Source of the DNA: Humulus lupulus
Lineage: Eukaryota > Streptophyta > Magnoliopsida > Rosales > Cannabaceae
Direction of reading: 5' to 3'
Assembly: GCF_963169125.1 (NCBI RefSeq)
Contig: NC_084797.1
Span: 91,421,868 to 91,485,867 of the forward strand
DNA length: 64,000 nucleotides
Shown here: positions 1 to 64,000 of the stretch, in pieces
How the letters are laid out: each line of letters starts with the position of its first letter
Position numbering within the stretch: position 1 is the stretch's first letter
The notes under the pieces: generated by a model
The model's input: the letters and a program-made list of their open reading frames with translations, nothing else
Database searches by the model: none
What the model was told of the DNA's origin: nothing
Program-made: the position numbers and the translations under genes

Positions 1-533
1 AAGCTGGTAACGAACAAGTCAAAGAACTCAAATAATACAATCAGTTAGAATACTAACCACTCAGAATTGAGATTGAATTGACCTATGGTCAACTATATGA
101 TATGACTAGAATAGATAATAACGGTATGTTTACTTATCTTATCAACTGTCAATATCGGTCCTGTTAGATGTAACAAATACATCCAATCTTATCTACTTTG
201 CTAATGTTCTGGAAAGAACATAACACTGTAATGTGTAAGTAGATCATATCGTAGATTGGCAAGTCAGTGTAAATCCGGTGCACTGACTAATCTTAGGACT
301 AACTTATTTTGAACATATAATCATATTTATATTCCACTGTGATTACGCCACTATAAATAAGATTAGCTATATGCTCGGGATTAAATAGAAGTTTATATTA
401 AACAAATAATCATGAAAATAAAACATGTGAGCAAAGTGATTGACCAAGTCAAAAAATGATTTCTATTCTTTTATTGATAATAAAATGAGATTACAAAGAA
501 TTTGGGTTTTAATTAGGGCATAAAACCCCAACA
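1..533 (-). mobile_element. LTR of a copia-like retrotransposon (partial, runs off the window)
   Basis: The right edge ends in CCCCAACA at 533, so the minus strand starts TGTTGGGGTTTTATGCCC, a start I associate with plant Ty1/copia LTRs. AATAAA lies on the minus strand at 470-475. The block cuts abruptly into a gag reading frame that continues from 534, so it is an insertion. The other end, and therefore the target duplication and orientation, lies outside the window. Copia rather than gypsy is inferred from resemblance only. Confidence 0.5.
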
Positions 534-812
534 GATGTTACCCTCTTGAGCATCAATTTTTTGTTGCTAGGTGGCCACCTGTTTGCGGAGCACCACCGCC
601 TCCGGTGTCTCTTCCGCGTCCATGGGCTGAGGGTATTCTTCCTCATAATACCCCTGGTCGACACCGTTATCTTCGCTGTCGTACTCGGCGTATTCGTCAT
701 AGTCCTACATCATCTCAGGCACGTCGTGAGGTGGTTGCCGACTATGTTCTCCTCTTTCAACTCCAGTAGGAGGGAGCACGTCATATGTAATGTTTCTTCG
801 TGTTGTTACCAT
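534..812 (-). pseudogene. gag N-terminal remnant of a Tat/Ogre-like gypsy element
   Basis: Reading on the minus strand from an ATG at 812-810, about 93 codons stay in one frame up to the copia-like LTR at 533. The frame begins MVTTRRNITYDV and contains an acidic Tyr/Asp/Glu-rich stretch (DYDEYAEYDSED). Two in-frame TAG stops occur at 705-707 and 567-569; both could be former CAG codons. It sits just downstream of a gypsy-type LTR and primer-binding site, the usual position of gag. I do not recognise a conserved capsid motif in this short piece, so the assignment rests on context. Confidence 0.5.
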
Positions 813-846
813 GGCTGTAAGTGTTTTCAAATGCTCTCTTCAAGCT

Positions 847-865
847 TTCAATGAAAGCACCAAAA
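847..865 (-). other. primer-binding site next to the 866-1725 LTR
   Basis: Directly inside the LTR, reading on the minus strand, comes TTTTGGTGCTTTCATTG. A TGG-initiated stretch right after the LTR CA end is the usual layout of a tRNA primer-binding site. The primer tRNA was not identified. Confidence 0.4.
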
Positions 866-1725
866 TGTTGACTGCCTTTTTTGCTATCAACCTTAAGAAG
901 AGAGATTAAAGAAATAAGCAATAAGAACATAAGGATTTTTAGGTGGTTCAGGTTATAAAAGAACCCTAGTCCACGAGTCTTTGGTATTAAGAGGATTGGA
1001 AGCTTATGATGGCAAGCTCCAATGGTGTATTCTCAGGTAGCGTTTAGATTGTCTGAGTACAAGGTGTTTTCTCTCTATAAAACTAAACCCCTTACAATGA
1101 GACTCCCAGTTCTATTTATAGAGGCTGGGGTTATTAATATTAATCATCAGAAATTAATACACATTCTTTCCATTATTGGGGGATTAATATCAATTCAATG
1201 CTTTGGGATGCATTGAATAGAGACCACGACCCAAGCGGGGCCCACTGCAGAAAACACCTACTTTATAGGGAACATGCCCTAGGTACTGCCAAGGCGTGCT
1301 GTAATTACCTCCATGTCAGACGGCGTAGTGGGAGTGCGAATTGTCGAGTCGTACACTCGACAACATTGTTGATGGATCGCCCATAAAGGTTGTTGGACGA
1401 TCTTCTAGCTCTGAAAACCCGAATTTGTTGACACGTTGCACTTTACCTTAGGTCCAAGAATCAAAACCTCAGACCTGTGAGACGATTGGGAGACGAGAGC
1501 CCTCGCCTTAATTTTCTGAGCTACAGATCCTCCATCTCCGAGGACAAACCTCGGAGAGTAATCTATGCAGGCACCCACGACCCGCTGTCAGAGGCAAGGT
1601 CTCACCTAGGAGGACCCCGCTTCGACTAGAGAGTCTCGGGTAGTAACATGGCCCGATAATGTTCATGAACGTCTGAGCCAGCCACTGGGGTTTGCCACGT
1701 GTTAGAGGTGAAAATACGGACAACA
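866..1725 (-). mobile_element. 5' LTR of a gypsy (Tat/Ogre-like) element
   Basis: An 860-bp block with inverted terminal pentamers (TGTTG at 866, CAACA at 1721-1725). The minus strand carries a TATA-box-like CTCTATAAATAG near 1112-1123, followed by sequence suitable for an R/U5 region, then the LTR end, a primer-binding site and gag. That order makes this the 5' LTR of a minus-strand element whose body is interrupted by the copia-like LTR at 1-533. Small open frames inside it are not genes. The outer target duplication (candidate ACGTT at 1726-1730) cannot be confirmed because the other LTR is outside the window. Confidence 0.6.
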
Positions 1726-2226
1726 ACGTTGTTTTTTTTTTTGTTGACGTTTAGTTGGTCCTGTAAGTTGTTTTCAAGTTGCATTTTAGTTGTTTTTTTT
1801 TTCCAAAAAACGTATTTTCGTAATTATGAAACTTTGAAAATCGTATTTTTGAAAACTTGAGTGCGTATTTTTGAAAAAAAAATAGGAACTATAAAAAGAT
1901 TAAAAAAAAAGCAAAAAAAAATGTGTATTTAAGAAAAAAATTCTTTTCTAAATGCATCCTTAATATAATTGTTATTAATAAGAATTTTTCTTAAATTTCC
2001 CAACTTCTATTTTAAGTAAATGTATATTAGGTAAGCACATTCATTCCTACACTTAGCGTTTATTTTATTTAAAACAAGCTTATTAGACTTGGATAAGTAA
2101 TTTTACATCTAAAAAATAAGAAAATAAATTTTATGTTATATTTCTTTGCTTAGTTGTATAATTATTCTATTTTGTAATTTCAATTTTAGTTTTTTTTTCT
2201 TTTCTTTTGAACTTATAATTGTTATT
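1726..2226. other. AT-rich intergenic DNA
   Basis: Long T and A runs with no open frame, no RNA gene and no repeat structure that I can support. Confidence 0.6.
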
Positions 2227-2235
2227 TTAGTATAA

Positions 2236-3352
2236 GGTAAATACTTATTTCTACCGTATCTTTTATTGAAATATAGATATAGTACCTTATGTTTTCAATA
2301 ATGTTAATCTGGTATCTATAATTTGAAATTGTACATATTTGGTACCCTAGATTCAAATTTAATCAATATGACTAAACTGCTATCAATTCTTTGAATTTGA
2401 AACCCATATTATTGAGTGTAATTTGGTCATATTGATAAAAATTTATTGATAAAATTTCAGGATAAGGTACCAAATATGTACAATTTCAAATTACAGGTGT
2501 ACGCCCTAGTTTTCCCACGGGCTGGTTAGCAGGACGAGCTACGGACTAATCACGATTAGCCCGTTAACATCCCCAAGACCGGAGCTCCCATTTCGAGGTT
2601 GTACCTTCTTAGCTCGAGCAATCCCTGAGGACTCGCCAAGGTTGCCCAGGACTGGGGGAAGGAATCTGAAGGCCGAAGGTCGGGTCAGGGGAGCAGCTCG
2701 TGGCACGAGCTATGTATGGAGCTCTGACCCTATCTAAAGTCAACACACGCAAGATAAACGTGCATATATCTGACATCACGTGTCCGATATCTCCCTAACT
2801 TCTTGGACACGCAGCATGAACGTGCGTGTTCAGATATCCACGGCTGGGTTGGGCCGTGCGGCCCATTATCTCCTTACCTATCGATTTGACCATACTTATG
2901 TGTCAAGTTTAGGAATTAATCATGAATGTCACAGAGTTGATATGACAAATAATAAGGTCACGGGATGACCTCCTTACCAACTTCTAGGTGCCTTCTCCTA
3001 TAAATATGGAGAACCTGGGAGTTGATAAGGGTTGGGGAAAAATAGTCTCTGAATAGATATATGCTTTGTAACCAAATACCCATAATATATCAATAATATT
3101 GACTAGTGGAGTAGAAGGATTTTAACCTTCGAACCACTTAAAAACGTGTCTTGAGTCACCTAGTTCATTCTCTAAGATTCTATATCTGCGACGGTTCTAT
3201 ATTCAGCACTAATCACTTTCTCTTCTTCTCTTAATTACCTGTTGGCGAAGAACCGCGTCAACAACAGGGTACTAGATAAGCATTATTAAAAATATAGGGT
3301 ACCAAGCCTGTATTTCGATAAAACATAAAGGACCAAATAGTTATTTTACCCA
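2236..3352. mobile_element. fold-back MULE-type MITE, split by a solo LTR
   Basis: Two arms of roughly 110-120 bp are inverted copies of each other (for example GGTACCAAATATGTACAATT at 2467 mirrors 2328-2347). They surround a short loop. The element is flanked by a perfect 9-bp duplication TTAGTATAA (2227-2235 and 3353-3361), the size made by Mutator-like transposases. Without the nested solo LTR (2498-3263) and its duplicated site it is about 346 bp. It has no coding capacity. Confidence 0.8.
2498..3263. mobile_element. solo LTR, second family (766 bp), copy 1
   Basis: Starts TGTACGCCCTAG and ends CCGCGTCAACA, with a perfect 5-bp target duplication ACAGG (2493-2497 and 3264-3268). No internal region is present, so this is a solo LTR left by LTR-LTR recombination. 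A plus-strand CTCCTATAAATATGG (2996-3010) is TATA-like. A full-length relative lies at 55791-56555. It interrupts the right arm of the fold-back element. The superfamily cannot be decided from an LTR alone. Confidence 0.85.
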
Positions 3353-3485
3353 TTAGTATAATAGAAACTTCAGTGAAATTAATAAAAAAAAATTACTAAT
3401 TTTAGAAAGGTCCTCAATTAAAATTTGGCCCAAAACACCAAAGTTACAGAAATAGTCTGCTCATAATCAAAACTTATAATTAAAA

Positions 3486-4118
3486 GGAAAAATGCCAACT
3501 TGACTCTTGTGTTTTGCCCGAATACTTGGCCAGCTTCTATGGTTTGTTAAATGATAAAATGTGCATTGTGTTTTGCAAAATTGAACAAAATGATACCCTC
3601 AATTCGATTTTGGTCAAATAATTTTTCAATAGGACTAAAATACCCTTAAATTTCTGAATCAATGAATTTATTAAATAATACAAAATAGATTTTAAAATAA
3701 AAAATATATATTTAATTTAATTTTTCTTTTATCTCTCCTCTCTCTTCTCTTCCCGATCTTCTCATTTGCAAGAGAAGAAAAGGAGATGAGAGAAGGAGAA
3801 GAAGAACAGAAGAAAAGAAAATGAGAAGGTCAGGAAGGAAGGGAAAGAGAGAGAGAGGAGAAAGAAAATAAAAATAAAATTAAATATATGTTTTTTTTAT
3901 TTTTTATTTTAAAATTTATTTTTCATCATTTAATAAATTTATTAATTCAGAAATTTAAGTGTATTTTAGTCATATTTAAAAGTTATTTGACCAAAATTTA
4001 GTTCAGCGTATCATTTTGATCTATTTTGTAAAACACATGATCTGTTTTGTCATTTAACAAAACATAAAGATCGATCGAGTATTCGGGTAAAACATAAGGG
4101 TCAAATTAATATTTTCCC
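3486..4118. mobile_element. fold-back MULE-type MITE
   Basis: A 633-bp element whose two halves are inverted copies with arms of about 280 bp. The left arm starts GGAAAAATGCCAACTTGACT; the right arm, read in reverse complement, starts GGGAAAATATTAATTTGACC. The centre is a pyrimidine/purine-rich loop. The flanks carry a perfect 9-bp duplication TAATTAAAA (3477-3485 and 4119-4127), as expected for Mutator-like transposition. It has no open reading frame and is therefore non-autonomous. Confidence 0.85.
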
Positions 4119-4127
4119 TAATTAAAA

Positions 4128-5240
4128 TCATAAATAAATTTATGTACTTGACTCCAAATCTGCATACAAACTTTAACCTCCAATTGACAATATTAAAAGA
4201 ATTCGTGTAAAGCACATAGTTTGGTCTCTTTTTACACTTCTATCTACTTGGTACTTACTTTATCTGTCATAAAATTCGAAACACTGGTCATGATCATCAC
4301 CTAACTCGGAAGTGGTCTATCTTCATCTGGAAAGCGGATACCGCTTTCATTTCATTCTTTCTGCGACAGTCCATTGGTTTGGTATGGCTTTGTCTCACAA
4401 AGTGATATACTTAAATAGGCCGAAAACAAGCGACATTTGAAGCCTGAACATAAAATTTGACCATTCAAATCTAGTGGCTATCTGTCGATTGTCTTCTGCT
4501 TACAAAGCATAAGTTTCGTACTTTTTGTTTGGTTCATTAGTTGGAACCATGAGGAGGAACTATGAAGCTGGTACTCGCGTACTCTGGCCAAGGAGCTTAG
4601 TGCGCAGCTTTATTTGAAATTTTGGATAAAATGTTAATAGCACTGAGCCCAACTCTGTCTACCTCAGAAGAAAAAATTGCAACGTATCTATGAGACTCAT
4701 CTCGATTGGCTGTTCGAAAAGCACTACTACAACCGAACCAAAAAATGGTCGGGACTCGTTTATCATTAGAACAGGGCAATACAATAGTCATTCAAACGTT
4801 ATCACATTCAGTCAAAACATGGTTCTTAATTAAAACGCACATTAAAATATATATATATATATTTCATTTTCTCATCCTAAAAGATATGGGTGGCTGGCTT
4901 TGAAAAATATCACGTATCAAACAAGATTGAAATTTTCAATTTACAATTTAAAAAATCACCGTGATATGCATAAATGTTATGCGCAACCAGAACTTGAAAA
5001 CTTAATGGTCACTAAAGAAAAAGAAAAATTATACACACGCGATGAATTATTGTTTTGCGTTTCTACAGAGGGATTACAAAAGCTTCTTCACAACTTTAAA
5101 GAAAATATATATATATATAACCGTTTTGGATACAAAGCAAGGAGAGGCAGTAAAAACATAAACTTTAGACATGATTAATGGGTGATTATCACAGCACCTT
5201 CTTTTTTCTATCTATTTCCACAGGAAGAATCATTTTTTCT
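4128..5240. other. intergenic DNA downstream of the host gene
   Basis: Mostly AT-rich, with short TA runs near 4848 and 5108. Small open frames at 4706-4903, 4900-5178 and 5182-5454 show no recognisable domain. The last overlaps the antisense of the real exon 2. No gene is supported; the 3' UTR of the minus-strand gene probably extends into 5100-5240. Confidence 0.55.
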
Positions 5241-5372
5241 TTATCGCAAACTCATTACAGGCCAAGGAGCGACTCCTGTGGCAGGAAGTGAAGGCCGTAT
5301 AATGGGAACCCGTCTCACCACAGAAAATGCTTCGTTAAGACGTGCAGCACGACTCATGAACTGGGACACCTT
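5241..5372 (-). other. exon 2 of the DUF6821-type gene
   Basis: A 132-bp terminal exon too short to stand out as an open frame. It begins after TTTTGCAG (acceptor AG at 5374-5373), keeps exon 1's frame, encodes the conserved C-terminal block of the family and stops at TAA (5243-5241). Confidence 0.85.
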
Positions 5373-6608
5373 CTGCAAAATAATCATTTCAATCCATAAT
5401 AAAGGCCAATCTCAAACAGTATTTCTTGCAAACATAGATAGATCAATTACGTAATTAAAGAAGCTCTATCAATTGAGTTTTCTCAAATTCACGGGATATG
5501 CAACATCCAAGAATTTCAGCATCACAACAATCCCAGATGCTATTTACACACCCTTATCCACATTGCCACTGATAAATTGAGCCTAGTTGAGCTTGATAAC
5601 TCCAAACATTTGACTAAAATACGTCAGACGATATATACAAGTTTCAATAAAATTTATTGATATTTCTCTTGATAACAAAACACTGCCCAAAAGTTGAGCT
5701 CTCAAAAAGTGAACATTCTTACTGATATTTTGAGTCATTTTCTACAATACCATTTTTTTGAATTGGCAATAAGCAACTAACATATTAAACATAGAAAAAT
5801 AGATGCAACAACTGACCTTGTCATCCATCGTAACCTTGAGCTGCAAGCTTCGGCTCTTCCTCTTCATCTTATACAATCTCCTTCCCAACATAACAATACC
5901 CAACATGGCCGCTGCCACAGAGAAGGTCCAAACAGGACTAACCCTGAAAGCACAATACTTCAACACCTCAAATGGAACTTTCCACCAAGCCACAGCCCTC
6001 TTCTCTACCTTACCATCATTCGATTTATCCTCTGGTTTCATTTCATCAATTGCACCACTTTCATTCGCAGCAGCTCCTTCTCCTTCCAACTCGGTGGCCG
6101 AATCCCCAACGCTCATACCAGTCCCCTTAGGCGGAATACCATCATCTCCGCCAGTATCAGACCAGAACTCGCGGGTCTCTTTACTTAGGGTTTGAATTTC
6201 CCCAATTCCTTCAAAACCCACTTGGCTTTTCGCATTTTCCAAAAAGTCAAGCTCCTTTTTCGCATCAAATTCCGTGAGTTTACGATCGTCGGACCGATCA
6301 CTGCCCGAATCAGACCAGGGCTCGCCAGGATTTATACTACCAAAGCGAGTATCAGGCGCCGGATCGATCCAACTCGGGTTGTCCGACTCAACCGAGTCCG
6401 AAACCTCCTCGCTAACAACAGCAGCAGCAACTCTCCCTTGATTATCGAGAGAGAAGTAATCAGACCTGATCATTCCCCCCGAATCACCGTCGATCCCATC
6501 GAAATTAATGGGAACGTTGTCACTAGAGTCGGGCAGGTTGAGCAGGCCGGCGGTGTCGGAGTTGTGAAGCACCTCCCAGTCATGGAATTCAGAATTCTCT
6601 CCGTCCAT
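5241..6608 (-). CDS. DUF6821-type single-pass membrane protein, ATG8-interacting (ATI3-like) candidate; two exons
   Basis: Exon 1 is 6608-5817 (264 codons) and exon 2 is 5372-5241 (43 codons plus TAA), giving 307 residues. The donor is CAAG|GTCAGT and the acceptor TTTTGCAG|AAGGTG, with a 444-bp phase-0 intron. Unspliced, the frame would run on into intron sequence and lose the conserved tail. The first ~200 residues are acidic and look disordered. A Trp-Glu-Val-Leu core at 11-14 fits an ATG8-interacting motif. Two Trp (208-209) precede a hydrophobic segment (about 223-242) and a basic KMKRKSRS stretch. Exon 2 adds KVSQFMSRAARLNEAF and a tail ending in PWPVMSLR. This layout matches the plant DUF6821 family, to which I believe the dicot ATI3 selective-autophagy/ER proteins belong. 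Family membership is well supported; the autophagy role is inference from family and motif. Confidence 0.85.
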
Positions 6609-6874
6609 GGTGAGTTTGGAGAATGGAATTGAGCAGTGGGAACCCTAACCCTAACACTAAAGCAAAGCAAGAAGAGGAAGAAAAGTAGTTTTATTGGTAT
6701 AACCCATTGGCACAGCTGATAACCCCACACTACAAGGCAGTTAAACACTCTTTTAATAATAATAAATAAAATAGAATCCAATTCCATTCCTCTCTCCCTC
6801 TCCCTCTCCATTCTATTATATTATTCTCTCTATCTAACGAGTAACAAATAAAGTTATTTTTATTATTATTATTA
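6609..6874 (-). promoter_or_regulatory. promoter / 5' leader of the DUF6821-type gene
   Basis: The interval between the start codon and a fold-back element at 6875. On the minus strand it has a GA-rich tract (about 6785-6812) typical of plant 5' leaders and weak AT-rich TATA-like sequence near 6815-6825. A 113-codon open frame starting at 6811 overlaps the real start in another frame; I read it as leader sequence, though an upstream ATG could affect translation. No TATA box is convincing. Confidence 0.4.
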
Positions 6875-7655
6875 GAGATAATGGTGTCAAAACTTTACAA
6901 TTTTTGTAGTTAACTACCTATGTAAAATTTTTGACGGTACTCAAGTAATTACAATTCTTGCAGTTAAATATTCACGTAAAAAATTTGACCGTAAAACTAC
7001 TTAAGTAGTGGATTTCCTTATACATAATTTTTTGTCCTTGAGTAAACTGTTAAAACTAACTTATGAGACATGTCTCAGCCTTTAATTTATCTATTTTTTT
7101 TAATTTTTAAATAATTTAAAATTAGTTAAAAATTTAGGAAAAAAATACAAAAATAAATAACATATTTTAAATTCATAAAAATTAAAACATGTATTTTAAA
7201 AACTAAAAAAATTACATTATTTAATGAAAAATCTAACTAAAAATCATAAAATTTTCATTTTAATCAACATGAAATTAGATTGTATTAAGATTTTAATCAA
7301 AATAAAAATGGATTTTTTATGAACTTATTTAGACTTTTCATTAAAGTAATGTTTTTTACTTTTAAAATATTTTATTTTATTTTTTCTGAATTTTTAATTA
7401 TTTTTTAAAATATTTAAAAATTAAACTTTAAGGAATTAATATATATATTTTATATTTTTTCTTGAATTTTTTAATATTTTAAAAATATTTTGGACAAATT
7501 GGAGGCTGACATGTGTCTCATAAGGTTAGTTTTAACCGTTGACTTAACAACAAAGAGTTAAGTGCAAGAATTTTAACTACTTGAGTAGTTTTGCCGTCAA
7601 AATTTTTACATAAGTATTTAACAGTAAGATTTGTATGTTTTTGCCACCATATCCC
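6875..7655. mobile_element. fold-back MULE-type MITE in the host-gene promoter region
   Basis: A 781-bp element with long inverted arms: the left begins GAGATAATGGTGTCAAAAC, and the right in reverse complement begins GGGATATGGTGGCAAAAAC. Similarity extends about 250-280 bp inward on each side, through the paired GAGACA.GTCTCA region. The flanks carry a 9-bp TTATTATTA duplication (6866-6874 and 7656-7664), which is low-complexity and so weaker evidence than in the other two copies. There are no open frames. Confidence 0.7.
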
Positions 7656-8275
7656 TTATTATTATTTGATATAATGAAAGGGTTTCTATAAGTCAAAAGA
7701 GTGATGTATATAGGATTTATTTACATGTATAATTATCAATACAAAGATTGGAAAAGTTACAAAAGTGGATTTTTACCATCCAAAAAATTTAACTGTTTAG
7801 TATAAAAGAATACAAATTAATTTATAGTTTGCTAAAAATATATTTCGATGTCACAGGTATGAGATATCTAAAAATTTAGACAATAAATTTTTTGAACATA
7901 AATACTTATTTGGTACCATGTGTTTTATCAAAATACACACTTGACACCTTAAGTTTATAATAATGATCATTTTGTACCATTTATTTGCAATTGATACTAG
8001 GTTGATACCCTTCGCTGGAATATAGTCAACCAAAATTTCAAATATGATAATTTTACCCCTTATTTTAATAATTGATTTGGTCTTCTTTTGTTTTTGTTAA
8101 TTTAAAATGATTTAAAAATATTTTCTGAAATAATAAAACAAAAAAATGAATTATAAATTAATCAATGAAAAAGTAATTAAATATAAATTTTTAAATAAAA
8201 AATTATATAAATTAATTTTAAAATAAAAATATTTAATAAAACTATTTTAATTAACTAGATAAACATAAACATTTT
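7656..8275. other. AT-rich DNA with a probable one-armed fold-back remnant
   Basis: From about 7895 (AATACTTATTTGGTACC) the sequence resembles the outer arm of the fold-back elements, passes through TAGTCAACCAAAATTTC and becomes an AT-rich body. It is cut off at 8276 by a gypsy LTR. The matching arm is not found on the far side of the nest, so it was lost or lies outside the window. No gene is seen. Confidence 0.4.
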
Positions 8276-10264
8276 TGTAACGTCTCAAATTTGCTAATAA
8301 GACTTAGTGCATTGATTAGTGTGCCGAGAGGGCATAATTTGATTTATATGTGAATTATGTGAAATTAATTGAATATATGTGTGATTATGTAACATTTATG
8401 AATTATATTGTGATATGAATACTTATGCATGTTTATGTGTATTAAATATGCATGTGGGCTTGTTTTCGTTAATAATGAACATTTTTATAATTTTGATCCG
8501 TTGAAGGTATAATTGTAATTATATGTGTTATGTGATTGAGACCATATTATTATGTAGATATATTAGTGATATTCGGCACGAGACAATCCTAGCAAGTGAA
8601 TTGGCGGAAAAGTCACAACGAGGTCAAATACCTGGCTTAGGGTGAGCCTAGGGGTATTTTAGTAATTTAGTGCGTAGTCGGGGATTTATCGGGTGATGGG
8701 TAGTTATTTGGTGATTATTTAGGTATATCGAGATTAATTGAGGAATTTATAGGGCTATTTTATGATTAGTGGGAAATGTGGCAAATGACCGTTTTTCCCT
8801 TGAGGGCATTAAATGAGAGCTCTTGGGTTATGGGCATTAGGGACTTTTCCCAAGCCTTGGTTGGACTTAGTTGAGACTAGAATCTTTCAGAAAGACAAAA
8901 AGAAAACACTAAACACAAACTCAGGTTCCATTCTCTCTCTCTCGTTCAACTCCTTCTCTCTTGGGCACTAAGGGGATTCTTGGATTTTTGAGGAGGAAGA
9001 CCTGAAAATTGAAGCTAGGAATGGGATTGGGAGCAACTCAGGGTCATGAATTCACATTTGAGGTAAGATTTTAGTCTAGTTTTAAAGAAATTATGGTGTA
9101 GCTTAAGCTTTTATAAGTTCTGAACTTGTGGGATGGGATTTGAGTGTTGGTAAGGCTTTTGGGTTGGTGTTTTGGGTATAAATGATGTCTAGGTTGTGTT
9201 GTTGAGAGTCCTATACTCAATTGGGACTTGGGTTCAACTTTGGGTTGGGTTTAGAAAGGTTTTGGCTCAGGGAAAAACGCAGGAAAAACCCAGTCTAGGT
9301 TCGCGGGGTCGCGTCGTGGCGCTATTCTTGAAGCGTCGCGACCCGCATGAACTCAGGGGCTAGGGGTGGTTCTCTAAACCGCCTTAGCGCCACTGCGCTT
9401 GGTGGTCTACGCCACAACGCGTGTCCAAGGTAGCAAGGGGTGGCTCTCTAACTTGTAGGGGCTGGAACACTTTTGAGAGGCGTCGCAGCTCAAATTGGAG
9501 GTTTTTGCAAAATGGGGGTTCTTAAGCACGGGAACTCAAACCTAAAGGCTCGGGAAGGATTGTACTACCCGGTTTAGTAGGATTCGATATCTTAAAGGCT
9601 AGGAAGTAATCCAAAAGCTTTTAATTAGTTAGTTTTTGATGGTTATCAGTTATTGTGTTGTGACTAGGTTGTACTGATAGGGCTCGGAAGTAAGGATCGT
9701 GCTCGGGATTGTCATACACTATCTACTCGGGACTTAAGGTAAGAAAACTGCACCCTAGTTGTGATTAGAGCTCGGGCCCCTGTTAATGAATATGACTATG
9801 ATTACATCTGTGATTACTTGATTAGACATGCTTGTATACGGTGCATCTAATTGTGTATTATGCAAACTGTACGTTTGATTATACCTGATCTGAAAGCTTG
9901 GCCTAAGGGAGCCGGGGACAGCAATATACGTGAGGAATGCAGGCCATTTGGCTAGGGCAATCAGGGAGTGCAATATGCACTTGTCTAGCCCAAACGCCAC
10001 CTAAATAATTAGAAGTGCAATTTGCACTTGTATAACTCATTGACTGTTAAAATGGACTATGTGTTTGTTTGAGCAGGGTTATTACTGCTAAGCTTGTTGT
10101 TTATATTCTGTTGCCTATTTTAATATATTGATATTAGTTTTCTTGCTGAGGCTTGGCTCATGGGTGCTATGTGGTGTAGGAAAGGGAAATGGGAAGCTGG
10201 AACAGCAATAAGTTGGAGAGCTTTAGGGGCGCGTGTACATTTGCAGCTACTCAACTACCACAAC
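8276..10264 (+). mobile_element. element H (gypsy, plus strand): 5' LTR, first piece
   Basis: Starts TGTAACGTCTCAAATTTG and follows the whole order of the gypsy LTRs in this window: U3, GAGGTAAG at 9059-9066, GC-rich block 9300-9420, stem-loop near 9561-9584, GGTAAGAAAACTGCACCC at 9739, and the conserved GCTCATGGGTGCTATGTGG block near 10157. It stops at 10264, where element B inserted. The missing 3' part matches 32691-32788 and 54890-55028 in orientation and order, so I read all three as one LTR broken by two insertions. No target duplication can be checked because the 3' end of element H is gone. Confidence 0.7.
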
Positions 10265-13119
10265 TATAATGCTCTACTACCCAGGGACCGTTAAGGTGTG
10301 CATTTTAAACAATGTTAAACTCGCTAATCGAGTCATTTGGCCATAATCGTGTAACGAAGTATGACTAGCGGTTTAGGATTAAAATTTTTGGTTAAGATAC
10401 AACGTTTCAGTAAAACGTTTACTGTATACATTGGGATCCCAAAAATATAATTTAAATGTTAATTACAATAAAATATTTACAACTAGCCGACCTAAGCGGC
10501 AAATAGGGTTTAACCCCAGTTCCTCTTTAAACCCTCGGCCGTGGCGGTCGAGCAGCTGCATATGTACACATCGTCACCTAAGCTCTCCAACTCAAGGATG
10601 GTCCAGCTTTCTTTTGTCTTTACCTGCACCACATAGCACCCATGAGTCGAAGCTTAACAAGAAAACTCAATATGCTCATGAACAGTAATAACATGTTACA
10701 AAATCATAACAGGCATGCCTAGCAATAATAGTTGTAATGCCCCGAATTCTTCGATGTGTTTAGTGGCGGGAATAGTAGGCCGGGAGGGCCATACTTTAAT
10801 TATGCCATTAAATGATATTATGCATGTATACGTGAATTATATTATAATATGATGTTAAATGTATGCATGTGGGTCCACGTTTTGTTTACAGGGGTATTTT
10901 GGTAATTTGGCTCATTGAGAGCATATCTGTATATTTTGGTGCATGCTTGTTTTTAATTGTGAGGCCACATTATGATGTGGATTGATTCGAGTTATTCGGC
11001 ATGAGACGATCCTTAAATATAAATTATCGGTTTGGTCATAACAGGCTTAAGCTCGGGGCTCGGGGTGAGTCTCGGGGTGTTTTGGTGATTAGAGCGTTAC
11101 TGGGAATTAGAGGGTAACGGGATAAGAATATTTGGTATTTGGGAATATTGAGATTAGCAGGAATGGGAGAGCGTTAATTATGATTAATGAGATAGGTGAG
11201 AAATACCAATTTTACCCTTGGGAAGACTTTATAAACTTTAAATGACCTAGGGGCATTAAGGTCATTTGGCTTGGGTTATATGAGGTATTGGTTGGTTGTA
11301 GAAGAACAAAACAAAAACAGAGCAAGGATTCCCTTACCCGTTCATCATTTTCTCTCCTTTCTCCTTTGGAGTTTTTGAGCCCAAATTGAGGAACCAAGCT
11401 AGGAAATCAAGGATTTGAGTTTATAGATTTGGTTCATCCATTGAGGAGGGTTTAATCTCGAATTTGAGGTAAGTTTCAGCCATCAGTTTTCTGGTTTTAC
11501 TCTGTTTTGGTTTAGGTTTACAGCTTGTGATTTCTTTGTGGATAGTTGGAATTAAGGGAAGTTTGGTTGGTGTTTGACTTGGGTTTGATGAGGGTGAGAT
11601 GTAGATGAAGTTTAGGGGTTGAATTGGGTGTTAGGGTGATGTTTGGGATTGGTTTGAAGGGTTGGTTTCAAGGAAAAACGCAGGGGAGGAAAGTTGGTTT
11701 CTTGCTGTTTTGCAGTAAAGAGCCGCGGCACGGCTATGGTGAGCCGCGACCCGCGCTGGTTGCTGAGGAAGAGCCGCCTCTGTCTGAGGGGCGAGTCGCG
11801 GCGCGACTAGGGAGGGTCACGGCCCATAAGGGAATTTTTGGCCAGAAATGAGTTTTTAGCTTGGGGATTCAAGCCTTAGGCCTTGAGATCGATCCTACTA
11901 CCCGGTTTAGTAGGATTCGATGTCTCGGAGGCTAGGTTTTGGTTTGGGACCCTTTGTTATTCATTTTCATTGATGAATCCTATATCTTGGTTATGACCAG
12001 GTGACAGTCAAGGAATTAAAAGATTGATCTTTCTCAAGGGTCGTTCTTATATTAATTTTCACTCGAACCAGAGGTAAGAAAACTGCACCCTGTGTATATG
12101 TGACATGCATGGTTATTCTTGATGCATGTTGGTTGATTAAATGTGACATGCATGGTTATGATTGAGGCATGTCGAGTGATTAAATGTGATGCATGTGATG
12201 CACGAGAAACATGTGGTTAGGGCATGCTATGATTATTGAATATGAGAATGTTCAGAGCTTGAGCCTCCGTGTTTATGCATGGTCCTAATTATGCTAGCAG
12301 TTGTTAAGTAAGCATGCTGAATGCCTTATATTCGAATATTTGACTTATGATATATGTTTAGTGGCATTGCTTACTTGTGTGTGTGGCACCAACTATTCGG
12401 AATCGGCACTGGCCGCGTACTACTGACCTGAGAGTCAGAAACGGCATAAGCGTCGAGGACGCAGGGCCGAATGAAGATTAGATCTAATCGATATCAGCAT
12501 TGAATGACACATATGGGGTATTAATGATGGACCGACCTGAAGGTCGATGAAAATTATAAGCGCTTGGCTAGTCTAGGACTAGTTACTCAGAGCCAGGGCC
12601 TAAGGCCTAGGTGACTGCTTGTCACATGGCTAGGGAATAGTGTTCCATAGTTGTGACTCTAGGGTCATGAGGAAGATTATGTTGGTGACTAATCATCATG
12701 CACCTATCCTGTTTAAGCTAGTGAAAGGATCACTTATTTATAAAGGGAACGGAACCCACCTTAGTGACTTGTACTACTGTCACTACTCTATTCAGGGCTA
12801 TTAGCCCAGTATGGTTACCGGAACCACTAGTGATAAATCACTTATCTGATTGAGATTGACTTGATAGTCGTCCACACAGGAAGGCATGATTCTTTATCCT
12901 AGATACCCATCATTATGTGTGAATCAGTTTGCCTGCTTGGTTAAGGCTATATCTGCTAGGCGTGTGCCTGATGGTTTGATGACATGTTATTACTATTCAT
13001 GAGCGTATCGAGTTTTCTTGCTGGGCTTCGGCTCACAGGTGCTATGTGGTGCAGGTAAAGGCAAAAGAAAGCTGTACCATCCTTGAGTTGGAGAGCTTAG
13101 GTGTCGATGTGTACATATG

Positions 13120-15489
13120 TGTAACGCCCTACTACCTTAGAGCCGTTACTTAGTGAGTTTAAAATAGAAATCGTGCTTTTGGACTGACTCTACGCAGTTT
13201 CTAAAACCAAAAGTGTGAATAAACCAGAATCTAAGGCTGTACTCTTTGAAAATGTTTAGTTTCATTGAAAACGTTAAGTATCAAACATCTGGGATCCCAA
13301 AATAAGGTTTACAAAATATTTACAACTCAAAAATAGATCTACACCAGGTTAACTATCAAAAGAATGAGTTAATACAGCCATATACAAAATGCCCCCAACC
13401 AAAGCAGTCGGGCAGGCCGAACATGTACGCGCCGCCCCCACGCTCTCCATACTCATGGCCGGTTGACTGACTCCTTGCTTTTACCTGCCACACAGAGCAC
13501 CCGTGAGCCGAAGCCCAGCAAGAAAACCCAAATAGTACATAACATATGCAAATAATATAGCTGACATAATCCACTGATAAACAGGAAAACCATCAGGCTA
13601 AACAAGCACGGCCATGCCGCCCCAGAGGCCTTACCAAAGCCTGGGGTCTCGGTCCTCACCGTAAGGATAACTCATGTATCCCTTGGGTCCCACCCTGGCT
13701 ATAGCATCCCATGTGCTGAGTGTTACTTCCGGCCCCAAGGCCGTACCCGGCCTTTGTCGCTCTCGGCCTTAGCCGTTCATTTCATTATAATTGCACGCAT
13801 AATACATTTCGAAATAATCATTCAAACATATAATAATTCATTCAAGGTCATACATTTGCAAGTAAAACAATCTAGGGCCATGCCCTGCAATAACATTGTG
13901 GGCCCATGCCCTAATCCCGGGTGTTACGGTTTTCTTACCTTTAAATTCGATGGCCTTGATCAACCTGACTCCTTGAGCACGATCCTACTCGAGCCCTGGC
14001 ACTTACCTAAGCAAAACCCATAAGTCAAAGTCATTACCAAACCTTGAGTCCAAAACCTAGCCTCGGGACCAATCCCGAGCCCCCGGGGAGTCCTAGATCC
14101 CCAAAACAAAGTGGCGGAATCGAGCTCCGAACCCTAGGTCAAAATCCCTTCACAAAAGCCCAAAAATCCCCTCTGTGAACAGTGCAGCGCTACAGCGCTC
14201 TAAAGAGGGCGCTGTAGCGCTACAAGCAGAACCACCCCATCAGAAACAGGGGCTAGCGCTACAGTGCCCCCTGACTAGCGCTGTAGCGCTAGTTGCAGCC
14301 AGACCAAACCCAAAATCGCATCTTGCGATTTCCTTCTACCATTTCAACCCCAAACTTGTCCAAACCTTTTCCAAACCCAAAAACACACATATCCACACCT
14401 CACACTCATCCCAAGCATCCCAAGAACTCAATCCCAAGCTCAAGCAACCCAAAACTCAAAATCTAACACAATGAACCCAAAAACCAGAAATTCACTCAAA
14501 CAACAAAGATAGGGTCTTAGAAATCATACCGTGGGTGGAATTTCGACCTTGAGTTGAACCCTAGACCTCCTTAGCTTGCACCTTCACAACCTTGACCTGA
14601 TTTCCCCAAAAATCCCATCCATTTAGCTCAAAAACACAATCCAAACCAGTCAAGCCCTAAAACAGAAATCTCCAAGAACTTACCTCAAATTTATGATGTG
14701 ATCTTGCTAATCCCTTGTAAATCCTCAAGTCTAGCTTAGGATCCTTGATTCTCAGCCTACCCTAGCTCTCCACTGAGCTTGACTCCAAGAAAAAATGAAG
14801 GAAAATGGTTGGGAGAGCCACAAACCGTTCTTAAAAGCCAAACCCTTCTGTTTTCCCTCTTTTCTTTTCTCTTCCTTCTTTTTTTTTTTTTTTTTCAGCC
14901 TATAACTCTTTTCTACAAAATCCACTAAGTATAAAGCCCCCCTTTAATTCATCTCTTACAAGCCTAAAGACCAAAATGCCCTCCCTTAATAATTCTAAAC
15001 CTTTATGTCCATAAAGGGGCATTTTAGTCATATTACCCAAATTCCCACTAATTCCTCAAGTGTTCCTAATAATTCCCGCTCGCTACCCAATACCTGATTA
15101 ATCATCAAATATACATTCCTCATTATCAAGATTAACCTCAATATATTTCCAAATTCTCATTTAAACTCCCCAGGCTTAACCCAAGCCGGGTACAGATTCC
15201 CGCTTTGACTTTTCCGCTAACCCGCTCATTCTAGGATCGTCTCGAGTCATAGATCACAGATATCAACACAGTCATGCCCAAAATGGCCAAATTACAAATA
15301 TGCTCAATCAGGTCTACATGCATACTAATTCACATAGTCATGCATCACAAATAATCAAATAGTCATATAACATGCATTAAATCATAATCATGCATTAAAC
15401 TCATTAAAGTCACACACAGAATCCCATTATGCCCTCCAGGCACACTACTCAAGGCCCTTAAGCCTTAATAGCGAATTTGGGTCGTTACA
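13120..15489 (-). repeat. element 1, 3' LTR
   Basis: Starts TGTAACGCCCTACTACC and ends GGGTCGTTACA; 2,370 bp. The inner edge abuts the polypurine tract (15490-15504, GAGGAGGGGATAGT on the minus strand). Open frames at 13356-13574, 13754-14023 and 14175-14474 recur in the other LTR and are leader sequence, not genes. Confidence 0.95.
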
Positions 15490-15504
15490 ACTATCCCCTC
15501 CTCA
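15490..15504 (-). other. element 1 polypurine tract
   Basis: The minus strand reads GAGGAGGGGATAGT directly against the 3' LTR, the expected plus-strand primer for reverse transcription. A similar tract follows the 3' LTRs of B (27519), E (37576) and I (58646). Confidence 0.75.
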
Positions 15505-15525
15505 TGAAAATTTCGTCCTCGAAAT

Positions 15526-18500
15526 TTACCTGAACAACTCGGGATACCGCTCCCGCATATCCGACTCCAGTTCCCATGTCGCCTCTTCAACCTTGCCGTT
15601 CCTCCACAATATCTTAACCAAGGCGATGGTCTTGTTCCTCAAGACTTTGTCCTTTCTATCAAGGATCTGAACAGGCTTTTCTTCGTATGATAAATCCCGA
15701 TCCAACTCCAAGTTCTCAAAGCTCAACACATGAGTAGTATCCGATACATACTTCCGAAGCATGGATACATGAAACACGTCATGAACCCCTGATAGAGCTG
15801 GAGGCATTGCTAACCTATAAGCCACCTCTCCAACTCGTTCCAGAACCTCAAAGGGGCCAACAAACCTGGGACTCAGCTTGCCCCGAACGCCGAATCATTT
15901 TACTCCTCTCAGGGGTGAAACCCTGAGGAATACATGGTCACCAACCTGAAATTCCACACTCCTGCGTCTCTGATCTGAATAACTCTTCTGGCGACTCTGG
16001 GAGGTGAGCATACGAGCTCTAATTTTCTCAAGTGCCTCATTGGTCCTCTGAACCATCTCAGGACCTAAATACCTCCTCTCACCTGCCTCATCCCAGTGAA
16101 TCGGTGATCTGCACTTCCTCCCATACAGCATCTCATACGGAGCCACTCCGATAGTCGCCTGATAACTATTATTGTACGAGAATTCAATCAGGGGGAGATA
16201 CCTACTCCAAGATCCCCCGAAATCCAACACACAAGCTCGTAATATGTCCTCCAATATCTGTATTGTCCTCTCAGACTGTCCATCCGTCTGAGGATGATAA
16301 GCAGTACTAAACCGAAGCTGTGTGCCCATTGCCTTCTATAGGCTCTTCCAAAACTTGGAAGTGAAAGTGGGGTCTCTGTCGGACACTATCGACCTCGGAG
16401 CCCCATGAAGTCGAACCATCTCCTTCACATAAAGCTCTGCATACTGCTCCACAGTATAAGTTGTCTTCACAGGTAAGAAGTGGGCGGACTTAGTATACCT
16501 GTCCACAATCACCCACACCGAGTCATGCTGACCCACGGTCTTCGGCAATCCAACCACAAAGTCCATGGCAATATCTTCCCATTTCCACTCAGGAATTCCT
16601 AGAGGCTGTAATAATCCTGCTGGCCTCTGATGTTCAGCCTTAATCTGCTGACAGGTTAATTATCTAGCCACATAGTCCACCACGTCCCTCTTCATGCCTG
16701 ACAACCAATACAAATCCTTCAGGTCATGGTACATCTTCGTAGAACCTGGGTGCAAAGAGTAGGGAGTGGTATAAGACTCGTCGAGAATCTCTCGCCGAAT
16801 GTCTGGATCAATCGGAACACAAATCCGTCCCTTGTACCTCAACAAACCCATCTCAGAAATAGAGAAGTCCTTAGCTGCCTCAGTTAGGACACTCTCTCGA
16901 CGTTCAACTAACTGGGGGTCCCTTCCCTTTGCTTCCTTAATCCTCTCAAGGAGTGTTGACTGGAGAGTAATGTTGGCTAACCTACCAACCACTAACTCTA
17001 TACCTGCTCTGGCCATCTCTCCGGCTAGTCTGTCAGATATCTGCCTCGAACTATACAGCTGTCCTGGGCCCCTCCGGCTCAATGCATCAGCCACTACATT
17101 ATCCTTCCCAGGATGGTATAGGATATCACAATCGTAATCCTTTACCAGCTCTAGCCACCGTCTCTGGCGCATATTCAAGTCCTTCTAGGTAAAGAAATAC
17201 TTTAGACTTTTGTGATCAGTGTATATCTCGCATCTCTCTCCATACAGATAGTGTCTCCAGACCTTAAGTGCGAATACCACTGCAGCTAACTCCAGGTCAT
17301 GCGTGGGATATCTCTGCTCGTACTCCTTTAATTGCCTTGATGCGTACGCTATCACTTTCCCAGCCTGCATCAACACGCATCCCAGACCCTGTCTGGAAGT
17401 GTCACAGTAGACCACAAACTTCTCATCATCTATTGGCAGGCTCAGCACTGGTGCAATAATCAACCGCCGCTTCAACTCTTTAAAACTGTTCTCACATCGA
17501 TCTGTCCACACATACTTGGTCTTCTTCCTTGTCAATTCTGTCAATGGAGTAGCAATTCTGGAGAATCCCTCTACAAACCGCCGGTAGTAACCTGCTAGTC
17601 CAAGGAAACTTCTAACTTCAGGAACGTTGCTGGGTCTAGGCCAATCTCTTACTGCTTCCGTCTTGCTTGGGTCGACCAGTAACCCATCTTTACTGATAAT
17701 ATGGCCCAGAAATGAAACTTGCGATAACCATAACTCACATTTGCTAAACATAGCATATAACTTATGCTCTCTTAACCGCTGCAACACCAGGCGCAGATGA
17801 TGCTCATGCTCTGTCTCTGACTGGGAGTATACTAGGATATCATCAATAAATACAATCACAAACTTATCCAGATAGTCCTTGAAAATTTTGTTCATCAAAT
17901 CCATAAATGCTGCTGGGGCATTGGTTAATCCAAAGGACATAACCAGAAATTCATAATGTCCATACCGTGTCCGAAAAGCAGTTTTTGGTACGTCCTCTTC
18001 TTTGATCCTCAACTGATAGTAGCCTGATCGGAGATCAATCTTCGAAAACACTGTACTCCCTTGAAGCTGATCAAATAAATCATCGATCCTAGGCAATGGG
18101 TACTTGTTCTTGATGGTCAACTTATTCAACTCCCTGTAATCGATGCACATCCTGAGCGATCCATCCTTTTTCTTAACAAATAATACTGGAGCACCCCATG
18201 GCGAGAAACTCAGTCTGACAAACCCTAAATCCAGTAGTTCCTGCAACTGAATCTTCAACTCCTTTAATTCTGCCGGAGCCATTCTGTAGGGTGCCTTGGA
18301 CACTGGCTCTGCTCCCGGAACCAACTCTATGACGAACTCAATCTCTCGCTGTGGCGGCAATCCCGGAAGGTCTGCTGGAAACAAGTCTGGAAACTCACAG
18401 ACCACTTTGGTTTCATTCGGTCCCACTGCCGTCACCTTGGAGGAATCTACAATGCTCGCTAGGAATCCTATGCAACCCTCCTGCATCAGGTCTCTAGCCT

Positions 18501-20055
18501 TTAGTGCTGAGATCGTAGGCACCCGCGGTCCACTCATCGTTCCCACAAACACAAAGGGTGCCTCGCCTTCTGGTTCAAAGGTCACCATTCGCCGCTTACA
18601 GTCAATTGTTGCCCCATACCGCGTTAGCCAATCCATTCCTAGTATTATATCAAAATCGTCCATATCTAACTCAACCAGGTCCACAAACAATTCTCTACCG
18701 TCTATAACTACTGGTAATGCTCTAACCCACCTCCTAGAGACTACCAGTTCTCCTGTAGGCAATAAAGTTTGAAAACCCCTAGCATACAAAATACTAGGTC
18801 TACAAAGCTGATCAATCACTTTAGCAGATACAAAAGAGTGCGTAGCACCATAATCAATCAATGCAGTAAACAAGGATCCAGCGCTAAAAATCTGACCTGT
18901 GACCACTGAGGGACTGGCCTCTGCCTCAGTCTGAGTCAAAGTGAAAACCCTAGCAAGAGCGAGGCTGTCTCCCTGCCTTGGTTCCTCTTTCTTGGCATGC
19001 GGGCAGTCTTTCTTCAAGTGGCTAGTGCTCCCACAAACAAAACATGCCCTGGTCCGGCACTCGCCCTGATGCCGTCGCCTGCATCGAGGACACATCGGAA
19101 AGCTCCTCCAGCTGTCATTTCCGCCCTCACGGCCACCCATCGAACTGAGAACCCTCCTATCAGAACCATAAGGAGCAAATGAATCTGGTGCTCTCCTCTT
19201 CTGCTCACTGGGGCCGCTGCCCCGACTAGGCCCAGAAGAAGAAGGCACTACCCTCCTGGTATCGCGCCTAGCAGCGCTATCTTTCCAGATCTGATCCTCA
19301 GCCCTCTCAACAGTGAGGGCCTTGTCTACCACTTGCGCATATGTAGTCTCTGGAGCCAGTGTAATACTCACATCGCGGGCGATCATTACGTTCAATCCCC
19401 GTATAAACCTGTCCCTTCTGGCCGCATCAGTTGGCACTAGCTCTGGCGCAAACTTTGCCAATCTGTCAAATACCAGGGTGTACTCGGTGACGGATAACCT
19501 GTTCTGCGTCAGGTTGACAAACTCATCAGCTTTCGCGGCTCGAACTGCCACGCTGTAGTACTTCTCGTTAAAAATGCTCTTGAACTCTTCCCAAGTCATA
19601 GCTGCAGTATCCCTTCGCTGCCTTACCACATCCCACCATATTCTTGCATCATTTCTAAGCATATAACTGGCACAATCAACCCTATCCTTTCCTTCAACTC
19701 TCATGAAGTCCAAGATTACAGAAATCGTACTCATCCACTGCTCAGCCTGCAGTGGGTCTGCTCCGCCCTCAAAGGTAGGAGGTTGCTATTTTCTGAATCT
19801 TTCATACAGAGGTTCCAACTTGTTCTCAGTCACAGGTTGAACCGGAGTTGGTACCACACTCGGCTGTAGTGGTAACCCAGTGGCTGGTGGAGGAGCTGGT
19901 TGCCTCAACTGACTAAGCTCTTCCTCTGTTCTCTTCAACCTAGCCTCCATTTCGGCTAAAATCTACTGCCAGTTCTGAGGAGCAGGTGGAGGGTCCTGAC
20001 CCTGGTTGTCATCCTCGGCCCGGATGTCGCGGAGTCTCGATGATTGGCGAGGCAT
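15526..20055 (-). pseudogene. element 1 gag-pol polyprotein, broken by stops
   Basis: Reading starts at an ATG (20055-20053) opening MPRQSSRLRDIRAED. In order come: Retrotrans_gag helices (about 19735-19330); a zinc knuckle [14 protein letters not shown] (about 19010-19055); aspartic protease with an altered DYGATHSF site (near 18830-18855); reverse transcriptase with FIDD (near 17840-17850); RNase H (about 17200-17450); integrase zinc finger and core (about 16700-15990, with [16 protein letters not shown] and SYNNSY); and a chromodomain-like C-terminus ending RYPELFR (15526). Stops lie at 19963-19965, 19786-19788, 17185-17187 and 16336-16338 (all TAG), 16660-16662 (TAA) and 15895-15897 (TGA). 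Sibling copies show that the TAGs replace CAG and the TGA replaces CGA. The longest uninterrupted stretch is 849 codons (19734-17185). Confidence 0.92.
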
Positions 20056-20379
20056 TACCACTAAATGCCTGCAATCAGTGACACCGCTCATCAGGCATGA
20101 TAACAAGGTCCATTTTCCACCTCTCAATCTCAACAACAACCAAAATCAACAATCCAACAAGACATATAGATACCATACAGCACACAACGGGCCTTGCCCT
20201 GGAATCATGCATATGTTATTTCACTCATCATGCTCATAATAACCTAAGCAGGCACACAAGGCATTCAAGGACATATTCAGATATATTAATCAACCATACC
20301 AATCAACCCTGAGTCGAGCTTTTTAATGGCAGCGTGCGTACATGTTCGGTCAATCTCCAGAACCAATAAACCTTGGCTC

Positions 20380-20391
20380 ACTCTGATACCA
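20380..20391 (-). other. element 1 primer-binding site (tRNA-iMet)
   Basis: The minus strand reads TGGTATCAGAGT three bases inside the 5' LTR, matching the plant initiator tRNA-Met 3' end (TGGTATCAGAGC) in 11 of 12 positions. Confidence 0.9.
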
Positions 20392-20394
20392 AGT

Positions 20395-22768
20395 TGTAAC
20401 GCCCTACTACCTTAGAGCCGTTATTTAGTGAGTTTAAAATAGAAATCGTGCTTTTGGACTGACTCTACGCGGTTTCTAAAACCAAAAGTGTGAATAAACC
20501 AGAATCTAAGGCTATACTCTTTGAAAATGTTTAGTTTCATTGAAAACGTTAAGTATCAAACATCTGGGATCCCAAAATAAGGTTTACAAAATATTTACAA
20601 CTCAAAAATGGATCTACACCAGGTTAACTATCAAAAGAATGAGTTAATACAGCCATATACAAAATGCCCCCAACCAAAGCAGTCGGGCAGGCCGAACATG
20701 TACGCGCCGCCCCCACGCTCTCCATACTCATGGCCGGTTGACTGACTCCTTGCTTTTACCTGCCACACAGAGCACCCGTGAGCCGAAGCCCAGCAAGAAA
20801 ACCCAAATAGTACATAACATATGCAAATAATATAGCTGACATAATCCACTGATAAACAGGAAAACCATCAGGCTAAACAAGCACGGCCATGCCGCCCCAG
20901 AGGCCTTACCAAAGCCTGGGGTCTCGGTCCTCTCTGTAAGGATAACTCATGTATCCCTTGGGTCCCACCCTGGCTATAGCATCCCATGTGCTGAGTGTTA
21001 CTTCCGGCCCCAAGGCCGTACCCGGCCTTTGCCGCTCTCGGCCTTAGCCGTTCATTTCATTATAATTGCACGCATAATACATTTCGAAATAATCATTCAA
21101 ACATATAATAATTCATTCAAGGTCATACATTTGCAAGTAAAACAATCTAGGGCCATGCCCTGCAATAACACTGTGGGCCCATGCCCTAATCCCGGGTGTT
21201 ACGGTTTTCTTACCTTTAAATTCGATGGCCTTGATCAACCTGACTCCTTGAGCACGATCCTACTCGAGCCCTAGCACTTACCTAAGCAAACCCCATAAGT
21301 CAAAGTCATTACCAAACCTTGAGTCCAAAACCTAGCCTCGGGACCAATCCCGAGCCCCCGGGGAGTCCTAGATCCCCAAAACAAAGTGGCGGAATCGAGC
21401 TCCGAACCCTAGGTCAAAATCCCTTCACAAAAGCCCAAAAATCCCCTCTGTGAACAGTGCAGCGCTACAGCGCTCTAAAGAGGGCGCTGTAGCGCTACAA
21501 GCAGAACCACCCCATCAGAAACAGGGGCTAGCGCTACAGCGCCCCCTGACTAGCGCTGTAGCGCTAGTTGCAGCCAGACCAAACCCAAAATCGCATCTTG
21601 CGATTTCCTTCTACCATTTCAACCCCAAACTTGTCCAAACCTTTTCCAAACCCAAAAACACACATATCCACACCTCACACTCATCCCAAGCATCCCAAGA
21701 ACTCAATTCCAAGCTCAAGCAACCCAAAACTCAAAATCTAACACAATGAACCCAAAAACCAGAAATTCACTCAAACAACAAAGATAGGGTCTTAGAAATC
21801 ATACCGTGGGTGGAATTTCGACCTTGAGTTGAACCCTAGACCTCCTTAGCTTGCACCTTCACAACCTTGACCTGATTTCCCCAAAAATCCCATCCATTTA
21901 GCTCAAAAACACAATCCAAACCAGTCAAGCCCTAAAACAGAAATCTCCAAGAACTTACCTCAAATTTCTGATGTGATCTTGCTAATCCCTTGTAAATCCT
22001 CAAGTCTAGCTTAGGATCCTTGATGCTCAGCCTACCCTAGCTCTCCACTGAGCTTGACTCCAAGAAAAAATGATGGAAAATGGTTGGGAGAGCCACAAAC
22101 CGTTCTTAAAAGCCAAACCCTTCTGTTTTCCCTCTTTTCTTTTCTCTTCCTTCTTTCTTTTTTTTTTTTTTTTTCAGCCTATAACTCTTTTCTACAAAAT
22201 CCACTAAGTATAAAGCCCCCCTTTAATTCATCTCTTACAAGCCTAAAGACCAAAATGCCCTCCCTTAATAATTCTAAACCTTTATGTCCATAAAGGGGCA
22301 TTTTAGTCATATTACCCAAATTCCCACTAATTCCTCAAGTGTTCCTAATAATTCCCGCTCGCTACCCAATACCTGATTAATCATCAAATATACATTCCTC
22401 ATTATCAAGATTAACCTCAATATATTTCCAAATTCTCATTTAAACTCCCCAGGCTTAACCCAAGCCGGGTACAGATTCCCGCTTTGACTTTTCCGCTAAC
22501 CCGCTCATTCTAGGATTGTCTCGAGTCATAGATCACAGATATCAACACAGTCATGCCCAAAATGGCCAAATTACAAATATGCTCAATCAGGTCTACATGC
22601 ATACTAATTCACATAGTCATGCATCACAAATAATCAAATAGTCATATAACGTGCATTAAATCATAATCATGCATTAAACTCATTAAAGTCACACACAGAA
22701 TCCCATTATGCCCTCCAGGCACACTACTCAAGGCCCTTAAGCCTTAATAGCGAATTTGGGTCGTTACA
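20395..22768 (-). repeat. element 1, 5' LTR
   Basis: 2,374 bp, nearly identical to the 3' LTR; differences include a longer T tract near 22150. It would carry the promoter: minus-strand GGCTTTATACTTAG near 22203-22217 is the best TATA-like candidate. The leader contains two perfect GC-rich hairpins (21461-21496 and 21528-21567). Confidence 0.95.
21461..21567. repeat. paired perfect hairpins built from AGCGCTACAGCGC
   Basis: Hairpin 1 pairs AGCGCTACAGCGC (21461-21473) with GCGCTGTAGCGCT (21484-21496), 13 bp with a 10-base loop. Hairpin 2 pairs CTAGCGCTACAGCGC (21528-21542) with its exact complement (21553-21567), 15 bp with a 10-base loop. The same pair occurs in the 3' LTR at 14186-14292 with one change. 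Confidence 0.8.
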
Positions 22769-23160
22769 ATATGCAACTGCTCGACTGCCACGGCCGAGGT
22801 TTGAAGGAAAGGAGCTAGGGTTAAACCCTGTTTTGCCGCTTAGACCGGCTGGATGTAGATATCTTCTGTAGTGGACCTTTAAATTATATTTTTGGGATCC
22901 CAATGTATATATTAAACGTTCTAATGAAACGTTATATCTTAACCAAAAATTTTAATCCCTAAACCGCTAATCATACTTAGTTACACGATTTTGGCCAAAT
23001 GACTCGATTAGCGAGTTTAGCACTGTTTACAAGGCACACCGTAATGGTCCCTGGAGTTTAGGGCGTTACAATAGCCCTATTCACGCATGCAAATAAGTTT
23101 AGATAATGATGGTGGATCTTTCCCTCCTATGTGGATGACTTTCAAGTCAATCCCAATCAG

Positions 23161-23340
23161 ATTAGTGATTAACACTTTGAGGTTCTGATAACCATGCTGG
23201 GGCATGTAGCCCTAATCAGATGAATGATTTAACACTTTGAGGTTCTGATAACCATGTTGGGGCGTGTAGCCCTAATTAGATGAGTGATTTAACACTTGGA
23301 GGTTTTGATAACCATGCTAGGGCGTATAGCCCTAATCAGA
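23161..23340. repeat. three tandem 60-bp units inside LTR B
   Basis: Three consecutive 60-bp units (23161, 23221, 23281) share AACACTTTGAGGTTCTGATA and GTAGCCCTAAT with a few substitutions each. Two units of about 37 bp containing TGAGTGACTGATAAGTGAGT follow (23341-23413). All lie in the LTR leader region. Confidence 0.85.
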
Positions 23341-24758
23341 TGAGTGACTAATGAGTAAGTTACTAACTTGAATCAGATGAGTGACTGATAAGTGAGTCAC
23401 TAACATGAATCAGATGAGTGACTGACGATGCAGTCACCTGAGCCTTCTGGCCCTGGCTCTAAGTGACTAGCCATTAGGCTATACAAGCGCTTTTAGTTTT
23501 CATCGAACTTGAGGCCGGTCAGGCATTAATGCTCATGATGAGTCATTCAATGCTTATGTTGATTAGATCTAATCATTTCGGCTTGTGTTAAACACATCAA
23601 TGTCATTCTTGACTCTTAAGCCAATACCATAGGCTTGTGCCAATTTCTGACTCATGGGTCAGTGCCATACACAAGTAAGAAATGCAGCCAGGCATATATC
23701 ATATGTCAAATATCCAAATGTAGGGCATTCAGCATGCTTACTTAACAATCAATAGCATAATTAAGATCATGCATAAATACATAGACTTAAGCTCTGATCA
23801 ATCTCATATTCAACATTCATGTCATGCCCTAATCACATGTTTCTCATGCATCACATGCATCACATACTGGGTGCAGTTTTCTTATCTCTAGTTCGAGCGA
23901 GAAATAACAAATGAACGATCCTTAAGAATGAACGATCCTTTAATCCCTTAGCGGTCACCTATTCATAACCAAATATGGAATCCAATTAATGAAATCAACA
24001 ATAAAAGGTTCTTGACCTAAACCTCACTCCCAGGACCTCGAATCGTACTCAAATGGTCAGTAGATTCGATCCCGAACCTTAGAAATTGAAACCCCGAGCC
24101 AAAAACCCTCAGAAGTGCCCAAAACATGAATCAGGAAAAGCAGGATAGCTCTACAGTGCTGCCCCCCTAGCGCCCCAGTGCTACAACCAGAATTGGTTTG
24201 CCCTGGCTAATGCTATAGCGCCCTCCCTTGGGCACTATAGCGCTAGAACCAGGCTTAACCAACCCTGGTTCTTCCTCCTTCAAGTTTTCCATTTCCAACC
24301 TTCAAAACATGCTTCCAAATCTCACTCAAACCCTCAAATGAACCCAAATATCTACTCTACATTCCCTAGGCATCATAACCCAAGCAACCTTTGCCAAAAA
24401 CTCCCATCACTTCTCATTATCCCAATCAAAATCCCAACTGAACATCAAAAGGAAAAACAGAGCAAAACCATAGTTCTAATGGCTAGAAACTTACCTCAAG
24501 CTCAGCATCACACCCTCTTCAATGGTAGATCATAACCCTATACCATCAATGTTCAATTCCCTAGCTTGGTTCCTCAAATGGAGCTTCAAAATTCAAAGAA
24601 AAAAAAAGGGAAAAATGATGAACGGGAGGAAGAAAGAAGCTATGCTCTGTTTTCTACAACCTTCTACAACTTCTAAAGGTTGATATAATCCTTAAGGTCA
24701 AAATACAAAAATGCCCCTAGGTCATTTAAAGTCCTCTTATGGCCACCAAGTGCAAAAC

Positions 24759-27032
24759 TGTAACGTCCTAAACTCCAGGGACTGTTACGGTGTGCATTTT
24801 AAACAGTGCTAAACTTGCTAATCGAGTCATTTGGCCATAATCGTGTAACTAAGTATGATTAGCGGTTTAGGGTTAAAAACTTTTGGTTAAGATATAACGT
24901 TTCATTAAAATGTTTACCATATACATTGGGATCCCAAAAATATAATTTAAAGGTTAATTACAACAAAATATTTACAACCAGCCGACCTAAGCGAAAAAAT
25001 AGGGTTTAACCCTAGTTCCTCTTTAAACCCTCAGCCGTGGTGGTCGAGCAGCCGCATATGTACACATTGTCACCTAAGCTCTCCAACTCAAGGATGGTCC
25101 AGCTTTCTTTTGCCTTTACCTGCACCACATAGCACCCGTGAGCCGAAGCTCAGCAAGAAAACTTAATATGCTCATGAAAAAGTAATAACATGTTACTAAT
25201 TCATAATAGGCATGCCTAGCAGTAATAACCCTACTCATGCATGCAAGCAGGTATAAATAAAAGTTTATGGAGTCCCGCACTCTGAGTAGATAACTAGTAA
25301 GTCTCTCGCTCTGAGGTAGATGACTAATAAGTCTCTCTGAGGTATACAACTAATAAGTCTCTCTAATTAGTTGACTAATAAGTCATTCTTTGTTTAGATG
25401 ACTATTAAGTCTATCTCTGTGTAAATGACTAATAAGTCTCTCTGAGGTATATGACTAATAAGTCTCTCTAATTAGTTGATTAATAAGTTATTCTCTGTTT
25501 AGATGACTAGTAAGTATATCTCTGTGTAGATGACTGATAAGCCTATCTTAGTTAGATGATTGATAAGTCTATCTCAATATGGATGACTAATAAGTCTATC
25601 CCGGTTAGATAACTGATAAGTCTATCTCGATCAGATGACTAATAATTCTATCTCGGAGGTCCCATACCCTCCTAGCCATGTGACGTGTAGGTCACCTTAG
25701 CCTTTTCGGCTTTGGCTCTAAGTAACTAGCCTTTAGAATAGACAAGCGCTTTTAGTTTTCATCGAACTTGAGGTCGGTTCGGCATTAATGCTCATGATGA
25801 GTCATTCAATGCAGATGTCGATTAGATCTAATCTTTTTGGCTCTGCGTTCTTGATGCTTATGCCGCTCTTGACTCATAGGTCAATAACACACGACCAATG
25901 CTCAATACCGCTGTCGAACTTGACTAGTAAGTAACAGCTTCACAGCCAGTTCTAGCACCATTACCGATTCTTACTAGTAAGTCAGTTCCACGCATAAGTA
26001 AGCAATGCGACCAGGCATATATCATATGTCAAATATCCAAACACAGGGCATTCAACATGCTTACTTAACAATTGCTAGCATAATTATGATCATGCACCAA
26101 CACAGAGACTCAAGCTCTGATCAATCTCATATTCAATATTCATGGCATGCCCTAACCACATGTTTCTCGTGCATCACATGCATCACATACTGTGTGAAGT
26201 TTTCTTACCTCTGGTCCAATCACAGGTTACCAATAAACAAGCCACAAGCATGATCCTGATTCCAAGCCCCTAGCGATGCCCTAATCACAACCATAATATA
26301 AAACCTCATAAAAAACACAAAATCCAATCCAAGCTTAAAAACTTAGAACTTAAAACTTGGATTACCTTCAATTATGACATTTCCCTACTAAATCCTCTGG
26401 CTAATAAGCTTCTAATCTTCCCTAGAATCGCTATGCCTCGATCCTCGCTTGAATCTGAGTCCTAGAACTCAAGTTTCCTTAAAAAATGCGATCGGGAGAC
26501 GAAAATGGAACTTTGAAGGAGAGAAAATGTTCTTTTTATTTCTTAACAGGTTACTTCAAGCTTAAGTAGCCTCAAACAAATCCTAATGCTTGGGGTCTCG
26601 AAAACGCCGCCGGGGATAAAATAGTCAAAACTTCCAGAATTTCCCCCTGATCTTATTAACTCCCAATTTATCATCGAATATTATTCCCATTACCCAATAA
26701 CCCGGTAATGTGCTAAATACCCATTGAATCACTCCGAGTCAAGTATAAGTCCCGTTGTGACTTTCCCACTAGCTTACCTCCTAGGATTGTCTCGTGCTGA
26801 GTAACCCTAGCATAACCAATTAATAAAGAAGCACCACACATATACCACATATATGCAAAATATGTCCAAAATGGCCAAAATATGAAAATCACCAAATTAA
26901 TCAAAAATGGGTTCACATGCATATTTAATACACCTAAAGATGCATATTATCATTTAATTGCATAATAAATCAATTATGGCCCGACCTCCTAATCAAGGTC
27001 CTAAACCTTATTAGGAAATTTGGAGCATTACA
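24759..27032 (-). mobile_element. solo gypsy LTR A (minus)
   Basis: 2,274 bp, starting TGTAACGTCCTAAACTCC and ending TTTGGAGCATTACA, with a perfect 5-bp duplication AAAAC (24754-24758 and 27033-27037). No internal region. It sits in the U3 part of element B's 3' LTR. It contains a minisatellite at 25268-25660. Open frames such as 25116-25349 and 26713-26922 are LTR sequence. Confidence 0.85.
25268..25660. repeat. minisatellite of GACTAATAAGTCTCTCT-type units
   Basis: About a dozen imperfect units of 26-35 bp share GA(T)GACTAATAAGTCT followed by a variable 8-15 base spacer. A higher-order period of about 105 bp is visible: the run starting GACTAATAAGTCTCTCTGAG at 25322 recurs at 25427. It occupies the same leader position as the 60-bp repeats of LTR B. 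Confidence 0.8.
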
Positions 27033-28502
27033 AAAACCGTCATTTCTCCTCTAATCATGCTAATAATAATTAACAACCTCCAATTCTCGTTATTCTCAAT
27101 ATTCTTAAATGCTAATAAATCATATCCCATTACCCTTTAATTCCCGGTAATGTACTAATCCTCAAATTGGCCCGAGACTCACCCCGAGCCCTGAAATTAA
27201 CCCCGTTATGACCAAACCGATAACTTGCATTCTGAGATTGTCTCATGCTGAATGGCTCGAACAAATCCACATTATGATGTGGTCTTACTCATAATTCACC
27301 AACATGCATGAATATATACAAATGTGCCCTCAACGGGCCAAATTACCAAAATGCCCTTATAATGAAATGTGGACCCACATGCATGCATTTATCATCATAT
27401 AATAATATAATTCACATAAACATGCATATAATCATTTAATGGCATAATAAATCAATTATGGCCCTCCCGACCTCCTAATCAAGGCCGTAAATCTTATTAG
27501 GAAATTTGGGGCATTACAACTATCCCCTCCTTACAGAAATTTCGTCCTCAAAATTTTATCTGAACCGCCCAGAATATAAATTCCGCACAACTGATTCCAG
27601 TTTCCAGGTCGTTCCCTCAACCTCACTGTTTCTATATCATACCTAAACCCAAGGTATAGCTTTGCTTCTCAGAACCTTGTTCTTTCTGTTAAAATCTGAA
27701 CTGGCTACTCCTCACAGGATAACTTAGCCTCAATCTCTACATTCTCATAACTCAACACATGAGTCTCTTCGAACCCATGTCCTCAACATGGAAATACAAA
27801 ATACATTGCATATAGCCTACAGTGCCAATAATAAGGCCAATCCATAGGCAACCTGATCGATCCTATCTAGGATTCAAATGGTCATATTAATCTAGGGCTC
27901 AACTTGCCCTTATCTCCTCATCCCTTTCTATGGTGATACTTTAAGGAAGATACAATCTTCCACCTGGAATTCCATGTTCCTGCATCTCAAATTAACATAA
28001 CTTTTCCATTTATTCTAAGAAGTGAGCATCCAAGCTCTAATCTTTTAATAATCTCAATGATCCCCTGAACTACCTCAGGATCCAAAATCAACATTTCAAC
28101 CATCTCATTCCAATGAATGGGTGATATACACTTCCTTACTATACAACATTTCATAAGGTGCCCCTCCAATAACTGGATAACTCTCTCTGATTTACCATCA
28201 GTCTGAGGATAATGAACTGTACTAAACTCCAACTGTATACTCATTGCCTTCTGCAATCTTCCTCAAGACTTGGAAGTAAAAACAAAGTCCTCATCTGATA
28301 AGATAGACGTCAAATTCCATGAAGGCGTAATGTTTCTCTCACATAGAAGTCTATATACCGATCAACTGTATTACTCGTCCTTACTGATAGAAGTGGACTC
28401 ACTTTAAATACTGGTCCATAATAACCCAATCCAAATCACGCTGAGCCACTATCCTAGGCAGCCCCACCGCGAACCCATCACGATGTTTCTTATTTTCATT
28501 AT

Positions 28503-30824
28503 TGTAACGCCCTGGATAGCCAAGACCGCTACACTGTGTACTTATAAAGGTGCAGGACTTGCTAATAAAGTCATTTAGTTAAAAACGTGTCACTGAAACC
28601 ATTAATGTGCTAGGGTTAAAAGGGTTTGGTCTCAAAAAGATACATTTCATAAAAATTAAGCATTTTTATACATGGGATCCCAAAAAGGAACAATGTTCAA
28701 AAGTCAATTTACAAAATTTCCAAAGTTTAAACAATCGTCAGCCATTCTAAGGAAAAACATACGTTTCTGGTTATCCTGTTCTTGTCTCACTCTCAACCGT
28801 GGCGGCTGAGCAGCTGCTCATGTACATTCTGCTCTCAGAGTTCTCCAAATCAGGGCTAATCACGCTTGCCCTTGATTTTACTTGCACCACGTAGCATCCG
28901 TGAGCCAAGGCCCAGCAAGAAAACATATCATATTGCATAACAAGCAATAATAACATTTGGATAACCCTTTAAGCATGACCATATACTTAACATACCACAA
29001 TAATCACAAAGCATGAAGGTTCAACCAAAGAGTCAACTAATTATCACCCAGCTATACATCATAACAATCCACCAATCAATAATAACAAACAGGTCACATA
29101 ATAATCAGGGTCGACACCATAGGTCGCACCCTCTGTTTACCCCACTGACTCCGGCCCGCTTAAACCGAGCTCAGTGAATAATAAGCTGTCCTCAGCTACC
29201 AGTGGCCGAGCCGTGCCCTACGCTCTAATGTAAACTTCAACACCTTTAGGCCGTTGGTTTACTATTTACATGGCATGATACCATCCTTTACAAAGCATAC
29301 AAGATAGGGAACCCTTAGTCCCATTATAGTTCCACAACCGGGTGCAGTTTTCTTACCTTTGATTTCCAAGTTCACTGATTACGAGCGACGCCTCTCGAGC
29401 ACGATCCGCTTCCCGAGCCCTAGCTTAATACCTAGTCACAACCAAGATAGGGAGTACCATTAATAACCGCGTTAATATTTCCGTATGGAGTTCTACCTTC
29501 CGAGACATCGAATTCCACCAAACACGGTGGTGGAATCGACCCCGAGCACCCTAGGTTAGGTTCCCGCGCTTAAAACCTCCAAAAGGTCAAAAATTCCCTT
29601 AAGGGCTGCGGCCCTTGAAACCCAGCCGCGGCCCGCCCTTGAAATAGAGGCTAAGCCTCTCTGAAGATAGACATGCGTCACGACCCTGCCCTGAGGCGCC
29701 GTGGCGCTTCCCCACAGCAGAGCCTCCTTGGCTCTTCCTTGCTTCGCAGGGCCGCAGTGCTCTAGAACAGAGTCGCAGCCCAACCCTTCGTGCCCAGAAA
29801 ATCCACCATTCCTAACATCCTAACCATATTCAAAACCACCCCAAAGCACCCTAATTCCAAAACCCATTAATCACAAGACTTTTAACATGATTCTAGCAAC
29901 ATAATCCAACAGAGATCCAGCTTAAAAACTCATTAAAATCCCATTTTGATTTCTGAAACCCAGCAACTAAAGAACTCAAAAACCAGTCATGCAAACTTAG
30001 AATTTAAGCTCTAAACTACGAATTGAAGCTTACCTTCTTTGATGAACCACTTCCTTAACAATTTCTAAGCTAGAACCCAAGCTTCTCAGCTTCAATTCAG
30101 TGCTTAAACATCAAAACCATAAACACTTTTAATACTCAGCCAAAACTCAGAATTCTAGTGCTCAAGAATGAAATCCAGTTCTTACCTTAGTCCTGGTTGA
30201 GTGTTCCTTAGTTAGAACTAGGCTAATCCCTCACAAATTCAGCTCAAAACACATAATTTCCAGTTGAGTTCTTTAAGTTTCTATAGCCTTCTTAAGAGAG
30301 AAAAGAGAAGAGAGAAGAAGAGAATGTTAAAGGGTCATTTTGGGTCTTTGTTCTACTGCTTTCTGTTTACTTAGTCTAATCTTAGCTAATTAAATCAATC
30401 CCGAGGCTCGGGGTACCAAAAACGTCCCCGAGGGAAAAATGGTAAAATTCCCCAATATTCCCGCCTAGGCTTCCTAACCTCAAATATATCTCCATATATT
30501 TATTTCCATAACCCGATAACCCAAATAATCATTTAGTACCCAAAACACCCCTTCACTTGCCCCAAGTCAAACATTAAACCCTGTTGTGACTTCCCGCTAA
30601 CTAGCTCCCTAGGACCGCCTCGAGACGCTCGCTGCAGACCTACCCACATAATAATGTGGTTCTCACAGATATAACATATAACCACATTTACATTCTCATA
30701 GCCATATAACATGTTTATCATATAATCACACATTAATTTAATAAATTCACACATAAACCAATTATGCCCTCTCGACACACTAACTAAGGCCCTTAAGCCA
30801 TATTAGTGATTTGGGGTCGTTACA
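28503..30824 (-). mobile_element. solo gypsy LTR D (minus)
   Basis: 2,322 bp, starting TGTAACGCCCTGGATAGCC and ending TTGGGGTCGTTACA, with a perfect duplication ATTAT (28498-28502 and 30825-30829). It belongs to the same start-sequence subfamily as solo LTR G. A covarying stem-loop lies at 29512-29536. The GC-rich leader block (29600-29785) yields a chance minus-strand open frame (29556-29783). No internal region. Confidence 0.9.
29512..29536 (-). other. LTR leader stem-loop (CCACC/GGTGG version)
   Basis: ATTCCACC (29512-29519) pairs with GGTGGAAT (29529-29536), 8 bp around a 9-base loop. It occupies the position that holds a CTACTA/TAGTAG stem in other LTRs; the same version occurs in LTR G at 38719-38743. 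Confidence 0.7.
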
Positions 30825-32690
30825 ATTATAGAATACTCAAAGGCTGCCTTATTGGTTTTCGATACTCTGTCTTGACTTGCTAACAGGTTAAGAATTTTAC
30901 TACGTATTCTGTTATGTCCCTCTCCATCCCAGGCCTTCAATATAAAGCTTTCAAACTCTGGTACCTTTTCCTGATGCTTGGATGAAGAGAAAAAGAGAGT
31001 AGTATAAGATTCATCCTGAATCTCCCATTTAATCTCAGTGTCCATCGGATCCCAAGTCCAATCCTTATACCACAATAAACTCACACCTGACATTGCACAA
31101 TCCTTAGCTAATCCAGCTAAGACATTCCCCTCAATCCTCCCATCTGTGGTTCACTTAACTATCTTTCCTTTGATCCTTTCTGAAATAATAATCTTAAGTA
31201 TAAAGCTGGCCACCTGGCCCACCAGAAACTTTACTCTAGTTTTGGTCAGATCCTTTAACCAACATGATGCATAGGCAATCATTTTTCCCTGTCACTGAGG
31301 TGCCATAACAACCTACAAATTGATTCTGATCTGTAAGAAGACTCAGAATTCTTTCCCGAAACACATGTAATATCCTGCCTGTCCAAGGAAACTCCTGCCC
31401 CTAAGGTGTTCCTTGACCTTGGCAAACCTCTCACTGAGAGTATACCACAATACTGTCGATCAAGACGATCAAAATCCAATTCAAATAATCCTTGAATACT
31501 ATGTTCATCCAATTCATAAAAACAACTTGGCATTAACCAAATCCTCAAAACATAATCTAGCACTCCCAGTGCTCTTATCTAATATAACAGTAGTCTTTAG
31601 CATATCCTTTTCCCTGATCTTTAGCTGGTACAAACCAGATCAAAGATCCACCTTGGAGAATACCATCTTATTCAATAACTGGGCCTTTAGTCTTAACAAC
31701 TTTGTTGAAGTCGTTCAATACAGTGCCCTTGACCTGATTCCATTCCTGGCACCAATCCAATCACCATTCTATCCTTTTTATGTAAATGCAATCCCGAAAA
31801 ATTCCCTGGAAATCCATCCAAAAACGCACAGACTACTCCAGTCTGTCCTAATCTTACTGGCACAACCTAAGTGGTATCCACCACACCAACTAGGAGTTCT
31901 TTGCATCCTTCTGCAATAGATCTCTAGCTATCAATACAGATGTCTTCAACATATAAAGTCCATGTACAGTGCCAACTACCACAAGGGTTTCCCACTCTCA
32001 AACCTTACTATCCTTTCCTTGCAATTTAACATTGCCCCACACTTGGTTAACCAATCCAAATCCAGGATCATACGGAAGTCAGTGATAACCAACCTTATCA
32101 AACCAACCGATGAGTCTTCTCCCCACCATAATCTACCTCATCTCTTAAAATCACCAGTAAAGTATCACATTCCCATCACAACATAACCATGCAATCTACA
32201 TATAATCTCTATGCCTGTCTACATGCAACAAGCAAAGAAACAACATGGTACCAAAATCAGTCAGCATAATACAAAAATCAGAACTAAAAAGTTGACCTGC
32301 CACCCCTGATGAACTAGTCTCAGTCTCAGTCTCTGGCTGCATCGGAGCGAACATTCGAGTTGAAGTCGAGCTGTCCACCCCTTTTCGCTCATCCTTCCTT
32401 TGCCTTGGGCAATATTTCTTTAAATGCCCAACCATTTCACATAAGAAACATGCCTTTGCTCGACATTCTCCCAGATGATGCCTCTTACATCGAGTGCATT
32501 ATGGGTAAGTCCTCCAGTTCTTTTTCTTACTCGCTCCAATAAATGGAGGTGTCATTGTTTGAGCTCCGTGCTCTCCAGCACTCTCCTTCTCAATCCAATT
32601 TCCTGTGCTCTCAACAACAAGAGCCTTCCCTACCACCTGAGCATAGGTAGAAATTTCATGCACTGCGGTGACTCTAACGCCCTGAGCTAT

Positions 32691-32788
32691 TCTGGGACTT
32701 GAGTTGTAATTACCTTGGAGTTGTAAATGACTTGTAAATATTTATTTTGGGATCCCATGTACAGACTTAAACTTTAAATGAAAGTAAA
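32691..32788 (+). mobile_element. element H 5' LTR, middle piece
   Basis: Plus-orientation LTR sequence (GAGTTGTAAATGACTTGTAA, then TTTTGGGATCCCATGTA) typical of the region before the LTR 3' end. It ends at the GTAAA target site (32784-32788) of element E and resumes after E at 54890. Some 100-120 bp expected between this and the first piece (10264) are missing, consistent with the deletion that also removed the 5' end of element B. Confidence 0.65.
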
Positions 32789-33185
32789 TGTAACGCCCTC
32801 CTAATCAAGGACCATTACACTATGTATTTTAAATTGTGTTTGATTTGCTAATCAAGTCATTTGGATATAAACGTGTAACTAAGGTTAACGTTAAGGGTTA
32901 GGGTTAAAATTTTTGGTCAAAGGAACTGTTCGCTTTTATTTAAAAAGTTTCATACATACACGGGAGCCCCAAAATATTACAAACAAATGTTTAGGAGGGT
33001 GTATATACATAAAAAGTTACAATCGGTCGACCTAAGCGGAAAAATTAAGGTTACAACCCTAGTTCCTCTGAGATAATCCACAGCCATGGTGGACGAGCAA
33101 CCACATATGTACACATCGCCACCGAAGCTCTCCAACTCATGGCTGGTCAAGCTTTCCTTTTCCCTTACCTGCACCACATAGCACG

Positions 33186-35506
33186 TGTAATGCCCTGAAA
33201 TCCCTAATGCGGTTTAATGGCTGGATTAGTAGACGGGGAGGGCCATAATTGTTTAATTATGCCATTAACTGATTATATGCATGGTTATGTGAATTATATT
33301 ATAATATGATGTTATATGCATGCATGTGGGTCCACATTTGATTATTAGGGTGTTTTGGTAATTTGTCCTGTTGAGGGCATATTTGTATATTTTGGTGCTT
33401 ATTGTGAATTATGGATGAGATCCCATTATTATGGAGATATATTCGAGCTATTCGGCATGAGACGGTCTTATATTATAAATTAGCGGTTTTTTCATAACGG
33501 GGTCTTTTATTGGGATATTGCGTAATGAGGTATTATTTGATGATAAATTGGGAGTTATTGAGATCAGGAGGAAATTTTGGGAGTTTTGACTATAATGCCC
33601 CTAGGGGTGTTTTTGGGACCTCGAGCACTAGGTTTTATTTGAGGTTACTTAAGCTTAAAGTAGCTTGTCAGATAGAACCGTACATTAGAAAACCACTCTT
33701 TCTCTTTCCGTTAGTTCATTTTACCGTTCGAGGCATTTTCGAAGAAATCTCGAGTTCTAGGAGTCGGAATCAAGAGAGGATCGAGGCATAGTGATCCTAG
33801 GAAAGATTAGAAGCTTCTTGAACGAAGGATTTGATGAGAAACAACCCAATCAAAGGTAATCTAAGTTTTAAGTTTTGAGTTTTTAGAGTTTCTAAGCTTC
33901 GAATTGGATTTTGTGAATTGTTGAGTTTTTTGGTTCATTTGAGCCTCAGGATTTGATGGTTTTGGATCATTGGGAAGCTTGAGAACTTTGATTTTTGGAT
34001 TTTGAAGTGTTTAGGTATGTTTTTTGAGGGTTTGGGAAGATGGAAAATAGGTTTATGGCTGGTTCTGGGTTGGGGGCTATGGCCCTATTCTTGGGCGTTG
34101 CGACCCTAGCTCGAAGAAGCAGGTGGAGCATTTTGGCCTTGCTGGGCGCTGCAGCCCTGGGTGTGGGGCACCGTGGCCCTTGCTCCTGGTGTGGCTGGGG
34201 GACGCAGCTCATGGTGCTAGGGCCGCGGCTCTTGGGTGGTTTTGAGCCCGTTTGAGTGTTTTGACCTCGGGAACTTGGTTTTAGGCCTCGGGATTGTTCC
34301 TACTACCCGGATTAGTGGGGATTGATGTCCTGGAGGCTAGATCTTGGATTGGGAACCCTTGTTGTTCATTTTAGTGATGGTGTCCCATATTTGGTTATGA
34401 CAAGGTGACCGTTAAAGGCTTAAAAGTCATATTGTTGTCAAGGGTCATTCTTTTATTCACTCTCACTCGAATCAGGGGTAAGAAAACTGCACCCTGTGTA
34501 TATGACATGCATGACTGTTGTTGAGGCATGTTGGTTGATAAATGTGGACATTGATTGCATATTAAATGCTTAGTAGAGCTTGCTTACTTGTGTATGGTAC
34601 TGATTAGTCAAGGACGACATTGGTCGCATATCACTGACCTGTGAGCGTCCTAAACGCAGGGCCGGTTAAAGATTAGATCTAATCGATATCAGCGTTGAAT
34701 GACTCTAAAGTATTAATGCTGGACCGACCCTAAGGTCAATGAAACTTATAAGTGCTTGACTAGTCTAAGACTAGTTACTTAGAGCCAGGGCCAAAGGCCT
34801 AGGTGACAGCTTGTCACATGGCTAGGGAGTGGAATCCCATGGTTGTGACTCTTTGGTCATGAGGTAGGTTATGTTGGTGACTAGTCATCATGCACCTATC
34901 CTGTTTAAGCTAGTGAAAGGTTCACTTATTTGTAAAGCCCCGGCGACACTATCGTCACATGGCTAGAGGGAAACGAAACCCACCTTAGTGACTTTTGTGA
35001 CAATCACTCATCTGTTTTGGACTGAAAGTCCTGAATGATTATTATGATCATTGTTGATATTATATTCATGATATAATGTGTTTTCTTGCTGGGCCTTGGC
35101 TCATGGGTGCTATGTGGTGCAGGTAAAGGGAAAGAAAAGCTCACACAGCCTTGAGTGGAGAGCTTAGGTGGTGATGTGTACATATGTGGCCGCTTGACCA
35201 CCACGGCCAAGGAGTTCTCAGAGGAACTAAGGGGTTTACCCTATTTTTTTGCCGCTTAGGTCGGCGGGTTTGTAAATTTGAAACATTAATGACCATTTTG
35301 AGTTGTAAATAACTTGTAAATGTTTTGATGGGTCCATGAACCGTTTTATGTATTAAATAAAATATATCCTTCCCTTTTGATTGATTTTCCACCTTAGCCT
35401 GTTAATAACACCTAGAAGCACGTTTTTAACCAAAGAACTCAGGTAGCGAGTTAAAATTCTGGTTCACTGTTCACCGTAACTGTTCTGAGGTAACTAGGGC
35501 GTTACA
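33186..35506 (+). mobile_element. solo gypsy LTR F (plus)
   Basis: 2,321 bp, starting TGTAATGCCCTGAAATCC and ending AGGGCGTTACA. Target sites are GCACG (33181-33185) and GCACT (35507-35511), four of five matching. It carries the conserved leader blocks on the plus strand: the stem-loop at 34299-34319, GGTAAGAAAACTGCACCC near 34478, and the palindrome GATTAGATCTAATC near 34671. No internal region. Confidence 0.85.
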
Positions 35507-36338
35507 GCACTCGTGAGCCAAGGCTCAACAAGAAAACTTAAACATGTGCATAAATAGAAAATATAGATTCCCAGATACTTATCTAGCATGTCCAGCAGTA
35601 ATAACCTACTCATACAGGCATACAATTACAAATAAATGGTCATTAGACCACTCTGGGGCCGCCGCTCTGAGTAGTTGACCATAGAGTCACCTGGGACCCT
35701 CGTCCTTAGCTCTGGGTAACTAGCCATCAAGCTAGCCAAACACTTTTGTTTTCCATCGACCATTGGGTCGGCCAACGTAATTGTACGTTGCTGATTTGGG
35801 CTTAAGCCTTTCGACCAGCACGCAGCACACTATTGCCGTCCTTGACTAATAAGTCGAACCCTAAACATGGTATTCAGATACAAATAGACACACTTCAATA
35901 ATACAAGCATGCATACATATTAATCATAATATATCATCAAGAAATCACAAACATAGTAATAACCATGCTCCTTAACGGGGCCTAGCCCTAGCTACGCAAA
36001 CCATGCTATCAGTCATGTAACACTTAATCATGTACAGACTATTCAGGTATGTTTAATCAACAAACGAAATGATAACTTAAACATAATCATTCTCAGGGGC
36101 CTAAGCCCTATTCATAACTATTATTAACAGTCGGGCCAAGCCCTAATCACATATATCACGTATTGGGTGTAGTTTTCTTACTTCAGGTCTGAGTATGGCG
36201 TAAAATAAGAATGACCTTCGAGAACGATCCCGGTTTTGAGCCCCCTAGCGATAACCTAGTCACAACCATAATAAAGGATTCCATCAATAACGATCAAATA
36301 AATGCTTTCAGACTGAGTCCTAGCCTTTAGGACCTAGA

Positions 36339-36363
36339 ATTCTACTAAACTGGGTAGTAGAAT
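36339..36363 (-). other. LTR leader stem-loop (CTACTA/TAGTAG version)
   Basis: ATTCTACTA (36339-36347) pairs perfectly with TAGTAGAAT (36355-36363), 9 bp around a 7-base loop. The counterpart in the other LTR of element E is at 53659-53682. Plus-orientation copies are at 11892-11916 and 34299-34319. Confidence 0.7.
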
Positions 36364-36937
36364 AATTCCTGAGCCCTTAGGGTTGAGTTTCCATACTCAA
36401 AAATCCTCTCGGGGCTCAAAACCCCTTAAGTGCCACGGCCCTCCCAAGTCAGAGGCCTCGACCTCCCTTCTCACTGGACATGCGCCGCGGTGCGCCTTCG
36501 CGTCAGACACCCTCCTTGGCCCCTGGGTTCAAGATGGCCGTGACCCACCAAGAACAGGGCCGCGACCCGCCCCCATGAACTTAGAATTTCTCTGGTTTTT
36601 CTTTAGTCAACTCAATCAAAACCATCCCAATTCAATTCTAAAACGACAATTTAATCCCCATAACAGATGCAACATATCCCCATCAACTAAATCCAACTTA
36701 AAATCTGATTGAAAACCCATCAAAACTCATAAACCCAACATTTGAGCTACAAGCTCAAGAACACTCAAAGCTCAAGAAAAACTTGTTAGAACATTAACTT
36801 AACATAAGGATTAAAACTCTACCTCTGCTGTAAGTGATGCTCTCCTAGCCACAACCAGTCTCGAATCCTAACTCAAGCCTTCAATTCCCAAGTCTTCACC
36901 CAAGAATCTCCTTAATTCCTCGAGAACTTCACTCACA

Positions 36938-36940
<3 letters not shown>

Positions 36941-36989
<49 letters not shown>
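36941..36989. repeat. GA microsatellite
   Basis: About 49 bases of pure GA repeat in the 3' LTR of element E. The matching site in the 5' LTR (about 54275-54304) is shorter and interrupted. Confidence 0.95.
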
Positions 36990-36994
<5 letters not shown>

Positions 36995-37575
36995 TGGGTG
37001 AGCTGCTTTAAGTTTTTTTTGTGTTTGCTTAAGGCTTAAGTTTACTTAAGCTAATCCCAAGGCTCGGGGTACCAAAAACGTCCCCAAGGGCAAAATGGTC
37101 AAAATCCACGGTATTCCCTCCTAATCTCACTAATTCCAAATATATCGTCGATTATTTATTTCCATTACCCGATAGCCCGATACTATACTAAATACCTAAA
37201 ATACCCCTTGACTTGCCTCGAGTCGGGTATTGGGTCCCGTTGTGACTTTCCCGCTAACTTGCTCCCTAGGATCATCTTTTGCTGAGTAACCCAAATAAAC
37301 CCACATAATAATGTGGTCTCTCACATATATCACATATATGCACATATACAATTATGCCCATAACAGACAAATTACGGATATTTCCCTTCTAATAAGAAAG
37401 GGCCTACATGGATATTTAGTATTCCTAAACATGCATAACTAGTTATATTATCATATAACTCACATAATCACATAATCATATGCAAGTATGCCATATAAAC
37501 ATATAATTCCATATATTTCCATCCTAGCCTCCTAATTAAGGCCCTAAGCCTTATTAGGTAATTTTGGACGTTATA

Positions 37576-40500
37576 ACTATTCCCTCCTTACAGAAATTTC
37601 ATCAACGAAATTTTACCTGAACAACTTGGGATACCGAGTCTGCATATCTGCCTTTAGCTCCTAAGTTGCGTCATCGACCTTGCTGTTCCTCCATAATACC
37701 TTAACTAAAGGTATAGTCTTGTTTCTCAGGACCTTGTCCTTCCTGTCTAAAATCTGAACTGGCTGTTTGTAACGCCCTGGATAGCCAAGACCGTTACTCT
37801 GTGTGTTTATAAAGGTGCTAGACTTGCTAATTAGGTCATTTAATTAAAAGCGTGTTACTGAAACCATAATGGAACTAGGGTTAAAATATTTTGGTCCCAA
37901 AAGCCGTATTTCTTATAGATAATGTTTTCTGTTTACACGGGATCCCAAAAATAATAAGATTATAGCCATTTACAAAGATTCAAGATTTAAATACTAGCCA
38001 CTCTAAGGCAAAACAAATTGTCTTAGCATTTCTTGTCCTGATCCACTCCTCGGCCATGGCGGCCGAATAGCTGGCTATGTACATTCAGCCCCGCAGCTCT
38101 CTGTCTCAAGGTTGGTCAAACTTGCCTTTGCCTTTACCTGCACCACGTAGCACCTGTGAGACAAGGCCCAGCCAGAAAACACAATAAAAAAGCATAATCA
38201 ATCAACAGACAGTCAAATATCTCATATCGCATAAACATGTATTTAATCAGTTTAAGCATTCATGACAATCAAGTATTCATCGCACCAAGTATATCAATTC
38301 ATATCAATAATCAATCCACATATGATAACTAGGGTTAGCGCCCTTAGGCCGCACCCTCTATTTATCCCATTGACTCCGGTCCGCTTAAACCAAGCTCAGT
38401 GAATATTAAGCTGTCCTCAGCTACCAGTGGCCAAGCTGCGCCCTGTGCACAAATATTATATACGACACCTTAGTCCCATGGCAAAATACCATCTATGACA
38501 TTACACAGATATCGGGAGCACTTAGTCCCATCACAAACAAATAACCGGATGCGGTTTTCTTACCTTTAATATCGCTAGCTTCGTTCACTTTGATTCTTGA
38601 GCACGATCCCTCTTGAGCCCTAGCGCACACCTAGTCACAGCCATAGGTCAAAATCATCACCAAACCTTAAGTTCAAAACCTAGCCTCGGGACCAATCCTG
38701 AGCCCTCGGGAAGCTCTAATTCCACCAAACGGGGTGGTGGAATCGAACCCCAAACCCTCGGGCAAAAACCCTTGAAAATAACTCAAAAACCCCTTTCTGG
38801 AAACAGGGTAGCGCTACAACGCTCTAAGGAGGGCGCTACAGCGCTACAAATAGAGCCCAAACTCACCTAGAACACTTGGCCTAGCGCTATAGCGCCCAAA
38901 GGCTAGCGCTGTAATGCTAGTCACAGAACATCAAATGCTGTTTTTCCCTCCTTTGACTTTCCCCTAGCCAAATCTTATCAAAACTTCTCCAAACTTCCAC
39001 CAAACCTAGAATCAAGCTTACTAACATGTCTAACTCATCCCAAGCATCCCAACCACATAAAACTTTAACACATCACTCCCAATCTCAAAATTCACCATGG
39101 TTGAGCCTCAAACTCAGAAACTTCATCAAAACAATCAAAACCTCAGAATTTAGAGCTCAGAATTTCATACCTTCAATGGGGATTCGACCTTAAGTCAGCC
39201 TCTACAACTCCTTGGCTTACTCCTCCTCAAACCCTTGGCTTGAATTCCCTAGGATTCCCATCAAATTCAACTTAGACATCATAGTTCAACACCAAAACCA
39301 GAAAACTGAAGAAAGCTTCAAAGTCTTACCTCAATTGAATGAATTGCTCTGCCAATTCCTCAAGCTAGAATAGGGATCCTAGCCTCTAGCCCTTGCTCAA
39401 ACTCTTCCTGAGTTTCTGCTCCAAAAGACCTCAGGAATTGATGGGGGAAAGCCAAACCGACCTTGAAAAATACCTTGTTTTCCTTTCCCTTCTTTTTCTT
39501 TCTTATCTTTTCTTTTCTTTCTTTCCTTCAGAGTTTCCAGCCTTTTCTACACTTCCCACTAAGGCATAAAACCTGAGTTATACCTATCCTTTATAAGCCA
39601 AATGACCTCAATACCCTCCCCTTTAGTTCTAAATCTTTTAATCCACCTAGGGGCATTTTGGTCATTTCACCCTATTCCCGCTAATTCCTCGAGTGTCTCT
39701 ATTATTTTCTGCTTACTTCCCAATACCTAATTAATCACCAATGCCATATATTGACCCCTAATATATTCTCTAAATTCCTATTTATACCCTCAGGCTCACC
39801 CCGAGCCCGGTATAAATCCCCGACGTGACTTTTTTGCTAATCCACTCACTAGGATCGTCTCGAATCACAGATCACAAATATATCCACATAATAATGTGGT
39901 CTCAACAGTTATCACATTTATATATACAGTTATGCCCTCAACGGGCCAAAATTACAATTATGCCCTTTCTAACCTAGTCAGGCCCTACATGCATACTAGT
40001 ACACCTAGTCATGCATCTCAGATATTCAAATAGTCATATAGCATACTTTTAATCATTAAATCACATATATTCCAATTATGCCCTCCCGGCACACTAATCA
40101 AGGCCCCTAAGCCATACTAGTAAATTTGGGTCGTTACACTGTTCCTCATAGGTCAAATCTGTCTCCAGTTCCAGGTCCCCATAACTCAGTACATGAGTTC
40201 CACTTGACACATACCCTCTAATCTGCCCCAACTGTGGGTCATCTAACTGCTTTTCCTTAATCCTCTCCAAAAGAGTAGACTGTAGGGTGATGTTGGCTAA
40301 CTGGCCCACTACTAACTGAATTCACGCTCTAGCCATATCGTCAGCTAACTCCCTTGATATTTACCTGGCACTATATAACTGTCCCAAACCCTTCTGACTT
40401 AAGGCATCTGCTACCACGTTGGCCTTCCTAGGGTGATAGAGGATCTCATAATTACAATCCTTTACCAACTCTAACCAACATCTTTGTCTCATGTTCAGAT

Positions 40501-41598
40501 CCTTTTGAGTGAAGAAGTATTTTAAATTGTTGTGGTCAATGTATATCTCACGCTTCTCACCATATAAGTAGTGTCGCCACACCTTCAATTCAAAAACCAC
40601 TGCTTCAAGTTCTAAATCATGTGTGGGGTATCTCTACTCATACACCTTCAGCTGACGTGATGCATAGGAAATCACCTTCCTTTTCTGCATAAGAACACAA
40701 CCCAGGCCCTGCCTCGAGGTGTCACAATAAACCACAAACTTGTCCCAATTTGTAGGAAGATTCAAAACTGGAGCGGTGATCAAACTCTTCTTTAGCTTCT
40801 GGAAGCTGTCTTCACACTTGTATGACCATATGAACTTCTAATTCTTTCGTGTTAACTCTGTCCATGATGACACAATATTGGAAAACCTCTCCACAAAGTG
40901 TCTGTAATACCCTACCAATCTCAAGAAACTTCTGATCTCTAATGCGTTCTTCGGTCTTGGCCAATCTATGACCGCCTCAATCTTCGCTGGATCTACCATA
41001 ATTCCATCCTTACTGCCTATGTGACCTAGGAAATTCACATGTGGCAACCAAAACTCACATTTCTTGAATTTTGCATACAGCCTGTGCTCTCTAAACGTCT
41101 ATAGTACCAATCTGAGGTGCTGCTCGTGTTCTGTCTCTAACTGAGAGTATATTAGTATATCATCGATAAAGACGATCACAAACCAATCCAGGTAATCTTT
41201 GAACACTTTGTTCATCAGATCCATAAATGCTGTTGGGGCATTAGTTAGTCCAAATGACATCACCAAAAACTCATAATGCCCATACCTAGTGCAAAAAGTT
41301 GTCTTCGGTATATCCTCCTCCCTGATCCTCAGCTAGAGATCGAAGATCTATCTTGGAGAATACCGTACTACCCTGCAATTGATCAAACAAGTCATCAATT
41401 CTTGGCAAAGGATACCAGTTCTAGATAGTAAACTTGTTTAGTTCTCTATAATCGATACACTTCCTTAGAGAACCATATTTCTTCTTCACAAAGAGAACTG
41501 GTGCGCCCCATGGCGAGAAAATGGGCCTGATAAAACCCAAGTATAATAACTCCAGTAGTTGTACCTTTAGTTCCTTCAATTCAGCTGGAGCCATCCTG
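37576..41598 (-). pseudogene. element E pol remnant (C-terminus, RNase H, RT), integrase mostly deleted
   Basis: The polypurine tract and pol C-terminus lie at 37576-37767; solo LTR G follows, then pol resumes at 40139. A frame at 40309-40094 joins the linker after RNase H (TLLERIKE, DPQLGQIRG) directly to the pol tail (THVLSYGDLE), so the integrase core is absent. RNase H is at 40361-40600 and the RT/RNase H connection at 40838-41047. [10 protein letters not shown] of reverse transcriptase is readable near 41140-41170. Several stops and frameshifts are present. The sequence ends at 41598, where the CACTA element is inserted. Confidence 0.85.
37768..40138 (-). mobile_element. solo gypsy LTR G (minus)
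   Basis: 2,371 bp, starting TGTAACGCCCTGGATAGCC and ending TTGGGTCGTTACA, with a perfect duplication CTGTT (37763-37767 and 40139-40143). It contains AGCGCT-type hairpins near 38810-38925 and the CCACC/GGTGG stem-loop at 38719-38743. No internal region. The open frame at 38613-38870 is leader sequence. Confidence 0.92.
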
Positions 41599-41611
41599 CA
41601 CTACACCAAAT
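41599..41611 (+). repeat. left terminal inverted repeat of the CACTA element
   Basis: CACTACACCAAAT matches the right terminus CACTACAAGAAAA in 10 of 13 positions. The duplicated CTG lies just outside. Confidence 0.88.
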
Positions 41612-42045
41612 ACCTCTTTCTATAATACATAATTATAAGCTAATTGGAAAAGTATTAAAATAGGTAACCTAAAAAGTTAGAAAGTGGTAAATTAAAATGG
41701 AGGGAAACAAAAAAAAAATTGCTGGGTAACCCACTCAGTTTCTGCCTAGCCCTATTCTCTCAAAACCCAATCCCTAATGATGCCTCTGCCTCTTTCTCTC
41801 ACACTTGGTGTCTCGGTTCCCTCTCCATTGATCTTTCTCTCGCTCTCTCTCTCTCAGATCCTTTCTACTCACTCTCCGTCGTGTGAGCTGTTGGAGCACA
41901 CCATGCCAGAGGAGCACTCTCTCCATTCCGTTTAGTCACTGGAGCACACTGGGACGAGTCATGCCGGTACAAGTCACGGTGCATTATCTCCCTCACGCGA
42001 GTCATGGCAGTATCTTCCCAGCTGAAGAAAGAACAACTTTGTGAG
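41612..42045 (+). promoter_or_regulatory. possible captured promoter and leader exon of the CACTA element
   Basis: The stretch between the left terminus and the first captured exon is CT-rich, like plant 5' leaders (CTCTCGCTCTCTCTCTCTCAG at 41838-41858), and ends at a good donor GTGAG|GTATT (GT at 42046-42047). A short frame (ATG at 41777, about 52 codons) and another ATG at 42004 (14 codons to the donor) are present. A transcript starting here could splice into the captured exons. This is an inference from composition and one splice site. Confidence 0.35.
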
Positions 42046-42166
42046 GTATTTGTTTTTTTCTTATTTACTGTTTTTATCATTTAATTTTCTTGTATCTTTT
42101 TTCTTCTTATTTACTATTTTGTTTTAGCAAGGATATATAATGGAATTTGGATTGGAAAATCTGCAG

Positions 42167-42274
42167 GGATCATGACGAGGCAACCTTTGGTCTTGCAGCT
42201 TAACAAGAAAAATGAGGGAGCTCAGAAATACGCCGAGTTTCTTCACCTTTGCAAGAGGAGATTCACAGATTTTG
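42167..42274 (+). pseudogene. DRP1: captured exon of a dynamin-related protein (DRP1 type)
   Basis: A 108-bp exon between CTGCAG (AG at 42165-42166) and TTTTG|GTATGT. It encodes GIMTRQPLVLQL, then KYAEFLHLCKRRFTDF. This is the piece of the dynamin GTPase domain around the switch-I (G2) threonine; plant DRP1 proteins read very similarly here. The threonine is kept, but typically conserved neighbours are changed (RQP, LCK). Neither the P-loop nor the later G motifs are present nearby, so it is a single captured exon with flanking intron sequence and no GTPase function. Confidence 0.85.
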
Positions 42275-42956
42275 GTATGTGGTGTATAACTTAAAAATAA
42301 ATTTGATTCGTATCTTTTTGTACATGATCAACTTGTTGCTCATTCGTTCTCGTGTTGATTTTTAGCTTGATAACTTGTGTTTACATGAAACAGGAATTGA
42401 TGTTCAGTTTTTAAGTTACATAATTATTTTTCCAAAACTTGAGAAGAGAGCTGGCAATTAGGAGTCAGAAAATCTAAGGTCAAATTTTGGTAAAGTTCTC
42501 GAAACTTATGATTTTTATGAATTTGATCCCAGAAACTTGGCCTCTGTTTTTGGGGAAATTTCTCATGCATGCCACTAGAACTGTTGTCTTCATCCATGTT
42601 GTGTTGTTTGTCCCCAGCTAAGAAAGATACACATCTGCAATCGAAGTAACAAAGTATTGCATGCTTGTTGTTTGATAAAATGACTCAACCAAACAAAATT
42701 AAAAAAGTAAACTTAGGCTTGTTTACTAATAGATTAATAATTTTTGGTAAAATGATTCAGCGAAACAAAATTAAAAAAGTAAACTCAGGCTTGTTTACTA
42801 ATAGATTAACTACGTATTGTCATTTGAGGAGATTACTCTGAAGTTTATTACTGTGAGCGAACACGTAACTGCGAATTAATGTTCTGGGTGATTTTGTTTA
42901 TTTAAATGATGGATGCATAGACTTTCAGTTTTATTAAGTACTTTGCCTACTTGCAG
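42275..42956. other. captured intron/unknown DNA with a 67-bp tandem duplication
   Basis: There is no coding segment I can support. Two copies of a 67-bp segment (42671-42737 and 42743-42809) share AACAAAATTAAAAAAGTAAA and differ at about five positions. The stretch ends in TACTTGCAG, the acceptor of the first VPS18 exon. Confidence 0.5.
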
Positions 42957-43064
42957 GATGCTTTGAGAACTTTTTTACTACAAAAGATTGATAATCTTGC
43001 CAATGGTGATAAGTGCCAAATAACAATGATATCAACTTGGGCAACTGAATTATACTTTGACAAG
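42957..43064 (+). pseudogene. VPS18: captured VPS18 exon a
   Basis: After TTGCAG come 36 in-frame codons beginning DALRTFLLQKIDNL and containing KCQITMISTWATELY. This matches the C-terminal helical half of plant VPS18, a core subunit of the HOPS and CORVET tethering complexes at vacuole and endosome. The exon should end in a donor, but the bases after GACAAG are CTTTTA instead of GT, so normal splicing from this exon is lost. It is followed by a poly-T and TG repeat tract. Confidence 0.9.
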
Positions 43065-43468
43065 CTTTTATTCCCCACACCCCCTTTTTTTTTGGGTGTG
43101 TGTGTGTGTGCACGCATAAAGTTTGGATTTAAGAACTCTGATTTCTCTCTTTATTTTTTGTCCTGCTGCCTAGATGGGTTATAGATTTTTTATCCAAAAT
43201 GAGATATTATAAAAAAAAATTGCATAATGACTAAAAGAAGGGAGCAGAAATTTCCCCAAAAGAAAAAGGATTCTAACACAAACAAACCAATAGTACAACT
43301 CAGCATAAAAAAACTAACTTATCTGATAGATATGAGTTCTAACTTTGTGAACACAGAATTATACATATTAGCATTTATGGCAGAGCATTTTGATTTTACT
43401 TTCCTATATAATTTATTACTATTTGCTGTTGTTTAAGATAAATTTCAAACTTGATCTTTCCATTTCAG

Positions 43469-43611
43469 ATAAATCGTCTACTCTTGGAAGATGACACTGC
43501 TTTGGATAACCATAGTTCAAAGTACCGATCAATAATAAAACAGTTCTGTGCTTTTCTATGTGAATGCAAGGATGTGTTGGATGAGGCAACTACAATGAAA
43601 CTTTTACAGAG
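43469..43611 (+). pseudogene. VPS18: captured VPS18 exon b
   Basis: A 143-bp exon between CATTTCAG and CAGAG|GTAACT. It encodes INRLLLEDDTAL and CECKDVLDEATTMKLLQ and continues exon a in the order of the parent protein. Reading frame and splice sites are intact, and the phase (two bases, AG) fits exon c. Confidence 0.92.
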
Positions 43612-43935
43612 GTAACTATCTACAGGATCCTATGTAAGTTAATCACATTTTTCATAAAAGTATGAAAGCAATAGCTAATTCTTTTCTGTTTTAGTTTAGA
43701 TGGAAGTTTTGGTTAGTATTTTAGTCGCTTTTATCTGTGGATGCTTACCTCTAACATGATAGGTGTTATGACAGTATGTGTCACTTTTTTTAAACATTAA
43801 TAATAGTTGTGCATAAGCAGAGCTGTAATTAACTTCTTCTTTTTTTATTTTTTTTTTACATAATCACGTGATCTTTTTTACGTTCTTATTTAGATGAAAG
43901 AACGCTAGAATTAATTATTTAGCAATATGTTGCAG

Positions 43936-44014
43936 TTATGGCCGGGTTGAAGAGTTAGTGTTTTTCGCCAGTTTAAAGGAGCAGTATGAAATCTTAAATC
44001 ATCATTTCATACAG
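43936..44014 (+). pseudogene. VPS18: captured VPS18 exon c
   Basis: A 79-bp exon between TGTTGCAG and TACAG|GTGCTT. It encodes YGRVEELVFFASLKEQYEIL and HHFIQ, directly following exon b with matching phase. The next VPS18 exon is not found before unrelated cargo begins, so the capture stops in the following intron. Confidence 0.92.
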
Positions 44015-44940
44015 GTGCTTCATCATTCTTTTTTGTTCCGCATTTCATTTTTGTGATTGCTGTCATCATAAATCGCATTTACTAATGTTTTATACTACTT
44101 TAATCCATAAATACACATACACACTCTTCCTCCTTTATTTCTTTTTTCCTTTTTTCTCTTCCAAGTAAATATATCATCACTTGAAATCTATAAAATATGT
44201 TTATGTTCACTTTACGGCTGATATATACAGGATTATGTTTTTTTTATTTTCCGTATAGGACTTACTACTTGTTAAACTCAAAAACTATTAGAACTATCGT
44301 TCTTTTCTATTGAACTTTTTAGTTCACTTCTATATCCTAGGCCAATTTTTTTAAGTTGACAAGTATTTAATTTTATTTTCCCCTATGGATTCTGCCATTA
44401 GCAAGGAAAAGCAATGAATGCTTCTGGAAGTCATCTGTTTCTTTAGATCTTCAAGTATAGATATCCAAGAATTTCAATTAAAATTGATTTTTACCCTAGA
44501 TTTTTTAATTCGCTTAAATCTTTGTAACACTTGATTAGAAGCAACCAAATATATTAATAAATGACCCTATATATAAATTACCTATAGAACTAGTTCTCGG
44601 AGTAAGCCTGAAACAAAAAGAAAGAGCAGCCCAACTATTGGAAAAACCACTATGAACAAAGTTCATCCAACTAGAAATACTTCAGTTAGGCCTGGATTGA
44701 TTGGTTTCTTGGAACCACAAAATGAGTGATTATTATTTTGGTTTTTTTATTAATTTTCTTAGGAAACAAACAGAGGTATTGTTTGTTTGTTGAGAAACTG
44801 GGGGAGAATTCTTCACTTGTTCAAAAATTCTGCAACCAAAGCAATCCAACGATGCATGATTTGATTCTTTTGCTATTCTTATGTTGTTATATATACATGT
44901 TATTACAAATAATTTTTTTTGTTTCTTCTTTAAATTACAG
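44015..44940. other. captured intron DNA between VPS18 and MTP fragments
   Basis: AT-rich with no supported coding segment. The boundary between the two captured loci must lie here, since it starts in a VPS18 intron and ends at the acceptor TAAATTACAG of an unrelated gene. I cannot place the join. Confidence 0.5.
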
Positions 44941-45110
44941 GAGAAAAGGACTACTATGAAAGACAACTTCTAACTCTGAAATCTTTTGAGGAAGTTGACT
45001 CTATAGTGCAATTAGAAGTCAATGATGAAGATGATCTTGACGAACAAGCTCAACATGAAAGAGCCATGAAGATCTCTAATTATGCAAACATAATTCTCTT
45101 GGGACTTAAG
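44941..45110 (+). pseudogene. MTP11: captured exon a of an MTP11-like metal tolerance protein
   Basis: A 170-bp exon between AAATTACAG and CTTAAG|GTAAAA. It encodes KDYYERQLLTLKSFEEVDSI, an acidic stretch, then EQAQHERAMKISNYANIIL. This is the N-terminal region and first membrane helix of the Mn-type plant cation diffusion facilitators (MTP8-11 group), closest by eye to MTP11-like proteins of Golgi/prevacuolar membranes. The frame is open and both splice sites are good. Confidence 0.88.
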
Positions 45111-45317
45111 GTAAAATTTGGGTATTTTTATAAGAAATATTGGCTGAAGTAAGTTCTTAAGAGCTTTTACAGCTCCAGTCGTATCTGTAACGTTTTAGAT
45201 TATATAGACCATGTTTTAGAGTATTTGAGTTCTTGCATCAAATAATATTTTACGGCCTTATAGAACATTCATTCCCACTTTACAAACTAAAATTGAAACT
45301 TATGTTTGATTCTGCAG

Positions 45318-45516
45318 ATCTATGTTGCTATAAAGAGTGGGTCCATAGCCATTGCAGCATCAACACTAGATTCTTTGCTGGATCTCATGGCTGGTGGCAT
45401 ACTTTGGTTCACTCACTTGTCAATGAAAAGTATAAATATTTATAAATACCCCATTGGCAAATTGAGGGTGCAGCCTGTTGGCATAATCATTTTCACTGCT
45501 ATCATGGCAACACTAG
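45318..45516 (+). pseudogene. MTP11: captured exon b of an MTP11-like metal tolerance protein
   Basis: A 199-bp exon between TTCTGCAG and ACTAG|GTACAA. It encodes AIAASTLDSLLDLMAGGIL, with the DxxxD metal-site motif of membrane helix 2, then YKYPIGKLRVQPVGII. It continues exon a in frame. The remaining helices and the C-terminal metal domain are absent, so no working transporter can be made. Confidence 0.92.
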
Positions 45517-46431
45517 GTACAATCTGTAGCTTAATTTGTTGATAGTTTTCACAGATTTTTCTCTTTCTTGCTTCATTTCCACATTGAAGGTTGTTTGGCT
45601 TCCTTAGTGAACACATATATCATCTAGTGTGTTTTACTCTGTTTGTTACAGAGTAGATAAATTCATGAGTCTTGGATGAAACAAGGAAAAAATAAAGCTT
45701 ATTGAGTGACTTTGTTTTATTAAATTTGTCTAAAGAAGACATGTTATTTGATTATGGAAATTTTCTTTGGTCACTTTCTGCCGGAAATCTCTAAAGTATA
45801 TGGTCATGATTACCAACTACAGACACTTAATAAGGAATTACAAGAGTTTTGACTAAGCATTGGACATGGTAATGGTACATAACCAAATAAGAGGGACTTT
45901 TTCTGCTTATCCTACTGCTGCTCTTAGAGAAGAGTTTTCTAAATATATAATAAGGGGGAAAGATGCTTATAAAGTTATAATTTTACTGAATAAAAAATAT
46001 TAAGTGTATGTTGGAGTAGCTTAGGAAGGAGAGGTTTGTTACAGGTAGGCAGCTGTATAATTATAAAACTAACAAGTCAGTAAATTAGCTTATGTAAGCT
46101 TTGAATTTTAGTTCTTTTTTCTTCTTTTTTAACTATTTTTTTTTTTTTTGGATTTGGGAATAAGTTATATCAGAATGTATAATTGCTTGGTTTCATATTT
46201 TCTAAGAAAATCCTTTTAATTGTTTAATTTCTCTTGTGTTGAGGAGGTTTTGCTTTTGTTTCATTATTTGGCCACACAACATATGATATATATATACAGT
46301 TTAATTTGTAAAGTAAACCTTTTTTTAATCTCATTTGCCATTAGTTTTGTTTTAATCACTATTTGTGAAGTAATTTCTTAGTAAGAAAAAAAATAAGAGG
46401 CTCATTTTTGTGTGTTTTGGTCAAATTTAAG
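45517..46431. other. non-coding cargo between MTP and SCP2 fragments
   Basis: AT-rich, with no exon I can support. It must contain the join between the MTP and SCP2 donor loci. Confidence 0.5.
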
Positions 46432-46533
46432 GTTGGAAGGAGAAGAAAAGCCTGATGCCACATTTTCCTTCAAGGAAGATGATTTTGTCAAAATTGCATT
46501 TGGAAAGATAAATCCCCAGATTGCTTTCATGAG
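46432..46533 (+). pseudogene. SCP2: captured exon of an SCP2-type sterol carrier protein
   Basis: About 102 bp from a possible acceptor TTTAAG (a poor polypyrimidine context) to CATGAG|GTTGGT. The open frame reads EGEEKPDATFSFKEDDFVKI then AFGKINPQIAFMR, the lipid-binding core of small plant SCP2 proteins (peroxisomal lipid carriers). The conserved GxMKIKGS block that should follow in the next exon is not seen. The 3' boundary is firm; the 5' boundary is uncertain by several bases. Confidence 0.85.
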
Positions 46534-47369
46534 GTTGGTTTACACCTCTTAATTTTTCTAAGTCAAATTGATCAAAGCACTCCTCCTCTGTGACAATAAT
46601 TTAAAATTTAAGTTTTTGCACCTCACTTAAAATTTAAAGGGTCTCATGAGAGTAGTAGTGTTTGGTATTAGACCTTTCATAGATAATTTGATTCTTTTTT
46701 TTTTCCATATAGATTATACATGCTTATTTATGCATATTATTGTTCAGCAAACACTTTGGCTAAACTTGCATTGTTCTATTGTAGAATCTTTGAGATTTTG
46801 TCTAAACTTGTTGTGATGTGCATTATAAGTGTATCCCACAGTTTACTTGTTACTTAATCAACTTTAAGCTCATTTTGTGTTCTTTGTATGTTCGTCATAG
46901 TCAATTCATTGTCTTTATACAGATGAAATGTTACTGTCTATGCCTCCTGACTTATTCTTTTCAAGTTGAATTTTTTAGTGTGTGTGATGTTATCTGGTGA
47001 AAACATACTCATGACTTATTCCTATGGTGTCGGACTCTTAATCTTTGTTCTTATAGTGTCAGGATCTTAATATTAAGTTGTAAATGATAGTCTGCCAGCG
47101 TGGGGATTTTTATAGTATTATTTTATATAGTTGTTCGATCTCACTAGAAATAGACATGATAAATGATTTCTACTGTGATCTGTATACTTCACTCGCATTT
47201 CTACACAAATTTAGAGTTTGACTTACTCATTGTCATTATACCTGATATAAATTTGATTGCTTTGAGTTTTTTTTTTCTTTTAACAATACTTACTTTAAAT
47301 TTGGTTACTTGAGTTTTTGTTTGTTTTATTTCTTACTATTTTGGGCTACTGTTTTATCATATACAACAG
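46534..47369. other. non-coding cargo between SCP2 and clathrin fragments
   Basis: T-rich, intron-like DNA with no supported exon. The small open frame at 46818-47000 has no recognisable domain. The join between the two donor loci lies here. Confidence 0.5.
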
Positions 47370-48293
47370 ACCTCACTATATCATTGGTCAATTGAAGGTT
47401 TGTCACTTTATTATTATTATTAAACTTCTCTGAGGGCCTGCTTTGTTTTACAATACAATTACTTTTGTTTTAAAATTTTGGCTGGTATGTGCACTATATC
47501 TTCCTTGTAGGTGAGACTGAACCTGTGAAGATGTTCGAAAGAACTGCTAATCTAGCAAACAATCAGGTTATAAACTATCGATGTGACCCTTCTGAAAAGT
47601 GGTTGGTTTTGATTGGAATTTCCACTGGTGCTCCTGAGGTATGTTCTTATATATTGTAACATCATTTATTAGATTGATACTCATATGTAGATATGCTTTA
47701 TGTATAGATTTTTCATAGGGAAATCCTCATCAAGCCAATATATTTGATGATCTTGGTATTTATATGTTACATTTGTAATGATGTAATCCATGTAGTTAGA
47801 ATAGAAGGGACTGCATCTCCTATAACTAGTTAGTGCCAAAGAGCCTTGTCCAAATGGTCCTTTTGAATTTTCCTGTAACATGCTTTAATACCTTATTGAT
47901 TGCTTGGCAGACTTTGAGCTTTAATTGTCCTATTTATTGTACTTGATTTATTTCTTTGCTCTGTTTGCAGAGGCAAAATCTAATCAAAGGGAATATGCAA
48001 CTCTTTTCAGTGGAACAACAGAGAAGTCAAGCTCTGGAAGCTCATGCTGCTGCTTTTGTACAATTTAAAGTGCGTAAATTATCTTCTCCCTCTCTTTATC
48101 TCTCTTAATTCTCTTGTTTTTTTATCGCACTTGGTATGCATATCATATATGCATATTTGTTGATTGATTGTCGAATTTATACAGGTTCCATGGAATGAGA
48201 ATCCTTCTACTCTCATTTCCTTTGCAACAAAGACTTTTAATGCTGGCCAAATTACATCAAAGCTGCATGTTATAGATCTTGGTGCCCAACGAG
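47370..48293 (+). pseudogene. CHC: captured clathrin heavy chain segment, four exons
   Basis: Exons are 47370-47397 (TSLYHWSIE; 5' edge uncertain), 47511-47638 ([17 protein letters not shown], then [14 protein letters not shown]), 47971-48069 ([20 protein letters not shown]) and 48185-48293 ([19 protein letters not shown], then [11 protein letters not shown]). All four have GT/AG boundaries and join in frame: phase 1 after the first, phase 0 after the second and third. They cover part of the N-terminal beta-propeller of clathrin heavy chain, the adaptor-binding domain of the vesicle coat. No stops interrupt them. Upstream and downstream exons are absent, so this is a captured genomic segment with introns rather than a retrocopy. 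Confidence 0.93.
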
Positions 48294-48880
48294 GTTAGCT
48301 TAGTATTATTTAATTTACCCCCTTTATTAAAAAAGACAAAAATGTTTGATAAGTCTAGAATTTTAATCAGAAATTTATTCCTTTCTTTCTGTCTTGATGA
48401 ATAATTTTTACATCCTTTTGTTGGGAGAGTGCTCTTATGCATGGAGTGATTTGAAAACAACTTCTTGTTTGATGTTGCCTTTAGTGGTTTGGTTTAAGCT
48501 ATTATGGTATGCATGTGGAGGACTGATTATAGAGGCTTGGGCATGTCTAGTTTCATCCTCTACTTATAAAATCCAGTCTTTCTTACTTTATTTGTGCCCT
48601 CCTAGATAGATGTTAAAACTAGTGACATGTGATTATTTTACTGCTTGGCTATTCATGCATTTTTCTGTTGAAATATGTTTTACTGTACATTGGCTTTAAG
48701 GTCTGTTAACTATTTTTTGCACTTTGGAATTGGCACAAATGGAAATCTTCAATTTGTTGTGTTTTGATTATTTAAAAATTTGCCAAGAGTTTCTTTTCTT
48801 GATAGGCTTGTTTGATTTTTCTATAAATTTTTTGGTTTACCTTGTTCTTTCTATTGATATTTTTTTTCTTTATGCTCTAG

Positions 48881-48966
48881 GCGGTGTGTTTTGCTTTAAT
48901 GGGCATTGGCAGCTCATTTCATGCTCAAGAAACTGCTGTGAGGGGGCAATTGGAGAGTCGAGTGTG
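48881..48966 (+). pseudogene. candidate sixth captured exon, unidentified
   Basis: An 86-bp open segment between TATGCTCTAG and GAGTGTG|GTAAAT. It reads AVCFALMGIGSSFHAQETAV then RGQLESRV. The amphipathic, protein-like composition and good flanking splice sites suggest a real exon of another gene, but I do not recognise the family. In a different frame it lies inside a 223-codon open frame (48724-49395) that looks like chance. Confidence 0.45.
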
Positions 48967-49660
48967 GTAAATACTGTTCTTTTCCTGTGTACTGTATTAT
49001 GTTTGGGGTCATTTGGGACATGTTACTTTCTGATTCTTTTAAGATCTGCACGTAAAAGCCTCAACTTATCTGTTTGCATACATATGTTGACAACATCAGG
49101 TTCTGGCCTTCGGGTACTGTGTGACTTCAAGCCATCAACTACAGAGGTTAACATAACAATAAAGCTTTTACTTGTGTTGCTTCTCTCGACAGTGGAGTTT
49201 TGTTGTCTCAGTTCACGTTTTGGTGGCATGATAGACATGGAATCTATCGAGGACGTGGCTAATATTTCTAATGTGTCTGGGATTACACCCATTCTTTGCA
49301 ACTGTACAGTCATTGCTGACCACTGGTCCCTCTCCCTGCAACTGTACAGTCATTGCAACTGTTGTCTTTTAATTTGGCAAATACTAGGAGCTTAGGCATA
49401 TATGCACTATTAGGGGAGAATATTTAGTGCTGAAAATTGTAACTTTTCAATATGTTGAATATTTAAGACTACTTGAATACTTAAAGAACATTTTGTTGTT
49501 GATGACAATATTGAATGTTTTAAACTAATTTGTGGATTGTTAATACAATGTTGAATGTTTTTACTTTTTGTTATTTGAAAATCAAGTTCATTTGATGATG
49601 CTAGTATATATTAGAAAGCTAATTTTAATTATATATAAAAAAATTAAAATATAATAGAAT
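48967..49660. other. right-hand cargo of the CACTA element, unidentified
   Basis: Mixed-composition DNA with a 20-bp direct repeat GCAACTGTACAGTCATTGC (about 49298 and 49340). Coding-like composition continues to about 49390, but no family is recognised on either strand. From about 49400 it becomes AT-rich and leads into the subterminal repeats. Confidence 0.4.
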
Positions 49661-50106
49661 AAATTAGTGTTATACTAAATTAGTGTTATATAAATGAATA
49701 TATAATGAGAATTTAAACTTATCTAAATATTAAAATAATACAAAAATTACACTTTTTATGTAAAGAATTTTGTTTTGCAAACTTCATTATATAACACAAA
49801 TAATGTGTTATACTAAAGTGTAGTATAACACAAAAAATGTGTTATACTAAAGTGTAGTATAACACAAATTTATAAGTATTGAAATGTGTTATATAATCGA
49901 CTATAAATAATAAAATTAAACACTTATCTATTTCTTAAAATAACACAGAAAGTGTGTTATCGTTGACAGTATAATAACACATCTGTGTAACAATGATAAA
50001 GTGTTATGTAAAGTACCCTGACCTACGATAACATACTCGATCTTAGCACATCAAAAAGTGTTATGGTATGTTTTGATAACACATTTTTGGTGTTATTAAA
50101 AGCATT
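49661..50106. repeat. subterminal repeats of the CACTA right end (GTGTTAT / ATAACAC)
   Basis: The heptamer GTGTTAT occurs about nine times and its complement ATAACAC about six times in some 450 bp, often as inverted pairs such as ATAACACAAATAATGTGTTAT (split across 49790-49812). Clustered short subterminal repeats are where CACTA proteins of the TNPA type bind. The left end has no equivalent cluster. Confidence 0.85.
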
Positions 50107-50119
50107 TTTTCTTGTAGTG
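50107..50119 (-). repeat. right terminal inverted repeat of the CACTA element
   Basis: The reverse complement from 50119 reads CACTACAAGAAAA, the standard plant CACTA terminus. The duplicated CTG is at 50120-50122. Confidence 0.92.
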
Positions 50120-50122
50120 CTG

Positions 50123-51891
50123 TAAGGTGCCCCAAATACCGGCTCTGTCCCTGGCGCCAATTCAATCACGAACTCAATCTCCCTGTGTAGAGGTAACCCT
50201 AACAAATCCTATGGAAACACGTCCAGAAACTCACAAACTAATCGGTTTGTCCTGGTCCCACTGGCACGACCTAAGTGGTATCCTCCACGCTAGCTAAGAA
50301 CCCTATGCATCCCTCTTGCAATAGGTCTCTAGCTCTAAGTACATATATAATAGGTATACGGGGTCCATGCACAGTGCCAATGTAAACAAAGGGGTCCTCA
50401 CCCTCGGGCTCAAAGATTACCATCTTCTTCTTGCAATCTAATGTTTCCCTATACTTCTCTAGCCAATCCATACCCAGAATTATATCAAAATCAATCATCA
50501 CCAGCTCCACCAAGTCAACTAATAATTCCCTGCCATCCACTATAACTGGTAGTGATCTAACCCATCTCCTGGAAACCACTAGCTCCCTAGTAGGCAGCAT
50601 AGTACCAAACCCCACAAGATAAAAGTCACATGGTGTACACAATCCATCTATAATCCTACTAGCAACAAAAGAGTGCGTAGCACCCGAATCAATCAAAACA
50701 GTATAAAAGGTCCCAACACTAGAAAGCTGACCTGTAACCATCGAGGGACTAGCCTCGGCCTCTACCTGGGTCAAGGTGAACACCTGAGCTGGCGTTAGGC
50801 TATCCACCTTCTTGGACTCTTCCTTTCTGGCTCTTGGGTAGTCCTTCTTCAGATGCCCCACACTGCCACAAACAAAACAGGTATTCGCCTGACATTCCCC
50901 AATATGGCGCCTCCTACATCGGGTACACTCTGGGAATGCTATCCAGGTCTCACCACCACCCTAGCGGTCCATCTGTATCCCCCTTGGCCTCGTATCTAGC
51001 CCTGGAGCTGAAACTGCATCTGGAGTCTTCCTCTTTTAGTCACTAGGGCCTCCGCCCCTACCAAAACCTATAAATGGAGGTTCTGGCCTCCTAGAATCTC
51101 TTATGGCTGCATTCTCATGCTAGGTCTTGTTCTCTGCACTCTCGGCTGCAAGCACCTTCTCCACAGCATGTGCATAGGTGGTTAATCCTGGCATAGTAGT
51201 AATACGAACATCCGGGCTATCATAGGTTGTAGCCCTTGGAGGAACCTCTCTCTTTTGGTCCTATAAGTGTGCACCAGATCCCCGACAAACTTTGCCAATC
51301 TATCAAACTTCAAGGCGTAATCAGTTACTATCATGTTATCCTCAAGTAACTTACTGAACTCTTCAGCCTTTGTTGCCTTAACTGCGTCGTTGTAGTACTT
51401 AAACAAATTTATGAAATCTTCCCATTCCATAGTGTTTACTACTCTGTTCTAGGATACCACCTCCCACCATATTCGGACATCCTCCCGAACCATGTAACTG
51501 GTGCAGGCCACTCTCTCATTACCACCTACCCTCATAAAGTCTAGGATAGTGGTTATCATGGTCATCCATTGCTCAACCTTCAGTGGATCTGAGTTGCCCT
51601 CTAAAACTGGAGGGTGTTGTTTCCTAAACCTCTCATACAGGGGTTTCCATCTATCTCCCCCTGCCTGCGGCTGCACTACCACTGCCGGTACTGCAGGCTA
51701 GGGGTTCCTTGCTGGAACCTGTTGTTGTCTCAAGAGGCAATCTCTTCTTCCTGCCTCTCTAATCTGGCTTGCATACCAACAAGAACCTGTTGCCAGTATT
51801 TTGGAGCTGGCGGTGGGGCCGGGCTTTGGTCATTCCCTTCTCTGGACTGTAACTCTTGGCCAGCCAACCTCTCTGACCTTCGAGGATTCAT
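50123..51891 (-). pseudogene. element E gag, protease and start of RT
   Basis: The minus-strand gag begins with an ATG at 51891-51889 (MNPRRSERLAG). Gag helices are at 51682-51182 (FINLFKYYNDAVKATKAEEF), a knuckle region at about 50850-50900, and a protease at 50271-50861 with an intact DSGATHSF site. RT resumes at 50205-50123 and continues across the CACTA insertion at 41598. Stops and a frameshift around 51735 disable it. Confidence 0.85.
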
Positions 51892-52380
51892 ACTGATATT
51901 TAACCCACTTTGCAGTGATCAAATTGGTCATTAGGTAAGTAATAACTATACCTCTTGCCGCTTGACGGTCAAAGATCAAACAGATAAACAGACAAATGCA
52001 ATGCTAATAAGCATGCCAACACATAATATACTCATCATGGTGCTAATAAGCACTTCCTGATATTCATCAGCAAATAACAATGCTAATAAGCATTTCTGGC
52101 ATTCATAAGAAATTAACGATGCACATAAACATATCCAGGCATTTACACAAGTATAACAACGCTAATAAGCATGTTTTTTATCATTCATGTAATAGTCAAG
52201 GGCCAGGCCCTATCAGATTGTCTCATGATTCCTAGACAGGCACACAGATAAGGCATTTATATCACATTTAAGCAGTTAAACACATAACCACATAAATAGT
52301 TACTGAACCCTAAGTCGAGCTTGTCTTTAGTGGCGAGTGTACATGCCCGGCCAGGCTTTAGGAACCCTTAAACCTTGGCA

Positions 52381-52392
52381 GCTCTGATACCA
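52381..52392 (-). other. element E primer-binding site (tRNA-iMet)
   Basis: The minus strand reads TGGTATCAGAGC, all 12 positions of the initiator tRNA-Met 3' end, three bases inside the 5' LTR. Confidence 0.92.
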
Positions 52393-52395
52393 AGT

Positions 52396-54884
52396 TGCAA
52401 TACCCTCCTCATCAAGGATCATTATACTGTGTATTTTAAATTATGTTAGACTTGTTAATCAAGTCATTTTGATATAAACGTGTAACTAAGGTTAATGTCA
52501 AGGGTTAGGGTTAAACATTTTGGTCAAAGGAACTGTTGGATTTTATTTAAAAAGTTTCATACATACATGAGATCCCCAAAATATTACAAACAAGTGTTTA
52601 AGAGGGTGTATATACATAAAAAGTTATAATCGACTGACTTAAGCGGAAAAATTAGGGTACAACCCTAGTTCATCTGAGATAATCCTCGGCCGGGGTGGAC
52701 GAGCAGCCGCATATGTACATGCCACCACCGAAGCTCTCCAACTCATGGCTGGTCAAACTTTCCTTTTCTCTTACCTGCCCCACATAGCACCACTGAGCCA
52801 AGGCTCAGCAAGAAAACTGAAACATGTGCATAAACAAAAAATACAGATTCCCAGATACTTATCTAGCATGTCCAGCAGTAACAACCTATTCATAAAGGCA
52901 TACAATTACAAATAAATGGTCATTGGACCACTTTGGGGCCGCTGCCCCGAGTAATTGACCATAGAGTCAACCTCGGGGCCCTATGCCCTAACTATGTGAC
53001 CATAGAGTCACCTAGGGCCTTCGCCCTTAGCTCTAGGTAACTAGCCATAGAGCTAGCCAAACACTTTTATTTTCCATCGACCATTGGGTCGGCCAACGTA
53101 ATAGTACGTTGCTGATTTGGGTCTAAGCCTTTCGACCAGTGCGCAACATGCTATTGCCGTCCTTGACTAATAAGTCAAACCCTAAACATTGTATTCAGAT
53201 ACAGATAGGCATACTTCAATAATACAAGCATGCATACATATTAATCATAATATATCATCAAGAAATTGCAAACATACTAATAACCATGCTCCTTAATGGG
53301 GCCTAGCCCTAGCTACGCAAACCATGCTATGAGTCATGCAACACTTAATCAGGTACAGACTATTTATGTATGTTTAATCAACAAATGAAATGATAGCTTA
53401 AACATAATCATTCTCAGGGACCCAAGCCTTATTCATAACTATTATTAACAGTCGGGCGAAGCCCTAATCACATATATCACGTATTGGGTGGAGTTTTCTT
53501 ACCTCAGGTCCGAGTATAGCGTAAAATAAGAACGATCACAGAGAATGATCCCGGTTCTGAGCCCCCTAGCGATAACCTAATCACAACCATAATATAGGAT
53601 TCCATCAATAATGATCAAATAAAGGCTTCTAGACTGAGTCTAGCCTCAGAGACCTCGAATTCTACTAAACTAGGTAGTAGAACCGATCCCAAGCCCTTAG
53701 GGTTGAGTTCCCACACTCAAAAACCTTCCCGGGGCTCAAAACCCCTTAAGCGCCGCGACCCTAGGAACTTGCGTCGCGGTCCTAGGAACCTGTACCTTAG
53801 CCCTCCCAAGTCAGAGGCCACAACCTCCTTTCTCACTTGACATGCGCCGCGCTGCGCCTTCGCGTTAGACACCCTCCATGGCCCCTGGGTTCAAAAGGGT
53901 CGCGACACCCTAAGAACAGGGCTGCGGCCCGCCCCCACGAACCCAGAATTTCTCTGGTTTTACTTCAGCCAACTCAATCAAAACCATCCCAATTCAATTC
54001 TAAAACAGTAATTTAATCCCCATAATAGATGCAACATATCCCCAGCAGCTAAACCCATCAAAACTCATAAACCCAACATTTGAGCTACAAGCTCAAGAAC
54101 ACTCAAAGCTCAAGAAAAACTTGTCAGAACATTAACTTAAACAGGGATTAAAGCTCTACCTCTGCTGTAAGTGAAGCTCTCCTAGCCACAACCAGTCCCA
54201 AATCCTAACTCGAGCCTTCAATTCCCAAGTCTTCAACCAAGAATCTCCTTAATTCCTCAAGAACTTCACTCACAAGAGAGAGAGAGAGAGAGGGAGAGAG
54301 AGAGTCAGTTGGGTGAGCTACTTCAAGTGTTTTTTGTGTTTTCTTAAGGCTTAAGTTTACTTAAGCTAATCCCGAGGCTCGGGGTATCAAAAACGTCCCC
54401 GAGGGCAAAATGGTCAAAATCCACGGTATTCCCTCCTAATCTCACTAATTCAAAATATATCCTCGATTATTCATTCCCATTACCCGATAACCCGATACTA
54501 TACTAAATACCTGAAATGCCCATTGACTCGCCCCGAGTCGAGTATTGGGTCCCGTTGTGACTTTCCCACTAACTTGCTCCCTAGGATCGTCTAGTGGCGA
54601 GTAACCCAAATAAACCCACATAATAATGTGGTCTCTCACATATATCACATATATACAATTATGCCCATAATAGGCCAAATTACGAATATTTCCCTTCTAA
54701 TAAGAAACAGGCCCACATGCATATTTAAAATTCCTAAACATGCATAACTAGTTATATTATCATATAACTCATATAATCACATAACCATACGCAAATATAT
54801 CATATAAACATATAATTCTATATATTGCCATCCTAGCCCCATAATCAAGGCTCTAAGCCTTATTAGGTAATTTGGGATGTTACA
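52396..54884 (-). repeat. element E, 5' LTR
   Basis: 2,489 bp, from TGCAATACCC (decayed TGTAACGCCC) to TGGGATGTTACA. It aligns along its whole length with the 3' LTR but with many substitutions. It carries the stem-loop at 53659-53682 and a GC-rich block at about 53750-53935. Confidence 0.9.
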
Positions 54885-55028
54885 GTAAACATTCCTATGA
54901 TCAAAACTTTTAAACCCTAATCTGTTAATTACTCTTAGTCGCATGTTTATTTCCAAATAACTTGATTAGCAAGTCCAACACTATTTAAAACACACAGTGC
55001 AATGATCTTGGCTATCCAGAGCGTTACA
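54885..55028 (+). mobile_element. element H 5' LTR, last piece
   Basis: Begins with element E's duplicated GTAAA and ends GAGCGTTACA at 55028. It continues the middle piece (32691-32788) in the same orientation and is followed by a PBS, which shows it is the 3' end of a plus-strand 5' LTR. Confidence 0.75.
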
Positions 55029-55031
55029 ACT

Positions 55032-55043
55032 TGGTATCTAAGC
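55032..55043 (+). other. element H primer-binding site (decayed tRNA-iMet)
   Basis: TGGTATCTAAGC matches the initiator tRNA-Met site in 10 of 12 positions, three bases after the LTR end. Confidence 0.75.
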
Positions 55044-55418
55044 ATTCTAGGTTTAAGGGTTCCTGAAGACTGGTTGGGCATGTACACTCGCCACTAAAGA
55101 CAAGCTCGACTAAGGGTTTTGTAACTATTTATGTGTTTATTTGTTTAACTGATTAAATAAGATATAAATGTTTTATTTGCCTGTCAATTAGGGAGCATGA
55201 GATATACTTATAAGGTCTGGCCCTTTACTGCTATGTGTACATGAAAATGCATGCTTATTAGCATTGTTACTGTATGTTAGGGTTATTCAAATGCTTATTA
55301 GCATTGTGGTTGCATGTATTTGCTTAATTGATGATGTTGGATCGTGGGGTGACTTCTAAAAACCTGTTATCATTGCCTGATCAACCGAGTCTTCAATTTC
55401 AGATATACTTGGATAGTT

Positions 55419-55662
55419 ATGCCTCCAAGTCGATAAGTTCGACTAGCCGGCGCTAAGATCGAGGCTAGAGATGATAACCAGGGCGAGAACCCTCTGCCAA
55501 TCCCTGAGAACTAGCAGCAGTTACTTGCTGATATGCAAACCAGACTTCAAAGTTAAGAGGAACAGATCCGTTTATTGAGACAGCAAGTTCCGCCAGGGAA
55601 TGCTGCACCAGACATGCCACCTGCCGTGGCACCAGTTGTACAGCAGCCCGAGGTTGAAAATA
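55419..55662 (+). pseudogene. element H gag N-terminal stub
   Basis: From ATG 55419 the frame reads MPPSR, a stop, then VRLAGAKIEARDDNQGENP, two more stops, and EEQIRLLRQQVPPGNAAPD. It resembles the gag starts of elements 1 and E (acidic, then Gln-rich coiled-coil-like). It is cut at 55662 by element I. The rest of H is not in the window. Confidence 0.7.
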
Positions 55663-58645
55663 TGTAATGCCCTACCTCCTTAGAGCTGTTACTAAGTGAG
55701 TTTTAAATGTGCAACTAACTCACTAATCGAGGTTTTAGGTTAAAAGTGTAGCTAAACTGTAATAAAAATCATATAATTTGAAAATGTAACTGTACGCCCT
55801 GGTTTTCCCACGGGCTGATTAGCAGGTCGAGCCTCGGACTAATCAAGGTTAGTCCGTAAATTTCCCCAGGCCGGAGCTCCTGTTTTCGAGGTCGTACCCC
55901 CTTAGCTCGAGGTATCCTCAAGGACTCGCCAAGGCTGCCCAAGACTGGGGGAAGGAGTCTGAAGGCCGAAGGTCGGGTCAGGGAAGCAGCTCGTGGTACG
56001 AGCTTCTCATGGATCTCTGACCCTTTGTAAAGTCAACACACGGAAGATAAACGTGCCTATATCTGACATCACGTGTCCGATATCTCCCTGACTTCTCGGA
56101 CACGCAGCAGAAACGTGCGTATTCAGACACCCACGGCTGGGTTGGGCCGTGCGGCCCATTATCTCCTTATCTATCGATTTGACCATACTTATGTGTCAGG
56201 TTTAGGAATTAATCATGAATGTCACAGAGTTGATATGACAAATAAGAAGGTCACGGGATGACCTCCTTACCAACTTCCAGGTGCCTTCTCCTATAAATAT
56301 GGAGACCCTGGGAGTTGATAAGGGTTGGAAAAAATAGTCTCAGAAGAGATATACACTTTGTAACCAAATACCCAGAATATATCAATAATATTGACTAGTG
56401 GAGTAGAAGGATTTTAACCTTTGAACCACTTAAAAGCGTGTCTTGAGTCACCTAGTTCATCCCCTAAGATTTCCTATCTGTGACGGTTCTACTTTGAGCA
56501 CTAATCCCTTTCTCTCCTTCTCTTAATTACCTGTTGGCGAAGAACCGCGTCAACAGTAACCATTCATTGAAATTATAAAGCGTTATACATTTGGGATCCC
56601 AAAATATTATTTAAAAATATTTACAACTCAAAATATGATTCAAGTCGACTAAACGAAAAAATTCGGACTAATACCAAACATCTCCCAAAAATACCTGTGG
56701 CCGTGGCAGACAGGCATGCCGAACATGTACATGCCGCCTCACACTCTCCGTACTCATGGTTGATCGACCTTTCCCTTGACCTTAACTGCACCATAGAGCA
56801 CCCGTGAGCTGAAGCCCAACACTCACACAAGCAATCAACATATACATAATTATCAATCAGCATATAATAAAGCCACCAATAGGCTAAACACATAACAGCC
56901 ATGCCTCCCCAGGCGCTTTACCAGGCCCTGGGTTCACGGTATACACCGTAAGGATGTCCTAGGCATCCAAGAAGGGTCTCATCCTAGCGACTTGCACTTC
57001 GCGTGCTTAACGCCACTCCCGGCCCCTTGCTGTACTCGGCCTTGCACTTCACGTGCTTGATGTTGTTCTCGGCCCTTTGCCGTACCCAGCCTTGCCGTTC
57101 TCGGCCGTCGCCGTTCCCAGCCCTTGCTGTACATTTACAGATATGCAAGACATAGCATAAACTTAACAAATACAAGCATAAACAATAGAGCTACACCTTG
57201 CATCATAATCACATAGGGTCGCACCTTGCAATACAAACTATAGGGCCATGCCCTGCTCTATTGGTACAACCGTTTTCTTACCTATGTCCTAAGCTTTCCG
57301 AGCACTGATATCCCGAGCACAGTCCTCTAGTCCGAGCCTCGCTGAAAACCTAGTCACAACGTATCAACAACATCCATCCATCAAGTTCTAATCCATTAAA
57401 TAACTTTGGGGTATAATTCTAATCTCCGGGACCTTGAATTTTATCAATCCGGGTAATAGAATCCATCCCGAGCCTTAATTTTAAGATTCCCAAGCCTAAA
57501 ACCCTCCTGGGATCCAAAAACTCACTAAGCACCGTGGCCCCAAGGTCCTATGCCGCAGCCCACCTCAATCAGTAACCTAGCCTCCATTTTTGCCTATGCG
57601 CGCTGTGGCCCAACCTCTAGGGCGCCGCAACCCACCCCTATTCCTGGCCTCCAAAACGTTCTAGAGGGCCGCTACTCATCAAGAACAATGCCGCGGCCCA
57701 ACCCTTCGAACTCAGAAAAATCCCCCATTTTCACAACTAAAACTAAGCCAATTTACCCCAAAATCAATCTAACAACCCAATTTAATCACCATAGAAGTTC
57801 TAGAATAGTCCCAGCAACACAACCTAATAAAAAGCTAGCTTAAAACCTCATCAAATCCCAAATTTAATCTTCAACTTCAAAGACTACAGAAAGCTAAAAA
57901 CTCAATCAATAATTACAGAATCAAATGGCTAAAATCACAGTTCAAAGCTTACCTTATCCTCTGCTTGAATCCACAAGTTGAAACTGAGCTAATCCCCAAG
58001 TTTAGAGCCCAAATTCCCTGCTTAATCTTCAATGTTTCCCTTGATAAGGTCTAGAGAAAATAAGAGAGAGAGAGAAAATAATGTTTGGGTTGGTTTACCA
58101 AGTTCCGAGTGTTTCCTAAGTTTTGTTTTACTTAGCCTAAGTCACCTAAGTTACCTCCAAGGCTCGAGGTACCAAAAACGTCCCCAAGGGAAAAATGGAA
58201 AATCTCCCCGATATTCCCTCCTAAACGTTATAACTTCAAATATATCTCCAAATATTTATTTTCATAACCCGATAACCTAATAAAATGTCTAATGCTCGAA
58301 ATACCCCTTGACTCGCCTCGGGTCAAGTATTCGACCCCATTATGAATTTCTAGCTAAACCGCTCCCTAGGACTGTCTTGGATTGTGCATCACAAATATAT
58401 CACCACTTACACGTGGTAAAGAGCACAATAATCACAAATATTGCATTTATGCCCTCAACAGGCTAAAATTACAAACATGCCCCCTAATAACCAAATGGGG
58501 ACCCACATGCATATTTAATTCCCCTAAACATGCGTCTCTAATCACATACTCATCAAATTCACATATTAAGATAGTAAATCACTTATTGCCCTCCAGGCAC
58601 GTTAATCAAGGCCCTAAGCCTTATTAGAAAATTTGGGACGCTACA
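55663..58645 (-). repeat. element I, 3' LTR (contains a second-family solo LTR)
   Basis: Starts TGTAATGCCCTACCTCC and ends TTTGGGACGCTACA, about 2.2 kb without the nested solo LTR at 55791-56555. The conserved leader blocks are present (GTTTTCTTACC near 57270, acceptor-like block near 56785). Its stem-loop (57436-57464) has decayed. The region 56941-57125 has tandem CTCGGCCCTTGC-type repeats. The 57550-57843 and 58382-58627 open frames are not genes. Confidence 0.88.
55791..56555. mobile_element. solo LTR, second family (765 bp), copy 2
   Basis: Starts TGTACGCCCTGG and ends CCGCGTCAACA, with a perfect duplication GTAAC (55786-55790 and 56556-56560). It aligns end to end with copy 1 (2498-3263) in the same orientation, with scattered substitutions. 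The open frame at 56073-56261 (also present in copy 1) reflects shared LTR sequence, not a gene. Confidence 0.9.
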
Positions 58646-58680
58646 ACTATCCCCTCCTTACAGAAATTTCATCCTCGAAA

Positions 58681-61600
58681 TTACCTAAATAACTCGGGAT
58701 ACCGCTCCCGCATATCTAATTCAAGTTCCCACATTGCCTCCTGAAGCTTGCTGTTCCTCCACAACACTTTCACTAAGGCGATGGTCTTGCTTCGCAAGAC
58801 TTTGTCCTTCCGGTTGAGAATCTGAACCGACTTCTCCTCATATGATAAATCCTGGTCTAGCTCCAAGTTCTCATTACTCAATACATGTGTCGAATCAGAT
58901 ACGTACTTCCAGAGCATAGATACGTGAAAAACATCATGAACCCCTGATAGAGCTGGAGGCATCGCCAATCTGTAAGCTACCTCTCCAACCCGTTCCAGAA
59001 TCTCAAAGGGGCCAACAAACCTAGGGCTCAGCTTGCCTCGAACACCAAACCGTTTCACTCCTCTCAAAGGTGAAACCCTAAGGAACACATGGTCACTGAC
59101 TTGAAACTCTATGCTCATGCATTTTAAGTCCGAATAACTCTTCTGGTGACTCTGGGAGGCGAGCATTCGAGCTCTAATCTTTTCAATCGCCTCATTGGTC
59201 CTTTGAACCATCTCAGGACCCATATATCTCCTCTCACCTATCTCATCCCAATGGATAGGTGATCTGCACTTCCTCCAATATAGCATCTCATACAGAGCCA
59301 CTCCGGTAGTCGCCTGGTAACTGTTATTGTACGAAAACTCAATCAAAGGGAGATACTTACTCGCAGATCCCCCAAAATCAAACACATTGGCTCGTAGCAT
59401 ATCTTTCAGTATCTGAATTGTCCTCTCAGACTGTCCATCCGTCTAAGAATGATAAGCAGTACTAAACCACATCTGCATGCCCATAGCCTTCTGCAGACTC
59501 TCCCAAAACTTGGAGGTGAAGGTGGGGTTCCTGTCGGATACTATCGACCTCAGCGCCCCATGAAGTCTAATAATTTCCTTCACATACAGCTCAGCATACT
59601 GCTCCACAATATAAGTAATCCAGATAGGTAAAAAGTGGGCGGACGTGGTATACCTATCCACAATCACCCACACCGAATCATGTTGTCCCACGGTGTTTGG
59701 CAAACCAACCATGAAGTCCATGGTGATATCCTCCCACTTCCAGTCTAGAATCCCTAGAGGCAGCAATAACCCTGTTGGCCTCTGATGTTCAGCCTTTACC
59801 TGCTGACAAGTTAAGCACTTGGCCACATAATCCACCACGTCCCTCTTCATTCCCGACCACCAATACAAGGCGCTAAAATCTTGGTACATATTCGTCGTAC
59901 CTAGATGTAAAGAATAGCAAGTGGTATGCGATTCATCCAAGAACTCTCGCTGGATATCAGAATCCATCGAAACACAGATTCGACCCTTGTACTTCAGTAA
60001 TGCCATCTCCGAGATAGAGAAGTCCTTAGCTGCCCAACTAAGACACTCTCTCTGTGCCCTTTCAATTGGGGATCCTTCCCCTGCATTTCCTTGATCCTCT
60101 TAAGGAGTGTAGAATGAAGTGTGATGTTGGCTAACCGACCAACCACTAGCTCTATACCCGCTCTAGTCATCTCCTCAGCTAAGTTATCAGATAACTGTCT
60201 CGAACTGAACAATTGTCCTGGGCCCTTCCGACTCAATGCATCAACCACTACATTAACCTTCCCAGGATGGTATAGGATATCACAATCATAATCCTTTACC
60301 AATTCTAGCCACCGTCTCTAGCACATATTCAGATCCTTCTGAGTAAAGAAGTACTTCAAACTCTTATGGTCGATGTATATTTCACACTTTTCACCATACG
60401 GATAATGTCTCCAAACCTTAAGTGCAAATACCACCACTTCCAACTCCAAATCATGCGTGGGATATCTCTACTCATATTCCTTTAGCTGTCTCGATGCATA
60501 GGCTATCACCTTTCTGGCTTGCATCAGCACACACCCTAAACCCTGTCTAGAAGCATCACAGTAAACCACAAACTTCTCATTGTTTGTCAGCAGACTCAAC
60601 ACTGGAGCGGTGATCAGTCACCGCTTCAATTCTTTGAAACTGTTCTCACACCAGTTTGTCCACACATACTTAGTCTTCTTCCTCGTTCAGTCAACGGTGT
60701 GGCTATCTTGGAGAACCCCTCAACAAACTGCTGATAATACCCTGCCAATCCCAGGAAGCTCCTAACTTCTGGTACACTGCTCGGTCTAGGCCAATCCCTC
60801 ACTGCCTCAATCTTATTCGCGTCAAACAGAATCCCCTCCTTACTTACAATATGTCCCAGAAATGTGACTTACGGTAGCCAAAACTCGCACTTGGTTAACT
60901 TAGCATATAACCTATGCATTCTCAACCACTGCAATACCAAACATAGATGTTGCTCATGCTCTATCTTTGATTGAGAGTACACCAATATGTCGTCAATAAA
61001 CACAATCACAAACTTGTCCAAATAGTCCTTGAAAACTCTATTCATCATGTCCATAAAAGATGCTGGGGTGTCGGTTAATCCAAAGGACATAACCAGGAAT
61101 TCATATTGTCCATATCTTGTGCGAAAAGCGGTCTTTGCTATGTCCTCCTCTTTAATCCTTAACCGATTGTAACCTGACCAGAGGTCAATCTTAGAAAAAA
61201 TTGTCTTCCTCTGTAGCTGGTCAAATAAATCATTGATCCTAGGTAGTGGATACTTGTTCTTAATGGTCAACTTGTTCAGCTCCCTGTAGTCAATACACAT
61301 CCTAAGAGATTCATCATTCTTCTTAACAAACAACACTGGAGCACCCCATGACGAGAAACTCGGTCTGATGATCCCCAAATCCAGTAACTTCTGCAACTGA
61401 ATATTCAATTCCTTCAACTCTGCCAGAGCCATTCTGTAAGGTGTCCTAGATACTGGCTCTGCCCCTGGCGCTAACTCTATAACAAACTTGATCTCCCGTT
61501 GTGGCGGCAACCTTGGAAAATCTACTGGAAATAAATCTAGAAACTCACATACCAATCTGGTCTCACTCGGTCCAACTAACATAACCCTAGAGGTATCCAC

Positions 61601-62403
61601 AATGTTCCCTAGGAATCCTATGCAACCTTCCTACATCAGGTCTCTAGCCTTTAGTACTGAAATCATAGGTACTTGTGGTCCACTAATTGTCTCCACAAAT
61701 ACAAAGAGTACCTCCCCTTCTGGTTCAAAAGTCACCATCCTACGCTTGCAGTCAATCGTCGCCCCATACTTCGATAACCAATCCATCCCTAGGATCATAT
61801 CGAAGTCATCCATCTCTAACTCAATCAGATCAACAGACAACTCCCCACCATTTATCTCTACTGGCAATGCTATAATCCATCTCCTAGAGACTACTAGTTC
61901 CCCAGTTGGAAACAAAGTCTGAAAACCCCTAGCATACAAGTCACTAGGTTTACATAGCCGATCTATCACTCTAGCAGACACAAATGAATGAGTAGCCCCC
62001 GAATCAATCAATATAGTATAACAAGAACCAACACTAGAAATCTGACCTGTCACAACCGAGGGGCTAGCCTCAGCCTCAGTCTGAGTCAAGGTGAATACTC
62101 TAGCAGGAGCGAGACTATCGCCCTGCTTTGGCTCCTCTTTCCTGGCTTGTGGGTAGTCCTTCTTCAGATGATTGATACTCCCACAGATAAAGTAGGCCCT
62201 GATCCTGCATTCTCCCTGATGTCGTCGTCTACACCGAGGACACACTGGGAAACTCCTCCAGTTTTCACTTCTGCCCTGACGACTGCTAAAAGCACTCCGT
62301 GACCTCCTATCCAAGCTAGGAGGAACAAAAGAATCAGGGGCCTTCCTCTTCTGTTCACTGGGGCCACTACCCCGACTGAATTCGGTATAAGGAGGCACTG
62401 TCC
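58681..62403 (-). pseudogene. element I pol and partial gag
   Basis: In minus-strand order: knuckle region with lost cysteines (YFICGSINHLKKDY, about 62170-62210), protease with intact DSGATHSF (near 62000), RT at 61600-60869 with [10 protein letters not shown], RNase H (about 60300-60600), integrase at 60006-59443 and 59400-58990 (DRYTTSAHF, SYNNSYQATT), and a C-terminal segment ending RYPELFR at 58681. At least five stops are visible, four of them TAG at positions that are CAG in relatives (near 61632, 60470, 60318 and 59442), plus a frameshift near 60685. It is the same lineage as element 1. Confidence 0.9.
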
Positions 62404-62412
62404 TCCGAGCAT

Positions 62413-64000
62413 TTTAAACCAAAATTAATAAATTCTAACCTAGCTCCAAAAATTGATGAGATTTTTTTTATCAAGAAAATAAAAATGAAAGATAATAATA
62501 AAGATATTAAAGCAAGAAAAATAAATAAGATAGGAATTGTAAACAAGTTGTAAGAGAAATATTATTAAGATAATAGAATCCACAAACTAAAAGTTCAATA
62601 ATATTTATAAGTACATTGATTCCCAAGTTTCATTAATAGTAGAAATTAATCAACTATCACTTATTCAAATTAGATATTCTATTTAAGCACAAATTATCAT
62701 GGAATTGTAGGACTTATCTTCATTTTTAAAATTATAATTTCAAAGTATTTAATGTAAATCAATCTAATGAAATAACAAATAAATCAATGAATATTATTTA
62801 TAAGGCAAAACATAATATTTTTGTTCTAAGCATTTAATGTGCAGAATTTAATGGCACGCCTTAATAAAAGAATACTATGATTTTGCACTAATGATGAACA
62901 AAGTGTATATATGTTCTAACAATAAAAAATACAAAATATTTAAGATGAAAGAAAATATTTGAAGAAGAAAATCCATAAACTTTATTGCACAAAATGAGAA
63001 ATCAACGCACAACATAAATACTATCTAGTTACATTTTGTTTCATTATCACCTTAATAATCTTAAAAAGATTAGGAACTCATAACTAGCATAGAAATTACA
63101 AACAAAAAAATTACAAACATAAATATGAAAATTTGGAGGAGGAACCCCCAAATTTTTCCTCTAAAAACTCATAGAAAAAATGACCAAAAAGATGAAGAGA
63201 ATGGAGTGGTCTTCCAAGTGTAGAGATTTTGTAGTGTGACCTCTCCTAAAGTAAGCACCCCAAATCCCTTATTTATAGCCAAAAAAAGTATATTAAAATA
63301 ATCAATTTAAATTAATTAAATTGATTAAATTAATAATAATATGGCAAATAGGGGTAAATTTTAGGTGTAATGATGATTTTGGTGTAAAATGCGTAGAAAA
63401 GTTTGGGTAAAAAAATGACATTTTTAGGCACAAGGACAAAGAGACATTGTTGGGCTGGAGGCAGGCCAGGCGTGGTGGGCTGAGTGTTGCAGGTGGATTG
63501 GGTTGCTGGCAGCTGGGATGGGTCGTTGGGCCTGGGAAGGAGCGGCTGGACTGGCTTGGTGAGGTGCGGCTGGAGTGGACCAGGCGCTGAGGTAGGCGGG
63601 CTGGGTGGGCAGGATAAGGCATGGGCCTTGGAGAGCTTTTCATAAATGCCACATTTTCCTTATTTTTTCAGCTTTAATTCTTGTCTTTCCTCTTCTTTCC
63701 AAAGTACCAAAATGCAACATTGTTTTCTACAAAATAATCATAAACTAAATTAAAATTAAATATTTTCACTAATAAAATATACCATATAACTTCCATGAAA
63801 ATATTAATTAAAATTTAATTTACATAGCATTTAATTTCAATAAAATCATATTTTTAGCATTCAAACTAACAACACTAATTTTAAATAATTAAATTACAAC
63901 ATAAAACAATAAAATATCTATAAAAATATATAAAAATCTAGAAAATTACAATAAGACTAATAAATACAAAATTACTTAAAAACTTAATAAATTACTTAAA
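62413..64000. other. AT-rich right flank, possible LTR or promoter of another element
   Basis: Composition changes sharply at about 62412, where element I is broken off. No gene is supported. On the minus strand GGCTATAAATAAGGG (about 63266-63280) is a good TATA-like box. It is followed downstream (63240 to 62500) by sequence of the kind found in LTR R/U5 regions and preceded by a GC-rich block (63440-63640) that gives a chance 116-codon frame (63302-63652). No TG...CA ends or duplication could be fixed, so the element type is open. Confidence 0.35.

Follow-up and report, generated by a model that had tools for sequence, protein, structure and literature searches.

The window analysed here, a stretch of 64,000 nucleotides from Humulus lupulus, contains a complete CACTA element of 8.5 kb with host-gene cargo. 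It is very probably a non-autonomous CACTA of the En/Spm type, the interior of which has been replaced stepwise by pieces of unrelated host genes, exons together with introns. This agrees with the initial annotation, which described a Pack-CACTA with at least five unrelated donors. The ends are conserved, and three of the five parents have been found with a match at the level of introns.

Ends and insertion site of the element

The element starts with CACTACACC at 41599, and TTGTAGTG terminates at 50119. Its framework is as follows.

41599..50119, + strand: complete CACTA element, its cargo captured from host genes (CACTACA ends, CTG duplication, empty site, Pfam scans)
41596..41598, no strand: left CTG target-site duplication (single CTG in the empty site)
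50120..50122, no strand: right CTG target-site duplication (single CTG in the empty site)
41599..41729, + strand: left family terminus, ~131 bp (end-locus comparison)
49417..50119, + strand: right family terminus, ~703 bp, with TGTGTTAT-type repeats (end-locus comparison)

The terminal inverted repeats begin with CACTA, reading CACTACACCAAATACC on the left and CACTACAAGAAAAAATGC on the right when that end is read inward. The unbroken match between these two covers the first 7 bases only. In the right end examined, TGTGTTAT-type repeats occur in both direct and inverted orientation at 49790-50108.

The host of the insertion is a gypsy retrotransposon. CACTACA termini and a perfect CTG duplication inside it had been noted from the outset. 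Both are present, and another gypsy copy supplies the uninterrupted site. This copy adjoins family member L072 on contig C4, aligns free of gaps over both flanks and has one CTG. The suspicion of an assembly artefact at the CTG junctions does not hold, and the insertion site is real. Three-base duplications flank all three elements that were read at both ends: CTG in the window, TGA at L072 and TAC at L069 (the latter two read by eye from the element ends).

How might such an element move? The longest stop-free read inside it is 231 aa, and no transposase family was found among the 15 window reads scanned with Pfam (of 154 reads of at least 30 aa). Movement would follow the cut-and-paste route, the enzymes being provided in trans, perhaps by an autonomous relative, and the conserved ends (~131 bp on the left, ~703 bp on the right) would be the sole requirement.

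Captured gene pieces and their parent loci

Between the two termini lies a series of host-derived segments.

41730..42505, + strand: 5' cargo, comprising a CT-rich leader, the DRP1 exon and the sequence after it (end-locus comparison)
42167..42274, + strand: DRP1 (dynamin-related protein 1) exon piece, 108 nt (protein match)
42462..42802, + strand: segment between the DRP1 and VPS18 parts, source not assigned (marker-position lists)
42671..42809, + strand: tandem duplication, ~72 bp (both units contain AGATTAA)
42803..44503, + strand: VPS18-derived segment, introns included (alignment to G000:C2:38.35 Mb)
42957..43064, + strand: VPS18 exon piece 1, 5' splice site changed from GT to CT (parent comparison)
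43469..43611, + strand: VPS18 exon piece 2 (protein match)
43936..44014, + strand: VPS18 exon piece 3 (protein match)
44688..46112, + strand: MTP-type (cation efflux) segment, introns included (alignment to G000:C8:14.606 Mb)
44941..45110, + strand: MTP exon piece 1 (Pfam, splice and frame table)
45318..45516, + strand: MTP exon piece 2 (Pfam, splice and frame table)
46432..46533, + strand: SCP2 (sterol carrier protein 2) exon piece (Pfam)
46992..48409, + strand: clathrin heavy chain (CHC) segment (alignment to G000:C10:102.89 Mb; 267 nt of the parent absent at 47361-47366)
47370..47397, + strand: CHC exon piece 1, 28 nt, 5'-truncated (parent comparison)
47511..47638, + strand: CHC exon piece 2 (protein match)
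47971..48069, + strand: CHC exon piece 3 (protein match)
48185..48293, + strand: CHC exon piece 4 (protein match)
48410..49416, + strand: cargo after CHC, donor not named, the 'sixth source' (Pfam reads, copy comparison)

The element thus holds 11 exon pieces, each with an open frame. The initial annotation spoke of ten, but its own list sums to 11. Its claim of five unrelated donors on one strand is borne out, as all 11 pieces lie on the + strand and the donors (DRP1, VPS18, an MTP-type transporter, SCP2 and CHC) are matched by protein or Pfam comparison. The DRP1 exon matches 'Dynamin-related protein 1A' (3t34; E 3.9e-10), the VPS18 exons match 'Vacuolar protein sorting-associated protein 18' (8dit; E 1.8e-6) and the CHC pieces match clathrin heavy chain (E 4.4e-31). 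Pfam matches over the cut-off were obtained for Cation_efflux (E 4.6e-9), SCP2 (E 2.2e-6) and Clathrin_propel (E 1.5e-12), and no Pfam family was hit by the peptides of DRP1 or VPS18. The VPS18 segment begins with the same AGATTAA that both ~72-bp units contain, a case of junction microhomology. For 48410-49416, none of four reads lying wholly or partly inside has a Pfam family, and parts of this stretch are common to six other loci (L040, L041, L044, L045, L046 and L062).

Genome searches for the parents of DRP1, VPS18, MTP and CHC located the last three, on C2, C8 and C10 respectively, and no parent for DRP1. The VPS18 parent aligns over 1726 columns at 92%, the MTP parent over 1476 columns at 94% and the CHC parent over 1045 columns at 93% plus 375 at 84%, in each case through introns. 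Breakpoints between the captured segments and these parents are sharp, and at each locus coding sequence of the same gene extends past the captured part. Two limits are less exact. The left limit of the MTP segment is blurred, its alignment beginning at 44673, and the 5' limit of the CHC segment may lie further left, as the parent stretch compared starts there.

At the C8 locus, MTP-like reads recognised by eye flank the captured part on both sides. However, none of the six listed matches to ZT_dimer, the C-terminal domain, falls on C8, so the locus cannot be claimed as a complete gene. Another MTP-like locus (L076, C3:217.099 Mb) was set aside in favour of C8:14.606 Mb, with an aligned identity of only 67-76%. 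For CHC, C10 is taken as the parent because the captured stretch scored 93% there; a second clathrin heavy chain gene at C9:49.95 Mb does not figure in the set scored for this stretch (40 of 79 candidates). No DRP1 parent recognisable as a gene was found among the 40 of 66 candidates scored for 42150-42800. One of these loci, L079, was followed up and carries an element left end. The SCP2 parent was not located, the genome searches covering the other four donors.

Could the whole arrangement be an ordinary gene neighbourhood, or an assembly chimera, that mimics a transposon? This is barely credible. Parents lying side by side were one way in which the capture reading might have failed, and the three that were found lie on C2, C8 and C10. 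The empty site is uninterrupted, the order of the markers recurs at two other loci, and no point in favour of a neighbourhood or chimera emerged from this analysis.

Splice sites, reading frame and selection

A different possibility is that the element is an exon-shuffled chimeric gene whose sense exons, once spliced, form a stable mRNA for a novel fusion protein that is under selection. In its favour, all 11 pieces share one strand and have open frames, and both splice sites are kept in nine. There is also a precedent. Tgm-Express1, a soybean CACTA element in F3H/Wp, is described as carrying fragments of five unrelated genes that are spliced together, and its exons as being spliced with those of the host gene (PMC1947982).

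The details at the splice sites are as follows. GT directly follows 10 of the 11 pieces, the exception being VPS18 piece 1, which has CT where the parent has GT and lacks GT in eight of the nine element copies compared. At CHC piece 1, the 267 nt of parent sequence are gone just upstream, and the start of the parent exon falls within the lost stretch. These two pieces account for the figure of nine out of 11. The DRP1 and SCP2 sites were judged by AG/GT alone, with no parent for comparison. The statement that nearly all splice sites and frames are intact therefore stands for the sites (9/11) and for the open frames of single pieces (11/11), but not for the joins between donors, where the frame is kept in none of four (phases derived by hand). 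Because of this, splicing all pieces yields no single reading frame. Judged from the sequence, any transcript covering all pieces would be chimeric, with a broken frame. A spliced, frame-broken RNA from the cargo is possible; a chimeric protein is not supported.

Selection can be read in two ways. Between element and parents, dN/dS is 0.39 (Fisher p 0.003; three of the five donors, VPS18, MTP and CHC), which alone is readable as constraint and as such favours a chimeric gene. However, the same value can arise from constraint acting on the branch of the parent. Changes private to single copies in the DRP1 and VPS18 exons comprise 41 missense, 5 nonsense and 11 synonymous, counted at sites readable in at least four element copies, which excludes the MTP exons. 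The resulting nonsynonymous to synonymous ratio is 46:11, against a site ratio of 3.7:1 (VPS18, MTP and CHC exons). These private changes look neutral. Given the broken joins, the lost GT, the five private stop codons and this ratio, a chimeric gene is highly improbable. The captured cargo looks like passenger DNA rather than a new gene, and most likely does nothing for element or host.

Family members and cargo modules

The concern that no second element with these termini might exist is easily met. First-look candidates numbered 375 for the left end and 1428 for the right; 40 were scored for each, and each end has at least 40 matching places, window included. Just the ~131 terminal bp are shared with the window at 22 of 29 other left-end loci, where similarity ends no further in than 41729, and just the ~703 terminal bp at 23 of 29 other right-end loci. 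Interiors turn over accordingly. When loci are grouped if 400 nt or more align within ~1.5 kb, 30 left-end loci fall into 9 groups and 30 right-end loci into 10, singletons included. Ten proteins from other cargos, one of them entered twice, were compared with Pfam. A DEAD_2 piece in L030 is just over the cut-off (21.4 bits vs 21), a kinase piece (L047) and a TNP1-like piece (L053) fall below it, and seven have no match. The TNP1/En/Spm match in L053 (E 0.003) is the sole hint of an autonomous element, none having been recovered.

The search for further copies with the same cargo was productive. Among the matches listed, the order LEFT-DRP1-VPS18-MTP-CHC occurs at no fewer than three loci, the window and two more, and the modules are also found separately from each other. 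The underlying table was compiled by hand from lists that contain parent genes too. It uses 29 of 29 rows of one cargo listing, 40 of 40 for 42150-42800, 19 of 65 for VPS18 (piece 1 only), 40 of 42 for CHC and 21 of 41 for MTP (omitting short 50-base matches, second pieces per locus and C3:217.099 Mb), with 40 of 42 left-end and 40 of 81 right-end rows (omitting secondary matches within the same loci). The segment 42462..42802 occurs without the DRP1 part at eight listed places, four of which adjoin VPS18 pieces and four of which do not. L072, complete at 4.8 kb, carries DRP1 and VPS18 but shows no alignment to the MTP-CHC part of the window element. Element bases 1-907 are found in L014 and L079 too, at 89%.

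Perhaps, then, the element was put together from two modules that also occur apart, DRP1-VPS18 and MTP-to-CHC. They may have been joined when neighbouring elements were mobilised together as a single unit, or through a template switch in the course of repair. A fusion of neighbours finds no support in the window element, where the best candidate for an internal end remnant (29.7 bits) does not rise above 30 shuffles (mean 31.8, max 38.3). An extra segment in L071 matches the right end at 49.7 bits (62%), a score reached by 0 of 30 shuffles; it is possibly the remnant of an internal end, in a stretch that is AT-rich and repetitive. Outside exons, the window element and L071 diverge by 0.036 in VPS18 and 0.034 in MTP. 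Such similar values are expected if both inherited the combination.

The abundance of the cargo raises another possibility, namely that transcripts of its copies might feed small RNAs acting on the VPS18, MTP and CHC parents. Each module was scored at no fewer than 17 to 40 places with long matches, the longer ones mostly 92-99% identical to the window, and the parents are 92-94% identical across most of the captured stretches. No sequence feature requires a small-RNA role, and we regard one as unlikely. Broader still, and a shade harder to credit, is the proposal that the family might form a genome-wide exon-shuffling pool, in which very numerous elements with interchangeable 5' and 3' modules, derived from many host genes and kept in sense orientation, would recombine and give spliced multi-donor RNAs and from these small RNAs on essential trafficking genes.

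Passenger cargo of this kind has close relatives elsewhere. Gene-fragment capture by CACTA elements, five donors included, is already known from Tgm-Express1, described as one CACTA with five unrelated host-gene fragments, retained introns and canonical GT/AG (PMC1947982). That element is 5.7 kb, lies within a gene and is transcribed, whereas the window element is 8.5 kb, lies within gypsy and is known from sequence alone. The Tpn1 family of Ipomoea nil is likewise described as multi-copy and mostly non-autonomous, with conserved ends and captured host sequence inside (PMC5105172); the host differs, and the likeness is one of description. Pack-CACTA and other Pack-TYPE elements share terminal inverted repeats and coding DNA from several loci, and the acquisition models given for them are applicable here (PMC8903248). 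According to the same source, Pack-TYPE CACTA elements are mostly low copy in rice and maize, unlike the modules counted above. Among the titles and abstracts listed in a literature search, none describes the window element or its family, which is not proof of absence.

Stepwise capture from several genes is well resolved in this family. Base-level breakpoints at three parents, elements with partial modules and copies with the same order allow the order and mechanism of capture to be derived from sequence. There is also a warning for annotation: many VPS18, MTP and clathrin heavy chain 'exons' in the source genome are transposon cargo.

Element ends, insertion site and cargo

The CACTA element (41599-50119) opens with CACTACACC at 41599, closes with TTGTAGTG at 50119 and has CTG on both sides. 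The gypsy copy beside L072, another family member on contig C4, holds the empty site of this insertion. Its alignment to the left flank runs as far as CTG (86/99 bases alike), and that to the right flank starts at the identical CTG (82/101). Duplications of 3 bp, identified by eye on terminal sequences, also accompany the two other elements for which both ends were read (L072, TGA; L069, TAC). L069 (oriented 547-5221) has a window-type left end and DRP1-VPS18 cargo within its perfect TAC duplication; on the right, its sequence shows no alignment with the right end of the window element. Other repeats in the window are as follows.

13246-15404 and 20521-22645: shared short tandem arrays, recurring about 7.28 kb apart
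23155-23437 and 25280-25653: tandem arrays with 60/37-bp and about 26/53/105-bp units

The spaced recurrence of identical arrays suggests that the first pair represents the two LTRs of a single retrotransposon.

The element shows the Pack-CACTA features that were tested. Five donor genes, DRP1, VPS18, cation efflux/MTP, SCP2 and clathrin heavy chain (CHC), contribute eleven exon pieces, every one on the + strand. A Pfam scan of the DRP1 and VPS18 peptides matched no family. Hand-derived phases (end/start) are 1/0 for DRP1/VPS18, 0/1 for VPS18/MTP, 1/2 for MTP/SCP2 and 2/0 for SCP2/CHC. Because none of these four inter-donor joins matches in phase, a single fusion protein across all pieces is excluded under simple splicing (exon skipping aside).

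Parent loci, breakpoints and age of capture

In the window's own assembly (2.48 Gb, 121 contigs) parents were located for three of the five donors, VPS18, MTP and CHC. No DRP1 parent was found among the 40 candidates, of 66, that were scored for 42150-42800. For VPS18, all six candidates were scored and both of the only two Pep3_Vps18 matches fall at C2:38350102-38351529 (-). The captured exons (C2:38.348 Mb) come after them on the same strand, and this parent stretch (L008) aligns to 42803-44503 at 92%. The top non-self MTP DNA match among those listed (C8:14606895-14607486, 97%) adjoins further Cation_efflux sequence at C8:14605598-14606056; no ZT_dimer appears at this locus among the matches listed. 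The MTP parent stretch (L077) aligns at 94% to about 44688-46112, with MTP-like reads, recognised by eye, on both sides of the captured portion. The CHC match (C10:102898258-102899191, 93%) is followed downstream by matches to Clathrin_H_link and, seven times, to the Clathrin repeat. In its parent stretch (L078), identity to the element is 84% over 46992-47361 and 93% over 47366-48409. Between these parts the element lacks 267 nt of the parent, comprising one clathrin-like read and the beginning of the exon that ends as CHC piece 1.

The Clathrin_H_link exon occurs at 41 places in the assembly among matches listed, although clusters of clathrin-repeat matches point to no more than two CHC genes. 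CHC pieces other than those in the window therefore seem to be amplified as well.

Parent homology ends sharply at both ends of VPS18 and at the 3' ends of MTP and CHC. The MTP 5' breakpoint is blurred, and the CHC 5' limit is the edge of the fetched parent stretch. The VPS18 segment starts with AGATTAA, a motif also within both units of the 72-bp tandem duplication immediately preceding it. All six further copies of the element that were inspected carry this duplication; it was not seen in the VPS18 parent stretch compared (L008).

Non-exon divergence from the parents is 32/1054 for MTP, lower than for VPS18 (69/1334; Fisher p 0.010) or CHC (40/659; Fisher p 0.003). If rates were equal, this would place the MTP capture later than the other two. 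Exon divergence for the three donors (47/1063) is about that outside exons (141/3047; p 0.86). Relative to the parents, their exons in the window carry 28 nonsynonymous changes in 827 sites and 19 synonymous in 226 (dN 0.035, dS 0.089, ratio 0.39, Fisher p 0.003). Copy-private changes in DRP1 and VPS18 exons, counted over nine element copies plus the parent at sites readable in at least four copies, comprise 41 missense, 5 nonsense and 11 synonymous. These small numbers give no indication of constraint after amplification. A GT-to-CT change follows VPS18 piece 1 in 8/9 copies; GT is kept in L073, the most diverged copy compared.

Modules, family and acquisition

The order LEFT-DRP1-VPS18-MTP-CHC, on an identical strand, is found at no fewer than three loci: the window, C10:120.80 Mb (these markers spread over at least 23 kb) and C7:44.81 Mb (L071), where alignment to the window element runs through the SCP2 piece. 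Partial combinations (DRP1-VPS18 alone, MTP-CHC, MTP-RIGHT) are also present among matches listed; there a missing module carries little weight, save in L072, an element read whole. L071 (oriented 5664-9058) exceeds the window copy by about 3.4 kb in the SCP2-CHC interval, and L069 shares some of that sequence. This extra segment has a 62% match to the family right end that beats 30/30 shuffles.

A first look turned up 375 candidates with the left 122 bp and 1428 with the right 720 bp. In each set 40 were scored, so these figures are not element counts. The best 30 loci per end were read (n=29 each with the window itself omitted). At the left end 22/29 lose the match by about base 131 and 7/29 extend beyond; at the right end 23/29 match the last 701-703 bases only and 6/29 extend beyond. 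About 1.5 kb of adjoining sequence forms 9 groups over 30 left-end loci and 10 over 30 right-end loci (singletons counted), some of which, in short or broken elements, may be flank or nested insertion. Other members seem to carry different host genes, as in L030 (DEAD_2 helicase piece, 2487-2909, E 2.1e-4, barely above cut-off). Close to the right end of L053 (oriented 978-1259) is a weak TNP1/En/Spm transposase-like read, under cut-off, possibly the trace of an autonomous relative.

How might such cargo be acquired? Joint mobilisation of adjacent insertions would suit the observed modules. Yet no internal ends exceeding chance were found in the window element; L071 possibly retains an internal end remnant. 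Tgm-Express1 is described with five unrelated fragments spliced along with F3H exons (PMC1947982), and in Tpn1 elements host sequence substitutes for the interior (PMC5105172). The combination of a big family, recurring modules and visible intermediates is somewhat out of the ordinary.
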